This document shows, piece by piece, positions 1 to 64,000 of a DNA stretch of 64,000 nucleotides. This DNA comes from a virus. A model generated the notes under the pieces. The model saw only the letters and a list, made by a program, of their open reading frames with translations. It made no database searches and was not told the DNA's origin. The stretch spans positions 62,001 to 126,000 of the IMG/VR virus record IMGVR_UViG_3300031963_000003; one strand, written 5' to 3'. How positions within the stretch are numbered: the stretch's first letter is position 1; every line of letters begins with the position of its first letter. The position numbers and the translations under genes are program-made.

Positions 1-1662
1 GATAAGACGGTTGAAATTTCATTTACTGACACTTTATTAACTGTGACTGGTAGTTCAATATCAATTCCTGTTAAAATTTTTATTGAACCAAATCAATTAA
101 GTGGTACTACACAATATACTGTCGATGGTACGTTTAGTAATTTAACTTTGGTTAATAATTTTAGTTCGGTAGATATTAATACGTCGTCTAAAACAAAATT
201 TAGATATGATTTTACAACACAATCAACTTTTACAATACCAATAACACCGACCCCAACACCTTCAATAACACCATCTTCATCTGTAACACCATCAATAACC
301 CCAACATCAACACCTACGGTTACCCCTACTTTAACCTCAACCTCTATTATCACCCCAACCATAACTGTAACACCTTCAGTTACCCCCTCAGTAACACCGT
401 CAATTACTCCGTCACTTACATCATCGGTTACACCAACCCCTACTTTAACCTCAACACCCACAGTTACCCCTTCGGTAACAATTGAGTCTTCACCGACACC
501 ATCACCAACTCAATCAGTAACACCATCCATTACTCCCAATAGTTCTGTCACACCATCGGCCACCCCAACACCATCATTGATGGTGGATGATAAACTATTA
601 ATTTCTGGTGGATTCTCATTATACAATGGCACATTATATAATGACATAATTAAATTAAACTCAAATGGTTCAGTTGATAGTTCATTTAGCGGTGGAACCG
701 GATTTGATAATTTCTTAGAAAATCACATAATATATAATAACAAAATTTACGGTGCGGGTTATTTTACAACATACAGTGGTGTATCGTCCAATTATATAAT
801 TAGATTAAACTTAGACGGTTCAATCGATAATACATTCAGTATCGGAACGGGATTCAATAGTATCACAAAATTTGTTGTACCCCAATCTGATGGAAAACTA
901 TTAATCGGTGGATATTTTACATCATATAATGGCACGTCGGCGAATAAAATTATTAGGTTAAATTCTGACGGAACAATTGATAATACATTTAGTGGTTCAA
1001 CGTCTACTACTTATGATGCAAACTCAACTGTTCAAGATGTTTCTTTACAATCAGATGGTAAAATGATTCTTTGTGGTAGTATGACCACAAGAAGAATTGA
1101 GAGACTTAATTCCGATAAGAGTCACGATTCTAGTTTTACAACTACAGTCGGTACGGGATTTAATGCCTACACATACATGTCATCGGTACAATCAGATGGT
1201 AAGATTGTCGTTGGTGGAGATTTTACATCATATAGTGGAGTGACATCTAATAGAATAATTAGATTAAATTCCGGAGGAACTATCGATGATACATTTATTA
1301 TTGGAACCGGATTTAATAATAGTGTTTATTTTGTCTCGACTCTTTCAAGTGGTAAAATAATGGTCGGGGGAGCTTTCACATCGTATAGTGGTGTAACATC
1401 TAATAGGATAGTTAGACTAAATTCTGATGGAACTATTGATAATACATTTAGTATTGGAACCGGATTTAATAATCATGTACTCAGTATTGTTGTTCAAACA
1501 AATGGTAAAATACTAATTAGTGGTAATTTTACATCATATAACGGCACATCGGTAGGAAACATTGTACGTTTATTTTCAGATGGAACTTTAGACACGACAC
1601 TTAATACCGGTACAGGATTTGGTTCTGGAGCAACAATCACAACAGTAACCCCAATAAATTAA
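1..1662 (+). CDS. Fibre-like protein: Pro/Thr linker plus seven-repeat beta-propeller (5' end missing)
   Basis: The reading frame is open from base 1, so the gene starts upstream of the window; the GTG at 43 is only an internal valine. Three parts are visible: a short beta-rich N-terminal piece, a low-complexity linker (about bases 240-580) rich in TPT, SVTP and SITP, and a C-terminal part with seven repeats of about 50 residues. These repeats carry the pattern DGKhhhGGxFTSYxG, then [12 protein letters not shown], then GTGFN. This matches the delta-60/DUF5122 beta-propeller family, and seven repeats fit a seven-bladed propeller; the fourth is degenerate. The same linker-plus-propeller plan recurs in the gene at 61770, next to the giant Pro/Thr gene, so I infer a virion fibre or adhesin that displays a binding propeller. 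The receptor is unknown. Confidence 0.75.
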
Positions 1663-1667
1663 ACAAC

Positions 1668-1895
1668 ATGACAATACAAGAATTTTTATACGAAAAAACA
1701 TTATCTCATATTGAAATATATGAAAATTTAATAATCAATTTGGTTGTTGATAATGACATCTATGGTCTTAGTGTTGATACTAGTCATCTTGAATCATTAT
1801 TGGTTTTAGAAAGAACTGACAATTTTATAATTGATGGTAATTTATTAATTTGTAATAACATTACCGTTGATATGACGGAGATTAGTATGTTATAA
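1668..1895 (+). CDS. Small hypothetical protein (75 aa)
   Basis: The ATG lies 5 nt after the stop of the propeller gene, so the two are probably co-transcribed. The product is acidic and mostly hydrophobic/beta-like, with repeated IINLVVDND- and LLICNNITVD-type strands. It has no signal peptide, cysteine motif or family that I recognise. It ends just before a gene on the opposite strand, so transcription converges here. It could be a small accessory or chaperone for the upstream fibre protein, but only its position suggests that. Confidence 0.5.
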   Translation: MTIQEFLYEKTLSHIEIYENLIINLVVDNDIYGLSVDTSHLESLLVLERTDNFIIDGNLLICNNITVDMTEISML

Positions 1896-1899
1896 AAAA

Positions 1900-2076
1900 T
1901 TAATCTCCATAGATATCTTTTTTCTTAGGTGAATCATTCACCTTTCCTGTTTTACAAACTTCATCAATCCATTTCTGAACAACCTTATAAATTTTTAATC
2001 CATTTTTGTCGCAATATTCTTTTAACATTTGGTGGTGATTTTCACTAACCTTTATGTTTTTTAGGGTGTTTTTCAT
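1900..2076 (-). CDS. Ribbon-helix-helix-like small DNA-binding protein (58 aa)
   Basis: This is the only convincing minus-strand gene in the window. It reads ATG at 2076 down to TAA at 1902-1900. The product begins MKNTLKNIKVSENHHQML and continues through KEYCDKNGLKIYKVVQKWID. That is the layout of a ribbon-helix-helix or CopG/Arc-type protein: a short beta-strand (KNIKVS), helix 1 (ENHHQMLKEYCDKN), a Gly turn, helix 2 (KIYKVVQKWIDEVC), then a basic tail KKKDIYGD. Proteins of this family bind DNA as dimers and often repress their own promoter. The gene is divergent from the tail sheath gene, and an inverted repeat lies 16 nt upstream of its start. I infer a regulator of this divergent region. 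The fold call is from pattern only. Confidence 0.6.
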   Translation of the reverse strand: MKNTLKNIKVSENHHQMLKEYCDKNGLKIYKVVQKWIDEVCKTGKVNDSPKKKDIYGD

Positions 2077-2092
2077 GATAAAGATAAATATA

Positions 2093-2116
2093 GATACTAA
2101 AGGATAAATTAGTATC
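2093..2116. promoter_or_regulatory. Inverted repeat, candidate operator
   Basis: GATACTAA (2093-2100) and TTAGTATC (2109-2116) are perfect 8-bp inverted arms with an 8-bp spacer. They lie just upstream of the minus-strand ribbon-helix-helix-like gene and about 100 nt upstream of the sheath gene. The geometry fits a dimer-binding operator. No binding data exist here. Confidence 0.45.
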
Positions 2117-2147
2117 CATAAGTGCCATTTTTAAAAAAATCAAGGGA

Positions 2148-2175
2148 ATCTTTGCTAAAAACAAAGATATTTATT
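2148..2175 (+). promoter_or_regulatory. Inverted repeat overlapping a TATTTATT late-type motif upstream of the sheath gene
   Basis: ATCTTTG (2148-2154) and CAAAGAT (2162-2168) form a 7-bp inverted repeat. Its last base is the first base of TATTTATT (2168-2175), the octamer found upstream of other structural genes in this window. The motif ends 38 nt before the sheath ATG. An overlapping operator and promoter is a plausible reading. Confidence 0.45.
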
Positions 2176-2213
2176 GATAAAGAAATAAAATTAATTAACC
2201 AAACAAATTAAAA

Positions 2214-5069
2214 ATGGCAAATTCAAATAGAGTTTTTGTATCTCCGGGTGTATATACATCTGAAAAAGACTTAACATTCGTAGCACAAAGTGTTGGTGTG
2301 AGCACATTAGGTTTGGTGGGTGAAACCTTAAAAGGTCCCGCTTTTGAACCTGTATTAATAACTAATTTTGACGAATTCAAGTCATATTTTGGGGGAACAA
2401 GTCCGTTAAAAGACAACAATAACAATCCAAAATATGAATTACCTTATTTCGCAAAATCTTATTTAGAAGAATCTAACCAAATGTTTGTAACAAGAATATT
2501 AGGTTTAACGGGTTATTTACCTGTCAAAACTTATGGTGTTAAAACAATTGGTGGGGTTACATTGGGGGCTCTTAGTGGAACAACCACAAGTTTAACAATG
2601 TCAGCATCGACCACAACAATTACAGCAAGTACGATTTATAGTGAACTATCAGATAAAATATCTGTAGATGGAAATTATATTACAGAATATATTGTAGCAA
2701 ACTTTAGTGGTAACACATCATCTAACCATGGACAATGGTTTGTGATGGGTGAAGTACCAACTTCAGGAACAAGTGGTCAAACATCATCACTTGAAGAAGT
2801 TTCTCCTTTAACAGGTTTGAATAACGCAAGTAATTACAACAATAAGGAATGGTTCAATAAACTTTGTAACACCACAGGTTCTGAAGTATATTCTTACTTA
2901 TTTGTTTATAACAGCGGTGCGAGTAGATTTGATGTGACTAAGTACACATACTATGGAACATTGAACACGGCGTATGATGGACAAGTGGTTTTAGCGTTCA
3001 GACCAAGAGGTTCTTACAATGGACAAACATTAAACTTGGAAACTACCGCAGATGTAAATTTTGTGGTTACAGGTTCAGGAATCACTACAAATCCATTAGC
3101 TGAATTTACAGTTAATGTTACAGGTTCAACAAGTGGACCAAAATCATTCACTTGTAGTATGGACTCTTCGTCATCAAAATATGTAACAAAAGTTTTTGGT
3201 ACCGATGTTTATGACAAATTAAAAAGTGATGTACCTGTGTATGTTTTTGAATCTTATCCAAATTACTTACAAAGAGCATATGAACAAGGTTTAATTAGAG
3301 GTTTAAGTTTAACAGAAGTTTTCGAACATGTTGGTAACGACTTTAAAACATCTTGGGATACCCCAATGACACCAACTGTTGTATCAGAGGTTAGAGGTGG
3401 TGAAGTTGATGATTTATTTGATGTAATCACAGTATCAGATGGTGATTCTGCAAACTACGAAGTAAAAGTTTCAATTATTAATATTGATGTAAACACTGGT
3501 GACTTTGACTTAATCGTTAGAGACTTTAATGATACAGACGATAATTTAGTTGTACTTGAAAAATTTGGTAGATGTAATATGAATCCAGATTTACCAGGAT
3601 ATGTTGCTAAAAAAGTTGGTACATCTGATGGTGAATATGAATTACGTTCAAGATACATTATGTTGTCAATGGCTGATAATCACCCAACCGACGCATATCC
3701 TGCAGGATTTAAAGGATTTACAAACAACACATCTTTTGGTTCAAGTACTTTAGGTTCGGTGATGTACAAGACTACATTCTATAACGCTGGTGATACTACA
3801 TCTTATCAAGCCGATGGAACACCTGTTTTATCTTCAGGTGACAAAGTAAGAAGAACATACTTTGGTTTATCAAGTCCAACAAACGCAGTAACATACGATA
3901 GAGACTTGTTTAAATTCAAAGGAACATCAGCAGCTGGAACAACTAAGGGTTTCCACTTATCAACAAACGCATCTACAATCACAGGAACAACCTTCTTAAC
4001 CACGTCGTATGATTTAGAGGGTCAAACAGGTGGAGCGAATAACGTATTAACAAATATCAATTATCGTAAATTCACATTCGCAGCGGCTGGTGGATTTGAC
4101 GGTTGGGATATCTACAGAAATGTGAGAACCTACGGTGATGGATACATCTTTGGTAAAAATACTTACACAAGTGGTAACACTAATAATGGTGGTGTATTTA
4201 GTACAGTATCAGGAAACTCTGACTACTACGCTTACACTCAAGGTATTGATACCTTCGCAAACCCTGAAGCTGTTGATGTAAACATCTTCGCAACACCAGG
4301 TATCAACTTCTATGACCACAGTTCATTAACATCTTACGCAATTGATATGATTGAAGAAGATAGAGCGGATTCACTTTATGTGATTTCATCACCAAACTAC
4401 GGTACAGCGGATGAAGTAATAGACGCTTTGGACGGCGTAGCAATTGATAGTAACTACTCAGCGGTTTACTGGCCTTGGATTCAAGTTAGAGACGCAGACA
4501 ACGCTACACAATTATACTTACCACCAACAGGTGAAGTATTGAGAAATATAGCATTAACAGATAACGTATCTTTCCCTTGGTTCGCGGTAGCGGGTTATTC
4601 AAGAGGTTTAGTAAACTCAATCAAAGCTTATAAGAAATTAACTTTGGATGAGAGAGATGACCTTTACAAAGCGAGAATTAACCCTATCGCAACATTTGCG
4701 GATACCGGTACAATCATTTGGGGTAATAAAACACTTCAAGTACGTGAATCAGCTTTGGATAGAATTAACGTAAGAAGATTACTGTTAAGAGCAAGAAAAT
4801 TAATTTCAGCAGTAGCGGTAAGATTGTTATTTGAACAAAACGACGAACAAGTTCGTAATGAGTTTTTGAGATTGGTTAACCCGATATTAGACGCAATTAA
4901 GAGAGAAAGAGGTTTGTATGAATTCCGTGTAACGGTTTCCAACGACCCTGAAGATATTGACGCTAATACTTTGAGAGGTAAAATTTACATTAAACCAACA
5001 AGAGCTCTTGAATTTATCGATGTTGAATTCATAATCACACCAACAGGAGCATCATTTGATAATATCTAA
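2214..5069 (+). CDS. 18: Contractile tail sheath protein (T4 gp18-like)
   Basis: The sheath subunit polymerises around the tail tube and contracts to drive it into the cell. The N-terminus (FVSPGVYTSEKDLT, then GLVGETLKGPAFEPVLITNFDEF and FGG) is the classic sheath start. The last ~150 residues (NPIATFADTGTIIWGNKTLQ, ESALDRINVRRLLLRARKLI, FRVTVSND, GKIYIKPTRALEFIDVEFII) are the conserved C-terminal sheath domain that forms the intersubunit mesh. At 951 aa it is much longer than T4 gp18 (659 aa). The extra length lies in the Ser/Thr/Gly-rich middle, probably as surface-exposed insertion domains. A perfect terminator follows the stop, so the gene appears to be transcribed alone from the divergent region upstream. 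Confidence 0.95.
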   Translation: MANSNRVFVSPGVYTSEKDLTFVAQSVGVSTLGLVGETLKGPAFEPVLITNFDEFKSYFGGTSPLKDNNNNPKYELPYFAKSYLEESNQMFVTRILGLTGYLPVKTYGVKTIGGVTLGALSGTTTSLTMSASTTTITASTIYSELSDKISVDGNYITEYIVANFSGNTSSNHGQWFVMGEVPTSGTSGQTSSLEEVSPLTGLNNASNYNNKEWFNKLCNTTGSEVYSYLFVYNSGASRFDVTKYTYYGTLNTAYDGQVVLAFRPRGSYNGQTLNLETTADVNFVVTGSGITTNPLAEFTVNVTGSTSGPKSFTCSMDSSSSKYVTKVFGTDVYDKLKSDVPVYVFESYPNYLQRAYEQGLIRGLSLTEVFEHVGNDFKTSWDTPMTPTVVSEVRGGEVDDLFDVITVSDGDSANYEVKVSIINIDVNTGDFDLIVRDFNDTDDNLVVLEKFGRCNMNPDLPGYVAKKVGTSDGEYELRSRYIMLSMADNHPTDAYPAGFKGFTNNTSFGSSTLGSVMYKTTFYNAGDTTSYQADGTPVLSSGDKVRRTYFGLSSPTNAVTYDRDLFKFKGTSAAGTTKGFHLSTNASTITGTTFLTTSYDLEGQTGGANNVLTNINYRKFTFAAAGGFDGWDIYRNVRTYGDGYIFGKNTYTSGNTNNGGVFSTVSGNSDYYAYTQGIDTFANPEAVDVNIFATPGINFYDHSSLTSYAIDMIEEDRADSLYVISSPNYGTADEVIDALDGVAIDSNYSAVYWPWIQVRDADNATQLYLPPTGEVLRNIALTDNVSFPWFAVAGYSRGLVNSIKAYKKLTLDERDDLYKARINPIATFADTGTIIWGNKTLQVRESALDRINVRRLLLRARKLISAVAVRLLFEQNDEQVRNEFLRLVNPILDAIKRERGLYEFRVTVSNDPEDIDANTLRGKIYIKPTRALEFIDVEFIITPTGASFDNI

Positions 5070-5070
5070 T

Positions 5071-5100
5071 AAAAAGGGGAGGGGAAACCCTCCCTATTTT
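5071..5100 (+). terminator. Rho-independent terminator after the sheath gene
   Basis: GGGAGGG (5077-5083) pairs perfectly with CCCTCCC (5088-5094) across a GAAA tetraloop. An A-run precedes it and TATTTT follows. Confidence 0.85.
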
Positions 5101-5118
5101 ATGTTCCACGTGGAACAT
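5101..5118. promoter_or_regulatory. 18-bp perfect palindrome resembling a parS (ParB-binding) site
   Basis: ATGTTCCACGTGGAACAT is a perfect palindrome. Its inner 16 bp, TGTTCCACGTGGAACA, closely match the bacterial parS consensus TGTTNCACGTGAAACA. A TATAAT sequence follows at 5119-5124. It sits in the noncoding gap between the sheath and tube genes, just past the terminator. Nothing else in the window has a CACGTG-centred palindrome that I could find. It could be a centromere-like site for host or phage ParB, or an operator for another dimeric regulator. Confidence 0.55.
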
Positions 5119-5196
5119 TATAATATAGTGTGACCTACGGAATTACCAAATATAAAAAAAATAAAATTATAAATTACCCAGTATATGCACCAGTAT

Positions 5197-5294
5197 TCTA
5201 GTTCTAGTTCTAGTTTATTTTTATCTAGTTTATTTCTTTATAGTTATTCTAGTTTCTTTAATCTAGTTCTTAATTTACTAGCATCTAGTACTAG
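5197..5294. repeat. CTAG-rich repeat cluster (TCTAGTTY iterons)
   Basis: Nine CTAG tetranucleotides start at 5198, 5204, 5210, 5225, 5249, 5263, 5278, 5285 and 5291. Six lie in the octamer TCTAGTTY (5197, 5203, 5209, 5224, 5248, 5262). CTAG places TAG stops on both strands, so this DNA is noncoding. CTAG is usually under-represented in bacterial and phage DNA, so the density is striking. The remainder of the 348-bp gap is AT-rich and holds no ORF. Confidence 0.75.
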
Positions 5295-5368
5295 TATGGA
5301 AAAAATACGAAATAATTTTCACAAAATCAAGTATTGAGAAGATTTTTTTTGTTTTTTCATATACAACA

Positions 5369-5376
5369 TATTTATA
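5369..5376 (+). promoter_or_regulatory. TATTTATA late-type motif upstream of the tail tube gene
   Basis: The motif ends 41 nt before the tube ATG, in the A/T-rich leader. It matches the octamer found upstream of several other structural genes here. Confidence 0.4.
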
Positions 5377-5417
5377 AGAAAGATTAAAAATAAAAAAATT
5401 AAAAAACAAATATTGAC

Positions 5418-5906
5418 ATGGCAGATTTATTAATGAAAATGCCGGTTCCTTACGAACCGAAGAGAGTTAACCGATTCATACTTAGATTCCCATCATCATT
5501 GGGTATTAACGAGTGGTACGTAACCTCAAGTGCAAGACCTAGTGCAAAAATTAACTCAGTTGCAATTCCTTTCATCAACACATCAACATACGTAGCTGGT
5601 AGATTTGAATGGAATGAAATAAGAGTAACCTTCAAAGACCCTATTGGTCCTTCAGCGGCACAAGCATTGATGGAGTGGTTCCGTCTACACGCTGAATCAG
5701 TTACAGGTCGTATGGGTTACGCAGCTGGTTACAAAAAAGATATTGAATTAGAAATGTTAGACCCAACGGGGGTTGTGGTTGAAAAATGGATACTTCAAGG
5801 TTCTTTCATAACCGACTTAAACTTTAACGAACTTGATTATTCAAGAGATGATATTGCATCTATCACATGTTCGTTAAGAATGGATAGATGTATATTAGTT
5901 TACTAA
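5418..5906 (+). CDS. 19: Tail tube protein (T4 gp19-like)
   Basis: The major tail tube subunit forms stacked hexameric rings inside the sheath and conducts DNA. At 162 aa it has almost the length of T4 gp19 (163 aa). Family features include the start LMKMPVPYEPKRVNRFILRF, the middle FEWNEIRVTFKDPIGPSAAQ, ALMEWFRLHAESVTGRMGYA, and the end DLNFNELDYSRDDIASITCS. It follows the sheath gene in the T4 order (18-19), but here a 348-bp regulatory gap separates them. Its own terminator follows, so sheath and tube are expressed as separate monocistronic units, as expected for the two most abundant tail proteins. Confidence 0.95.
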   Translation: MADLLMKMPVPYEPKRVNRFILRFPSSLGINEWYVTSSARPSAKINSVAIPFINTSTYVAGRFEWNEIRVTFKDPIGPSAAQALMEWFRLHAESVTGRMGYAAGYKKDIELEMLDPTGVVVEKWILQGSFITDLNFNELDYSRDDIASITCSLRMDRCILVY

Positions 5907-5931
5907 TCAAATAATAAAAAATCTGTCAATA

Positions 5932-5966
5932 AAAGGTCTCTCAAAAGGAGACCTTTACTTTTTTTA
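5932..5966 (+). terminator. Rho-independent terminator after the tube gene
   Basis: AAAGGTCTC (5932-5940) pairs perfectly with GAGACCTTT (5948-5956) around a 7-nt loop, followed by AC and a T-run. Confidence 0.85.
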
Positions 5967-6007
5967 TAAGTTTTTGTAAATTATACTAGTTATTAAATAA
6001 AACAAAT

Positions 6008-6757
6008 ATGGAAGAATTTAGAGTCGACCCAACAATCGCTTATGATGTTGTTGAACTACCTTCAAGAGGTATACACTATCAAAATAAAAAGAAATCACTT
6101 AAAGTTGCATACTTAACGGCTGCGGATGAAAATATTTTATCCGCGCAAAATTTAATTGCGACAAATGGTGTAATTGATGAATTACTTAGAAGAAAAATAT
6201 TAGATAGAGATATTCAAATTGAAGACATTGTTGAAGAAGATAGACAAGCAGTGTTAATATTTTTAAGAAACACCGCTTTTGGTCCCGAATATAAATTTTA
6301 TTTAACTGACCCAAAAACTGAAAAGGATTTTGAGATTTCTGTTGATATGAGTGAATTAAAATTCAAAGATTTTAATTTAGAATCAGATTCAAACGGTGAA
6401 TATCCATATTTTATGGAAAAATCAAAAGTTCAAATCACATTTAAATTTTTAACACCAAAACAAGAGAAAGAACTTGATGATTTAAGAAAGAGTTGGAATG
6501 GTCAAGGTGTTGCACCTGTTGTCACCAAACAATTAGAAATGATGATTAAGTCTGTTGCCGGCAATAGAGATATGATGAACATACATAATTTTGTTGAGAG
6601 ATTACCAATTAAAGACTCTCAAGATTTCAGAAAATTTCTAAAAGAAAATAAACCAGGATTAGATTTAACAAAAACAGTAAAAACCCCGTCAGGAGAAGAC
6701 ACCCAAGTTGAAATTGGGTTCGGGGTTGAGTTTTTTCGCCCTTTCTATGGCTTATAA
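6008..6757 (+). CDS. 26: Baseplate hub assembly protein (T4 gp26-like), possible tail assembly chaperone
   Basis: The protein (249 aa) has the hallmark run of the T4 gp26 baseplate family: ELPSRGIHY, then LKVAYLTAADENIL, VIDELLRRKILDRDIQIEDI and DRQAVLIFLRNTAFGPEYKF. In T4, gp26 takes part in central baseplate hub assembly, and genes 26 and 51 precede the hub and tape-measure genes. Here the gene also lies directly upstream of the tape measure. Its 3' end overlaps a small ORF in the +1 frame, next to a TTTTTTC run at 6731-6737. That is the gene arrangement of phage G/GT tail chaperones made by ribosomal frameshifting. A CTAG element (about 5985) and an A/T-rich leader precede the start. Confidence 0.85.
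   Translation: MEEFRVDPTIAYDVVELPSRGIHYQNKKKSLKVAYLTAADENILSAQNLIATNGVIDELLRRKILDRDIQIEDIVEEDRQAVLIFLRNTAFGPEYKFYLTDPKTEKDFEISVDMSELKFKDFNLESDSNGEYPYFMEKSKVQITFKFLTPKQEKELDDLRKSWNGQGVAPVVTKQLEMMIKSVAGNRDMMNIHNFVERLPIKDSQDFRKFLKENKPGLDLTKTVKTPSGEDTQVEIGFGVEFFRPFYGL
6731..6737 (+). other. Candidate programmed frameshift site (TTTTTTC)
   Basis: In the gp26-like frame this reads GAG TTT TTT CGC. A +1 (or -2) slip on the T-run gives TTC GCC CTT TCT ATG GCT and enters the small downstream ORF, adding about 50 residues in place of the last few of the gp26-like protein. No strong downstream pseudoknot was seen by eye. Confidence 0.35.
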
Positions 6758-6890
6758 GAAAGGACAGTTAGACGAAATTTTATTTTTAATCAAAAGAGGT
6801 TTTAGTTATGGTGACATTATCACCATGCCAGTTTTCATACGTAGATATTACGTGGAGTACATTATTGAATTAGAAAACACTCCTAAATAA
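6747..6890 (+). CDS. Small overlapping protein before the tape measure (47 aa; T-like extension or independent chaperone)
   Basis: An ATG at 6747 gives MAYKKGQLDEILFLIKRGFS followed by YGDIITMPVFIRRYYVEYII, a short helical basic protein. It overlaps the end of the gp26-like gene by 11 nt, and its stop is next to the TATTTATT motif of the tape-measure gene. The frame extends upstream without a stop as far as a TTG at 6708, so it may be translated either by coupling from the ATG or as a frameshifted C-terminal extension of the gp26-like protein. Its position matches T4 gene 51 and the T part of lambda G/GT. I do not recognise a family from sequence alone. Confidence 0.55.
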   Translation: MAYKKGQLDEILFLIKRGFSYGDIITMPVFIRRYYVEYIIELENTPK

Positions 6891-6898
6891 TATTTATT
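6891..6898 (+). promoter_or_regulatory. TATTTATT motif upstream of the tape-measure gene
   Basis: It starts right after the TAA of the small ORF and ends 3 nt before the ATG. If this is a -10-type promoter element, the transcript would be essentially leaderless. Confidence 0.4.
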
Positions 6899-6901
6899 GA
6901 T

Positions 6902-8857
6902 ATGACAATTAACGAAGAAGTATCCAAATTAAGAGCAGGTTTAAATTATACTCAATTCAAAAACGAGTTCTTGAAATTTGAATCCGTGAAGAATAACAGT
7001 TCTTTAATGGGTCAAGTAGATACTTATTGGTCATTTTATAATCAAAAAGAACCATCAAGTGGAGGAAATACAGGAAGTGGTGGTAGTAAAACAGCCGCTT
7101 TTGCTACAGACCTACTTAAAACTCAAAATATTGCGGACTTAGGGTATTCAAACCCCGTTTCATCATTATCATTATCAAAAGATACTGTATTCCAATTTAG
7201 TACCATATCTGAAACAATAGGTAAAATTGCAAGAGAATCAAAAAATCTACCTGATTTTATGGTTCAATTAGGTGTTAAAGGCGCCAAAGAGATGGTATCT
7301 TTTCTTGGTGATGAATTAATAAAAATACAAACACAAGAAGTAGAGTTAAGAAATAAAATTAATTCTGAACTTGGATTAACAGGTGAATTATCAAGAGAAT
7401 TTAGAAACAATATATTTGAAACATTACCAGCCGCTACCGCTATGGGATTTGGATTTGAGGATGTAAAAGATTATGCGGTACAAATGGTTGAACAAACAGG
7501 TAAGATGACAACATTTGGTAGTGATGTTTTACAAGAATCACAAAAAACCGCTAGAGCTTTTTACGGTGATTTATCTAAATTGGGAGCTGCACTGGATTCG
7601 TTTGAAAAAGTAGGTATTGGAGCAAAAGACGCAATCAAAGAAATTGACAGGGCGGGTAAAAGTTCATTAACTCTTGGTTTAAACGCGAGAAAGGTGGTAG
7701 CAGATGTTGGTGCTAATATGGACAAATTAAACACTATTGGATTTAAAAATGGTGTTGAGGGATTAACCAGAATGGTTCAGAAGTCTATTGAATTTAACAT
7801 GAACATTGAAAAGGTTAAATCAATGGCGGAGAAACTTTTTGACCCCGACCAAGCAATTGCGTTGTCCGCAGAATTACAAGCTATAGGTGGAGCGATTGGA
7901 GATTTCAACGACCCATTGAAACTAATGTATATGGCAACAAATGATGCCGGTGGTCTACAAGATGCGATGATAGGTGTTGCGGGTTCATTAGCGACATATA
8001 ATTCCGAATTAGGTAGATTTGAAATTACAGGTGCAAACTTAAGAAAATCTAAAGCTTTAGCTGACCAAATGGGTATGAGTATGGAGGAAATGTCCAAAAC
8101 CGCAATTAAAGCTGCGGAAAGGTCATCGGCGGCTACCGCGTTATTATCCTCAGGTTTACAAATAGATGAAAAAGAAAAAGAATTCTTAACCAATATCTCC
8201 AAAATGGAAGGTGGTAGAATGGTTATAGATATTCCTCAATCTTTAGCAGATAAGATGGGATTAAAAGATACCAAAGTCGCTTTGGATGAACTAAATCCTA
8301 CGATTGCAAAAGGGTTATTGGAGAATCAAAAAGCGTTTGAAGAAATGTCTGTTGAGGATATTGCGAGAGACCAATACACGGTAACTCAAAATATGCAAAA
8401 AGACATAAGTGCGTTATTGACGGTTGCTAAAGTACAAGCCGCCGCAGAAATAAGAAAACCTCTGGCTGAGTTTGACAAATACATTGAAGGTTTAGAATTA
8501 TCTAGAAATTTAAAAGAAAAGACAAGTTTAGGTGGTTTACAAAAAACAGACGAAGGTTTATTTTCCAAAATGGTTAGCGAAGCGGTTGCACCTGCTAAAG
8601 CTTTAGTTGCTAAAAGTATGGGTGTGAGTGAATCTGATTTAGAGAACAGATTAAAAGGAAAAGAATCATCTACCACACCAACAACTTCAACAGTAAATGT
8701 TAACCATACACATACTGTTAAATCAGACGGAGCCGTTGTTGATAATGTTGTTAGGGCGATTAATAATAGTCCATCATTGGCTAATGATATGTCTCAAAGT
8801 TTTATACCATCGGATTTAGATTACACATCTTTTACCTTACCACCTCAATTTAATTAA
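6902..8857 (+). CDS. Tail tape measure-like protein
   Basis: The product (651 aa) is long, mostly alpha-helical and Ala/Lys/Glu/Met-rich. It has the mixed hydrophobic, coiled-coil-like stretches of tape measure proteins, such as TLPAATAMGFGFEDVKDYAV, KVVADVGANMDKLNTIGF and ALSAELQAIGGAIGDF. The C-terminus is Ser/Thr-rich (STTPTTSTVNVNHTHTV). It follows the candidate chaperone pair directly, the usual place for a tape measure, and precedes the hub genes. Tape measures set tail length at roughly 0.15 nm per residue, which would give a tail near 100 nm, comparable to T4. I do not see clear sequence identity to T4 gp29. A baseplate hub protein of another kind is the main alternative. Confidence 0.7.
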   Translation: MTINEEVSKLRAGLNYTQFKNEFLKFESVKNNSSLMGQVDTYWSFYNQKEPSSGGNTGSGGSKTAAFATDLLKTQNIADLGYSNPVSSLSLSKDTVFQFSTISETIGKIARESKNLPDFMVQLGVKGAKEMVSFLGDELIKIQTQEVELRNKINSELGLTGELSREFRNNIFETLPAATAMGFGFEDVKDYAVQMVEQTGKMTTFGSDVLQESQKTARAFYGDLSKLGAALDSFEKVGIGAKDAIKEIDRAGKSSLTLGLNARKVVADVGANMDKLNTIGFKNGVEGLTRMVQKSIEFNMNIEKVKSMAEKLFDPDQAIALSAELQAIGGAIGDFNDPLKLMYMATNDAGGLQDAMIGVAGSLATYNSELGRFEITGANLRKSKALADQMGMSMEEMSKTAIKAAERSSAATALLSSGLQIDEKEKEFLTNISKMEGGRMVIDIPQSLADKMGLKDTKVALDELNPTIAKGLLENQKAFEEMSVEDIARDQYTVTQNMQKDISALLTVAKVQAAAEIRKPLAEFDKYIEGLELSRNLKEKTSLGGLQKTDEGLFSKMVSEAVAPAKALVAKSMGVSESDLENRLKGKESSTTPTTSTVNVNHTHTVKSDGAVVDNVVRAINNSPSLANDMSQSFIPSDLDYTSFTLPPQFN

Positions 8858-8871
8858 AATTAAAAAGTTTC

Positions 8872-8879
8872 TATTTATA
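8872..8879 (+). promoter_or_regulatory. TATTTATA motif upstream of the 1611-aa tail protein gene
   Basis: It ends 6 nt before the ATG at 8886 and matches the octamer found before other structural genes. Confidence 0.4.
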
Positions 8880-8885
8880 ATATAA

Positions 8886-11800
8886 ATGCCAACATATTTA
8901 GATTTTAATAACACCAAAACTTTCAGGGACTTTTTAATTTCAAAAACTCTGAATAGACCGAATGGACCTCAAACGTTCACGGATGCGAATTATAGTGTTC
9001 AGAATCTAAATAATTTTGCTAATGTCGACCCCGGTGACGTTAAAACAAATTGGGCGGTTTATTTTGGACAAAATTTTATCAATTTATATGTTCCACCCAA
9101 TAACACAATTGAAGAATATACTGACACATCTTTACCGTCTTTAGCTTTATTATTAGGTGGTATAAATCCAGCTGGATATGTAAATTCATTCGAACCCCAA
9201 ACAACAAATTTAATTAGTATTATGGCGGGCCAAAACTTCGATAGTGATTCGAGGTTAATGAAATTCGCCACACAAAACATTAGAGAAAACAAACAAGGAC
9301 CTGTCTTTGCTAGATTACAACAAAATTTGGAATCCGCAACATTAGGTAGGGTTAGGGCGTTAGATGCGTTAGGTGGAAATACCGCGACTGCAATTAATAT
9401 TGTTACAGGTAGAGAACCTTTAGTTGAAAAAAATTATAAGATTACCGTTGCTAAAAGTTTATTAGGAAAGGGTGTTGATTTTCTTCAAACAGTTGCAGGT
9501 ATTGAATTCCCTTTTAGTGAAATACCTGGCGATTATTTAACCAACCCAAGAAACCCTATTGAAAATAGACCAACACCAAAAACAGAAGCCGGCGCTATTT
9601 TACAAGACGTTACTGGTGTTTTAGGAAGTTTAGTTGGTATTCAAAGAAGACCTAAACTCGGAAGAAAACCTTCCGATTTAATGATTGAATACATGGGAGA
9701 GGGTCAGAAACAAATATTATTTGACCAATTAACATATTCAACATATGCTCCAAATTATACAACAACAGCGAGGTCACAACAGTCATCAAAAATTTTCAAT
9801 TTTGCGAATAGTTTTGCTCAAGGGGTAAAAACTGTTTTAGGATTAGAAGCACCAAAAGGTGTCGCATATATTGGAGACGATAGAAGTGAAGACGTGAAAT
9901 ATACCATGTCAGACTTTAATGACAACATGGTTAAAAGTAGTTACTTCTTAAGTTTAATGTTTGACCCGGTACAAGCCGCGTTATTCGAGAGACAAAGAAA
10001 TATTTCCCAAGGTGGACCAATTAGTGGTAAACTGACGTGGATTAGTAAGAACTCACAAAACAAAATTGGATTATGGAACGAGGAATTCCAATCAAGAGAA
10101 AGTGATACGTACAACAATTCAATTTCAACAAAATACGGATTTAGAGAAGATTCAATTTTGGGTAAAACTCAAGAAATCTTGGATTCAATGCCTAAAGATG
10201 GTCAAGCCACAAGAACACACGTTGGTAATGTTATTGACCAAACAAGTAGAATTTTTAAAGAAGGTGACAGTATGTTGTCTCGAGGTTCCGCAATTAAATT
10301 TGTTGACAAGTATAAACAAGAAACAGGTGCTGAATATTGTAGGGTGTGGACCAAAGATAGGTCTTATATGAACTATTCAGACACAATGAAAAGAACCGCT
10401 AATATCAGAAAATTTGATGATAGTGTAATGGGTGGTGAGAGCAGACCTTGGAATATTAATATCGCACCAATGTCAAGCGGAAACTATGATGCAAAAAATA
10501 GTTTTAAAAACTCATTTGGTGCAAAGAATTCAACAAACATATTTGAATCACCCACAGGTGATGGATTTTACGCTAAAAAATATATGTTCTCAATTGAGAA
10601 CTTAGCATGGAGAACATCTAATACACCTGGTTTCACATACAATGATTTACCATTCTGTGAGAGAGGTAATAATGGAGGTAGGGTTATGTGGTTTCCTCCG
10701 TATGATTTGAAAGTTAGCGAGAACAACCAAGCTAGATGGCAAGACAATACGTTTTTAGGTAGACCTGAACCAATATATACTTATCAAGATACTTCTAGAA
10801 GCGGTCAATTATCATTTAAGGTTGTAGTGGACCACCCAAGTATTTTAAATTTATTGGTTAGAGAATACTTTAAAGGAATGTCCGATGAAGAATCGGAAAA
10901 TTATATCAACGCATTTTTTGCGGGGTGTGAGGAATTAGATTTCTACGCATTAATCAGAAGATTCGCTCAATTAGATACAAACGATATAAAACTAATTCAA
11001 AGTTTCTTAAATCAAGGACAAGACCCCGAAACTATCAAACAATATAAGGTAACCACTGAGTATCCAACAGAAACAACACCAACAAACACAACAACACAAG
11101 GTAACGAAGCAGATTCTAAAGCTGTTGATGAGGTTATAATTAAATTAAAGTATGAAAACGATATACCGGGACCAAGAGATAAAGTTGATACCACACAAAA
11201 TTATACACAATTATACAAAGCTTACAAAGACCAAAAACAAGCTTATATTAATGAATTAGGTGCCGCGTTAAATACTTTAACTGGTTTGTCTCAAACAGAC
11301 ACTCAAGTAAAAACAGAAAAATCTTTTATTTTTGGTGATGCTAATCACGTTATAACACAATCCGACATTGATGCTCAAAAAACAAAAATCGGTGATTATT
11401 TTGATGAAGCCGATGTGTCATTTAATAAATATGAATCTAGTTTAAATAGTTTAATATCAGACATATCTGGTAAAACAGCGGAAACAATTAGATTTCAAAT
11501 TTTATCTTCATGTTCATCAGTTGCAACCAATGATTACAACGAAAGATTATCACTAAGAAGAAGTCACTCCGTAATTCAAGATATTTTTGATAGATTATCG
11601 GCTGTCGGAGGAAAAAAAGAATGGCAAATAAAATGGCCAACAAATTTAAATTTAGTAAATAAAAATAATTCTGATAACGACAAAGAAATAATTCAAAAAG
11701 GAGAACCTATTGTAATTGTAAAAGAATATAGTACAAAAGATTTTGGTTTTGAACATGATACTAAAATTATTGTAGAATCGGTCAATTATGGTGAAACATT

Positions 11801-13721
11801 AACTGGAACCCAACCTGATAAAGATTGTGTTAATAAAGATTTCGTTAGAGTACCAAAATTAAAACAATACTCACCAATTGCGTTCTATTGTAGACAAACT
11901 GCAATGTCTTTAAAGTACAATAATAAATCAGAGAAGAAACAACCCGAAACACCCGCACCACAACCACCCATAACAAAAATTGAGGAAAATGGACAAGTTG
12001 TTGTAAATCCACCAACAAGGAAACCGGCAATTGACCCATTAAAAAGAATCATTGCAAAAACACTATCTGAATGTTTTTACTTTAAAAAATTAGAAGATAG
12101 TGACCCTGTTGTTTTTTCATCACTTAAAGAAAAATTAAAATATTTTCATCCCGCGTTTCACTCAACAACACCTGAAGGTTTAAATGCGAGACTTACATTT
12201 TTACAACAATGTATAAGACCGGGTGATACCATACCAATTAAAGGTATATCAGAAGATTCGGATGTTAGAGCAAGAAATACCTCTTTTGGTCCACCACCTG
12301 TTTGTGTATTAAGAATCGGTGATTTTTACCATTCAAAAATAGTCATTAGAGATGTGAACATATCTTTTGATGACGGAGGTCAAATATTGTGGGATTTAAA
12401 CCCTGAAGGTATTGGTGTACAACCAATGATTGCTTCGGTCACACTATCGATAAACTTTATTGGTGGTCAAGGTCTTTCAAAACCTGTTGAACGACTTCAA
12501 AACGCTCTATCATCTAATTTTTATGCCAACACCGAAATGTACGATGAAAGGTCAATTGCAACAAATGAAACAATCGGTGGTAAGAAGGCCGAAGAATTTA
12601 CTCGTGAATTTTTAGAAGATTTGAACAAAACTTATGGTAATGCCATTAACAAAACCAATCAATCTCAAAATACTAAAAATGTAAAAGGTGGAAATTATAT
12701 GGGAGCCCTTGATGGTAACAGTATAAAATATACGGACATAATTAAATCCGTCTTCGCCTCAACAGAAAGTTATTTTGATAAGTACCAAGACACGTATAAC
12801 AAAGTTTATACAAAATACGGTAAAGATATTACCGCTCTTTTATTTAAGGGTGAATATAGACCAATAAATCAATACGACATTTACACCTCAACATCACCAA
12901 CACCGGGTAAAACATTATCATTACTTGGTTTATATAAAAAGACACAAGAATTAACAGTTTACACAACTGGATTAAAAACAGGATTAGCTAATTTTCTTAA
13001 CAATTCATCATCAACTTATTTAGTTGATATGGTTGGTTTTAATAAAGAAATGACCGGCTCAATACTTACAGATACGAATGTTAAATTAAAAGATTTTATA
13101 ACTAAAGAGATAATTGAAAATAAAATAAATGAACTTACCGTTTCCACTCAAATATTAGATGAACTTGAAAAATCAAGAAACCAACTAATATCTGATTTAG
13201 ATAGAGTTAATTTCGTTATTAAAAATGGTAAGGATTCAACAGTACAAGACAGTGTTGTTAAATCTGTGGCAATTAGTGGATTTACTTCTGATTTATTATA
13301 TAATGAATATAGTACCTGTATTGATTATATTGAGACAAATGCACCGAAATTAGTTGATGGTCTATCTACCAATATTACATTTTTAAATCCAACAATACAA
13401 TCGGCGGATTTTGAATTTATGATGAAACAATTGTTATACGATAAAGTAGATGCATTTATATCAGAGCTAAAAGACCCTTCGTTATATAAAGACCCTCTAA
13501 AAAATCAATTGAAAAAGAGATTAAATAAATTTGTTGAAAAACCAGAAGAAAAGAAATTTAAATTAACCAAATTCAAAAAAAGGAAAAGTGATAAAGAAAT
13601 TAAGTTTGGAATTTCATCCACAACAGATGAAACAAACCAAACAATAATAGATGAAGCGAACCAAATCTTTTCAACATCAAACGAAGTAAAAGATAAATTA
13701 AATTATTATAGACCACAATAA
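8886..13721 (+). CDS. Very large tail/baseplate structural protein with OmpA-like motif (1611 aa)
   Basis: I do not recognise a full-length family. Around residues 635-670 the run TSRSGQLSFKVVVDHPSI looks like the beta-sandwich core of phage tail hub/LysM-type proteins. Around residues 880-1005 the motif NDYNERLSLRRSHSVIQDIF, followed by VNYGE and CRQTAMSL, echoes the OmpA peptidoglycan-binding signature (N..LS.RRA..V, GyGE, RRV.I), with some key positions changed. Around residue 1170, WDLNPEGIGVQPM followed by SINFIGGQG resembles tail-tube-attached baseplate proteins. The C-terminus is very Lys-rich. The gene lies between the tape measure and the gp53-like gene and shares a TAATG stop/start with the latter. 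I infer a central baseplate or hub component that may touch peptidoglycan. Confidence 0.65.
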   Translation: MPTYLDFNNTKTFRDFLISKTLNRPNGPQTFTDANYSVQNLNNFANVDPGDVKTNWAVYFGQNFINLYVPPNNTIEEYTDTSLPSLALLLGGINPAGYVNSFEPQTTNLISIMAGQNFDSDSRLMKFATQNIRENKQGPVFARLQQNLESATLGRVRALDALGGNTATAINIVTGREPLVEKNYKITVAKSLLGKGVDFLQTVAGIEFPFSEIPGDYLTNPRNPIENRPTPKTEAGAILQDVTGVLGSLVGIQRRPKLGRKPSDLMIEYMGEGQKQILFDQLTYSTYAPNYTTTARSQQSSKIFNFANSFAQGVKTVLGLEAPKGVAYIGDDRSEDVKYTMSDFNDNMVKSSYFLSLMFDPVQAALFERQRNISQGGPISGKLTWISKNSQNKIGLWNEEFQSRESDTYNNSISTKYGFREDSILGKTQEILDSMPKDGQATRTHVGNVIDQTSRIFKEGDSMLSRGSAIKFVDKYKQETGAEYCRVWTKDRSYMNYSDTMKRTANIRKFDDSVMGGESRPWNINIAPMSSGNYDAKNSFKNSFGAKNSTNIFESPTGDGFYAKKYMFSIENLAWRTSNTPGFTYNDLPFCERGNNGGRVMWFPPYDLKVSENNQARWQDNTFLGRPEPIYTYQDTSRSGQLSFKVVVDHPSILNLLVREYFKGMSDEESENYINAFFAGCEELDFYALIRRFAQLDTNDIKLIQSFLNQGQDPETIKQYKVTTEYPTETTPTNTTTQGNEADSKAVDEVIIKLKYENDIPGPRDKVDTTQNYTQLYKAYKDQKQAYINELGAALNTLTGLSQTDTQVKTEKSFIFGDANHVITQSDIDAQKTKIGDYFDEADVSFNKYESSLNSLISDISGKTAETIRFQILSSCSSVATNDYNERLSLRRSHSVIQDIFDRLSAVGGKKEWQIKWPTNLNLVNKNNSDNDKEIIQKGEPIVIVKEYSTKDFGFEHDTKIIVESVNYGETLTGTQPDKDCVNKDFVRVPKLKQYSPIAFYCRQTAMSLKYNNKSEKKQPETPAPQPPITKIEENGQVVVNPPTRKPAIDPLKRIIAKTLSECFYFKKLEDSDPVVFSSLKEKLKYFHPAFHSTTPEGLNARLTFLQQCIRPGDTIPIKGISEDSDVRARNTSFGPPPVCVLRIGDFYHSKIVIRDVNISFDDGGQILWDLNPEGIGVQPMIASVTLSINFIGGQGLSKPVERLQNALSSNFYANTEMYDERSIATNETIGGKKAEEFTREFLEDLNKTYGNAINKTNQSQNTKNVKGGNYMGALDGNSIKYTDIIKSVFASTESYFDKYQDTYNKVYTKYGKDITALLFKGEYRPINQYDIYTSTSPTPGKTLSLLGLYKKTQELTVYTTGLKTGLANFLNNSSSTYLVDMVGFNKEMTGSILTDTNVKLKDFITKEIIENKINELTVSTQILDELEKSRNQLISDLDRVNFVIKNGKDSTVQDSVVKSVAISGFTSDLLYNEYSTCIDYIETNAPKLVDGLSTNITFLNPTIQSADFEFMMKQLLYDKVDAFISELKDPSLYKDPLKNQLKKRLNKFVEKPEEKKFKLTKFKKRKSDKEIKFGISSTTDETNQTIIDEANQIFSTSNEVKDKLNYYRPQ

Positions 13722-14047
13722 TGAGTAGACAGTATTTTGATAGATATCAGTTTTTTGTTGAAGATGGTAAATTTAGGATTGTACCAGGTATTGAAATCCC
13801 AATAAAACCTTCTGACAGATATATGTTTTATAAAAAAGGTAGAGATAGATTCGATAAGATATCTCAAGATTATTATGGTTCACCAGTATTTGGTTGGTTA
13901 ATATTACAAGCAAATCCAACCGCTGGTAGTGTTGAATTTCAGATACCTGATAATTTTGTTATTAGAATACCTTTTCCTCTCACAACGTCTTTACAAGATT
14001 ATAAAAGAAGTGTAGAATTGTATAACCTATATTATGGCGAGCAATAA
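13721..14047 (+). CDS. 53: Baseplate wedge protein with LysM-like fold (T4 gp53-like)
   Basis: This compact 108-aa protein has the pattern DRYMFYKKGRDRFDKISQDY, then YGSPVFGWLILQANP and IPDNFVIRIPFPL. This is the LysM-like layout seen in T4 gp53 and related wedge proteins: RxDxISxxYYG, WxWxILxAN, then I(P)xxLxIP. T4 gp53 (196 aa) clamps wedges into the baseplate; this version holds little beyond the LysM-like core. It starts on the TAATG overlap with the upstream tail gene and overlaps the next gene by 14 nt, which points to coupled translation inside a tail operon. Confidence 0.75.
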   Translation: MSRQYFDRYQFFVEDGKFRIVPGIEIPIKPSDRYMFYKKGRDRFDKISQDYYGSPVFGWLILQANPTAGSVEFQIPDNFVIRIPFPLTTSLQDYKRSVELYNLYYGEQ

Positions 14048-17000
14048 TGATTACCCAAATAATGAAAACATACTTGTAAAAGTTGACCAAAACAATCTTA
14101 TTTATGTTGACCCAAATAGTGTTGTTGATGCAAACGGAGAAGTTCAACCAAGAGGACATAAACAAGAAAACTTAGTCATGTATGTGAACTTGGAAGCTGA
14201 TTTGATTCCAAGAACGACTCTTATTGCTGACGATAACGTAGGAAATACACTAACTCAAGTTGCAAAAGGTAATCTCAATTTTTTAAGAAACGCAAGTGGT
14301 GATGGGAACTTTGATGCCACATGGACTGACGCTTTTGTTCCCAAACCAATTCAGGGTCAAGAATCTACATATAAAGATGGATATGACGTAACATTCGGTG
14401 AGGACCAATTCAAAGACCCAACAGGACAATCTTTTGGTATTGATTCAATTAATATTGACGTAAAAGGTGCCAACTTTGTTCCACAAATCACTATAAACTT
14501 TGTTGACGTAAGAGGTAAAACTCTTTTCGAATCTTCTGAAAACTCACCTTATCGAGCTTTCTTCCATTTACCGTGGCCAATTTTTTATTTAACAGTTAAA
14601 GGTTACTACGGTAAAGCCATTCGTTATAGATTACATATGACCGATTTTAAATCGAGATTTAATGAATCTAATGGTAATTTTGAAATAACAACAAAGTTTG
14701 TTGGTTCAACTTTTGCATGGTTAAACGATATCCCATTGTCTGCAATTATCAACTGCCCTTATATGTTTTTGGTCGAAGAAAAAGACAATACAAAATTTAA
14801 TGAAAGTACAGGATTATATGAAAAAAGAGTAAAACAATCATCAAGAGGTTATACGATATTAAAATCGGTGTATAGACAATACGAACAAAAAGGTTTAATC
14901 CCAAAAGGTTTTCCTGTTCGTACCCTAAAAGAAATTGGTTACATCGCTGAAACTCTTGATAAAATACTTGAACAACAAATTTTTAGTAAAGTCAGTATGG
15001 ATGTCTTTTCTGGTATAAAAGAAATGGACACCCTTCTCAATGATTTTGAAAATTCAATTAAGGCTTGGGGTAAACAATATCTATCACAAGAATATACATC
15101 ATTTACTAAAACTGCAACCAATAATGAAACAATTAGTGATTTATGGTTTTATTTGAACGCGAAAGATAAGACAGAGACAAAACATATATTAGGTAACGGA
15201 GCGGGTGCTCTTGAACTCCTTTTATCTAGTTTCAATGCCGCTATGGGTAAAACCAAACTTTTAACTCAAGAACTATTAAATCAAACAAGTGGAGACTTCA
15301 AAAGGATTTCAATTAGGAATGTTAAAAACGTAAGTTCATATTATAAAGTTCTTAATGATAAAAAAGTAGTTGTACATATTGATGGAATTTTTGAAGACAT
15401 TTTTCAAATAAGAAAATCATTTGAGGAACAAAGAAAAAAAGTCGAAGATGATGTTGAATCAGAAATGAATAAGGTCATCAAAAGTAAAGAATATGGATTT
15501 GGATTCGAACCAACCGTAAGAAATATGTTTGCGGTTTTATTAGCTAATGCTGAGGTTTTTATTAGGTTAATGAAAGATGTTCATAACAAGGCTTTTGATG
15601 CTGCTAATAATAGAAAAAAGACTTTAACAAATTTATCAAAAGAATCAAAAGGTGAAAACATATATCCATGGCCTGAAGTAAAAAAACCCCAAGGTGGTGG
15701 TAAACAAAATGTAATTGCGTATCCCGGTGATGAAGAATTAGTTCACAAATTAAAATCTTATGACAAAACCCTTTGGCCTGAAATTGACTTTATTGAAGAG
15801 TATATTAAAATTGTAACCAATAGGGTAGAAACAAACGTAAATGGGGAACCCACAAGAAATGATGTAAATTATGTTTTTGATTCAAATACTGAAAATCAAA
15901 AAATTGAAGACTTATCAGGTATTGACGTTATAAATGAATCTATACCATTTATTGATAAAAGTTACGCGGGATTTGTTTACGAATTGTACGAAAGAGCACT
16001 GTATTCAACATTGTTTGATTCTTTTAATGACCAAATGATTAGACAGTTGGCCAATGAAGAATTTAAAAATATTCAAGAATTAATAAAAGACGATAACGAT
16101 ATTATTGAGTTAGCAAAAAAAATAACCAATAAAGACCAATTAATTGCTCCTGTTACAAAAACAGAATTAAGAGAAAACGGTGTTATTCAAAAAAATGAAG
16201 ATGGGACACCTAAGACCACTACGGTTTATGATGGATATCTACCTGGATTATCACCATATGAAAGATTCAATTATTTTAAAGACCATCTACCAACAACCAA
16301 TTATATATCTTCAGTCATTGACGAACCATTTAAATTTGAAAAATATGACGAGACAGCAACTAACCCTACGGGTGATTTAAAAGAAGATGATTTAAATAAA
16401 ATTTTAATTGATTACGAACCTGAAACATACAGGACAGACATATACCCCTTCAATTCAACAACATATTTGAATTATTTAGGTAAAACAAATTTCACAAGAG
16501 ATAATTTTAAATTTAATGGCATTTTAAAAGTTAACAGTTCTCAAGGTTTTATATGTTCACCAATAGAATCTAAATCATGGGTTAAACCATCAGCAGACAG
16601 CACTGACTTTTTTAAAAATACGATTAATGTTACAGGAAACACAACCTCAATATTAAACACACCATATTTTCATAATCAATTATTTAATGATTTTAATAAA
16701 TCAACTTTACGAGGTAAGTACGCTGGTTCATCGTATTTGTTATTAAACTCATTACCTTTCATTGATTTAGATGAACAAATAACATTTGGAGGTCAGTCAA
16801 TATTAACATCTTCTTTATTTAGAGAAGTATCGTCTACACATTTTATACCATATCATTTAATGTTAAAATGGGGTTCAATTTATCATAGATATAAAACACA
16901 CTTAATAGATGGTTACGATATTTTGAATGGATGTGTAAATTCAAGCTATGTTACAAAACCATTAACAGGTAAAACCCTATTTGATAATAATGGTGCACTA

Positions 17001-20000
17001 ATAACATACACATCAACAAACGCAAGTAGTAGTGGTACTACGATTAATGTACCAAGTACAATAGGACTACAAACAGGAATGACCGTTACGGTTATTGCTG
17101 GTACAGGACAAACAGCGCCGAATACGTACATTACAAATATTACAAGTACTACAGGATTTACAATTTCACAAACTCCACTTACAGGACTAACAGGTGCCAC
17201 AGTATTTGCTGTTTATGATGAATATGTGACCTTTGATATAGTACCAAAAATTTCCACATCATCAGGTTCAACTTCAGGTGTTACATATACTGGTTACACT
17301 AATGCAGGTATTAGACCGTTCTATCAAACTGTGTACAGTCAAATAGTAAATGACTATGCAACTTATGATATAACTTTAGGTAATGTTTCATATTCTTCCA
17401 CAAGTACATCGGGTAAATTATTACATAGGGTTACACAAAAAAGCGGTATGAATTATTGGGACGTGGTTATGGATAATTCCAAATACATAACCTCAGACAA
17501 AAACTACACTTTATTACCATCTCTTGGGGGACATAAAAATAGTGACATATCCAATAGTAACACATTCACAGTAGCTGAGGAGTTGACATTTAAAACACTT
17601 TGGTACCTAAACGACACTCTTTCAACTAGTTTTAGTGGACAAACGTTCCCAAGTCCGTACGATTATTTTAGGACAACAGGTAACACATATTCAATATCAA
17701 CTAATTACAAAAAGGCGTTAGATTTAATCGGTACATTTAGCCCTCAAATACTTGAGTATTTTGAAAGTTTCTTTCTTGATTTTGCTAGTGAAAAAATAAA
17801 TGAAGAAATACCGTATAACATTTTTAGGAATATTAGTTATCCTAAATTCCAAGATATGTTAAAGAAATTATCCGTTGTTGAAAAGAAAGACGATGATAGT
17901 AATGATATTGATTTATTAATTGGTAACACATTAAAAGAAAGACAAAAAAGAAACGCTGAATCTATCACTACAGATATATTAAGTGCTAACAACTTAATAA
18001 AATTTACGTTAGCAAACCCAAAAGAAATTGATGCCAATTCTTTATATGGTTTGACAGCGGTTCAACCTTATAAGTCTTTGACAACTTATAAACCACAACC
18101 TTTCAGTGCTTCAGATTTAACAACCCCAAATCTTAATTTTATTAAATTATATATTGGTGAAGATATTGATAGTTACTATGTTAATTTCTTTAGTTTATTG
18201 GACGTTAAATTAACTGAAGATAACATAAAAAAACATAGGCCGTTGGCTCAAATATATGGTGGATATCGAAAAGCGGGAGGAACCAACACCAAAGCCGCGT
18301 TTTTAACTTATTTACAAGATTCAATAATACTTAAAAATACAGGTGGAACAAATGTTCCAAAAGGGGCTGAAGCTAGACTTGCTTTGTATTTGAATACACT
18401 TTTACCATTATTAGGTAATTTAACGAGTAACGCCACGGGTAATCCTGCTGCTAGTATTGATATGTTTAGAGGTTACAATTCAACTCAAACAAAGTTAGAA
18501 TTGTATAACACTTTCAAATCATTTAACGATAAATGGACCGCCGGTAATTCAATTGGTCAACGTTTGTTACTTGAGGAATTTTTATTCTTAGACAAAGCCA
18601 ATAGAGACATTGGTGATAAATTTTATTTAAACATAGATAAGTTTACACCTTTATTGGACCCAAACAACTCTAAACTTCCTTTGTACAACGCCATTTCTAT
18701 GATAATACAAGGTACTGGATTAGATATGAGAGCGTTACCTGCCTATATAAATTTTTATGGTAATAACTTGACAAATAAGAATAAAATAACACCATCAAAA
18801 AAAGTGGCATCAACTTTATTTGGTACATTCTTAGAGGTTGATTATCAAGAGGCGACACCAAAAGTTATCATACAATTAGTTGGACAAACATCGAAAAGAA
18901 TTGATATGTCCAATAGTAAGGCGTATAAGTTTGTTGACGATAGTTTTTATATTGGTGGACAAACTCCAAACCCATTATTAATAACATCATTAGAAGGTTT
19001 CTCACAAAACGATTTATCAAAATCTAATAGGGTAGTTGCGTTTGAGGTGAGTTTTGGTGACCAAAATCAAGGTATATTCAAAGGAGTTACATTAGACCAA
19101 AGTACACTAAAAAATACATCAGAGTCTTTTCAAGTTTTAGAAAATCTATCAAGGTCGGCTTCAGGTGCTGGTGTTCATAATGTAGACACAAGTTTATTCG
19201 ATTATTATAAACAAGCATCATATAAATGTGGTGTAACTGCCATGGGTAACGTTATGATTCAACCAACAATGTTCTTTTACTTAAAAAACATACCTATGTT
19301 TAGGGGTTCATATTGGATTACTGAGGTTTCTCATCAAATCAAGGGTAATAACATCTCAACAAGTTTTTCAGGAACACGAATACCATATACTTCATTACCT
19401 GACCCTAAAGACTCATTTGTTGCAAGTTATCGAATTCTATTTGATAAAATTCAAGCAAAAGCTATTGCTAAAATCAAACAGAGAGCCGCTAACGATACCG
19501 ACACCGACCAAGAAGTTATATACCAAGGAATACCATATGTTACGGACAGACAAGGTAAAAATATACAGGGTGAAACGGTTATTCAAGAAGTTGGTATTAA
19601 CAGATTTGGTGTACCATATAATGGATATAATGAAACTCGTCTAATACAAAAAGTTAGAAACGGTAATGAGGAATGGTTTAGAACTATTGTATATAAAATG
19701 GGTGGAGAAAAATACCCAATAGATGACGCACAAGGATTTAATCTCACAAACGGAATTACATGGTCTGACGTTAAGGATTCAAGTTATAAATTCTATAATG
19801 TGGATTTTCAATTGTCAAGAACCATTACTAATGATGTTATAAAAACTGCTAAAACAACATTTAAGAACCCTAAAAACAATACTCAATTAACAGTAAATCC
19901 TAATTACCAATTAGACAAAACTGTTGGTTCAATAGTGGTTGAAGGTCCAATTAGTAGAGGACCGAAGTCTACCGAGATTGGTATGGGTATGTCACCGAAA

Positions 20001-20057
20001 CTTATGTCCGAATTAGGACTATACGATGGAGACGTTGTATACTTTAAAATGGATTAA
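14034..20057 (+). CDS. Giant baseplate hub-type protein (2007 aa)
   Basis: The N-terminal ~250 residues (VPQITINFVDVRGKTLFESS, AFFHLPWPIFYLTVKGYYGK, RYRLHMTDFKSRF) form a beta-rich domain typical of tail hub proteins. Near the C-terminus, residues about 1722-1786 read AMGNVMIQPTMFFYLKNIPM, FRGSYWITEVSHQIKGNNIS, then TSFSGTRIPY. That is the signature end of gpD/gp27-like hub domains: G.phI.P...f.L.g.p.f.G.Y.i..V.H.i....y.T.f. Around residues 1000-1060 a Gly/Thr-rich insert (STIGLQTGMTVTVIAG) looks like a small surface domain. It is several times longer than T4 gp27 (391 aa), so hub, spike-binding and extra domains may be fused. The gene overlaps the gp53-like gene by 14 nt. Confidence 0.65.
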   Translation: MASNNDYPNNENILVKVDQNNLIYVDPNSVVDANGEVQPRGHKQENLVMYVNLEADLIPRTTLIADDNVGNTLTQVAKGNLNFLRNASGDGNFDATWTDAFVPKPIQGQESTYKDGYDVTFGEDQFKDPTGQSFGIDSINIDVKGANFVPQITINFVDVRGKTLFESSENSPYRAFFHLPWPIFYLTVKGYYGKAIRYRLHMTDFKSRFNESNGNFEITTKFVGSTFAWLNDIPLSAIINCPYMFLVEEKDNTKFNESTGLYEKRVKQSSRGYTILKSVYRQYEQKGLIPKGFPVRTLKEIGYIAETLDKILEQQIFSKVSMDVFSGIKEMDTLLNDFENSIKAWGKQYLSQEYTSFTKTATNNETISDLWFYLNAKDKTETKHILGNGAGALELLLSSFNAAMGKTKLLTQELLNQTSGDFKRISIRNVKNVSSYYKVLNDKKVVVHIDGIFEDIFQIRKSFEEQRKKVEDDVESEMNKVIKSKEYGFGFEPTVRNMFAVLLANAEVFIRLMKDVHNKAFDAANNRKKTLTNLSKESKGENIYPWPEVKKPQGGGKQNVIAYPGDEELVHKLKSYDKTLWPEIDFIEEYIKIVTNRVETNVNGEPTRNDVNYVFDSNTENQKIEDLSGIDVINESIPFIDKSYAGFVYELYERALYSTLFDSFNDQMIRQLANEEFKNIQELIKDDNDIIELAKKITNKDQLIAPVTKTELRENGVIQKNEDGTPKTTTVYDGYLPGLSPYERFNYFKDHLPTTNYISSVIDEPFKFEKYDETATNPTGDLKEDDLNKILIDYEPETYRTDIYPFNSTTYLNYLGKTNFTRDNFKFNGILKVNSSQGFICSPIESKSWVKPSADSTDFFKNTINVTGNTTSILNTPYFHNQLFNDFNKSTLRGKYAGSSYLLLNSLPFIDLDEQITFGGQSILTSSLFREVSSTHFIPYHLMLKWGSIYHRYKTHLIDGYDILNGCVNSSYVTKPLTGKTLFDNNGALITYTSTNASSSGTTINVPSTIGLQTGMTVTVIAGTGQTAPNTYITNITSTTGFTISQTPLTGLTGATVFAVYDEYVTFDIVPKISTSSGSTSGVTYTGYTNAGIRPFYQTVYSQIVNDYATYDITLGNVSYSSTSTSGKLLHRVTQKSGMNYWDVVMDNSKYITSDKNYTLLPSLGGHKNSDISNSNTFTVAEELTFKTLWYLNDTLSTSFSGQTFPSPYDYFRTTGNTYSISTNYKKALDLIGTFSPQILEYFESFFLDFASEKINEEIPYNIFRNISYPKFQDMLKKLSVVEKKDDDSNDIDLLIGNTLKERQKRNAESITTDILSANNLIKFTLANPKEIDANSLYGLTAVQPYKSLTTYKPQPFSASDLTTPNLNFIKLYIGEDIDSYYVNFFSLLDVKLTEDNIKKHRPLAQIYGGYRKAGGTNTKAAFLTYLQDSIILKNTGGTNVPKGAEARLALYLNTLLPLLGNLTSNATGNPAASIDMFRGYNSTQTKLELYNTFKSFNDKWTAGNSIGQRLLLEEFLFLDKANRDIGDKFYLNIDKFTPLLDPNNSKLPLYNAISMIIQGTGLDMRALPAYINFYGNNLTNKNKITPSKKVASTLFGTFLEVDYQEATPKVIIQLVGQTSKRIDMSNSKAYKFVDDSFYIGGQTPNPLLITSLEGFSQNDLSKSNRVVAFEVSFGDQNQGIFKGVTLDQSTLKNTSESFQVLENLSRSASGAGVHNVDTSLFDYYKQASYKCGVTAMGNVMIQPTMFFYLKNIPMFRGSYWITEVSHQIKGNNISTSFSGTRIPYTSLPDPKDSFVASYRILFDKIQAKAIAKIKQRAANDTDTDQEVIYQGIPYVTDRQGKNIQGETVIQEVGINRFGVPYNGYNETRLIQKVRNGNEEWFRTIVYKMGGEKYPIDDAQGFNLTNGITWSDVKDSSYKFYNVDFQLSRTITNDVIKTAKTTFKNPKNNTQLTVNPNYQLDKTVGSIVVEGPISRGPKSTEIGMGMSPKLMSELGLYDGDVVYFKMD

Positions 20058-20082
20058 TTTTTAAGTTTTCCACTTTTTTAGA

Positions 20083-20090
20083 TATTTATT
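20083..20090 (+). promoter_or_regulatory. TATTTATT motif upstream of the small genes at 20103
   Basis: It ends 12 nt before the ATG at 20103, in the 45-bp gap after the giant hub gene. Confidence 0.4.
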
Positions 20091-20102
20091 AAAGAAAATA
20101 CC

Positions 20103-20309
20103 ATGAACAACGAAAAATTGAATAATACTTTGGATAACTACATGAAAAATCCAAAACAAGTAAAATCCGTTTCAAAAGACGGAATGGAAACAGAAGAATG
20201 CGACCTTCAAACCGGTGAATGTTATGTTATCAGGTCTAAGGATGGTATAGTAGAAAGAATAAACAAAAAATTTATAACCGAAGACGGTAGACAACTTTTA
20301 CAAGACTAA
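20103..20309 (+). CDS. Small hypothetical protein (68 aa)
   Basis: The product is charged and hydrophilic, with two cysteines in ECDLQTGECYVIRSKDG and a tail VERINKKFITEDGRQLLQD. It has no membrane segment and I do not recognise a family. It starts 12 nt after a TATTTATT motif and is followed 2 nt later by the next gene, so it heads a three-gene set (20103, 20312, 20925). That set sits between the hub genes and the SSB gene and ends in a terminator. Confidence 0.6.
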   Translation: MNNEKLNNTLDNYMKNPKQVKSVSKDGMETEECDLQTGECYVIRSKDGIVERINKKFITEDGRQLLQD

Positions 20310-20311
20310 CT

Positions 20312-20941
20312 ATGAAAAAATTAGAAAAATCACTTATGGAAGAACTCGCGAGATACAACGCGATTAACAAATATGCAAAAACCTTAATGGAACAAGGTGA
20401 AGTACCACCTCCTGTTGGAGATGTACCACCCCCACCACCTGGTGATGTACCACCTATGGACCCAGCAGCACCGATGCCCGCTGAAGTCCCACCAGCACCG
20501 GCAGCACCCGTGGAAGATACCGAAGAAATCGATATCACAGATTTAGTTAATATGACTAAATCAATTAAAAAGGATTTGGATGATAGCAAATCTAATAACA
20601 ATGATGTTGTTGGTAAAATGGAAACAGTATTTACTAAACTGACAGATTTGGAACAAAAATTATCTCAGATGGATGCGGTAATGAACAAAATTGATGAATT
20701 AGGTAGCAAGGTTGAAACCATGAAAGAAAAATCACCACAAGAAAAGTTGGAGTTACGTTCTTTGGATTCATACCCTTTCAATCTAAATCCCCAAGAGTTT
20801 TTTGCTCAAAAACAAGGTGAGATGCAACAAACAGGTAAAAACGAATACGTCCTCACCAAGCAAGATATTGAAGATTATTCAAACGACACAATAAAAGATA
20901 GTTTTAACGCAGAAACAGAGGAAGATGAATTTAAGTTCTAA
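20312..20941 (+). CDS. Proline-rich coiled-coil protein (209 aa)
   Basis: The N-terminal helix (MKKLEKSLMEELARYNAINK) is followed by a Pro-rich run with PPP and DVPP repeats at residues 31-68. Next come an acidic patch (EDTEEIDITD) and a long predicted coiled coil (residues about 80-145, with VFTKLTDLEQKLSQMDAVMN and KIDELGSKVETMKEK). The C-terminus is acidic and ends EEDEFKF. This helix/Pro-linker/coiled-coil plan suits a structural, scaffold or assembly protein. I know of no direct T4 homologue. It overlaps the next gene by 17 nt. Confidence 0.6.
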   Translation: MKKLEKSLMEELARYNAINKYAKTLMEQGEVPPPVGDVPPPPPGDVPPMDPAAPMPAEVPPAPAAPVEDTEEIDITDLVNMTKSIKKDLDDSKSNNNDVVGKMETVFTKLTDLEQKLSQMDAVMNKIDELGSKVETMKEKSPQEKLELRSLDSYPFNLNPQEFFAQKQGEMQQTGKNEYVLTKQDIEDYSNDTIKDSFNAETEEDEFKF

Positions 20942-21299
20942 AGTAAACTTCTTATTAGGTTTACAATTACAAATGAAAATAAACCATTGGCAAACAAAAG
21001 GTATTGCCAGGCACGACGCTTTTGGTAAAACCTATGATGGTTTATCAGACCTTATTGACGAATTTGTTGAGGTTGCCATGGGTAAATATGGTAGATTTAC
21101 ACTTGAAGAGGATACAAATACTATTCAGTTAGTAAACCTTTCAGAGGTCAATCCCGTTGACATGGTCAAAGTTTGTACTGAAGCTCTTGTTGAGTTCTCA
21201 GATGACTTAGATGATAGATTAGACACTGATTTGTTAAATTTAAGAGATGAGATGCTTGGTTTATTGAATAAATTACTGTATCTTTTAACTCTTGAGTAA
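20925..21299 (+). CDS. Helical-bundle protein resembling the DUF5856/Dps-like family (124 aa)
   Basis: The N-terminal helix contains LQMKINHWQTKGIARHDAFG followed by KTYDGLSDLIDEFVEVAMGK. It resembles the HW..KG....H..fd..Y..l.dLiDe.vE pattern of Dps/ferritin-like proteins and of a small family found in T4-like phages (DUF5856). The His and Asp/Glu positions could bind metal, but no Dps activity is shown. The rest is helical and acidic and ends in a Leu-rich tail. It overlaps the proline-rich gene by 17 nt and is the last gene before a terminator. Confidence 0.6.
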   Translation: MNLSSKVNFLLGLQLQMKINHWQTKGIARHDAFGKTYDGLSDLIDEFVEVAMGKYGRFTLEEDTNTIQLVNLSEVNPVDMVKVCTEALVEFSDDLDDRLDTDLLNLRDEMLGLLNKLLYLLTLE

Positions 21300-21331
21300 C
21301 CCCTTCCCAAAACAATTTTAAAAAAAAAGAG

Positions 21332-21359
21332 AGTCAGATTTTGTAATCTGACTTTTTTT
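21332..21359 (+). terminator. Rho-independent terminator ahead of the SSB gene
   Basis: AGTCAGATT (21332-21340) pairs with AATCTGACT (21345-21353) around a TTGT loop. An A-run lies before it and seven T's end it, so it may work in both directions. Confidence 0.85.
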
Positions 21360-21407
21360 GTCTATACTTTACATAGAAACATTTTCTAACTTTTAAAAAA
21401 CAAACAT

Positions 21408-22265
21408 ATGATGTCAACAACAGAGTCAGTACTGGCACAGTACGAAAAAGACAAACAGGTCGCAAGCGGCAACACAAACAAGGTATCCCAAGAGGATAGA
21501 ATGAAGAAGTATTTTACCACACTCCTACCAAAAGGTGAAAGAAGTGGTGAAAGAAGAATTAGAATCCTACCTATGAAAGATGGTAGTAGCCCATTTGTTC
21601 CCGTGTATTTCCACGAGGTACAGGTTGATGGTAATTGGGTTAAACTGTATGACCCAAATCAAGAAGGTAAACGTTCACCATTGAACGAAGTACATGAAGG
21701 ATTAAAAATGACAGGTGACGAACAAGATGCTATTTTAGCTCGTCAGTATAAATCTAAAATGTTCTATATCGTAAAAGTTATTGATAGAGATAGAGAACAA
21801 GATGGTGTTAAATTTTGGAGATTTAAAAGAAACACTAAAAGTGAAGGTGTTTTGGATAAAATTGCACCTCTTTTCAGAAATAAAGGTGATATTACCGACC
21901 CACAGAAAGGAAGGGATTTGATTCTTAATCTTAACCTAACTAAGGCGGGTAACGGTAGAGAATACACAACAATTACATCTATCATCCCTGAAGACCAATC
22001 ACCACTACACTCTGATTCAGTTATTGCAGATACTTGGATTAATGATGAATTGGTTTGGTCTGATGTATATTCTAAAAAACCTGAAGAGTATTTAGAAATG
22101 ATTGCTAAAGGTGAAGTCCCAAGATGGGATACAACAACTGGTAAATATGTTTCAAATTCCACTCAAGAAATTGAAATGTCTAAACCATCTTCACCAACAA
22201 AAACATCAGTTCCTCAAGTTGACCCACAAGAAGACATGGAGGGGGATGACGACCTACCATTCTAA
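21408..22265 (+). CDS. 32: Single-stranded DNA-binding protein (T4 gp32-like)
   Basis: The protein coats ssDNA at the replication fork and during recombination. Support: a basic, aromatic-rich N-terminal core (MKKYFTTLLPKGERSGERRI, RILPMKDGSSPFVPVYFHEV, KMFYIVKVIDRDREQDGVKF), the position just before uvsX, and a Ser/Pro-rich linker leading to an acidic end, DDDLPF. T4 gp32 has a Cys/His zinc site; this protein has no cysteine at all, so that site is missing. The DDDLPF tip looks like the bacterial SSB tail (DDDIPF), which recruits partner proteins. Terminators on both sides make it monocistronic. Two ATGs (21408, 21411) are possible starts; the first is used here. Confidence 0.85.
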   Translation: MMSTTESVLAQYEKDKQVASGNTNKVSQEDRMKKYFTTLLPKGERSGERRIRILPMKDGSSPFVPVYFHEVQVDGNWVKLYDPNQEGKRSPLNEVHEGLKMTGDEQDAILARQYKSKMFYIVKVIDRDREQDGVKFWRFKRNTKSEGVLDKIAPLFRNKGDITDPQKGRDLILNLNLTKAGNGREYTTITSIIPEDQSPLHSDSVIADTWINDELVWSDVYSKKPEEYLEMIAKGEVPRWDTTTGKYVSNSTQEIEMSKPSSPTKTSVPQVDPQEDMEGDDDLPF

Positions 22266-22272
22266 TTAAAAT

Positions 22273-22318
22273 GAACTTGGACACATACTTAGACATTGTG
22301 TCCAAGTTCTTCTTTTTT
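22273..22318 (+). terminator. Rho-independent terminator between SSB and uvsX
   Basis: GAACTTGGACACA (22273-22285) pairs perfectly with TGTGTCCAAGTTC (22297-22309), giving a 13-bp stem with an 11-nt loop, followed by a T-tract. Confidence 0.9.
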
Positions 22319-22343
22319 AATTAAAAACAATAGAAAATATACA

Positions 22344-23342
22344 ATGGCAATCAAGAAAAAAGAATTCGATTATATATCCAAATTCTCATCAAAAACAAAA
22401 TATAAGGATGAAAACTTTTATTATTGTGGTGAGGCGTTTAACAACGCATGTGGATTACCAGGACCCGTGATGGGAGGTATTAATATGTTCTTAGGACATA
22501 CAAACTCATCAAAAACAACCGCAATGATTTTAGCTGCGGTTGATGCACAAAAGAAAGGCCATTTACCCGTACTTATTATCACTGAAAGAAAATGGAAATG
22601 GGAACACGCAATTGAACTTGGTTTCCAAGCTGAAAAAGATGCGAATGGCGAGTGGACAGGTGATTTTATTTTCAATGATTCATTTGACTATATTGAACAA
22701 GCAACCGATTTTATAAATGACATCATTGATGCTCATGAAAAAGGTGAAATCCCAAGACACATTTTATTTTGTTGGGATTCAATTGGTTCAATACCATGTA
22801 AGATGACTTTTGATGGTAAAGGTGGTAAACAACACAACGCAAGTGCATTATCCGATAAAATTGGTATGGGTATTCACTCAAGAATTACCAAATCAAAAAA
22901 AGAAGATTACCCATCTAAAGACTCGTCATATTATTTGACAATGGTTGTGGTGAATCAACCATGGGTAGAATTACCTGACAATCCAATGGGTCAACCTGAA
23001 ATCAAACCAAAAGGTGGTGAAGCATTAAAATTAGCGTCTTCACTTATCTTCTTATTTGGTAATCAGAAAAAATCAGGTATCAACCACATTGATGCAACCA
23101 AAGACGGTAGAAAAATTGTTTACGCTGTTAGAACCAAAATTTCAATCCTTAAAAACCACGTTAATGGATTAGGTTACAAAGACGGTAAAGTTATCGTTGT
23201 CCATAATGGATATATTGCCGACACCAAAGAAGCTTTGGAGTCGTATAAAAAAGAATATTCAAGTTTTTGGAAAGAAAAATTAGGGTCTAGCGACTTTGAT
23301 TTAGCGGAATCAACAACTTACGATTTCGAAGAAGAAGATTAA
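22344..23342 (+). CDS. uvsX: UvsX-like RecA-family recombinase
   Basis: UvsX is the phage RecA: it forms a filament on ssDNA and drives strand exchange for recombination-dependent replication and repair. Counting from the ATG at 22344 the protein has 332 aa (T4 UvsX: 391). The Walker A motif is GHTNSSKT (residues 51-58) and Walker B is ILFCWDS (140-146). The segment MVVVNQPWVELPDNPMGQPE with KGGEALKLASS is the RecA/UvsX L2-like region. I reject a longer start at 22296, because it would lie inside the stem of the upstream terminator; the ATG at 22344 has a normal A/T-rich leader. It heads a run of replication and nucleotide genes that ends at nrdA. Confidence 0.92.
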   Translation: MAIKKKEFDYISKFSSKTKYKDENFYYCGEAFNNACGLPGPVMGGINMFLGHTNSSKTTAMILAAVDAQKKGHLPVLIITERKWKWEHAIELGFQAEKDANGEWTGDFIFNDSFDYIEQATDFINDIIDAHEKGEIPRHILFCWDSIGSIPCKMTFDGKGGKQHNASALSDKIGMGIHSRITKSKKEDYPSKDSSYYLTMVVVNQPWVELPDNPMGQPEIKPKGGEALKLASSLIFLFGNQKKSGINHIDATKDGRKIVYAVRTKISILKNHVNGLGYKDGKVIVVHNGYIADTKEALESYKKEYSSFWKEKLGSSDFDLAESTTYDFEEED

Positions 23343-23373
23343 TTTTTGTTTAACCCTATAAGAGTGATGATTA

Positions 23374-24396
23374 ATGTCTAATGTATTATTGGTAGATGGT
23401 GACAATTTACTTACTATTGGTTTTTTTGGATTAAAAAATCACTTTTATAAGGGGGAACATATTGGTGGGATATATCATTTTATAAACACCTTAAGACGAA
23501 CAATTGAAATCCATCATTTGGATAAGATTGTCGTTTTTTGGGATGGACAAGATGGTTCTATAACAAGAAAAAGGTTCTACCATCAATACAAAGAGAATAG
23601 AAAATCTCGTATCAGGTCTGAAGAAGAATTACATTCTTACGGAAAACAAAGAAACAGAATTAAACAATATCTTGAAGAACTATTTGTTAGACAAGGTGAA
23701 TATGAATTCTGTGAGTCAGACGATTCAATCGCATATTATGTTCAAAACTCACCAAAAGAAAACAAAATAATTTTTTCTTCAGATGGTGATTTGACTCAAT
23801 TAGTTTCAGAAAATACCAAACTCTTTAATCCCTCACACAGTAAAATATACCAACCAAATGATATGTTCGTTTATGACCATGAACAAATTCTTATACAGAA
23901 TATAAAATTGGTCAAGATGATTTGTGGTGACCCATCGGATAATATTGCGGGCATCAAAAATTTAGGTGTCAGGAGATTAATTTCATTAGTTCCTGAAATT
24001 AAAACCGAAGAGATTACCGTTGAATTTATTCTTGAAAGATTTAACAATTTATTTGAGGAAGACAACGATAATCGTCTTGTAAAGAATCTTCTGACAGGTG
24101 TTACCAAATATGGGATATTAGGTGAGGAATTTTTTGATGTCAATAGTCGTATTGTAAGTCTTGATAATCCTTTCTTAACTGATGAAGCAAGGGAATCTAT
24201 AACTTCATTAATAAACGATTTGATTGACCCTGAAGGTCGGTCATATAAAAACACCATGAAGATGATGATGGAAGATGGTATATTTTTATTACTTCCAAAA
24301 TCGGATGATGCGTGGATAAACTTCCTCAATCCATTTTTAAGATTAACAAGAAAAGAAAAGAATAAAAAATTAATTAAAATCAAAAACAATGAGTAA
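23374..24396 (+). CDS. rnh: 5'-3' exonuclease/RNase H of the FEN family (T4 Rnh-like)
   Basis: The enzyme removes RNA primers and flap ends during lagging-strand synthesis. The PIN/FEN metal site is complete: LLVDGD (D8, D10), VVFWDGQDG (D57), ESDDSIAYYV (D116, D117) and IFSSDGDLTQLV (D137, D139). The helix-3-turn-helix part follows as CGDPSDNIAGIKNLGVRRL, with D186 and D189. An Arg/Lys-rich helical arch (TRKRFYHQYKENRKSRIR) fits flap threading. At 340 aa it is close to T4 RNase H (305 aa). It lies between uvsX and the gp41-like helicase, and its last 8 nt overlap the next gene. Confidence 0.9.
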   Translation: MSNVLLVDGDNLLTIGFFGLKNHFYKGEHIGGIYHFINTLRRTIEIHHLDKIVVFWDGQDGSITRKRFYHQYKENRKSRIRSEEELHSYGKQRNRIKQYLEELFVRQGEYEFCESDDSIAYYVQNSPKENKIIFSSDGDLTQLVSENTKLFNPSHSKIYQPNDMFVYDHEQILIQNIKLVKMICGDPSDNIAGIKNLGVRRLISLVPEIKTEEITVEFILERFNNLFEEDNDNRLVKNLLTGVTKYGILGEEFFDVNSRIVSLDNPFLTDEARESITSLINDLIDPEGRSYKNTMKMMMEDGIFLLLPKSDDAWINFLNPFLRLTRKEKNKKLIKIKNNE

Positions 24397-24832
24397 TCAA
24401 GAAGTAACAAAGTTCGAGTTCCTTTTGACATTAGAAGGAAACATTATCTGTCAGCGCTTCTTCAATGTAAGAGAGCATAACCCAAAGTCGAGACGTTCTA
24501 TGGATTTACACTATTACGTTAAAAATATTTGTGACGATATTGGTGTAGATTTGAAAACAAAAACATTGGATTATCTACATGAAAATCGTGATTATTTTTA
24601 CGGTTTGGATAGTGCAGAAACCGATGAACAAAATGAAAAAGAGTACTTTTTGCTCGAGATTAAGATGGGTGACGATGTATTTATTCAAAGGATGTTTTCC
24701 GCTAAAGTCTATCACCCAAAGGTTAGATATACGGTAGACATTCGTCCTTATTTAAAGAGATATTTGTCAGATTTAACCGACATTTTATCATCTAGAGATT
24801 TGGAAACAACTTATTTAAACTATCAATTATAA
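24389..24832 (+). CDS. Hypothetical replication-cassette protein with an internal duplication (147 aa)
   Basis: I do not recognise a family. The protein is two copies of a ~57-residue unit. Copy 1 (residues ~8-63) has FLLTLEGNIICQRFFNV, PKSRRSMDLHYYVKNI and KTKTLDYL. Copy 2 (~85-142) has FLLEIKMGDDVFIQRMFSAK, PKVRYTVDIRPYLKRYL and RDLETTYL. Shared positions are F/Y-LL, QR.F, PK.R...D and Y.K. It overlaps the RNase H gene by 8 nt and ends 14 nt before the helicase gene, so its products are made together with fork proteins. A helicase loader or accessory role, as for T4 gp59, is possible from position only; gp59 is larger and I see no sequence match. Confidence 0.65.
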   Translation: MSNQEVTKFEFLLTLEGNIICQRFFNVREHNPKSRRSMDLHYYVKNICDDIGVDLKTKTLDYLHENRDYFYGLDSAETDEQNEKEYFLLEIKMGDDVFIQRMFSAKVYHPKVRYTVDIRPYLKRYLSDLTDILSSRDLETTYLNYQL

Positions 24833-24846
24833 AAAAATAAAAAACT

Positions 24847-26223
24847 ATGTCAGAAAAAAATTTTGGTTTTCTCGGAGCGTCATTTCAACAAACGTTAATT
24901 AAATCAATTGTAGAGGATAAAAAGTACGGTGAACAGATTATTGATGTAATCGAGAGCAAATATTTTGATAATAGTTCTTTTAGATTTATTACCTCCCATA
25001 TCAAAGAGTACTATCAGAAATATGGGAAAATTCCTGATTATCAAAGTTTGTGTCAAACTATAATTCTTGAAATGGGTTCACAAGAAACCGCGAGAATACA
25101 TTTAGATACAATTCACGACATCAAAGAAAATACCGTAGATGACCCAATGGTCAGAGAAGAGGCTTTGAATTTTTGTAAACAACAAAATTTAAAGAAGGAA
25201 CTTAAAATGGTAACAACCATTATTGAAAATGGTAAATTCCAAGAGTATCATAAGATTGAAGGTATTATTCAAAAGGCACTACAAGTCGGATTACCACCTG
25301 AAGAATGTATGGATGTTTTTCACAATATCGACGCCGCTTTAGAAAAAGATAATAGACAACCAATACCAACAGGTATAGAGGGTCTTGACACCGCTTTAAA
25401 AGGTGGTTTGGGTATTGGGGAACTTGGTGTTGTATTAGCACCAACAGGTACGGGTAAAACGACCATATTATCATTATTTGCAAATACTGCTTACTTACAT
25501 GGGTACAATGTTCTTCAAATATTTTTTGAAGACAATCCCGATAACATCAAAAAGAAACATTACACAATTTGGTCAGGAATTGCACCCGATGAACAACCTG
25601 AAAATAAAGATTTTGTAAAAGAAAAGATAAACGAGGTTCAAACTCAAAGTAAAGGAACCTTGGATATTTTAAAGTTACCAAGTGATTCAGTTTCAATATC
25701 TGAGATTAAATCTCGATTGAGAAAAAGAATTTCAGAAGGTAAAAAGATTGACCTTTTAGTTATTGATTATGTCGACTGTATCAGTCCCGAAAAATCTAAT
25801 TTCGGTGAAGAATGGAAAGGTGAAGGTTCAGTAATGAGAAGTTTAGAAGCGATGACAAGTGAATTTGGAATTGTTATATGGACGGCTACTCAGGGTAACA
25901 GAGAATCTATTTCATCTGAAGTTGTAAACAGTGACCAAATGGGTGGGTCAATTAAAAAAGCGCAAATTGCCCACGTAATTTTATCAATAGGTAAAACCAT
26001 AGAACAAAAAGAACATAACTTAGCAACCATGACTTTACTTAAGTCAAGAATTGGTCGTGACGGAATTATTTGGCAGAATTGTAAATTTGACAATAGACTG
26101 TTAGTCATTGATACTGAGTCTCAAACAACACTCCTTGGTCATAAAGAGGAGAAACAAAAAAACGCTGCTGACAGGGTGAGAGAAGCTTTCACCAAAAGAC
26201 AGGAAACTTTAAACAGAAATTAA
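24847..26223 (+). CDS. 41: Replicative DNA helicase (DnaB/T4 gp41-like)
   Basis: This hexameric 5'-3' helicase unwinds the fork ahead of the polymerase. Its 458 aa compare well with T4 gp41 (475). An N-terminal helical domain (residues 1-160) is followed by a RecA-like ATPase core with [20 protein letters not shown], Walker [10 protein letters not shown] (198-206, Lys204) and Walker B LLVIDYVD (303-310, Asp307). The later segments [16 protein letters not shown] and [12 protein letters not shown] correspond to DnaB motifs H3/H4. Its neighbours are the 147-aa protein upstream and nrdB 14 nt downstream. A primase (gp61) is not in the window. Confidence 0.92.
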
Positions 26224-26237
26224 TAATTATTATCACC

Positions 26238-27215
26238 ATGACAGAGAAGATTTTGAAAGAAAATCCAGGACGTTTTGTCCTTTTTCCAATCGAACACCAC
26301 GACATTTGGAAACTTTACAAACAACAAGAAGCATGTTTTTGGACTGCTGAAGAAATTGATTTAGCTCAAGACATTTATGATTGGGAAAACAAACTAAATG
26401 AAGATGAACAACATTTTGTTAAAAACGTATTAGCATTTTTCGCCGCTTCGGATGGTATTGTAAATGAAAACATTGCAATGAATTTTGTGAATGCGGTACA
26501 ATATACGGAAGCTAAAATGTTTTATGGTTTCCAAATCATGATGGAAAATATTCACAGTGAAACTTATTCTTTGTTGATTGATACATATATCAAGGATAAA
26601 CAAGAACAAGGTAGATTATTTAATGCAATTGACACAATCCCTGCTGTTAAGAAAAAGGCGGAATGGGCGTTAAAGTATATTGAAAAGGGTACCTTCGTTG
26701 AAAGACTTATTGCCTTTGCTGCTGTTGAGGGTATTTTCTTTTCTGGCTCATTCTGTTCTATTTTCTGGCTCAAAAAACGTGGTTTAATGCCGGGTTTAAC
26801 CTTTTCAAATGAGCTTATTTCAAGAGATGAAGGAATGCACTGTGACTTTGCTTGTCATTTGTTTAATCACCATATTGAAAATAAATTAAGTGAGAAGAGA
26901 ATTAAAGACATTATCTGTGGAGCTTTAGAGATTGAAAAAGAATTTATTTTAGAGGCACTACCTGTTAAACTAATTGGTATGAATTCAGATTTGATGTCTC
27001 AATATTTGGAATTTGTGACCGATAGACTATTAATGTCATTAAATTGTTCAAAGGTCTACAATGTTGAAAATCCATTTGATTTCATGCAAAATATTGCTCT
27101 TCAAGGTAAGACTAATTTCTTTGAAAAAAGAGTTGCTGAATATCAAAAAGCTGGTGTGAATAATAACGTTTCCATTGAAGATATGGATACATCATTTGAA
27201 GATATAGATTTTTAA
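26238..27215 (+). CDS. nrdB: Class Ia ribonucleotide reductase, small (radical) subunit
   Basis: NrdB holds the di-iron centre and the tyrosyl radical needed to reduce ribonucleotides to deoxyribonucleotides. All expected residues are visible with family spacing: D72, E103, H106 and radical Y110 (ENIHSETYS), then E164 (AVEGIFF), E198 and H201 (RDEGMHCDF). The run [18 protein letters not shown] and the acidic C-terminal tail ending FEDIDF are more like eukaryotic/Bacteroidota-type R2 than E. coli NrdB; the tail docks on the large subunit. It is 325 aa long. nrdA follows after 7 nt, so the order is nrdB-nrdA, the reverse of most bacterial operons. Confidence 0.95.
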
Positions 27216-27222
27216 TTAGATT

Positions 27223-29655
27223 ATGAAAGTAAAAAAGAGAGATGGCTCATTGGAAGAAATGAGATATGACAAAATCACCAGAAGAATACAATATTTCTGT
27301 GATGATTTGAATTTAGAATACATTGACCCAACATTAGTGACTCTTAAAGTTACTCAAGGGATTTACGATGGTATATCTACAACTGAGTTGGACACATTAG
27401 CAGCCGAGACGGCTGCGTCTATGGTAACAACACATTCAGACTATGCTAAATTAGCTGGAAGATTGGCGGTGTCAAATCTACATAAAACGACACCAAAAAA
27501 GTTTTCCCAATGTATTAAAGAACTTCACTCATTTATTGAACCAAGAACAGGAAAAGATTCATCTTTAATATCAGATGAGGTTTATCAATTTGTGATTCAA
27601 AACAAAGAATCTTTAGATGGTGCGATTGTTCAAGAGAGAGATTTTGATTTTGATTATTTTGGATTTAAAACTCTTGAACGTTCTTACCTTTTGAAAATCG
27701 GAAGAAGAATCGTTGAAAGACCTCAATATATGTACATGAGAGTTGCTGTTGGTATTTGTAATGGTGACTTAGAAACTGCTTTGAGAATTTATGACGATTT
27801 ATCACAACATTTTTACACTCACGCAACTCCAACTTTGTTTAATGCCGGTACTCGTAGACCACAAATGTCTTCTTGTTTCTTAATTGGTAATAAAGGTGAT
27901 GACATTGATGGTTTGTTTGACACAATTAAAGATGTTGCTAAAATTTCAAAATGGGCTGGTGGTATCGGACTACATGTTCATGATGTTAGAGCCAAGGGTT
28001 CATATATTAAAGGAACAGGTGGTGAATCAGACGGACTACTCCCGATGATGAAAACATACAATGAAGTCGCTCGTTGGATTAATCAGGGTGGTAAAAGAAA
28101 AGGTTCTTTCGCGATTTATCTTGAGCCATGGCACGCAGATGTTTTTGAATTTATTGATTTGAGAAAAAATCACGGTAAAGAAGAATTAAGGGCTCGTGAT
28201 TTATTCTTAGCGATGTGGACACCCAATCTTTTTATGAAAAGAGTTGAGGAAGACGGGGAGTGGTCACTATTTTCACCTGATGAAGCTCCTGGTTTGTCAG
28301 ACGCTTATGATGACCCATTTTCTTTTACTCAAGAATTCACAGAATTGTACGAAAGGTATGAGAAAGAGGGTCGAGCAAGAAAAGTTGTTAAAGCGAGAAA
28401 ATTAATGGACGCAATTTTAACGGCACAAATTGAGACCGGTACCCCATACATGTTGTACAAGGATGCTGCTAATTACAAATCAAACCAAAAGAACTTAGGT
28501 ACAATTAAATCATCTAATTTGTGTACCGAGATTATTGAGTACTCAAGCCCAACAGAACAAGCGGTTTGTAATTTAGCGTCAATCGCATTACCAAAATACA
28601 TCATTAATAAAGAATTTAATCATGAACTACTTTATGATAATGTATATCAAGTTGTGAAAAACCTAAACAACGTTATTGATTTGAATTTTTACCCTACTGA
28701 GGAAACAAAACTTTCAAACATGAAACATAGACCAGTTGGTTTAGGTGTACAAGGATTGGCGGATGTGTTTTGTATGTTAAAATTACCTTTTGAAAGTGAG
28801 GATTCGGACAAATTACAAGTAGAAATATTTGAAACAATTTATTTCGCGGCTCTCACATCGTCTAAAGACTTGGCTGTTGAAAACGGGGCGTACTCTTCAT
28901 TTGAAGGTTCTCCGTTATCTAAAGGTCAATTTCAATACGAGTTATGGGGTAAAACAGACAAGGACACAAGTGGAAGATGGGATTGGAAGTCACTAAGAAA
29001 AGATGTTGTTAAACATGGTGTAAGAAACTCTCTATTAGTTGCTCCTATGCCAACAGCATCTACCGCACAAATTCTTGGTAATAATGAAGCATTTGAACCA
29101 TTTACATCTAACCTTTACTCAAGAAGAACATTAGGAGGTGAATTTATTGTAATCAATAAACATCTCGTAAATGAATTACTTGAAAGAGGATTGTGGTCTG
29201 ACGAATTAAAGAAAAAACTAATCATGGAAAATGGTTCTGTTCAAAACATTCCTGAGGTACCTGTTGATGTGAAAGAAGTTTACAAAACAGTTTGGGAAAT
29301 GTCTCAAAAAAGAATCTTAACCATGGCGGCAAACAGGTCAATTTACATTGACCAATCACAGTCTTTAAATTTATTTATTGACAACGCAAACAAAACCAAA
29401 GTTTTAGCCGCACATCTTTATGGATGGAAACTTGGTTTAAAAACGGGTATGTATTATTTACGAACCAGAGCTGCTGTTGACCCATTAAAGGGTTTAGGAA
29501 TCGACACCTCAACAGCAAAACCCACAGTTGAAGCTAAAGAAGTACAAAATACTTCATACAACCAAAATAATCAAAAAGAAGAAGAAGTCGTGGAGATGTC
29601 AATACCATCAAGACCAACAGATTCTCCTTTTGAATGTGAAGGTTGTGGCTCGTAA
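27223..29655 (+). CDS. nrdA: Class Ia ribonucleotide reductase, large (catalytic) subunit
   Basis: NrdA carries the active site and the allosteric sites. The N-terminal ~85 residues are an ATP-cone (VKKRDGSLEEMRYDKITRRI). MSSCFLIGNKGDDIDGLF holds the first redox cysteine. NLCTEIIEYSSPTEQAVCNL holds the thiyl-radical Cys, the Asn/Glu pair and the second redox Cys. MPTASTAQILGNNEAFEP is the conserved substrate-binding loop. The C-terminus ends in CEGCGS, the CxxC pair that shuttles reducing equivalents. The 810-aa length is normal. With nrdB it supplies dNTPs for phage DNA synthesis. A UUCG-capped terminator follows and closes the replication/nucleotide block. Confidence 0.95.
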   Translation: MKVKKRDGSLEEMRYDKITRRIQYFCDDLNLEYIDPTLVTLKVTQGIYDGISTTELDTLAAETAASMVTTHSDYAKLAGRLAVSNLHKTTPKKFSQCIKELHSFIEPRTGKDSSLISDEVYQFVIQNKESLDGAIVQERDFDFDYFGFKTLERSYLLKIGRRIVERPQYMYMRVAVGICNGDLETALRIYDDLSQHFYTHATPTLFNAGTRRPQMSSCFLIGNKGDDIDGLFDTIKDVAKISKWAGGIGLHVHDVRAKGSYIKGTGGESDGLLPMMKTYNEVARWINQGGKRKGSFAIYLEPWHADVFEFIDLRKNHGKEELRARDLFLAMWTPNLFMKRVEEDGEWSLFSPDEAPGLSDAYDDPFSFTQEFTELYERYEKEGRARKVVKARKLMDAILTAQIETGTPYMLYKDAANYKSNQKNLGTIKSSNLCTEIIEYSSPTEQAVCNLASIALPKYIINKEFNHELLYDNVYQVVKNLNNVIDLNFYPTEETKLSNMKHRPVGLGVQGLADVFCMLKLPFESEDSDKLQVEIFETIYFAALTSSKDLAVENGAYSSFEGSPLSKGQFQYELWGKTDKDTSGRWDWKSLRKDVVKHGVRNSLLVAPMPTASTAQILGNNEAFEPFTSNLYSRRTLGGEFIVINKHLVNELLERGLWSDELKKKLIMENGSVQNIPEVPVDVKEVYKTVWEMSQKRILTMAANRSIYIDQSQSLNLFIDNANKTKVLAAHLYGWKLGLKTGMYYLRTRAAVDPLKGLGIDTSTAKPTVEAKEVQNTSYNQNNQKEEEVVEMSIPSRPTDSPFECEGCGS

Positions 29656-29741
29656 CTGTAGGTGGCTCCATTGATATTTTATAATTAACCATACATCTAC
29701 TTTGTTTGATTATACAGGAGCAAAAAAATCAAACAATATAT

Positions 29742-29768
29742 AATCCCAACTTCGGTTGGGATTTTTTT
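29742..29768 (+). terminator. Rho-independent terminator after nrdA
   Basis: AATCCCAAC (29742-29750) pairs perfectly with GTTGGGATT (29755-29763) around a TTCG tetraloop, followed by a T-tract. Confidence 0.9.
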
Positions 29769-29802
29769 ATTTATTAGTATTTGTTCTTTAGTTATATTTA
29801 TT
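29768..29802 (+). promoter_or_regulatory. Two TATTTATTAGTAT copies upstream of gene 25
   Basis: TATTTATTAGTAT occurs at 29768-29780 and again at 29795-29807. The second copy runs into the ATG of gene 25, with its octamer ending 3 nt before it. The first copy lies in the terminator's T-tract. This is the clearest doublet of the late-type motif. Confidence 0.45.
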
Positions 29803-29805
29803 AGT

Positions 29806-30258
29806 ATGGCGATTACATATGGTATAGATTTTCCATTCAGAATTAGTCCTAAGGGTGATTTTTTGGTTATGACCGAAACCCCTGAGAGAGAGATTCGTGC
29901 AAACTTGATTCACTTGTTATTAACAAGAAAGGGTTCAAGATATTATTTACCTGATTTTGGGACTAGATTATATGAATTTATTTTTGAACCAAATGACGCT
30001 GTAACATGGGGTCAGATAGAAGATGAAATAAGAACTGCGGTGAAATTATACATACCTAATTTAGAAATAAAATCAATTAGAGTTACACCCGCTGACCAAG
30101 ACCCTGAAGAATCTATGAGCCCACAAGAAGATGAGGACTCAAGATTGTTTAGAGTTTCTGATTATTCAACCAAACCATATACCGCAAAAGTTCGAATTGA
30201 CTATGACATAAATAACGAACCTTTTGTTTCGTCCGATTTTATAATTATTAACATATAA
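29806..30258 (+). CDS. 25: Baseplate wedge protein (T4 gp25-like)
   Basis: This protein belongs to the gp25/lysozyme-like wedge family found in all contractile injection systems. Family features: the start YGIDFPFRISPKGDFLVMTE, then EREIRANLIHLLLTRKGSRY and the signature YLPDFGTRLYEFIFEPND. The C-terminal half contains PNLEIKSIRVTPAD and a beta-strand end. It has 150 aa (T4 gp25: 132). It binds the gp6/gp7 wedge core and nucleates sheath assembly. gene 6 follows after 1 nt. It opens a new structural block right after the replication block. Confidence 0.93.
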   Translation: MAITYGIDFPFRISPKGDFLVMTETPEREIRANLIHLLLTRKGSRYYLPDFGTRLYEFIFEPNDAVTWGQIEDEIRTAVKLYIPNLEIKSIRVTPADQDPEESMSPQEDEDSRLFRVSDYSTKPYTAKVRIDYDINNEPFVSSDFIIINI

Positions 30259-30259
30259 T

Positions 30260-32092
30260 ATGGCTAAAAAAATATCATACGCCGTCAGAGACTTTGCGAG
30301 TTTAAGACAGGAACTAGTTAATCTCACAAGGGAATATTATCCCGATTTGATTAAGAATACAAATGACGCATCAATTTATTCTGTTTTATTGGATTTAAAT
30401 GCCGCTGTGACAGACAATTTACATTTTCACATTGATAGGGTTTGGCAAGAGACAATGCTAGATTTTGCACAACAAAGACAATCATTGTATCATATTGCCA
30501 AAACATATGGTATGAGAATACCAGGTAATAGACCATCGGTTTCTTTGTGTGATTTTACAATACAAGTACCTGTTAGAGGAGATAAAGAAGATGAGCGTTA
30601 TTTGGGGACTATAAAATCAGGTGCACAAGTATCGGGTGGGGGACAAGTTTTTGAAACCATCGACGATATTGATTTCTCAAATCCCTTCAATAAAAGAGGT
30701 GAACCAAACAGATTAAAAATCCCAAATTTTGATGGTAATAATAGACTCATATCATACTCAATTGTAAAAAGAGAAGCTGTTGTAAATGGTGTAACAAGAA
30801 TATATAGAAAAGTTATAACAGAAGTTGACCAAAAACCTTTCTTAAAAATATTCTTACCTGAACAAAACATATTAGGGGTGAGTGGAGTAATTCATAAAGA
30901 GGGAACAAACTTTGTAAATAATCCAACTAACTCTGAATTTTTAAGTTCTGAAAATAAATGGTACGAAGTAAAATCATTAATACAAGATAAAGTATTTGTG
31001 CCCGACCCAACATCGGCATCTGATAGTGATAATTTCATATCGGGAACATACGTTCCAGTTACAAATAAATTTATTACAGAATATACTCCCGAAAATTATT
31101 TTTCGGTAACATTTGGTTCTGGTAATGTTAATCCATTGGATAATTTGGACAACTATAACCAAGGTACTTTAAGAGTAAGTCTTGGAACGTATTTGAATAA
31201 CCTATCATTAGGTGCTTTACCGAAATCAAATACAACGTTATTCATAAAATATAGAATTGGAGGAGGTAAGGATAGTAATCTCGGTATTGATATTATTACA
31301 AGTGTAGATAATGTTGAATTTTCTATTAATGGACCTAACTCATCAACGAACACTCAAGTACAAAATTCTTTAACCGTAACCAACGTAACACCAGCTGTTG
31401 GAGGTGCGGACCAACCCACAATTGAAGAAGTTAGAAACATGATAGCATATAACTTCTCTGCACAAAATAGGGCGGTAACTCTTAATGATTATAAATCTTT
31501 AATTGAGACAATGCCATCAACATATGGGGCTCCCGCTAAGGTAAACGTGATGGAAGAAGACAATAAAATAAAAATTAAATTATTGTCATATGATGAGAAT
31601 GGTAATCTTATTGATACTGTTTCAAACACATTAAAAAACAACATTTTATCTTACTTAGCCGAGTACCGAATGGTTAATGACTTTTTAGAAGTTCAAAGCG
31701 GTGAAGTGGTTGATTTCACACTAGAGATTGACGTTGTTATTGATAAAAATGGTAACCAAACAGAGATTGTTAAAACTATTATCGAGGATACTGTTAGTTA
31801 TTTTTCAATTGAAAAAAGAAAAATGGGTGACCCATTATTTGTTGGTGATTTATATAAAACAATAGGTGAAGTAAATGGAGTGGTAAACGCTGTCGATATA
31901 AGAGTTTTCAATAACGTAGGTGGAGAATATTCATCTTCTGAAGTGTTACAATCATATATTGACCCAACCACAAAAGAAATTGCTCAATCCGATATGACTA
32001 TCTATATGAAATCTAACCAAATATATCAAATAAGATTTCCTCAGAAAGATATAAAAGTTAGAGTAAAAACATTAGGAACGACTACATTCTAA
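30260..32092 (+). CDS. 6: Baseplate wedge protein (T4 gp6/baseplate J-like)
   Basis: gp6 forms the ring of the baseplate iris. The N-terminal ~110 residues match the gp6 pattern: YAVRDFASLRQELVNLTREY, ASIYSVLLDLNAAVTDNLHF, HIDRVWQETMLDFAQQRQSL, then AKTYGMRIPGNRPS. Its C-terminal half has the baseplate-J-like segment RAVTLNDYKSLIETMPSTYG and the ending DPLFVGDLYKTIGEVNGVVN. It has 610 aa (T4 gp6: 660). It lies one base after gene 25, the order expected for a wedge operon. Confidence 0.92.
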   Translation: MAKKISYAVRDFASLRQELVNLTREYYPDLIKNTNDASIYSVLLDLNAAVTDNLHFHIDRVWQETMLDFAQQRQSLYHIAKTYGMRIPGNRPSVSLCDFTIQVPVRGDKEDERYLGTIKSGAQVSGGGQVFETIDDIDFSNPFNKRGEPNRLKIPNFDGNNRLISYSIVKREAVVNGVTRIYRKVITEVDQKPFLKIFLPEQNILGVSGVIHKEGTNFVNNPTNSEFLSSENKWYEVKSLIQDKVFVPDPTSASDSDNFISGTYVPVTNKFITEYTPENYFSVTFGSGNVNPLDNLDNYNQGTLRVSLGTYLNNLSLGALPKSNTTLFIKYRIGGGKDSNLGIDIITSVDNVEFSINGPNSSTNTQVQNSLTVTNVTPAVGGADQPTIEEVRNMIAYNFSAQNRAVTLNDYKSLIETMPSTYGAPAKVNVMEEDNKIKIKLLSYDENGNLIDTVSNTLKNNILSYLAEYRMVNDFLEVQSGEVVDFTLEIDVVIDKNGNQTEIVKTIIEDTVSYFSIEKRKMGDPLFVGDLYKTIGEVNGVVNAVDIRVFNNVGGEYSSSEVLQSYIDPTTKEIAQSDMTIYMKSNQIYQIRFPQKDIKVRVKTLGTTTF

Positions 32093-32101
32093 TTTAATTT
32101 T

Positions 32102-32139
32102 TATTTATTTTTCTGGAAATCCATAATTTTCTATTTATA
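32102..32139 (+). promoter_or_regulatory. TATTTATT/TATTTATA pair upstream of the 1374-aa gene
   Basis: The octamer occurs at 32102-32109 and 32132-32139; the second ends 5 nt before the ATG. The 30-bp spacing resembles the 27-bp spacing of the doublet before gene 25. Confidence 0.4.
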
Positions 32140-32144
32140 GAATA

Positions 32145-35100
32145 ATGCAGAAACACAGAATTTCCACAAATATAGGTAAAGACCAAAAAGTTGTTGTCGA
32201 ATTAAAAAACGACTTTGACTTATTGGAAATATTATCCCTTAAATTCACACAGACGGAGGTATACTCCTCAATGTGTGCGGACTATGGTGTTGTTTGTGGA
32301 AGAATCTTTGTAAACAATGGATTCGGTGTTCCAAATGCTAGAGTTTCTATTTTCATTCCAATATCCGAAGAAGATTCAAACGACCCCGTAATTTCTGAGT
32401 TATATCCATTTACCACGGTAGATAGTAAAAATGATGAAGGATATAGATATAATCTTTTACCAAGTCGAAAACAACACGGTGGACACGAACCAACCGGTAC
32501 ATTCCCTGACCAAAAAGATATTTTAACGAGAGAAGAGGTTCTTGAGGTTTATGAAAAATATTACAAATACACTGTAAAAACAAACGATGCTGGTGACTTC
32601 ATGATTTGGGGTGTTCCTGTAGGGACACAAACAATTCATGTTGATGTAGATTTATCTGATATTGGGTGTTTTTCACTTAGACCTGACGATTTTATTAGAC
32701 AAGGTTTAGGTGTTGACAAATTCAAAAATACATATTCGTACAAAGCGTCAAATGATTTAGACACTTTACCTCAAATAGTTTCTTTTAATCAAACTATAGA
32801 AGTTTATCCTTTTTGGGGTAACGAAGATTTATGTGAAATTGGATTAACCAGAACTGATTTTGATTTATCAAGTAAAGGGGTTAAAGTAGAGCCAAAAGCG
32901 TATCTATTAGGTTCAATATATTCGGATAAAGGTAAAAATACAATAAATAAAAATTGTAGACCAAGAGGTGAGATGGGTCGAAAATGTGATTTAACCACAT
33001 TTGATGCTGTTATTGAAATAATAAGGTTTACACCAAATAAAGACAGTAGTGGTCGACCAATACTTGAGAGATACGAAATACAAGAAGATATCGAGGACGA
33101 TGGTTCATTTGTGGTCCCATTACCCATGAACATGGATTTTGTGTACACAAATGAATTTGGTGAAAATGAAACAACAAATGACCCTAACAAAGGAATACCA
33201 ACATCGGCTTGTTATAGATTCAGAATATCAGGTAAAAATGAAACTTTAGGTAGGGTTAGATATGTTGCTAGTTATTTGATACCAAACATTAGGGAGTACA
33301 ATTCCGACGTTGATGGTTCATATGCGTTTTCATTAAATTGGGACGACTACCCAACTTCAGCCACAAGTTCATCAGTAATATTCAATCAGACTTATGGAAG
33401 TTATTATCCTGAGGATTATTTCTATAGATTTACATATAACAAAGTCTACACTGTAACATCTTACATGGGTGGGCATTTTAAAGGTGGTAAAGACAACTTT
33501 TTAGGTATAAAAGATATTGCACCAAAAGCGGAAGAAGATTGCGAATCAAGTGTTGTCACCCCACCAATAAATTATGCGTGGAGAAAGTTTAGTTTTGCAA
33601 TTCTTTTGGCGATTATTATTAATGCGTTCGAAAGAGTCATATATACCGCCTTTGTTGGTGCTGTTCAAATTATCATTGCTCCATTTCAATTAATTTATGA
33701 AAAAGTTAGAATTGGTCCTTGGAATATTTTAGGATGGACTTTTTATTGGGCACCTTTTGACGGGTGGGATGAATCAATTATTGAACCATTACAAGCATTG
33801 GGAACAGTAAGATTAAGTTTAACAATATATCCCGAATGTGAATCTTGTGATGAAATTCAAGTTTTTACGGAAGATTCGTCGACTGACACCGACCCTTCTA
33901 ACATATATCAAAAAGTCGCTAGTGGTACCGCGGTTCGAGACAAACTTACTTTTTTGGTTAATTGTACAACATACACTTTACCACCACCAACTACTGGCAC
34001 AACCACCTATACTTGGAGAGATTGTACTAATAACTCAATTCAATCCCAATCAATACCATTTAGTGGGTCATCAGTTACAGGTGTTTGCGCTAGAGATGGT
34101 TCTATGTCCTACGCTGGTGGAGATGGTGTACCCGTGGTAACAGGAACCTGTGATTCCACGGTGACAGATATTTTTATATGTGACTATGACCCAACTGAAA
34201 GAGAATATTTTTTAAGTGAATCACCCTCAAGTGGTTTAACATCTTATTATTATACGGGTTACACGTATGGACAATCATTATCAACAATTATAAACAATAT
34301 AATAGTAAATCCTAATAGAAATTATTACATAAGGGTTACTTCTTATCTAGCTCATTCAGGTGCACAAACGGCCGATATTACAGCATTAAGTGGATTAACA
34401 ACAGGAAATAGTTATACTTTTCTTTACAGAAACTATACTTGTGGTTCAACAACAGGTGTTTTAGGTAGAGATTTAGCGTCCGCAAATTCGTGGTTACAAT
34501 GGAACGACCCAACAATCCCAAAAGATTATGTTTGGTCGGGATTCACTTACGAAATATACGATTCAAATTACCCGATAACCGGTTCAACAACAAGCTCGTT
34601 TGATTCCACATCTTTACCCGAAGGGTGTTTATCTCAAAATACAATATATGACGATAGTGGTATTGTAAAAATAAGTTACTGTGCAAGCGGTACTACTGCC
34701 GATTATAGTGGAACAACGGCAAACCCTGGTACAAATTGTAATAATTTAAACTTAATGGTAGTTGGACAAGCAGCAGCTAATGACTTGTCCAAAAACCCTT
34801 GTTCGATAAAATGTGACACGAGAAGTGGTTTTTCTGAATTTAGATTTGGTGTTTACACAGTAATTCCCGCGGCTCATACAGACAATAGAGATGTACAATT
34901 TAAATTAATCAGAGAATATGCAAGAAGAAAATTGGTAAATAAAGTTTTCTGCGAAGGTATTGCTAATTATTCCTTTTTTGACAACTGGTTAGCGGGTTCT
35001 CTTTATATGTTCCCTTTCAAAGCTAGAGTGAGATGGGACAATGAAGAAACTTTAGATTTGAACGTCAGAGGGACCAATTACTGTCAAAATTTACTATATT

Positions 35101-36269
35101 ATAAAGTTTCAGAAAAAACATCAAATGACGCAGTAAAAAAATTTTATTACAGGTCCACAAAATGGAACGGCTCGATTTTCCAAAAAACGGCATCAGGTTC
35201 TGAATTCAGTACCCTAAGACACCCAACAACAATAATGGATTTAGGTCCAAGAGATGAATTTATTAAAGAAATTTGTGTAGACCCAACATTAGACCCAAAT
35301 TGCTCTATTGTTAGAAGTATAGGTTCAACATCGTATCAAAATTTTAAAGAAATGTTGGGTCTTTACATTAATTACAGACTTGACACAAACGCCAATTATA
35401 ATTATAAAGATTTTTTCTCTAATAATGGATACACTTCATACTACCCGTTTAACACTAATAAAGAAATATTAAATGGTGACGTTTTACAATTAATATCAAT
35501 TAACAATGAAGCCGGTATTGAGGAATTTGATTTACAAAATAGATATTATGGTCAATACAGTCCTGTAATTCTTGACCCTGATGATTATGTTCAATTATTT
35601 AAATCACAATCCGGAACAACGAATGGACCAATGCCGATAAATTTTGTTTTAGACGATGACGGTTATAGGGTTAGAGTTTGTCTAAATGAACCAGGTAGGT
35701 TAACAGAATCGTCACAAATTGTTCCATTTTTTTATTGGGATAAGGACGGACAAGGTTTTGGTGAAGGATATGGACAATCTTGGGATTATGCCACTGTTGT
35801 TTCTCAGAGATTACAAGGAATGACGTATAATTATGCGTTTACGGGTGATTCAACATATAATTATGTTTTATTTCCGATGACAAAAACATATTCGGGAGAT
35901 ACATTCACAATCGCAGGTGCTGATGTTAACGATGGTTCGTTTGATGTTGAAGATACAAACGACGTGCATCTAAACTACAACAATCAAGAGGAAGGGTTTA
36001 CTGTTTTACATATAACATCAGGAACCACTTTATCACCGGATGCAGGTACTTTGTGGATTAGAGTTGGAGAGGTGGGGGGATGGGCTTCAAAACCGTGGAA
36101 TAATGATGTTGATTTTATATTAAAACCAACACAAGTAAATTATACTGGTAATAAACAAATATTATCAACACCATTCTTATTTTATTTTGGATTAAGACCA
36201 GGCGCAACTGCGGTTGATAAATTTATAAAATTATTTGGACCAAAAGGTGCGTTCCCATCTCAAGAATAA
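32145..36269 (+). CDS. Large baseplate-region structural protein with Ig-like domain and hydrophobic helices (1374 aa)
   Basis: Position after gene 6 suggests the place of T4 gp7 (1032 aa), but I see no clear gp7 match. Residues about 45-190 resemble a carboxypeptidase-regulatory-type beta-sandwich: VVCGRIFVNNGFGVPNARVS, and later KTNDAGDFMIWGVPVGTQTI. Residues about 482-522 contain two adjacent hydrophobic helices (FAILLAIIINAF and YTAFVGAVQIIIAPFQLIY), unusual for a soluble baseplate protein. A Ser/Thr/Cys-rich middle follows, with many TTGTT- and GSTT-type stretches. The last ~400 residues look globular. It ends on a TAATG overlap with the next gene. Confidence 0.6.
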   Translation: MQKHRISTNIGKDQKVVVELKNDFDLLEILSLKFTQTEVYSSMCADYGVVCGRIFVNNGFGVPNARVSIFIPISEEDSNDPVISELYPFTTVDSKNDEGYRYNLLPSRKQHGGHEPTGTFPDQKDILTREEVLEVYEKYYKYTVKTNDAGDFMIWGVPVGTQTIHVDVDLSDIGCFSLRPDDFIRQGLGVDKFKNTYSYKASNDLDTLPQIVSFNQTIEVYPFWGNEDLCEIGLTRTDFDLSSKGVKVEPKAYLLGSIYSDKGKNTINKNCRPRGEMGRKCDLTTFDAVIEIIRFTPNKDSSGRPILERYEIQEDIEDDGSFVVPLPMNMDFVYTNEFGENETTNDPNKGIPTSACYRFRISGKNETLGRVRYVASYLIPNIREYNSDVDGSYAFSLNWDDYPTSATSSSVIFNQTYGSYYPEDYFYRFTYNKVYTVTSYMGGHFKGGKDNFLGIKDIAPKAEEDCESSVVTPPINYAWRKFSFAILLAIIINAFERVIYTAFVGAVQIIIAPFQLIYEKVRIGPWNILGWTFYWAPFDGWDESIIEPLQALGTVRLSLTIYPECESCDEIQVFTEDSSTDTDPSNIYQKVASGTAVRDKLTFLVNCTTYTLPPPTTGTTTYTWRDCTNNSIQSQSIPFSGSSVTGVCARDGSMSYAGGDGVPVVTGTCDSTVTDIFICDYDPTEREYFLSESPSSGLTSYYYTGYTYGQSLSTIINNIIVNPNRNYYIRVTSYLAHSGAQTADITALSGLTTGNSYTFLYRNYTCGSTTGVLGRDLASANSWLQWNDPTIPKDYVWSGFTYEIYDSNYPITGSTTSSFDSTSLPEGCLSQNTIYDDSGIVKISYCASGTTADYSGTTANPGTNCNNLNLMVVGQAAANDLSKNPCSIKCDTRSGFSEFRFGVYTVIPAAHTDNRDVQFKLIREYARRKLVNKVFCEGIANYSFFDNWLAGSLYMFPFKARVRWDNEETLDLNVRGTNYCQNLLYYKVSEKTSNDAVKKFYYRSTKWNGSIFQKTASGSEFSTLRHPTTIMDLGPRDEFIKEICVDPTLDPNCSIVRSIGSTSYQNFKEMLGLYINYRLDTNANYNYKDFFSNNGYTSYYPFNTNKEILNGDVLQLISINNEAGIEEFDLQNRYYGQYSPVILDPDDYVQLFKSQSGTTNGPMPINFVLDDDGYRVRVCLNEPGRLTESSQIVPFFYWDKDGQGFGEGYGQSWDYATVVSQRLQGMTYNYAFTGDSTYNYVLFPMTKTYSGDTFTIAGADVNDGSFDVEDTNDVHLNYNNQEEGFTVLHITSGTTLSPDAGTLWIRVGEVGGWASKPWNNDVDFILKPTQVNYTGNKQILSTPFLFYFGLRPGATAVDKFIKLFGPKGAFPSQE

Positions 36270-38029
36270 TGGATAAAAAAAGGATTATATTACCATCTAA
36301 AAAATTTTTTGGTTCAATCAATGAAGACCAAACAATTCGTGTTGGGTTAGAGGAAACTGAGAATCTTTTAAGAGAAGGTGACAGAACAATTATTCTAAGT
36401 AACGCGGAGCTCTTTAATAAAGAAAGGAACGAAAGTAATAGCTATAAAATTCATGGTAAACTAAAAATGGTTTTTAGAAATCTTTATAGTGGTTCATCTG
36501 AATATAATCCATTATTAAAAAGACTGTATTTGGTTGGTGACGGTGGTAATAATGATTTTACAGGTTTCATACCCTACCAAGAATTTGCTTTTTTAAGAAA
36601 AGATGTGGTAAGACAAATAAACACTATACAAACTATTTCATCATTAACAACGTACAGTCCCATTTTTGCTTATTCAGGAGAAACTGAACACACCTCAATA
36701 TCGTCCATACAAGCACCATATCACAATTGGAACATATACCTTTCATATGTTTATGGTCAAGACAGTGCTTATCCGATGAAATATTCATTAAGTGGTGGAA
36801 CTTATTTTAGTTTTACATCAGGCGATGGAATACCTTTTAGGGTTGAAAGCAATGGTAACACATACAAGTTAACAAGTCCTGTAGAACACGGAATGTTATC
36901 GGGTGAATTTATTACACTAAGCGGAGGTAGTTTTAATAACGCGGTAAATGTCACGGGTAAAACATTCACAATTATAAGTGTTGGTGACTCAATATATAAT
37001 TCTGAAAAATATGTTTTAGAAATATCTAAATCCGAATTACCCTCTGGTTCAACACTTTCAACAGTTGTTTTTGGTAAACGATGTCTTGACAGAAATGACA
37101 TAACAGGTTCCACATCTAATTATTACGTTCACAAACACAAAACACTAACAGAAAGGGAAGATTATATATTAGACAAAATTGGATTTGAGTCATCTATTTG
37201 GGAAAACGAAAGAAAATTACTTTTAGAAAATAGTGCTGGTGTTTCTGATGTTTTGGTTGAAAGGAATATGATGGAATCATTAATTTATGATTTCAAAGAA
37301 CCATTTGTTCTTACGGGATTAACTAATAATTTAGGTTATTTACCAACTGAAGTTTATGTAAGTACCATTTTGGCCAATAGAAACGGTTATTTTGAATACC
37401 CACCTAAAGTTGGTTGGAAATTCAATTTTCATGATACATGGGTTGACGAACATTTTAATGGTACAGGAACTACTGAAACGTCCATATTAACAAGTGGTTT
37501 CTCGAGAACGATTAGTGCAACAACCTATAATTTTACAACAGGTGTAGATTTACCTGTTGGTACAGTTTTACATGGTGCCTTTGTTGAATACAATCGTTCA
37601 GAATTAAAAGAAAGAATTATAAGTGAATCATATCACAGATTCTCTAATCCTTTATTTGTTTTTGATTATGGACAAACGGGTACAACTGTAACCTTTTCAG
37701 GTGGTTCAATGACAAACATGTATGGTCTTTATTATCAACCACACCATAGAGTAAAACTAAGACAATTGTCACCATATATTGAAACTTCAACAACAAATCA
37801 AGTATACGGATTACCACAGAATTCAAAATATTTTGAAGACGAGGCGTTATGGAAATGGAGAGATTTATACGACCATGGATTTATTGACCCTGATGGTTTC
37901 GGTACCAACTTTCCTTTTATTAATAATATACATTATGTAAAAAGTGATATTGATTTTTATTTACGAAACGAAAATATCTACAGGAATAAACAAGATAAAG
38001 TTAAGAACGTAAACAAGTTTAAATGTTAA
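36269..38029 (+). CDS. Hypothetical baseplate/fibre-connector protein (586 aa)
   Basis: No family recognised. The protein is beta-rich and Tyr/Asn/Ser-rich. It starts with KKRIILPSKKFFGSINEDQT; the next gene starts with a similar short motif around IIIPSNQMF, so both N-termini may dock on the same partner. The middle contains NTYKLTSPVEHGMLSGEFIT, which looks like a beta-sandwich. No signal peptide or membrane helix is present. It shares TAATG with the upstream gene and is followed after 1 nt by the next gene, so it belongs to the baseplate/wedge operon. T4 gp8-like placement is possible by order only. Confidence 0.6.
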   Translation: MDKKRIILPSKKFFGSINEDQTIRVGLEETENLLREGDRTIILSNAELFNKERNESNSYKIHGKLKMVFRNLYSGSSEYNPLLKRLYLVGDGGNNDFTGFIPYQEFAFLRKDVVRQINTIQTISSLTTYSPIFAYSGETEHTSISSIQAPYHNWNIYLSYVYGQDSAYPMKYSLSGGTYFSFTSGDGIPFRVESNGNTYKLTSPVEHGMLSGEFITLSGGSFNNAVNVTGKTFTIISVGDSIYNSEKYVLEISKSELPSGSTLSTVVFGKRCLDRNDITGSTSNYYVHKHKTLTEREDYILDKIGFESSIWENERKLLLENSAGVSDVLVERNMMESLIYDFKEPFVLTGLTNNLGYLPTEVYVSTILANRNGYFEYPPKVGWKFNFHDTWVDEHFNGTGTTETSILTSGFSRTISATTYNFTTGVDLPVGTVLHGAFVEYNRSELKERIISESYHRFSNPLFVFDYGQTGTTVTFSGGSMTNMYGLYYQPHHRVKLRQLSPYIETSTTNQVYGLPQNSKYFEDEALWKWRDLYDHGFIDPDGFGTNFPFINNIHYVKSDIDFYLRNENIYRNKQDKVKNVNKFKC

Positions 38030-38030
38030 T

Positions 38031-38864
38031 ATGAAAATTCTTGCTAAAAATAATGACCAAACAATTATAATTCCATCAAACCAAATGTTTAAAACAGATT
38101 TGGGTTGGACTGATAATGCTGAGCAGATGGAGCAAGAGATTTTATATGAAATCATCAACCCAACTGAAAATTATGAAACTGTAAGATACATACATACCGC
38201 ATATGACCAAGTTTCACCGGTAACTGATAATACTTTTAACCAAACGGACATATGGTATAATTTTTATTTTTTGAATAGTTTTGGTAATTACTCACAAAAT
38301 TATGAAGACGTTGGAATAACAATGGAAGAAAATTCTAAAATGTTAAAACAGTCAACAGAAAGTTTTTTCAGATTAGAGTTTTACAAAACTAATAATGACG
38401 CATCACCAAATCAAACGAATAGAAGATTGGTTTTTGCAAAGAATTTATCACTCCCTCTTGGTGAAAGAATATATTATACAGGCACACCGTCGGGAGCTAC
38501 GTTACCTCTAAACGATTTTGTTTATGTCCCTGTTTTCACTGGTTCAAACTACAGAAATACGGAAAATATGTACTTTTTTTGGTTTGCGGATGATTCACCA
38601 TTTGATGAAACAAATATTACGGGAAATACATTTTATATGACCGCCAAGTACTATAATGCAAAAGACGGAAGTGTTATTGATTTTGTAAATAAATCAAAAA
38701 ATGTAAATGCAACAACACCGTATGCTGAAGAAGAAGATGTCTACTATAAAGTAATTATAGATAGAACAAATTATTCATACATAGTTTATGCGTATAATGG
38801 TTCATTAGGTACAAGAAAAGGAATAGTAACCGCACCAATAAATTTTTATGAAAGAAAACAATAA
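38031..38864 (+). CDS. Hypothetical structural protein (277 aa)
   Basis: No family recognised. It is rich in Tyr, Phe, Asn and Thr with short beta-strands, for example WYNFYFLNSFGNYSQNY, ERIYYTGTPSGATLPLNDFV and YKVIIDRTNYSYIVYAYNGS. The N-terminal QTIIIPSNQMFKTDLGW resembles the start of the 586-aa neighbour, suggesting related attachment segments. It ends on a TAATG overlap with the next gene. The context is a run of co-translated baseplate-periphery proteins. Confidence 0.55.
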   Translation: MKILAKNNDQTIIIPSNQMFKTDLGWTDNAEQMEQEILYEIINPTENYETVRYIHTAYDQVSPVTDNTFNQTDIWYNFYFLNSFGNYSQNYEDVGITMEENSKMLKQSTESFFRLEFYKTNNDASPNQTNRRLVFAKNLSLPLGERIYYTGTPSGATLPLNDFVYVPVFTGSNYRNTENMYFFWFADDSPFDETNITGNTFYMTAKYYNAKDGSVIDFVNKSKNVNATTPYAEEEDVYYKVIIDRTNYSYIVYAYNGSLGTRKGIVTAPINFYERKQ

Positions 38865-40030
38865 TGGATATTAAATCACCAACAAAATACGAAATACTTA
38901 GGAAAAATATTCCTAATGTTAAATTGTATTCAAACGATGGTCCATATTGGTACAATAGTTTGGGTAGTTTAATATCGTGGTCGGAGTCTCAATATCTTGA
39001 CCCTTTAGATGGTTTTATAGTGTATAACGTCACTGGTGGTACTGTTAGTAATGGATACTACATGTGGACGGGAACCACCATACCAACCAACTCTTACGGA
39101 GACGCTGGTTGTGATTTAACTTTAGAACTATATGGTTGGAACAATATTACAAAAGGGGAGGCGTATGGTGAACACATGTTACCGATATTTTTAGAAACAC
39201 ACGTTGACGAAATGGGTGTAATGGTTGGTTTTGATGGGGAACTTGAACAAGTTGAACAAATTTGTAACTTTTCTTATACTCAGACCGGTAACACAGTTCA
39301 GGTTTACAATACGGTGGACACGAGTAAAGTTTCTGAAATACATTTTATCGATTTTACTGTCAGTTGGGGAGACGGGACTACAAGTATTCTATCAACAACT
39401 GGAATTACCGCAACAAAAACATATTCATCCACCGGCGAAACAACCATATCAATTTCAATCAACACACCATGGAGTCAGTTTGAAACTAAAAAGAAAGTAC
39501 AAGTACCTTCAAATACCACTGTCTCTAACCCATTAGGGACATTCTCCGGGTTCACAATACCATACACCAACATATCGGGTCAAAGTCAAAATTATCTAAA
39601 CGATTTAGACTATAATGGAACCAACACAGGTTATACCACATTTACATATGCTGCAATTGGTAAAAGTAAAATTAGCGAATTAAAATTATACGGTTCAAAT
39701 ACATACTCAGGTGTAACTACAGGAGTAACAAATGGTGTGGCTTACAGTGCATACACAATTGATAATTTGTATTATCAAGATTTTGAGGATGGAATCACTA
39801 CAATTACTGGTACAACATCAGGATTTACAAAAGAAGAAGTCATCAATAAGGTTATTACAAGAAATGAACATTTCTTAGGATTTATTGATGAACCAGTAAT
39901 CTATTCTGACATTTTTGTTGAAAGAGGAAAACAAGGTGTAATGGAAAAAACATTACGATTATCTGAAATTGACAACACAGGTGAATTATCAATTTATGGA
40001 AACGGATATTTTAATATTAGAAAACAATAA
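38864..40030 (+). CDS. Structural protein with PKD-like domain (388 aa)
   Basis: Around residues 163-200 the run IDFTVSWGDGTTSILSTTGI, followed by KTYSSTGETTISISI, is the PKD pattern (W.GDGt...., tY...G.yt.tl.v). This Ig-like fold is common in surface-binding proteins. The N-terminal part is Trp/Tyr-rich (YWYNSLGSLISWSESQYLDP). The C-terminal part has TKEEVINKVITRNEHFLGFI and ends in a compact beta segment. It starts on TAATG with the previous gene. I infer a baseplate-periphery or fibre-connector protein; T4 has no PKD-bearing equivalent that I know of. Confidence 0.6.
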   Translation: MDIKSPTKYEILRKNIPNVKLYSNDGPYWYNSLGSLISWSESQYLDPLDGFIVYNVTGGTVSNGYYMWTGTTIPTNSYGDAGCDLTLELYGWNNITKGEAYGEHMLPIFLETHVDEMGVMVGFDGELEQVEQICNFSYTQTGNTVQVYNTVDTSKVSEIHFIDFTVSWGDGTTSILSTTGITATKTYSSTGETTISISINTPWSQFETKKKVQVPSNTTVSNPLGTFSGFTIPYTNISGQSQNYLNDLDYNGTNTGYTTFTYAAIGKSKISELKLYGSNTYSGVTTGVTNGVAYSAYTIDNLYYQDFEDGITTITGTTSGFTKEEVINKVITRNEHFLGFIDEPVIYSDIFVERGKQGVMEKTLRLSEIDNTGELSIYGNGYFNIRKQ

Positions 40031-40036
40031 TTTTCA

Positions 40037-40044
40037 TATTTATT
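40037..40044 (+). promoter_or_regulatory. TATTTATT motif upstream of the 305-aa gene
   Basis: It lies in the 24-bp gap after the PKD-like gene and ends 10 nt before the ATG at 40055. Confidence 0.4.
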
Positions 40045-40054
40045 ATAAAAAAAC

Positions 40055-40972
40055 ATGGCAGTAGGTAGTTACGGTATAATTAGACCATCAGATGTGTCAC
40101 CCGAAGACGTTGAAATTTATTTTCATTACGTTGCGGATAGAAATAGCACTTCGACTGTTACTCTTAAGAAATTAAGTTCAGCTGAAGTATTAACCCCTGT
40201 TTATCATAATTCGAACACCACGGATGATACTTCAGCACCTAATGTTGAAATCTTAGGTGGATTGTACAACTTAAAATTAACCGCATCCGATTTTGCGGAT
40301 TTAGGTGTATACACACTCCATATAAGACCAAAACAAATAAGAACTTCAATTACTGATTGTGGAATTTTAGCGTCTCTACCTTCAGTTAGAGGATTGGTCA
40401 TTGACTTATCCAATGTTCCTGCTGATGATAGAAATAAATTTACACCACAAGGACTTGTTGGATATAGAATTGAGTACATTAATTCATCTGACAATAAAAA
40501 AATTCCAAATTTTTATAGAATCGTAACATCTTCGTTCTACTGTACACCAATTGTTTCAAATTTAACAAGTACATCACAAAAAGCTATCAGATATCAGTAT
40601 AGTGAACAGGCAACCAATTTGATGTTTTTAACAGTAACACCATCTTCAGCACCAACAAATAAACCAAATACGGTTCCATTTATTGGTGTACCATCACAAA
40701 AAATCATATTAACAAACACATATTTAAATCCCACCACAATTGAGGTAGAAATGGTTGAACATGATGCTTCAACATTGGCACATGCTCTTTATGGTAATCA
40801 AAGTAAAGCGGTTTCACAAGGTATCTATACCATCTATGACAATAATAATAACATCTATAGACAATACAATCTTTACGAAGTTAAAGACGAATTTAATGAA
40901 ACATTATATGAGATTCGTGAAGAAAGAAATGACGTAGACGAAACCTTAAACTTTGATACTATAACAGAATAA
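40055..40972 (+). CDS. Hypothetical structural protein (305 aa)
   Basis: The N-terminal VGSYGIIRPSDVSPEDVEIY with FHYVADRNSTSTVTLKKL and the later LGVYTLHIRPKQIRTSITDC form a compact beta-rich core. A middle strand-rich part (GYRIEYINSSDNKKIPNFYR) follows. The C-terminal ~70 residues, with QGIYTIYDNNNNIYRQYNLY and YEIREERNDVDETLNFD, are charged. I know of no named family. It has its own TATTTATT motif and shares TAATG with the 1414-aa gene, so it leads a two-gene subunit of the operon that ends just before the giant Pro/Thr gene. Confidence 0.6.
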   Translation: MAVGSYGIIRPSDVSPEDVEIYFHYVADRNSTSTVTLKKLSSAEVLTPVYHNSNTTDDTSAPNVEILGGLYNLKLTASDFADLGVYTLHIRPKQIRTSITDCGILASLPSVRGLVIDLSNVPADDRNKFTPQGLVGYRIEYINSSDNKKIPNFYRIVTSSFYCTPIVSNLTSTSQKAIRYQYSEQATNLMFLTVTPSSAPTNKPNTVPFIGVPSQKIILTNTYLNPTTIEVEMVEHDASTLAHALYGNQSKAVSQGIYTIYDNNNNIYRQYNLYEVKDEFNETLYEIREERNDVDETLNFDTITE

Positions 40973-43900
40973 TGGCAAGGAGAAAAGTACCGAGTCAAGC
41001 GTCAAGCGGAGCGGAAACATTTAATGATTTCTTAGTTGGTAGACAGATAACTGATGGTTCATCTGCACTAACCAACACCGTATTTGCGCTTGATAAGTCT
41101 ATCCCTGACAAAGATTCTAAAAATTTTACGAGTAACCCATTCTCTCAATTTTTAACATTAGATACGTTAAAAGAGGTTGAGGGTATTCAAACAACATCAG
41201 CAACACCAAGAAAAAAGAGAACTGACGAAGTAAGGTTTAAGGGCAACAAAAAATATGCCGATAAATCTTTATTTGGTTCGTTAACAAGTAGAATTTTAGT
41301 TTCATTAACTAGAATTATAAACAAGTTTCCGGGTGGAATTTCAATCTTATCGGACAGTCCTATAGGTGTTTCTAATTACAGTGCTAGTGGAATAACATAT
41401 AACGATAGCACCAATACCACAACTTTTTACATCGAAAGAAGTAAAATATTCAATCCTTTTGATTTAGTTTTTGTTGAGCCTAATTCAGTAGTTAAACCAG
41501 AAACTGAAAACGAATTAAGAAATTTTTATTCGTCTTATACAAAATATGTTGTTGTTACAAATAACACACCATATCCAATTTTAGAATACAGCGAACCGAA
41601 TACAAACAATAGAATTTACTTAAAGGTATATGGACAACCATTTACTGGTTCAACATATTCAGAAAATTTATTGATAAGACCAAACGATGGTTTAGTTGAA
41701 GAATTTTTCGAAGGGTTAGACGATTTAGAGGAATCACTTTTAAATAGAGAAACAAATCCAATTTATACTTCATCATTTAAAGTACCGAGAGATGTTCAAG
41801 ACAATTCAAAAACATCTTTGGTTGATGTTGTAATAACTTGGCCAATATCTAATGATGGTTATAACATACAAATAACCGGTTTTGATTACGATTTATATGT
41901 TGGTAAATTAAAAGATATTGCTGATGAGATAGATGTGTATAAATCTAATCTAATGGTTAGATTTTTAGCCGCACCACAGTTATTTGAATTTGACACCGAA
42001 GATAAAAGAGCTGAAAGTGTATTTCAATTATATGGTCAAAGCTTTGATAGTGTAAAGAAATACATAGACAACATAGCTTATATGAGAAACGTAAGTTATG
42101 ATGGAATTAATAATTTACCTGATGTACTTTTAAAAAACTTAGCAGAAAATTTAGGTTTATCAACATTAAATTTATTCGATGAAAATAGTCTAAATGATGT
42201 TTTATATTCAAGATTACAATCAAATTATGACGGAGTATCAACCGGTACGAATTTAATTGAAGCTGAGTATGAGTTTTATCGAAGATTACTTATAAATCTT
42301 GCTCACATTTATAAATCAAAAGGAACAAAATCCTCTATTGATTTCTTTTTAAAATTTTTGGGGGCACCCGAGCCTTTGATTAGGATTGATGAATACATTT
42401 ATAAAGTAACGTCAATTCCATCTAGTTTTAATTTACAACAAGACATATACGATGCGATTCAAGGTAACAAAAGATATTCTTACGCCACCTTTGATAGTAC
42501 AGGTTTCACATATTCTAAAGTTTACTACTCAGCGTCAACAACATTTGACAGAGAGGGTTACCCTGTAGACGAAAAAACTGGACTACCAAGAAGAGCATAT
42601 AACGAAACTGAAAACATATTCTTTGGTAAAGGTTCAGGATGGTACGATATTACATTATCACACCGTACTCCACTCGTTTTAGACAGTAGTAACTCAATAC
42701 TAACGGGTAACACCAAAACAATTAAAACAAAGAATAAAAACTACACATACGGAGAAGAATACTTTGATTTATATAGAACATTACCAGGTTTAGATACCGG
42801 TTATGAATTGGTTTCCGCGGTCGATAATAAAGACGGAAAACCAATTGAGGATGATTATTTATTAATTTTAAATAGAAAAAACATTGGAATTTATATCTCA
42901 CCATCACGAGGTATAGATTATGATATCTTTAGACAAAGTAGAGAATTATTAATAAGTTTTGGTACAAATACTTTATTACCCCAAACAGGTAAAACTTTTG
43001 CTGAATTTTTAGACACCTTTATTCATGGACTTGTAACAAATTCTAACAAAATTCGTTACAAAAAAAATTATATTCAATTAGAAGATGTCTATAGAGATTA
43101 TATATCACAAACAACAGGTTTTACACCATATAATCAAATAAATGTTATTGAATTTGTTAATAAATTATCACCTTATTGGCCACAATTAGTTGAACAATTA
43201 GTACCATCAACCACTCAATGGACCGGCGGTAATTTAATAGAAAATAACGTGTTTGGTAGACCAAAATATCAATATAGATATGATTGTCAACCATTAGAAT
43301 TTATTGAGGAACTATACCCTGATTTTGAAAATGTAATTGAGGAAGATTTAGAAAATATTTTAGGTGAAGAAAATAATTTTAGAGGTTTAATAAACCTTAC
43401 AGGTGTTACTTACTATCCTGTAATTGAAATTGATGGAACAGTTTATGGTGGGGCCGACTACACGGGTCTAACATCCTCTATGTATGTGATTGTTAGTGGA
43501 ACAAGTAACACTTCAAACAGTGCAAAATTATTTGATGCACAACCATTTACAGGATGTACAAGTGGGGTCACCAGTGGTGATACGGTAAATCTTTCCTTAA
43601 TATGTGATTATAAAGATTATCTTGAACCTGATGTTACTAAAATTAAAGAACTATGGTTATCGGCGTTATCTGTATTGATTGATGACGTAACTATTACAAG
43701 AAATAGTGCAGGGTATGAACCCTATTCTGCTTTCACGGGAACCACAGGCCAAACATATTTTTCAGAAACAATACCATTAATAAAATACACAACATACACT
43801 GATGAAAATGGTGTTGAAAAAGTTAAGTTTTCATCCGTAAAATTAGGTCCAAACGAATGTTCAGTGGTCGACTATTTTGATTATCGATTTGATGCCGATT

Positions 43901-45216
43901 ACAAAATCACAAAAAATACAAATGGAATCAGTGTTAAAGTTTATACTGATAATACCGTTTATTGCGACTCAAACAGTGGATGTACATTAGTGAGTGATGT
44001 GTTTTTTGAAGTAATTGGATACAAAACAGGTATCCAACAAGGTTCAACATGGCCATTTAACATTTATGCTAATTGTGTAAGTGGAACAAATGAAAATGCG
44101 GATGTTTACATTCAAAAAGTTAGTGATTGTGTATATAAATTAACTGGTTTTTCAGAAAATGATGTAATAGATTTTAATATTGTAGATGCAGCAAATAAAG
44201 AAGTAAAATTCAAAATTGAAGGTCTACAACCCAAAATTGAACATGACCCATGTCCAACACCATCAGGAAAAAGTCACGTAGAATTATTTAGTATTGTTGG
44301 TTACCAAGGAACAATATCATCCCCAATTTCAGTTGTTTCAGGTGCAACATATTGTGACAATTACACAGGTTACACAATACAACCAAAAGTTGAATACAAA
44401 TCAAACTTTAACTATGGTTTAAAATGTGACTCTATAGTTTTAGTAGTTGATAGCGGATTAACCATTGACAACCAAACTACAGATGACAATATTGAAAGTT
44501 ATATTAGTGGTGGTACGATAAGTGGTAAAAGTGTTTGTGATTTAAATGTTGGGGAATATGTTTTATCTGCATCTTACAAACAATGTACAGAATATAGTCA
44601 CCAACAAATTGTGAATGGACCTGTATCAGGGTATTCATTTACGTACAACTATCAAAAACTTGAAATTACAGACATTGAATGTTTAGCATCAATCAAGAAA
44701 AGTATCATTACAGGATTAACCCAAAATAATACTTATGAAGTTTTTGAAGTTTTACCAACAACACAACTAAGAGTTTATACAAATAGAATCATTGAAAATT
44801 TTGGAACACCTACAAATAGTGTTTACTTTTTTGACGATAGGTTCCCAGAGGAATTACAAAAAAAACCAACAGATTTTATTGAACCTTGTTGTGACCATCC
44901 GAAAGAATTATATAACCATGGGGATTATTTAATAAACAAATATGGTAAAACCATAGAAGTAATTGATGTCGACTTAAATTATTGCGATACAGGATTATAC
45001 TTCAATCTAAATTTTGAATTAGACAATACACCACTAACTGATGAATTTGTTGTTGTTTTCAATGGAAATAACAGCGACCAAATTCTGATGAAACACAAAT
45101 ACGATAAACATCCAAATATTGGATTCAACCTCGGTCAATATTATATCGATGCCAACCATTGTCCTACAGAACCAACTAATGAGGAATTAAGTAGTTCCAT
45201 TTTTGATTGTCCATGA
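40972..45216 (+). CDS. Large baseplate-to-fibre structural protein with a tail-protein-I-like segment (1414 aa)
   Basis: No full-length family recognised. Residues about 436-463 read RLLINLAHIYKSKGTKSSID followed by FFLKFLGAPEP. This is very like the conserved helix of P2 gpI-type and related baseplate proteins (l..L...kGT......l...lG). The N-terminal 100 residues are Ser/Lys-rich and may be disordered. The second half is beta-rich with scattered cysteines and Gly/Thr stretches such as TSGVTSGDTVNLSL. Its stop overlaps a small ORF (ATGA), 90 nt before the giant fibre gene. A structural link between baseplate and fibres is the simplest reading. Confidence 0.6.
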   Translation: MARRKVPSQASSGAETFNDFLVGRQITDGSSALTNTVFALDKSIPDKDSKNFTSNPFSQFLTLDTLKEVEGIQTTSATPRKKRTDEVRFKGNKKYADKSLFGSLTSRILVSLTRIINKFPGGISILSDSPIGVSNYSASGITYNDSTNTTTFYIERSKIFNPFDLVFVEPNSVVKPETENELRNFYSSYTKYVVVTNNTPYPILEYSEPNTNNRIYLKVYGQPFTGSTYSENLLIRPNDGLVEEFFEGLDDLEESLLNRETNPIYTSSFKVPRDVQDNSKTSLVDVVITWPISNDGYNIQITGFDYDLYVGKLKDIADEIDVYKSNLMVRFLAAPQLFEFDTEDKRAESVFQLYGQSFDSVKKYIDNIAYMRNVSYDGINNLPDVLLKNLAENLGLSTLNLFDENSLNDVLYSRLQSNYDGVSTGTNLIEAEYEFYRRLLINLAHIYKSKGTKSSIDFFLKFLGAPEPLIRIDEYIYKVTSIPSSFNLQQDIYDAIQGNKRYSYATFDSTGFTYSKVYYSASTTFDREGYPVDEKTGLPRRAYNETENIFFGKGSGWYDITLSHRTPLVLDSSNSILTGNTKTIKTKNKNYTYGEEYFDLYRTLPGLDTGYELVSAVDNKDGKPIEDDYLLILNRKNIGIYISPSRGIDYDIFRQSRELLISFGTNTLLPQTGKTFAEFLDTFIHGLVTNSNKIRYKKNYIQLEDVYRDYISQTTGFTPYNQINVIEFVNKLSPYWPQLVEQLVPSTTQWTGGNLIENNVFGRPKYQYRYDCQPLEFIEELYPDFENVIEEDLENILGEENNFRGLINLTGVTYYPVIEIDGTVYGGADYTGLTSSMYVIVSGTSNTSNSAKLFDAQPFTGCTSGVTSGDTVNLSLICDYKDYLEPDVTKIKELWLSALSVLIDDVTITRNSAGYEPYSAFTGTTGQTYFSETIPLIKYTTYTDENGVEKVKFSSVKLGPNECSVVDYFDYRFDADYKITKNTNGISVKVYTDNTVYCDSNSGCTLVSDVFFEVIGYKTGIQQGSTWPFNIYANCVSGTNENADVYIQKVSDCVYKLTGFSENDVIDFNIVDAANKEVKFKIEGLQPKIEHDPCPTPSGKSHVELFSIVGYQGTISSPISVVSGATYCDNYTGYTIQPKVEYKSNFNYGLKCDSIVLVVDSGLTIDNQTTDDNIESYISGGTISGKSVCDLNVGEYVLSASYKQCTEYSHQQIVNGPVSGYSFTYNYQKLEITDIECLASIKKSIITGLTQNNTYEVFEVLPTTQLRVYTNRIIENFGTPTNSVYFFDDRFPEELQKKPTDFIEPCCDHPKELYNHGDYLINKYGKTIEVIDVDLNYCDTGLYFNLNFELDNTPLTDEFVVVFNGNNSDQILMKHKYDKHPNIGFNLGQYYIDANHCPTEPTNEELSSSIFDCP

Positions 45217-45335
45217 TAAAAACTGTAAAAATAGACGTTGACAATACCCGAATAAATGAGTATATTTTTATAATAAAAATAGATATAGATAAGACTGTAG
45301 ATTTAAATGGCATTAATAAAAATAAACACAGGTAA
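45213..45335 (+). CDS. Possible 40-aa leader peptide/small ORF before the giant gene
   Basis: The ATG overlaps the stop of the 1414-aa gene as ATGA. The frame encodes MIKTVKIDVDNTRINEYIFI and goes on to end inside the start of the giant gene, overlapping it by 29 nt. The stop/start overlap and the Ile/Asp/Lys-rich, strand-like peptide make translation possible. It could couple or attenuate translation of the giant gene, or be chance. Confidence 0.25.
   Translation: MIKTVKIDVDNTRINEYIFIIKIDIDKTVDLNGINKNKHR
45263..45281. promoter_or_regulatory. AT-rich palindrome upstream of the giant gene
   Basis: TATTTTTAT (45263-45271) and ATAAAAATA (45273-45281) are perfect 9-bp inverted arms around one base, ending 25 nt before the ATG. 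The left arm is a one-base-longer variant of the TATTTATW motif. It may be a promoter/operator for the fibre gene. Confidence 0.35.
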
Positions 45336-48300
45336 TTTTGATGGTGAAATTGGTGTTATCACATTTTATCCTTGTACTGGCGGTACCTTGAATTTAGGTA
45401 CTGTCGTGATGCCATATTATTACGACACAAACTACTACTTAGGTACTTACTCAGTTTATTTTCCGTCACTTGATAAAACTTGTGTGGCTGAGATTCCTTG
45501 CCCTACACCTTCACCTACACCTTCACCAACACTTACACCATCATTAACACCAACACCAACAACCTTTACTTCAAATACCCCAACCCCAACAGTTACCAAA
45601 ACCCCTACTGTTACACCTACGGTTACAAAAACACCTACTGTTACCCCAACCAATACTATCACTCCAACAAATACTCCTACGAATACCGTAACTCCGACTA
45701 ATACTCCAACAAACGAGCCTACAGTTACCCCAACTGAAACTCCTACAGTTACTCCAACTAACACAGTAACTCCAACCAATACCCCAACAAATACCCCAAC
45801 GGTTACCCCAACTGAAACTCCTACAGTTACCCCAACTAACACAGTAACTCCAACCGAATCACCAGCCAACACACCTACTGTAACTCCTACGAATACAGTT
45901 ACACCAACCGAGACACCAACTGTTACTCCGACCGAAACTCCAACTGTAACCCCAACAAATACGGTAACCCCAACCAATACACCAACTGAAACACCTACCA
46001 ACACCCCAACAAATACAGTTACCCCTACCGAAACTCCAACTGTAACTCCAACAAATACGGTAACCCCTACCGAAACACCTACCAATACACCAACTCATAC
46101 AGTAACCCCTACCGAAACACCAACCAATACCCCAACTAATACACCGACTGAAACACCCACTAACACCCCAACAAATACTGTTACCCCAACTAATACACCA
46201 ACCGAAACACCAACCGAAACACCAACCAATACCCCAACCAACACCGTAACTCCAACTGTTACCCCAACTGTTACCCCAACTGTAACTCCAACCAATACTG
46301 TTACCCCAACTAATACACCAACCGAAACACCAACCGAAACACCAACCAATACTCCAACCAACACCGTAACCCTAACCGTTACCCCTACCGAAACACCAAC
46401 CAACACCCCAACTAATACTCCGACTAACACAGTAACACCAACACTGAGTCCAACCGTTACCCCTACCGAAACACCTACCAATACCCCAACCAACACCATA
46501 ACACCAACTAACACTCCGACTAATACCTCAACTGTAACTCCAACCAATACTGTAACTCCAACCAATACACCCACTGTAACACAAACTGAAACACCTACCC
46601 TAACACCAACAAATACTGCAACCGTTACACCAACTCAAACCCCAACCAATACTCCTACCAATACTGTTACACCAACGGTTACCCCAACTAACACTCCAAC
46701 TGTAACTCCAACAAATACGGTAGCTCCAACTAATACACCTACAAATACACCAACCGAAACACCAACAAATACCCCCACCAACACACCAACAAATACTCCC
46801 ACAGAAACACCAACACTTACACCAACCAACACCGTAACCCCTACCAATACAGTCACACCAACCAATACTGTTACAGTGACTCCAACAGAAACTGTGACAC
46901 CAACTAATACACCTACAAACACCCCAACTAATACACCAACAAATACGGTTACACCTACGAATACTCCAACCAACACAGTAACTCCAACAAATACTCCAAC
47001 TAACACTCCAACATTAAGTCCTACCAATACCGTAACTCCTACCAACACCCCAACAAACACACCGACGAATACAGTAACTCCAACTCAGACACCTACAAAT
47101 ACTCCTACAAATACCGTTACACCAACCAATACCCCAACCAATACCCCAACCAACACCGTAACTCCAACAAACACTCCTACCAACACTCCTACAAACACTC
47201 CCACAAATACCGTAACTCCAACCAACACCGTAACTCCGACTAATACACCTACAAACACACCAACGAATACTGTGACTCCTACATTGAGTCCTACGGTAAC
47301 ACCAACTAACACCGTAACACCAACCAATACTCCAACCAATACACCTACCAATACTGTGACTCCTACATTGAGTCCTACGGTAACACCAACTAACACCGTA
47401 ACACCAACCAATACTCCAACTAACACGCCGACCAACACTCCTACTAACACTGTAACACCAACATTGAGTCCAACAGTGACTCCAACCAATACAGTTACCC
47501 CCACAAACACCCCGACAAATACTGTAACTCCAACCAATACTGTAACTCCAACAAATACACCAAGTGTAACTGTGACGGTTTCACCAACACCAGCACCTTC
47601 TTGTGACATTGATTATACAATGTTACCCTCACCAACTCCAACGAGCACCCCAACACCCACCAATACTCCAACGGTAACACCAACCAACACTGTAACACCA
47701 TCCGTTACATTAACCAATACTCCCACAAACACACCAACCAATACAGTAACTCCTACTAACACCCCAACTAATACACCAACAAAAACTGTTACACCAACTT
47801 TAACTCCAACAAATACTCCAACTAATACTGTAACACCAACCAATACACCAACAAACACTCCTACCAATACAGTTACTCCTACATTGAGTCCAACAGTTAC
47901 TCCTACCAATACTGTTACCCCAACCAATACTCCTACCAATACCCCAACCAATACAGTTACACCTACATTGACTCCAACAGCGACCCCAACCAACACCGTA
48001 ACCCCTACAAATACCCCAACATTAAGCCCCACCAATACTCCAACCAACACCGTAACCCCTACAAATACTGTAACACCAACGAATACCCCAACCAACACTC
48101 CGACAAACACCCCAACAAACACTGTAACACCAACCAACACTCCAACAAACACTGTAACACCGACCAATACTCCAACAAATACCCCTACTAATACTGCTAC
48201 TCCTACAAATACACCAACTAATACTCCTACCAATACGGTAACCCCTACAAATACACCAACTAACACTCCTACCAATACGGTATCCCCAACACTGACACCT

Positions 48301-51300
48301 ACTAACACCCCTACGAACACCGTAACACCAACAAACACACCAACTAACACACCAACTAATACTGTAACACCAACTAACACTCCTACCAACACCCCAACCA
48401 ACACAGTTACTCCTACCAATACGCCAACTAATACTCCTACCAATACGGTAACGCCAACATTGAGTCCAACAGTGACTCCAACCAATACCGTTACACCAAC
48501 TCAAACCCCTACAAATACCCCAACTAACACCGTAACACCAACCAATACACCTACGAATACCCCCACTAATACTCCAACAAATACCGTAACCCCAACAAAC
48601 ACGCCTACGAATACACCAACAGTAACCCCTACCAATACCGTAACCCCAACAAATACACCGACGGTAACTCCGACCAATACAGTCACACCAACTAATACAC
48701 CAACCAACACTCCTACCAATACGGCTACCAATACAGTTACTCCTACCAATACACCCACAAATACACCAACAAATACGGTTACACCAACTAACACTCCTAC
48801 TAATACTCCAACAAATACCGTAACACCGACACTGACACCTACAAATACCCCGACAAACACTCCAACCAATACAGTTACTCCAACCAATACTGTAACTCCT
48901 ACCAACACCCCTACCAACACCCCAACAAATACTCCAACAAATACAGTCACCCCAACTAATACTCCAACCAATACTGTCACCCCTACCAATACTCCTACAA
49001 ACACCCCCACCAATACTGTCACCCCTACCAATACTCCTACCAATACTCCTACAAATACAGTAACTCCAACTAACACCCCAACAAATACTCCAACAAATAC
49101 AGTCACCCCAACCAATACTCCTACCAATACGCCCACCAATACTGTCACCCCTACCAATACTCCTACCAATACTTCTACAAATACAGTAACTCCAACTAAT
49201 ACTCCTACCAATACGCCTACTAATACTGTAACTCCAACCAACACCCCAACTGTAACTCCTACCAATACTGTTACACCAACAAACACTCCTACTAACACAC
49301 CAACCAATACTGTTACACCAACAAACACTCCTACTAACACACCAACCAATACGGTAACTCCTACCAACACCCCAACTAACACACCAACCAATACGGTAAC
49401 TCCTACCAACACCCCAACTAACACCCCAACAAATACTGTTACACCAACAAATACTCCCACCAATACCCCAACAAACACGGTGACTCCAACAAACACTCCT
49501 ACTAACACCCCAACAAATACAGTAACACCAACATTGAGTCCTACAGTAACTCCTACGAACACAGTAACTCCTACAAATACTCCCACAAACACTCCGACCA
49601 ACACCGTTACACCAACAAATACCCCAACCAATACCCCGACAAATACAGTAACCCCAACTAACACACCTACCAACACTCCAACTAATACAGTAACTCCCAC
49701 ATTAAGTCCAACTGTGACTCCTACTAATACTGTGACTCCTACAAACACTCCTACCAACACACCAACAAATACAGTTACACCTACATTGAGTCCAACAGTG
49801 ACTCCAACCAGCACCGTAACCCCAACTAATACGCCAACATTAAGTCCTACCAATACTCCAACCAACACTGTTACTCCTACAAATACCGTTACACCAACCA
49901 ATACACCTACCAATACCCCAACAAACACCGTAACCCCAACACTAACCCCAACTAACACTCCAACCAATACTCCTACAAATACGGTATCTCCAACCAACAC
50001 CGTAACCCCAACAAATACACCAACTAACACTCCAACCAATACTCCCACCAACACTGTTACTCCAACCAACACCCCGACCAACACTCCGACTAATACAGTA
50101 ACTCCTACCAATACCCCAACAAATACCCCAACAAATACAGTTACACCTACATTGAGTCCAACGGTGACTCCTACTAATACTGTAACTCCTACCAACACTC
50201 CGACCAACACACCAACCAATACTGTTACACCTACATTGAGTCCAACGGTGACTCCTACTAATACTGTTACACCCACTAACACGCCAACTAACACTCCTAC
50301 TAACACTGTAACACCAACTCAGACTCCCACGAACACGCCTACAAATACAGTAACACCTACTAACACACCTACTAATACACCAACAAATACGGTAACACCA
50401 ACCAACACCCCTACGAACACGCCGACTAACACCCCAACCAATACAGTCACACCAACTAATACCGTAACTCCAACAAATACGCCAACCAATACTCCTACCA
50501 ATACGCCAACCAATACCGTAACACCAACTCAGACACCGACAAATACCCCAACAAAAACTGTTACACCAACATTGAGTCCGACTGTGACACCAACAAATAC
50601 TGTTACTCCAACCAATACCCCCACCAATACTCCAACTAACACAGTAACCCCAACCAATACTCCAACTGTAACACCTACGAATACTGTTACACCTACAAAT
50701 ACACCGACGAATACACCAACCAATACGGTAACTCCAACCAACACCCCAACCAATACCCCAACTAGTACTGTTACACCAACATTAAGCCCGACACTAACAC
50801 CAACCAATACAGTAACTCCAACATTGAGTCCGACTGTAACTCCAACAAGAACGGTTACACCTACTTTAACACCAACCAATACACCGACAAATACGGTAAC
50901 CCCTACAAATACTCCCACCAACACCCCAACAAACACTCCAACCAATACAGTCACCCCAACAAACACCGTAACACCAACCAACACCCCCACAAACACTCCA
51001 ACCAATACTCCAACAAACACCGTAACACCAACCAACACACCAACCAAGACTGTAACTCCAACCAATACCCCAACCAATACTCCAACTAATACAGTAACCC
51101 CAACTAATACACCAACCAATACTCCAACGAACACCGTAACTCCAACCAACACCCCAACCAACACTGTAACTCCAACAAATACACCTACAGTTACCCCGAC
51201 TAACACAGTAACACCTACACTGAGTCCGACTGTAACCCCTACGAATACAGTTACACCAACTCAGACACCTACAAATACTCCAACTAACACCGTAACTCCT

Positions 51301-54300
51301 ACCAACACACCAACTAACACACCAACTAACACTGTTACACCCACAAATACACCAACCAATACAGTTACTCCTACCAATACACCTACTAACACTCCAACTA
51401 ACACAGTAACCCCTACCAATACCCCTACGAACACTCCTACTAATACAGTAACTCCTACAAACACCGTAACACCAACCAACACACCAACCAATACTCCAAC
51501 CAACACTGTCACCCCTACATTGAGTCCTACGGTAACTCCTACGAACACAGTTACCCCTACTAACACACCGACTAAGACCGTGACTCCCACATTGAGTCCG
51601 ACTGTGACTCCTACAAATACTGTTACACCAACTCAAACCCCTACGAATACACCAACTAATACAGTTACACCAACTAATACACCTACAAACACCCCAACAA
51701 ATACAGTTACACCTACAAATACCCCAACTAACACTCCAACCAATACAGTAACCCCTACACTGAGTCCAACCGTAACACCAACTAATACTGTCACACCCAC
51801 GAATACACCAACCAATACCCCTACGAATACTGTAACCCCTACCAACACCCCTACTAATACTCCTACAAATACGGTTACACCAACTAACACTCCAACAAGA
51901 ACGGTTACACCTACTTTAACACCAACCAATACACCGACAAATACGGTAACCCCTACAAATACTCCCACCAATACCCCAACAAACACGGTGACTCCTACAT
52001 TAACACCAACTGTAACTCCTACAAATACCGTAACACCAACCAATACTCCTACAAATACTCCTACTAACACAGTAACACCTACCAATACCCCTACAAACAC
52101 ACCAACAAACACTGTAACTCCAACTAACACCCCTACTAATACTCCGACGAATACGGTAACTCCAACCAATACCCCAACAAACACACCTACCAACACCGTA
52201 ACACCTACAAATACTCCTACTAAAACTGTGACTCCCACATTGAGTCCAACAGTTACACCTACCAACACCGTAACACCTACAAATACTCCCACAAATACCC
52301 CTACTAACACAGTAACACCAACAAATACACCAACCAACACTCCAACTAATACCGTTACCCCAACTAACACACCTACAAATACACCAACAAATACTGTGAC
52401 TCCTACATTGAGTCCAACAGTTACACCTACCAACACCGTAACACCTACAAATACCCCTACCAACACCCCAACAAATACAGTAACACCTACATTGAGTCCG
52501 ACTGTGACTCCAACTAACACCGTTACGCCAACTAACACACCTACCAACACTCCAACTAACACCGTAACCCCTACCAGCACCCCCACAAGAACCGTTACAC
52601 CTACATTAACTCCAACCAATACCCCTACTAATACCGTAACCCCAACAAATACCCCAACCAATACCCCTACTAATACCGTAACCCCAACAAATACCCCAAC
52701 AAACACTCCAACTAATACCGTAACCCCAACAAATACCCCAACAAACACTCCAACTAATACCGTAACCCCTACCAACACCCCCACAAGAACCGTTACACCT
52801 ACATTAACTCCAACCAACACACCAACTAATACTGTAACCCCAACCAACACTCCTACAAACACTCCAACGAATACAGTTACACCAACCAATACACCAACTA
52901 ACACCCCAACCAACACTGTAACTCCAACATTGAGCCCTACAGTGACTCCCACTAATACAGTTACACCAACTAACACACCAACCAATACCCCAACCAACAC
53001 CGTAACTCCAACAAACACCCCTACTAAAACTGTAACTCCCACATTGAGCCCTACGGTAACCCCAACAAACACTGTTACTCCAACCAACACCCCAACTAAT
53101 ACTCCAACTAATACTGTTACTCCAACCAACACCCCAACCAACACCCCAACTAATACTGTTACACCGACCAACACACCAACGAATACTATAACTCCTACTA
53201 ATACTCCTACCAAAACTGTTACACCAACTCTAACCCCAACGAATACACCGACCAATACTCCTACAAACACAGTAACCCCAACCAATACCGTAACACCAAC
53301 TAACACTCCAACCAACACTGTAACTCCAACTAATACACCAACCAACACCCCAACTAATACTCCGACAAACACTGTTACGCCAACCAATACACCAACAAAA
53401 ACTGTCACACCAACTTTAACCCCAACCAACACCGTAACACCAACCAATACCCCGACTAATACACCTACAAATACTGTTACTCCAACTAATACACCTACAA
53501 ACACTCCAACCAACACCGTAACCCCAACCAATACACCAACTAATACGGTGACTCCCACATTGAGTCCTACGGTAACTCCTACAAATACTGTAACCCCTAC
53601 TAATACTCCTACCAAAACTGTTACACCAACTCTAACCCCAACGAATACTCCTACCAATACTGTAACCCCTACCAATACTCCTACCAATACTGTAACCCCT
53701 ACCAATACTCCTACCAATACTCCAACAAATACTGTTACCCCAACTCAGACACCTACTAACACTCCAACGAATACAGTCACACCAACCAACACACCAACTA
53801 ATACTGTAACTCCTACATTGAGTCCTACGGTAACTCCGACCAATACGGTAACCCCAACAAACACACCAACTAACACACCAACTAATACTGTAACGCCAAC
53901 TAATACACCAACAAAAACTGTTACACCAACTTTAACTCCAACCAATACCCCAACTAATACTGTAACACCTACCAATACACCAACAAACACTGTTACGCCA
54001 ACTTTAACTCCAACCAATACCCCGACCAATACCCCAACAAATACCGTTACTCCAACCAACACAGTTACCCCGACCAATACCCCAACTAAGACAGTCACCC
54101 CAACTCAGACTCCCACCAATACTCCAACCAATACCCCCACAAACACTGTAACTCCAACAAACACTGTTACGCCAACAAATACTCCAACTAATACGGTAAC
54201 ACCGACTAACACTGTAACGCCGACCAATACCGTAACCCCCACTAACACTGTAACTCCAACGAATACAGTTACACCGACCAATACTCCAACAAGAACTGTT

Positions 54301-57300
54301 ACGCCTACCTTAACCCCTACAAATACTCCAACAAATACGGTAACTCCGACCAACACACCAACTAACACACCAACTAACACAGTTACCCCGACTAACACCC
54401 CAACCAATACGGTAACCCCTACTAACACACCTACTAATACACCAACCAAGACTGTTACTCCTACATTAACTCCTACCGTTACTCCAACGAATACAGTTAC
54501 ACCGACCAATACCCCGACTAATACTAATACCCCTACTAATACACCTACAAACACTCCTACTAACACAGTAACCCCAACCAATACACCAACAAAAACTGTC
54601 ACACCAACTTTAACCCCAACAAATACACCGACCAACACACCAACTAATACAGTGACTCCAACCAATACTGTTACCCCAACAAACACTCCAACCAAGACTG
54701 TTACTCCTACATTAACACCAACCAACACTCCGACCAATACGGTAACCCCTACAAATACCCCAACTAACACCCCAACAAACACTGTTACGCCAACTAATAC
54801 ACCAACCAAGACTGTTACTCCTACATTAACTCCAACCAATACCCCTACTAATACCGTAACCCCAACAAATACCCCAACAAACACTCCAACCAATACTGTA
54901 ACACCAACGAATACTGTTACCCCAACATTGAGTCCTACTAATACCCCAACTAATACTGTAACACCCACCAACACACCCACCAACACACCAACAAATACTG
55001 TTACACCAACCAATACACCAACAAAAACCGTAACACCTACATTAACACCAACAAACACTCCTACAAACACCCCAACAAATACCGTTACTCCAACCAACAC
55101 CGTAACCCCAACTAACACACCAACTAATACGGTGACTCCCACCAATACCGTTACACCTACAAACACTGTTACACCTACTAATACTGTTACACCTACTAAT
55201 ACTGTAACACCAACTAATACACCAACCAAGACTGTAACACCTACATTAACTCCAACCAATACTCCAACAAACACCGTAACACCAACTCAGACACCGACTA
55301 ATACTCCTACAAATACCGTAACTCCTACCAATACACCAACAAAAACTGTCACACCAACTTTAACTCCAACAAATACCCCAACCAATACTGTTACACCAAC
55401 TCAAACCCCTACGAATACACCAACTAATACAGTTACACCAACTAACACAGTCACCCCGACCAACACACCTACCAATACCCCAACCAATACTGTTACACCT
55501 ACCTTAACTCCTACAAATACTCCTACAAATACAGTAACCCCAACCAATACACCAACAAAAACCGTAACACCTACATTAACACCAACAAACACTCCTACAA
55601 ACACTCCCACGAATTCCGTTACTCCTACTAATACTGTTACCCCCACTAACACCCCAACTAACACAGTAACGCCGACTAATACTGTTACTCCAACCAATAC
55701 CGTAACTCCTACAAATACGGTAACCCCAACCAATACTGTAACGCCAACTAATACCCCAACCAAGACAGTTACACCAACTCAGACACCTACTAATACACCA
55801 ACCAACACTGTAACACCAACTAACACACCTACCAACACTCCAACTAACACCGTAACTCCTACTAATACACCAACAAAAACTGTTACACCAACTCTAACAC
55901 CAACAAATACCCCTACGAACACTGTAACTCCAACCAATACACCAACAAAAACTGTTACACCAACTTTAACTCCGACCAACACGGTAACCCCAACCAATAC
56001 TCCTACTAATACTCCTACTAATACAGTAACCCCCACCAATACTCCGACCAATACGGTGACTCCCACATTGAGTCCTACAGTTACCCCTACGAACACCGTT
56101 ACACCAACAAATACCCCAACCAAGACTGTAACTCCTACATTAACTCCTACAAATACCCCTACTAATACTGTAACCCCTACCAATACTCCAACTAATACAC
56201 CTACTAAAACTGTCACCCCTACAGTTACTCCTACTAATACAGTTACCCCAACCAACACTCCCACAAACACTCCTACAAACACTGTAACCCCTACATTGAG
56301 TCCTACAGTTACCCCTACGAACACCGTTACACCAACAAATACCCCAACCAATACTCCGACAAATACAGTTACACCGACCAATACGCCCACAAATACTCCT
56401 ACTAATACTGTTACACCCACTAACACCCCAACAAATACTCCAACAAATACAGTTACACCGACCAATACACCCACAAATACACCAACAAATACAGTTACAC
56501 CGACCAACACACCAACAAAAACTGTAACACCAACTTTAACTCCAACCAATACACCCACAAATACACCAACAAATACGGTTACACCAACAAATACAGTAAC
56601 CCCAACTAATACACCGACTAAGACAGTCACCCCAACCAATACCCCAACAAATACTCCAACCAACACACCAACTAACACGGTTACCCCAACCAATACTGTT
56701 ACACCAACAAACACACCCACTAATACACCAACCAAGACTGTAACTCCTACATTGAGTCCTACAGTTACTCCTACTAATACAGTAACACCCACCAACACAC
56801 CAACTAACACGGTTACCCCAACCAATACACCAACCAAGACTGTTACACCTACATTAACACCTACTAATACTCCGACCAATACTGTAACCCCTACATTGAG
56901 TCCTACAGTTACCCCTACGAACACCGTTACACCAACAAATACTCCTACAAACACCCCAACCAAGACTGTTACACCTACATTAACACCTACTAATACTGTT
57001 ACACCTACATTAACACCAACCAATACTCCAACGAACACTCCTACCAATACTCCTACAAACACGGTAACACCAACAAACACTGTTACACCAACAAATACTC
57101 CTACAAACACTCCGACCAAGACTGTTACACCTACATTAACACCTACTAATACTCCTACGAATACTGTTACCCCAACAAATACTCCAACAAGAACTGTTAC
57201 TCCTACATTAACACCGACCAATACTCCTACGAATACTGTTACCCCAACAAATACTCCAACAAATACACCTACTAATACAGTTACACCAACTAACACACCT

Positions 57301-60300
57301 ACTAATACAGTTACACCAACCAACACCCCAACCAAGACTGTTACACCTACCTTAACTCCTACAAACACCCCAACCAATACTCCAACAAACACTGTTACGC
57401 CTACTAATACCCCGACTAATACGGTAACTCCTACAAATACCCCAACCAATACCCCAACAAATACCGTTACTCCAACTAATACACCAACAAAAACTGTTAC
57501 ACCAACTCTAACCCCAACAAATACTCCAACCAACACACCAACTAATACGGTTACCCCAACAAATACTGTTACCCCCACAAATACTCCAACCAAGACTGTC
57601 ACCCCTACCAATACTCCTACAAACACCCCAACCAATACGGTAACTCCTACAAATACCCCAACCAATACTCCAACAAACACTGTTACGCCTACTAATACTC
57701 CGACTAATACAGTTACACCAACTCAGACACCTACTAATACACCAACAAAGACAGTTACACCAACTTTAACACCGACCAATACAGTTACACCTACATTGAG
57801 TCCTACAAATACTCCTACCAATACAGTAACACCAACAAATACACCAACTAACACCCCAACAAATACCGTTACACCAACGAATACACCAACTAACACTCCG
57901 ACTAACACTGTAACCCCAACTAATACCGTAACCCCAACAAGAACACCAGCAGCTACTGTTAGTCCAACAAATACTCCAACAAATACTCCTACGAATACTG
58001 TTACACCAACCAATACACCTACCAATACACCTACTAATACTGTTACACCAACCAACACACCAACTAAAACGGTTACACCTACGTTCACACCAACCAATAC
58101 AGTAACTCCGACTAACACACCCACAAACACCCCAACCAATACCGTTACACCAACCAATACACCTACTAATACTCCAACCAATACTGTTACACCAACAAAT
58201 ACTCCTACTAATACTGTTACACCAACAAGAACACCAGCAGCTACTGTTAGTCCAACAAATACTCCAACAAATACTCCTACGAATACTGTTACACCAACCA
58301 ATACACCTACCAATACACCTACTAATACTGTTACACCTACTAACACTCCAACCAAAACTGTAACACCAACCAATACTCCTACTAATACTGTTACACCCAC
58401 AAACACCCCAACAAACACTCCAACAAATACAGTCACACCAACTAATACACCTACAAATACACCTACTAACACAGTCACACCCACCAACACACCGACCAAT
58501 ACAGTGACTCCAACAAGAACTCCGGCCGCCACTGTTAGTCCTACCCTTACACCCACAAACACCCCAACCAATACCGTTACACCAACCAATACACCAACAA
58601 GAACCGTCACACCAACTTTTACACCTACTAACACTCCAACGAATACAGTCACACCAACAAATACTCCAACCAATACGCCGACTAATACTGTTACACCAAC
58701 CAATACCCCAACCAATACTGTTACTCCAACAAGAACTCCGGCAGCCACTGTTAGTCCTACCCTTACACCAACCAATACCCCAACCAATACTCCAACAAAT
58801 ACAGTAACACCAACCAACACTGTCACACCGACCAATACTCCTACTAATACACCAACAAAAACTGTTACACCAACTTTTACACCAACCAATACTCCAACCA
58901 ATACTGTAACACCAACCAATACTCCTACAAACACCCCAACAAACACCGTTACTCCTACCAATACTCCTACCAATACTGTAACTCCTACGAGAACACCAGC
59001 GGCTACTGTTAGTCCAACATTAACACCGACTAACACACCAACAAACACACCTACTAATACTGTTACTCCAACAAATACAGTTACACCGACCAACACCCCT
59101 ACTAACACCCCAACCAACACTGTTACTCCAACCAACACCCCAACTAATACTCCAACAAATACGGTAACTCCAACCAATACCCCTACTAATACCGTAACCC
59201 CGACAAGAACACCAGCTGCCACTGTTAGTCCAACCTTAACTCCAACTAATACTCCAACCAACACTCCAACTAATACAGTCACCCCTACGAATACAGTTAC
59301 ACCTACCAATACACCAACAAGAACAGTTACACCAACTTTAACTCCAACTAATACACCAACCAACACTGTAACACCAACTAACACCCCAACTAATACTCCA
59401 ACAAATACGGTAACTCCAACAAATACCCCAACAAATACTGTTACACCAACAAGAACACCAGCGGCTACTGTTAGTCCAACATTAACACCAACAAATACAC
59501 CTACCAATACCCCAACGAACACAGTAACCCCCACAAATACTGTTACCCCAACCAATACCCCAACAAGAACTCCAGCAGCCACTGTTAGTCCTACGGTAAC
59601 TCCAACAAATACCCCAACAAATACTGTTACACCAACAAGAACACCGGCTGCCACAGTTAGTCCAACCGTAACACCAACTAACACTCCAACAAATACTGTT
59701 ACACCAACATTGACACCAACCAAAACAGTAACCCCAACGGCTAGTCCTCAGTATGTTGCTGCTAGATTTGAATCATGTTGTCCTGGTGACACCAATGTTT
59801 ATTATGGTCAAGTACCATTAGGTACATTGTTAGGTACGGTATTTTATTTACAAGACATTCAGTTATGTGCAACGTATGTGCAACAGGTAGGACCTGGAGG
59901 TACGATTTACACTACTGTTCAGACAAGTTGTGCACAATGTTTAGGAGAAACTCTAAATTTTTGTCCATCACCAACCCCGACACCAACACCAACCAGAACT
60001 GTTACACCTACGAATACGGTAACCCCTACCAATACACCAACAAGAACAGTTACACCAACTCTCACACCAACCAATACCCCAACAAATACTGTTACTCCAA
60101 CAAGAACTCCAGCCGCCACTGTTAGCCCTACGGTAACCCCTACCAATACACCAACAAGAACAGTTACACCAACTTTAACCCCGACTAACACCCCAACCAA
60201 TAGTGTTACTCCTACGAGAACACCATCCGTAACCCCTACCAATACACCAACAAAAACAGTTACACCAACTTTAACTCCTACATTAACACCAACAAGCACA

Positions 60301-61725
60301 GTAACACCATCACCATCCTTACAGGTTGGTTATGTTTATTTATTACCATGTTGTGATGGTGGTATTTTAGGTAATACTATTTCTTATTTAAGTATAACAA
60401 CTAATTTGACCTATGTTCAAAGCGGTATTTCACAAGGTCAAACTATTGTTATAAATGGATGTTGTTATTTTGTTGAAGGTTATAGTCAAACCTACTCACC
60501 ACCAAACTTTAGTGGGGTTGACGGGTATTATCCACCATCATCATTTAGTGTTGATACATGTGAAACATGTATTGGAGCTAACCCATGCGCCACTTGGATT
60601 TTCGATTTACAAAGATGTGGATGTTGTGGTACAACAGGACAATATACAATTCAATTTGGTTGTCAAAATGGATTTAACCCAAATCTTTTAGTAAACCGTT
60701 ATATATCAATTAATGGTTGTTGTTATTTTGTTACAAACTCAGTCGGACCAGGAGTACCTGGTTCCGCAATCACTGCGTATGGTACATACAATACATGTAC
60801 TGAATGTGAAACTTATCACCCTTGTCCTTCACCAACCCCAACAGTTACACCAACAGTTACACCAACTTTAACCCCAACAAAAACACCGACAAATACACCA
60901 ACAAGGACAGTTACTCCAACTTTAACACCAACCAATACTCCTACAAATACACCAACCAAGACTGTAACTCCAACCTTTACCCCTACAAATACACCAACCA
61001 AGACTGTAACTCCAACCTTTACCCCTACAAATACTCCAACCAAGACTGTAACTCCAACCTTTACCCCTACAAATACTCCAACAAGGACAGTTACTCCAAC
61101 TTTAACACCAACCAATACTCCTACAAATACACCAACCAAGACTGTAACTCCAACAAACACTCCAACAAACACTCCAACACCATCTCCGGTTTCAAATCCG
61201 TCATCAACCCCAACCCCAACTCCAACTCCGACCCCAACCCCAACTCCACCATGTGTTTGTGAGTCATATATTATTACAGGATTAGGACCTGGTAATATAG
61301 TTAACTATACCACTTGTTGCGGTGGAGGAACACCCACAGAAATACTTGACCCAAATGTGTACCCAGCAAGTGGTACAATTGAGATATGTTCATGTAGTAT
61401 TCCAAGTGTATTAGGTCCTTATGGTGGGGAGATAACGTATGATGGTGCTTGTGGTGATTGTTTGTGTACAGACTTTTTTGTTGATATTAATGATTTAACA
61501 GCCTCAGATGATAATCAAGTATACTTTGCATACCAATGTTGTGATGGTACATTCACAACACAAGGTTATAACGCCCCTGGTAATTATAGCGTTTGTCTTA
61601 TGAGAGTGACAAATGTGTTTATATTGTTTAGAGGAAACTTCGTACCACCAATATATACTTCGCAATATACATACGGTACTGGTTGTGGTGATTATTGTAA
61701 CACATTTTGTGGAGAAGCATGTTAA
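45307..61725 (+). CDS. Giant Thr/Pro/Asn-repeat fibre protein with Cys-rich modules (5472 aa)
   Basis: One uninterrupted reading frame of 16.4 kb. The N-terminal ~65 residues form a small Cys-containing head ([14 protein letters not shown], later CVAEIPCP). Then come about 4750 residues of repeats built on TPTN and a 14-residue super-unit, [14 protein letters not shown], broken only by a short [12 protein letters not shown] segment near residue 765. From about residue 4815 Cys-rich modules alternate with Pro/Thr linkers: one at ~4815-4880, a double one at ~5005-5174 with NGCCYFV and CETC/CECET motifs, and a C-terminal one at ~5315-5472 ending CNTFCGEAC. Such Thr/Pro tracts are known as stiff, extended, often glycosylated stalks. 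The position after the baseplate genes and before another propeller protein points to a very long tail fibre or whisker. Function is inferred; there is no enzyme motif. Confidence 0.85.
50839..51971 (+). repeat. 83-bp perfect direct repeat, copies 1050 bp apart
   Basis: Bases 50839-50921 equal 51889-51971. The spacing, 1050 bp, is exactly 25 super-units of 42 bp. Perfect identity over 83 bp contrasts with the scrambled third positions around it and suggests a recent duplication or gene conversion. Confidence 0.8.
57934..58337 (+). repeat. 116-bp perfect direct repeat containing the RTPAATVSP module
   Basis: Bases 57934-58049 equal 58222-58337, 288 bp apart (24 units of 12 bp). The copies encode the first two [13 protein letters not shown] modules, indicating recent in-frame duplication. 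Confidence 0.8.
60901..61154 (+). repeat. 74-bp direct repeat flanking three 42-bp tandem copies
   Basis: Bases 60901-60974 equal 61081-61154. Between them three near-identical 42-bp units (60961, 61003, 61045) encode [14 protein letters not shown] or a one-residue variant. This is the most recent-looking expansion in the gene and lies in the linker before the last Cys-rich module. Confidence 0.85.
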
Positions 61726-61745
61726 TGATAAAATAATGATTTAAG

Positions 61746-61753
61746 TATTTATA
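61746..61753 (+). promoter_or_regulatory. TATTTATA motif upstream of the last gene
   Basis: It lies in the 44-bp gap after the giant gene and ends 16 nt before the ATG at 61770. Confidence 0.4.
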
Positions 61754-61769
61754 GAAAGAATAGTAATAA

Positions 61770-64000
61770 ATGCCAGCACAAATAATAACATTTCAAAATT
61801 GTTTAGACCCAGCGTCATACTATGATTTTGTCGTCGATGACAGTTTAGTATTATCGGGTGACACGATTTTTGCTGATTACCAATGTTGGTCTTCAACAGG
61901 AAATGTCGGAGGTGGACCGTCAGGTACGGTTATTTTTAGTGGTTATACAACCTGTGAACAATGTAACGACGATTTTAATGGGTGGCAATTTGAACATTGC
62001 CAAATACCAGGGGCATTTGTTTACTTTGGTTTAAAAAATTCAGAAGTTAATCAGTATTTCCAAAGTACAGGTGCAACAATTTCTTATGATGGTACATGTT
62101 ACAACTATACAGGAGTTTATGAACAAGGCACTGGTAGCACCACTTACAATTATACTGTTGCACAATTAATTTCTGAAAATGCTCTTTTTACAAATTGTAT
62201 TGACTGTTTAACACCACCAAGTCCAACTCCTACCCCTACTCCAACACCCACACCAACTTTATGTTACTCAGGTATAACCGATTCACCAAATTGGTATTAT
62301 ACGGACTGTTGTGGTGTATATCATAGTGGTTCATTTTCACCAACATATGTTTGTTACGACCCGAGTTACCCATATGCAGGGATATCTTTCAATGGTTTCT
62401 GTACTGTAGTTTGTCCGAGTGTGACCCCAACTCCAACACCCACATTAACACAAACTCCTTCCGAAACTCCTTCCGAAACCCCAACCCCAACAAATACTGT
62501 AACTCCAACAAAAACTCCAAGTCTAACTCCGACACCTTCGGTTACACCAACAAATACACCCACAAATACACCGTCAAGTACGTTAGGTTCGACACCTTCG
62601 GTTACACCAACAAATACACCCACAAATACCCCTTCATTAACACCTTCGGTAACTGTTAGTGTAACACCCACAGTAACCCCATCACCTTCACTAGTACCTA
62701 CAGGATGTACTCAATATACATTCTCATTACACCCAATTTATTTTTTAACGCAAGCCGGACCTTATAATATTTCGGGAACAACAACAGGAGGAACTATAGT
62801 ATTAATTGCAACTGGTGTGACAACATCTCAATTATTATCTGGGTATACCGCACTTGTGTGTTATTCAATAACAACATTTACAGTTCAAAGTACTGGTACG
62901 TGTACTAATTCTGTGAATTTTACATTACCTGTACCTATTGTATCTCCAACCCCGACCCCAACAAAAACCCCAACACCAAGTCCATCCGGTAATCCAGTTG
63001 CGACCCCAAGTGTAACACCTACTAATACCGTAACCCCGACCCTGACCCCAACACCATCAGGTGGTTGTAGTGATTCAGTTAGAAATACTCTTGCCGCAAC
63101 GAATTCATATTCTGCCGTTGGTAGACAAGGTATGGTTTATTCATCATCAAATAACAAAGCATACGTTCTAAACGCATCAAGTGTTGTACAATCTTTTGTC
63201 CCAAATTCAACAAGTTTAACAAATGAATTTACATGGTCAGGAAGTAGTTTATTATTAGGATATAACTCAACTAACAACAAATTATACAGTTGGGAATCAT
63301 CATTTCCTGTTAAAATGTTAATAAGAAATTTAAACACAAACACAACATCGTCAATATCAATTTCGGGAATAACATCAGGTTTAGGAAAAATTGAATATAA
63401 TTCTGTTTTAAATAAAATTTATGCATTTAGTCAAACAGGTGGAAATTTTTCAGTTTCACAAATTAGTGTCATAGATGGTTCAACAGATACTTTTACAAAC
63501 CAAATTACAGGTATAACTTTATCAAACCCTGAAGCGACTGTTTACAATCCTAATAATAATAAATTATATTTCGCTCAGAGTGGTAGAATATATTCTTGTT
63601 CTGGTAATACTATTTCGTTAGATGGTACATCACTACCAATCACCTCAGCAAGTTTAATTGCTTTGGATGTGACGAACAATATTATTTATTTAGTTAGTGC
63701 GTCTACGGTATACAAAATAGATGTTGCAACAAACACCACACTTACTTTAAATTCAATATCGGGAGCAACTTGGATTTTTGGCTCAACAAGGTCTATGATA
63801 TATAATCCTGATAACGGTAAATTATATATTAGCAGATATTCAACATTGTCAGATGGATTCTTAGGTGTTCTAGACCCGACAACAGGTATATTTAGTGAAA
63901 TTATTGGTGACGGTATTTCTAAACCTTTGTATGTACCGACAAATACAATATATGGTATAAATGATAATGCTCTATACGAAATTTGTGGTTCATCCTTGGT
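61770..64000 (+). CDS. Fibre-like protein: Cys-rich modules, Pro/Thr linkers and beta-propeller (3' end missing)
   Basis: The frame is open from ATG 61770 to the window end (at least 743 aa). Order: a Cys-rich domain (residues ~1-148, with CEQCNDDF and CIDCLTPPSPTPT), a short PT linker, a second Cys-rich module (~165-215, YYTDCCGVYHSGSF), a PT linker (~217-310), a beta-sandwich (~311-390), a third PT linker, then from ~431 repeats such as VYNPNNNKLYFAQSG, MIYNPDNGKLYISR and SVIDGSTDTFTNQITG. These repeats look like a YVTN/NHL-type beta-propeller. The Cys-rich modules resemble those ending the giant upstream gene, and the linker-plus-propeller plan matches the gene at the left edge. I infer a receptor-binding or accessory fibre. 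Two identical linker segments of about 40 bp (near 62531 and 62592) show local duplication. Confidence 0.75.
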   Translation, partial: MPAQIITFQNCLDPASYYDFVVDDSLVLSGDTIFADYQCWSSTGNVGGGPSGTVIFSGYTTCEQCNDDFNGWQFEHCQIPGAFVYFGLKNSEVNQYFQSTGATISYDGTCYNYTGVYEQGTGSTTYNYTVAQLISENALFTNCIDCLTPPSPTPTPTPTPTPTLCYSGITDSPNWYYTDCCGVYHSGSFSPTYVCYDPSYPYAGISFNGFCTVVCPSVTPTPTPTLTQTPSETPSETPTPTNTVTPTKTPSLTPTPSVTPTNTPTNTPSSTLGSTPSVTPTNTPTNTPSLTPSVTVSVTPTVTPSPSLVPTGCTQYTFSLHPIYFLTQAGPYNISGTTTGGTIVLIATGVTTSQLLSGYTALVCYSITTFTVQSTGTCTNSVNFTLPVPIVSPTPTPTKTPTPSPSGNPVATPSVTPTNTVTPTLTPTPSGGCSDSVRNTLAATNSYSAVGRQGMVYSSSNNKAYVLNASSVVQSFVPNSTSLTNEFTWSGSSLLLGYNSTNNKLYSWESSFPVKMLIRNLNTNTTSSISISGITSGLGKIEYNSVLNKIYAFSQTGGNFSVSQISVIDGSTDTFTNQITGITLSNPEATVYNPNNNKLYFAQSGRIYSCSGNTISLDGTSLPITSASLIALDVTNNIIYLVSASTVYKIDVATNTTLTLNSISGATWIFGSTRSMIYNPDNGKLYISRYSTLSDGFLGVLDPTTGIFSEIIGDGISKPLYVPTNTIYGINDNALYEICGSSL

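Follow-up and report, generated by a model that had tools for sequence, protein, structure and literature searches.

A 5,472-codon phage gene encodes a giant Thr/Pro-stalked protein that is a probable arm of a contractile tail

Introduction

What does a phage do with a single 16.4-kb gene whose product is mostly a Thr/Pro/Asn repeat? We analysed such a gene in a window of 64,000 nucleotides (positions 62,001 to 126,000 of IMG/VR record IMGVR_UViG_3300031963_000003). An earlier note on this DNA had described it as a designed protein rather than junk repeat, tail-associated and with no known counterpart in T4. Here we ask whether the frame is real, what is conserved among its relatives and what role these features suggest.

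Results

On the plus strand one uninterrupted frame runs from the ATG at 45307 to the stop at 61725 (16,419 bp, 5,472 codons), re-deriving the single giant frame of the earlier note. The 5,472-residue product has a computed mass of 564 kDa and contains 2,471 Thr, 1,095 Pro and 792 Asn. It begins with a 66-residue head (45307..45504) with Cys at positions 23, 59 and 65, the proposed anchor, which is followed from 45505 by 4,749 residues of Thr/Pro/Asn repeat. Stalk A (45505..47592) is an alternating Thr-X repeat holding all 21 stalk Glu residues, and is separated by a 16-residue insert with a lone Cys at position 766 (47593..47640) from stalk B (47641..59751), a second Thr-X repeat of a 12-residue type. 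The remainder carries 38 Cys, all between residues 4824 and 5472. Cys module 1 (59752..59964; Cys 4824-4886, CC...C...CxxC...C) has similar Cys spacing in the proteins of relatives G016, G015 and G013. Cys modules 2 (60328..60825; Cys 5015-5173) are flanked by Thr/Pro linkers, and homologue identity and an AF2 model support the C-terminal Cys-rich beta domain or domains (61252..61722), the proposed distal binding tip. The Cys-containing caps noted earlier at both ends were thus recovered, and the lone stalk Cys had not been listed there. No signal peptide is apparent by eye in the head, which begins MALIKIN. The gap before the gene contains a sigma-70-like promoter pattern (TTGACA-17-TATATT; 45238..45266, plus strand), a consensus match that is weak, with 2 sites in 501 bases against 3.7 expected in shuffles.

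Thirteen IMG/VR records were compared, ten of which hold both gene ends. In six of these, the window's own and five others, the gene is identical over 16,419 bp. The other four copies (15,989-16,166 bp) have a broken frame, and their aligned blocks contain no mismatch. Every one of them breaks at gene positions 12,607-12,993, at the longest exact repeat (116 bp, at 12,627 and 12,915), and L059 has two further breaks close by; they are probably assembly errors. The three partial records match exactly over what they cover. The same-species contig L072, which stops within the stalk, lacks 42 and 258 bp in two in-frame deletions located from window position ~52,658 on and away from the 60-bp repeats; it may represent a genuine difference in length or a misassembly close to the contig's end. 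Since no point differences occur among 16 contigs from 15 IMG dataset numbers, the contigs sample one near-clonal population. Perfect repeats that exceed the read length could collapse alike in all of them, so the real length could exceed 5,472 codons.

These broken copies, and the contigs that end inside the gene at 10 of the 15 loci with a head in other species, could be taken to mean that the gene as a whole is an assembly artefact or junk repeat. This is very improbable given the six identical records, a frame that stays open for 2,737-4,989 codons in four other relatives and the protein-level constraint on the stalk described below. An artefact was rejected as the main reading, although the length may still be an underestimate.

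The window is of phage origin, as had been proposed: a tail sheath protein (2214..5069, plus strand; phrog_23, E 1.3e-59) and a gp6-like baseplate wedge subunit (30260..32092, plus strand; phrog_6, E 1.7e-22) are markers of contractile-tail (myovirus-type) Caudoviricetes. The wedge protein is 26% identical over 99% of the query to that of Flavobacterium phage vB_FspM_immuto, and a Bacteroidota host is plausible. None of the six genes between 32145 and 45216 belongs to a PHROGs family. The last of them encodes a 1,414-residue protein (40972..45216, plus strand) that synteny and fusion in relatives suggest is structural. Downstream, the next gene of the cassette (61770..64000, plus strand; 854 residues in the record, running past the window end) encodes Cys modules with Thr/Pro linkers. 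The cassette is bounded by conserved genes, those that lead up to the 1,414-residue gene on one side and genes for 716- and 202-residue proteins on the other. L132, L133 and L120 have both flanks, at 46-81% identity; L073, L082, L100 and L132 include the wedge gene itself, and the other loci begin after it. The variable genes of the locus thus form a cassette, itself hypervariable, enclosed by conserved baseplate-region genes.

In 13 of 15 relatives, hand-chosen from 74 loci, some mutually close and three ending at a contig end, the 1,414-residue protein extends by at least 100 residues into sequence of the Thr/Pro type, the Cys-module type or both. L073 resembles the window in that the protein ends at the joint (...SIFDCP), and in L093 just 35 residues are added. 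Synteny and fusion together point to a tail-associated stalk, in line with the earlier note.

That note had also proposed looking for homologues with the same end modules, and such a search in IMG/VR found relatives with the same head and locus. Their complete proteins of 2,737, 2,940 and 4,989 residues differ in repeat motif; a 255-residue version without a Cys tip (L171) is either real or an assembly break. Head identity among relatives is 79-98% whereas the stalk type differs, and 22 of 67 columns are invariant in an alignment of 15 heads. The C-terminal domain is 31-39% identical to five homologues. The lone-Cys insert motif recurs in G013, G014, G015 and L170 and is missing from G016. The window's record also encodes a 308-residue paralogue in which the head precedes a Thr/Pro linker and a weak F5/8 type C domain (E 3e-5; 24.5 bits, under the cut-off of 28.2).

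Within the stalk, the Ser/Thr status of residues i and i+2 agrees at 99.0% of positions compared with 50% in shuffles, so the pattern is not due to chance. Ser or Thr occupies 99.2% of the 2,375 positions of this T face, while the opposite face varies. The longest strictly alternating run (3,440 residues) lies in stalk B, in which Lys and Arg are commoner toward the C-terminal end. Two rules hold in all five long homologues: a Ser or Thr at every second residue, and a charge order in which acidic residues lie near the head and basic ones become more frequent toward the C-terminus. In G016, Ser takes up 45% of the T-face positions and the hydroxyl is retained. The 152 occurrences of the commonest 14-residue peptide are encoded by 147 DNA versions, and a recently duplicated microsatellite in its simple form was rejected. 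A face held while its codons diversified, together with same-head relatives, supports the description as a real protein rather than junk. Yet exact 31-mers number 1,818 against 58 expected after codon shuffling, and each of the five stalks shows such an excess; the repeats therefore combine old divergence with more recent duplication. Short-range avoidance of codon repeats was considered and dropped: Thr-Thr pairs dominate and, by hand calculation, codon counts give ~0.70 differences.

We also surveyed viral ORFs with at least 400 alternating residues, reduced to 46 representatives (dereplication was imperfect, leaving some same-species fragments), of which 33 had at least three acidic and three basic residues. 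With p values that assume independent residues, an assumption repeats violate, eight ORFs showed the acid-first order at p <= 1e-5 (the five family members, L043, L263 and L271) and six more weakly at p < 0.05 (L268, L216, L275, L234, L195 and one L051 ORF). Four had the reverse order at p < 0.05: L241 (8e-5), L080, one L191 ORF and L036. L080 is a truncated family member covered over its first 797 residues only. As four were reversed and the remaining 15 showed neither order, a universal gradient for alternating ORFs was dropped.

The excess of exact 31-mers means that some stalk duplication is recent, and raises the possibility that length is neutral, the spacer growing and shrinking by slippage and recombination with only its extended, unfolded nature mattering. 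Complete homologues of 2,737 to 5,472 residues plus one of 255, the absence or scarcity of shared 25-mers in most stalk pairs and the L072 deletions all fit. However, three species, two of them close relatives (G013 and G014), keep ~4,480-4,760 stalk residues, charge polarity is kept in all five long homologues, and one exact length recurs in six, though near-clonal, records. We consider this reading rather unlikely.

The constancy of the T face, in G016 despite its Ser content, would also be expected if the hydroxyls were O-glycosylated by phage glycosyltransferases, yielding a mucin-like bristle, stiff and hydrated, whose role is to shield the virion or to bind within biofilm or mucilage. 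The same record contains a sugar-gene block of 15 adjacent minus-strand ORFs (G000:153071-165180). Seven of the 14 scanned exceeded curated Pfam cut-offs: an NAD-epimerase, a UDP-GlcNAc 2-epimerase, two FkbM methyltransferases and three GT2-type glycosyltransferases, one of which is 94% identical in G016. Virion glycans have been reported for mycobacteriophages (Freeman et al. 2023, as described in PMC10568470). On the other hand, a (Thr-Pro)n ancestor would leave the same alternation, and the enzymes may target DNA, lipopolysaccharide or other proteins. Among the 13 records, which are fragments, the 485-residue glycosyltransferase was found in seven (four of the window's species) and not in G016, and another GT2 in five. 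The general O-glycosylation motif of Bacteroidota, D-S/T-A/I/L/M/T/V, needs Asp, whereas the 4,749-residue stalk has two, both within the CDIDY insert, and does not conform to it. Stalk glycosylation by the sugar-gene block is plausible; a glycan brush as the explanation of the gene, which is compatible with a tail arm, is a possibility to which we give appreciably less than even weight.

The earlier note's reach of 1.5 micrometres is a contour length only. Computed root-mean-square end-to-end distances are far shorter: 38-57 nm at a persistence length of 0.5-1 nm, ~110 nm at 4 nm and ~210-220 nm at 15 nm. A flexible stalk chain would span about 40-110 nm. The stalk may act as a tether, a brush or an antenna, the three roles that the earlier note had suggested.

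Family and structure searches were run on both ends of the protein. Pfam has no family for the head or the last 574 residues, and PHROGs none for the head; the last 574 residues, partly Thr/Pro linker, match only phrog_15511 (unknown function; E 1.6e-18). A PDB sequence search returned nothing for the C-terminus or the 1,414-residue protein and one chance-level match for the head (E 0.58). INPHARED tblastn found no match to the head (E 0.01), the C-terminal 520 residues (E 0.001) or the 716- and 1,414-residue proteins (E 1e-5). The AF2 model of the head is all-beta at low confidence (pLDDT 65), with no BFVD match at E <= 0.001. That of the C-terminus is beta-rich (mean pLDDT 76.7; 10-residue blocks of 83-97 over model residues 81-150). 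Foldseek against the PDB gave no match to it at E <= 0.001, and VIA-align a best Z of only 3.9 (Z >= 2 in 98 of 996 chains, Z >= 5 in none), so these searches did not identify a binding fold at the tip.

Discussion

We consider it likely that the product serves the contractile tail as a receptor-binding arm, made up of a head anchor, an extremely long spacer and, at the distal end, a Cys tip. The head would dock on the baseplate, probably on or beside the 1,414-residue protein; the stalk, long, rich in Pro and non-globular, would be the spacer that spans the surface layer of the host; and the C-terminal Cys-rich beta modules would form the distal tip that binds the host surface. Such an arm would diversify by spacer turnover and by tip exchange at the hypervariable cassette while the head stays. 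This assignment, drawn from sequence comparison, is favoured because the head is kept while stalk types swap, because the 1,414-residue protein is fused in relatives and the cassette lies beside baseplate genes, because the annotated tail fibre and tail spikes of immuto hold a matching order after the wedge gene, and because the head recurs on the 308-residue paralogue ahead of a Thr/Pro linker. Counted against it were the lack of a named fibre family in Pfam or PHROGs for either end, the lack of an assigned function for the 1,414-residue protein, the short L093 extension, the tipless L171, the lack of a PDB fold match and the limited resemblance of immuto, LR756508 and Mel-JY01 described below.

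The Cys-rich modules would also suit a protein that the infected cell displays on its surface or secretes into an oxidising environment, for instance to block superinfection or bind neighbours. The MALIKIN start, with no signal peptide by eye, and the baseplate synteny and fusion argue against such a role, which we regard as quite unlikely.

If it is on the virion, the protein would be an extreme single-chain tail adhesin by which a phage lengthens its reach with the anchor kept. Hydroxyls at every second residue and acid-to-basic polarity, surviving motif turnover, are testable design rules for an extended protein, and they distinguish selection for physical character from selection for sequence. 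Taken further, they would suit a charge-graded, O-glycosylated giant arm with a decorated hydroxyl face, stiffened toward the micrometre scale, with an acidic base and a basic tip. We think this combination improbable; if true, the anionic cell surface would attract the tip end and repel the base end, and motif turnover at constant hydroxyl spacing and polarity would make the arm a viral attachment organelle of a physically new class. Short-read assemblies break at loci of this sort, and comparable genes are probably undercounted.

The fibres of T4 (gp34-gp37) are folded, beta-structured trimers. The window stalk differs from the shafts of gp34 and gp37 in being a Pro-rich alternating repeat, a sequence that makes a trimeric beta-structured shaft unlikely, and Pfam and PHROGs recognised no T4-type fibre domains (gp34/gp37) in the head or last 574 residues. 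The absence of INPHARED and Pfam matches to either end agrees with the earlier claim of no T4 counterpart, but the gene order, matching the fibre/spike locus of immuto, qualifies it. Among the papers listed in literature searches, which had preprints outside their scope, none appeared to describe such a stalk, and a term search of PMC7162821 gave no hits.

TPTN-type linkers of bacterial surface proteins, mainly from Chloroflexota, contain runs of a 12-residue pattern in at least 116 stretches. An exact 15-residue pattern had no match in genome_contigs and occurred in at least 115 stretches in viral_contigs, many from the window's own species. Host mimicry by TPTN motifs is not supported, as control-pattern genome matches were mainly Chloroflexota. 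Uncultured-phage proteins in IMG/VR (L043, 3,795 residues; L271, 1,757; L041, 2,673) share the building blocks of Thr/Pro linker and Cys module, but their linkers are shorter and interrupted by Cys domains; among the fetched loci, the largest such protein outside the family has 1,784 alternating residues. Three Thr/Pro-linker and Cys-module ORFs of the window locus match phrog_15511.

In the stretches read of three phage sequences, immuto (MW353176), LR756508 and Mel-JY01, similarity to the window locus is confined to the wedge, a single small neighbour and a short segment of the 716-residue protein, and there is no Thr/Pro run of at least 24 residues. Immuto has annotated tail fibre and tail spike genes in an order after the wedge like that of the window. 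Fibre and spike loci of contractile tails and the window locus are alike in a conserved anchor side, a variable distal side and mosaic exchange.

Architecture of the giant gene

Window positions 45307-61725 (+) form one uninterrupted open frame of 5,472 codons, bearing out the earlier claim of a single frame, and this gene takes up 7% of the 233,563-base full IMG/VR virus record (G000), of which the window spans positions 62001-126000. The protein comprises a 66-residue N-terminal head, a stalk of 4,749 residues and Cys-rich modules, linked by Thr/Pro stretches, that continue as far as residue 5472. Around Cys 766 the stalk is interrupted by a 16-residue lone-Cys insert, a feature absent from the earlier description. 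The insert motif also breaks the stalks of four relatives (G013, G014, G015 and L170) and is absent from that of G016.

We compared the gene region in all 13 records of the window's species. The head was found at 100% identity in 10 of them and the last 426 bp of the gene in all 13. Both gene ends were present in 10 records, six of which (including the window's own) were identical over 16,419 bp, while four were shorter and out of frame. These four copies contained no mismatches within aligned blocks, and each has a break in window 57,913-58,299, which is where the gene has its longest exact repeat (two 116-bp copies, 57,934-58,049 and 58,222-58,337). L059 showed two further breaks close by, and three same-species contigs (L204, L014 and L016) start or end at this place. 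We read the frame breaks in the shorter copies as assembly breaks. One contig that departs from this pattern, L072 (3300008452_007696; L072:14336-22225), is identical to the window apart from in-frame stalk deletions of 42 and 258 bp, from near window 52,658. These do not lie at a 60-bp repeat, and the frame stays open for 2,630 codons up to the contig end inside the stalk; L072 may be a true stalk-length variant. No point differences were seen among 16 contigs from 15 IMG dataset numbers, which therefore do not represent independent populations.

Sequence rules of the stalk

In five stalks, Ser/Thr status at residues i and i+2 agreed at 86-99% of positions, compared with approximately 50% in shuffled sequences; the lower values arise because extra Ser/Thr occur on the other face. 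Ser/Thr on alternate residues survives motif turnover across these five stalks. Of the two alternating positions in the window stalk, the T-face (2,375 positions) is 96.8% Thr and 2.4% Ser, and the X-face carries Pro (42%), Asn (31%), Val (18%) and other residues; the longest strictly alternating run covers 3,440 residues. The Thr codons ACA, ACT and ACC are used freely (ACG, ∼6%), and one 14-residue peptide present in 152 copies is encoded by 147 DNA versions. The T-face has therefore held at the protein level even as its synonymous positions drifted apart. Alternation itself would be the starting state of any (Thr-Pro)n ancestor; the argument for selection is that the X-face diversified and the T-face did not.

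In the window stalk, Glu (21 residues in all) is confined to the first tenth, and Lys/Arg become commoner toward the C-terminal end. The same acidic-before-basic polarity was observed in all five long homologues (Mann-Whitney, Glu before Lys/Arg, p 2.5e-5 to 1.9e-10). Common descent could explain part of this polarity, which was not general among the other viral Thr/Pro stalks compared. Another phage protein, encoded on L024 and L043 (contigs of 131,650 and 173,656 bases), has 3,795 residues, among them 74 Cys, and shows Thr/Ser-X alternation over 1,784 of them. Its stalk has Glu in the first fifth only, and Lys/Arg rise.

Relatives of the giant protein

A scan with the head yielded 28 loci: 13 belong to the window's species and 15 lie on other contigs, some of which share a species. 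The 1,414-residue protein encoded just upstream (window 40972-45216), used in the same way, yielded 74. Complete relatives have 4,989 (G013), 2,940 (G016) and 2,737 residues (G015), and the G014 gene is open for 4,673 codons, its contig stopping immediately beyond the opening CC of the Cys modules. Of the 15 head-bearing loci outside the window's species, 10 are on contigs that end inside the gene. The head-bearing ORF of L171 (L171:10001) is complete at only 255 residues and lacks the Cys tip, which would reflect either real loss or an assembly break.

Stalk repeat types differ among these relatives. The window has its own 12-residue type, G013 and L174 carry TPTNTLTPTNT, G014 carries TITPTTSVTPT, G015 and L163 carry TPTVTPSTSVTP, and another, 14-residue type is found in G016, L149, L080 and L166 (L080 and L166 share 530 stalk 25-mers). 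By its flank G016 is the nearest relative of the window, with 96.5% amino-acid identity over the 1,414-residue protein and 90-94% identity at the DNA level, yet the two stalks have no 25-mer in common. In L076, DNA identity is 81-82% over most of the 1,414-residue protein's gene and rises to 91% across the final 545 bp of that gene and across the head. This identity step, together with the mismatch between flank and stalk in G016, indicates mosaic exchange.

Locus and probable tail association

Upstream in the window lie genes for sheath, UvsX-like, DnaB-like, NrdA and gp6-like baseplate wedge proteins, followed by conserved genes up to that of the 1,414-residue protein. On the downstream side the cassette continues with four genes as far as G000:130547, at least three of them containing Thr/Pro linkers, and conserved genes for 716- and 202-residue proteins come next. 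The span from the 1,414-residue homology to the 716-residue gene is ∼23 kb in G000 versus ∼1.3 kb in L132. The 90-bp gap before the giant gene (window 45217-45306) is 90-94% identical in L073, L076 and L075, 86% in L078 and 68% in L082, and holds an 11-of-12 sigma-70-like pattern that is weak by itself. Elsewhere, G000:51552-52478 encodes a 308-residue paralogue that has the head module in common with the giant protein (51%), followed by a brief Thr/Pro linker and a weak match to the F5/8 type C (discoidin-like) domain that falls short of the curated cut-off. Window ORF 1-1662, which adjoins the tail sheath gene, matches the DUF5122 beta-propeller (275 bits), and the full-record ORF adds a short Thr/Pro run.

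Among 15 relatives that we chose from the 74 loci, the 1,414-residue protein runs on within the same polypeptide into Thr/Pro and/or Cys-module sequence in 13. In L073 the protein ends at the joint, just as it does in the window, and in L093 it gains no more than 35 residues. An extended protein and a separate head-bearing gene occur together in L086 and L089. We regard this fusion as the strongest evidence that the arm would work on the tail.

Several predicted G000 proteins begin with signal-like sequences ending FSQ, KAQ or NAQ, a style that we take to be typical of Bacteroidota. The wedge protein matched eight INPHARED records: four Flavobacterium phages, two Streptomyces phages, one with Microcystis as deposited host and one uncultured. 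The host is likely a member of the Bacteroidota.

Proposed mechanism and reach

We propose that the head would dock at the baseplate, with the stalk serving as a Pro-rich spacer and the Cys beta modules as the tip. The reach of ∼1.5 micrometres put forward in the earlier note for a fully extended stalk is a contour length (computed as 1.47-1.6 micrometres). The root-mean-square end-to-end distance is 38-57 nm at assumed persistence lengths of 0.5-1 nm, ∼110 nm at 4 nm and ∼210-220 nm at 15 nm. Because this distance depends on stiffness, only a stiffened arm, for example a heavily glycosylated one, would greatly outreach a tail. Such an arm is plausible because the phage has a sugar-gene block outside the window (G000:153071-165180), in which 15 adjacent minus-strand ORFs include sugar epimerases, GT2 glycosyltransferases and two FkbM methyltransferases; of the 14 ORFs scanned, 7 scored above Pfam cut-offs. 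G000:550-4831 holds a cluster of 22 tRNA genes, among many others Thr(TGT), Pro(TGG), Asn(GTT) and Val(TAC), which correspond to the main stalk residues.

Comparison with known systems

No PHROGs family matched the head. The C-terminal 574 residues matched phrog_15511, a family of unknown function that also matches window ORF 1-1662 and the 854-residue neighbour, and membership of the giant protein in a named fibre family was not found by any test run. In its mode of action, we suggest, it resembles a tail fibre or adhesin. In Flavobacterium phage vB_FspM_immuto, an annotated tail fibre and tail spikes come after the wedge gene, with seven other genes between; the likeness is one of gene order only, as the detectably similar genes there are the wedge gene and one small neighbour. 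The same building blocks were found in other uncultured phages, and among the loci compared the giant protein is the extreme of this kind.
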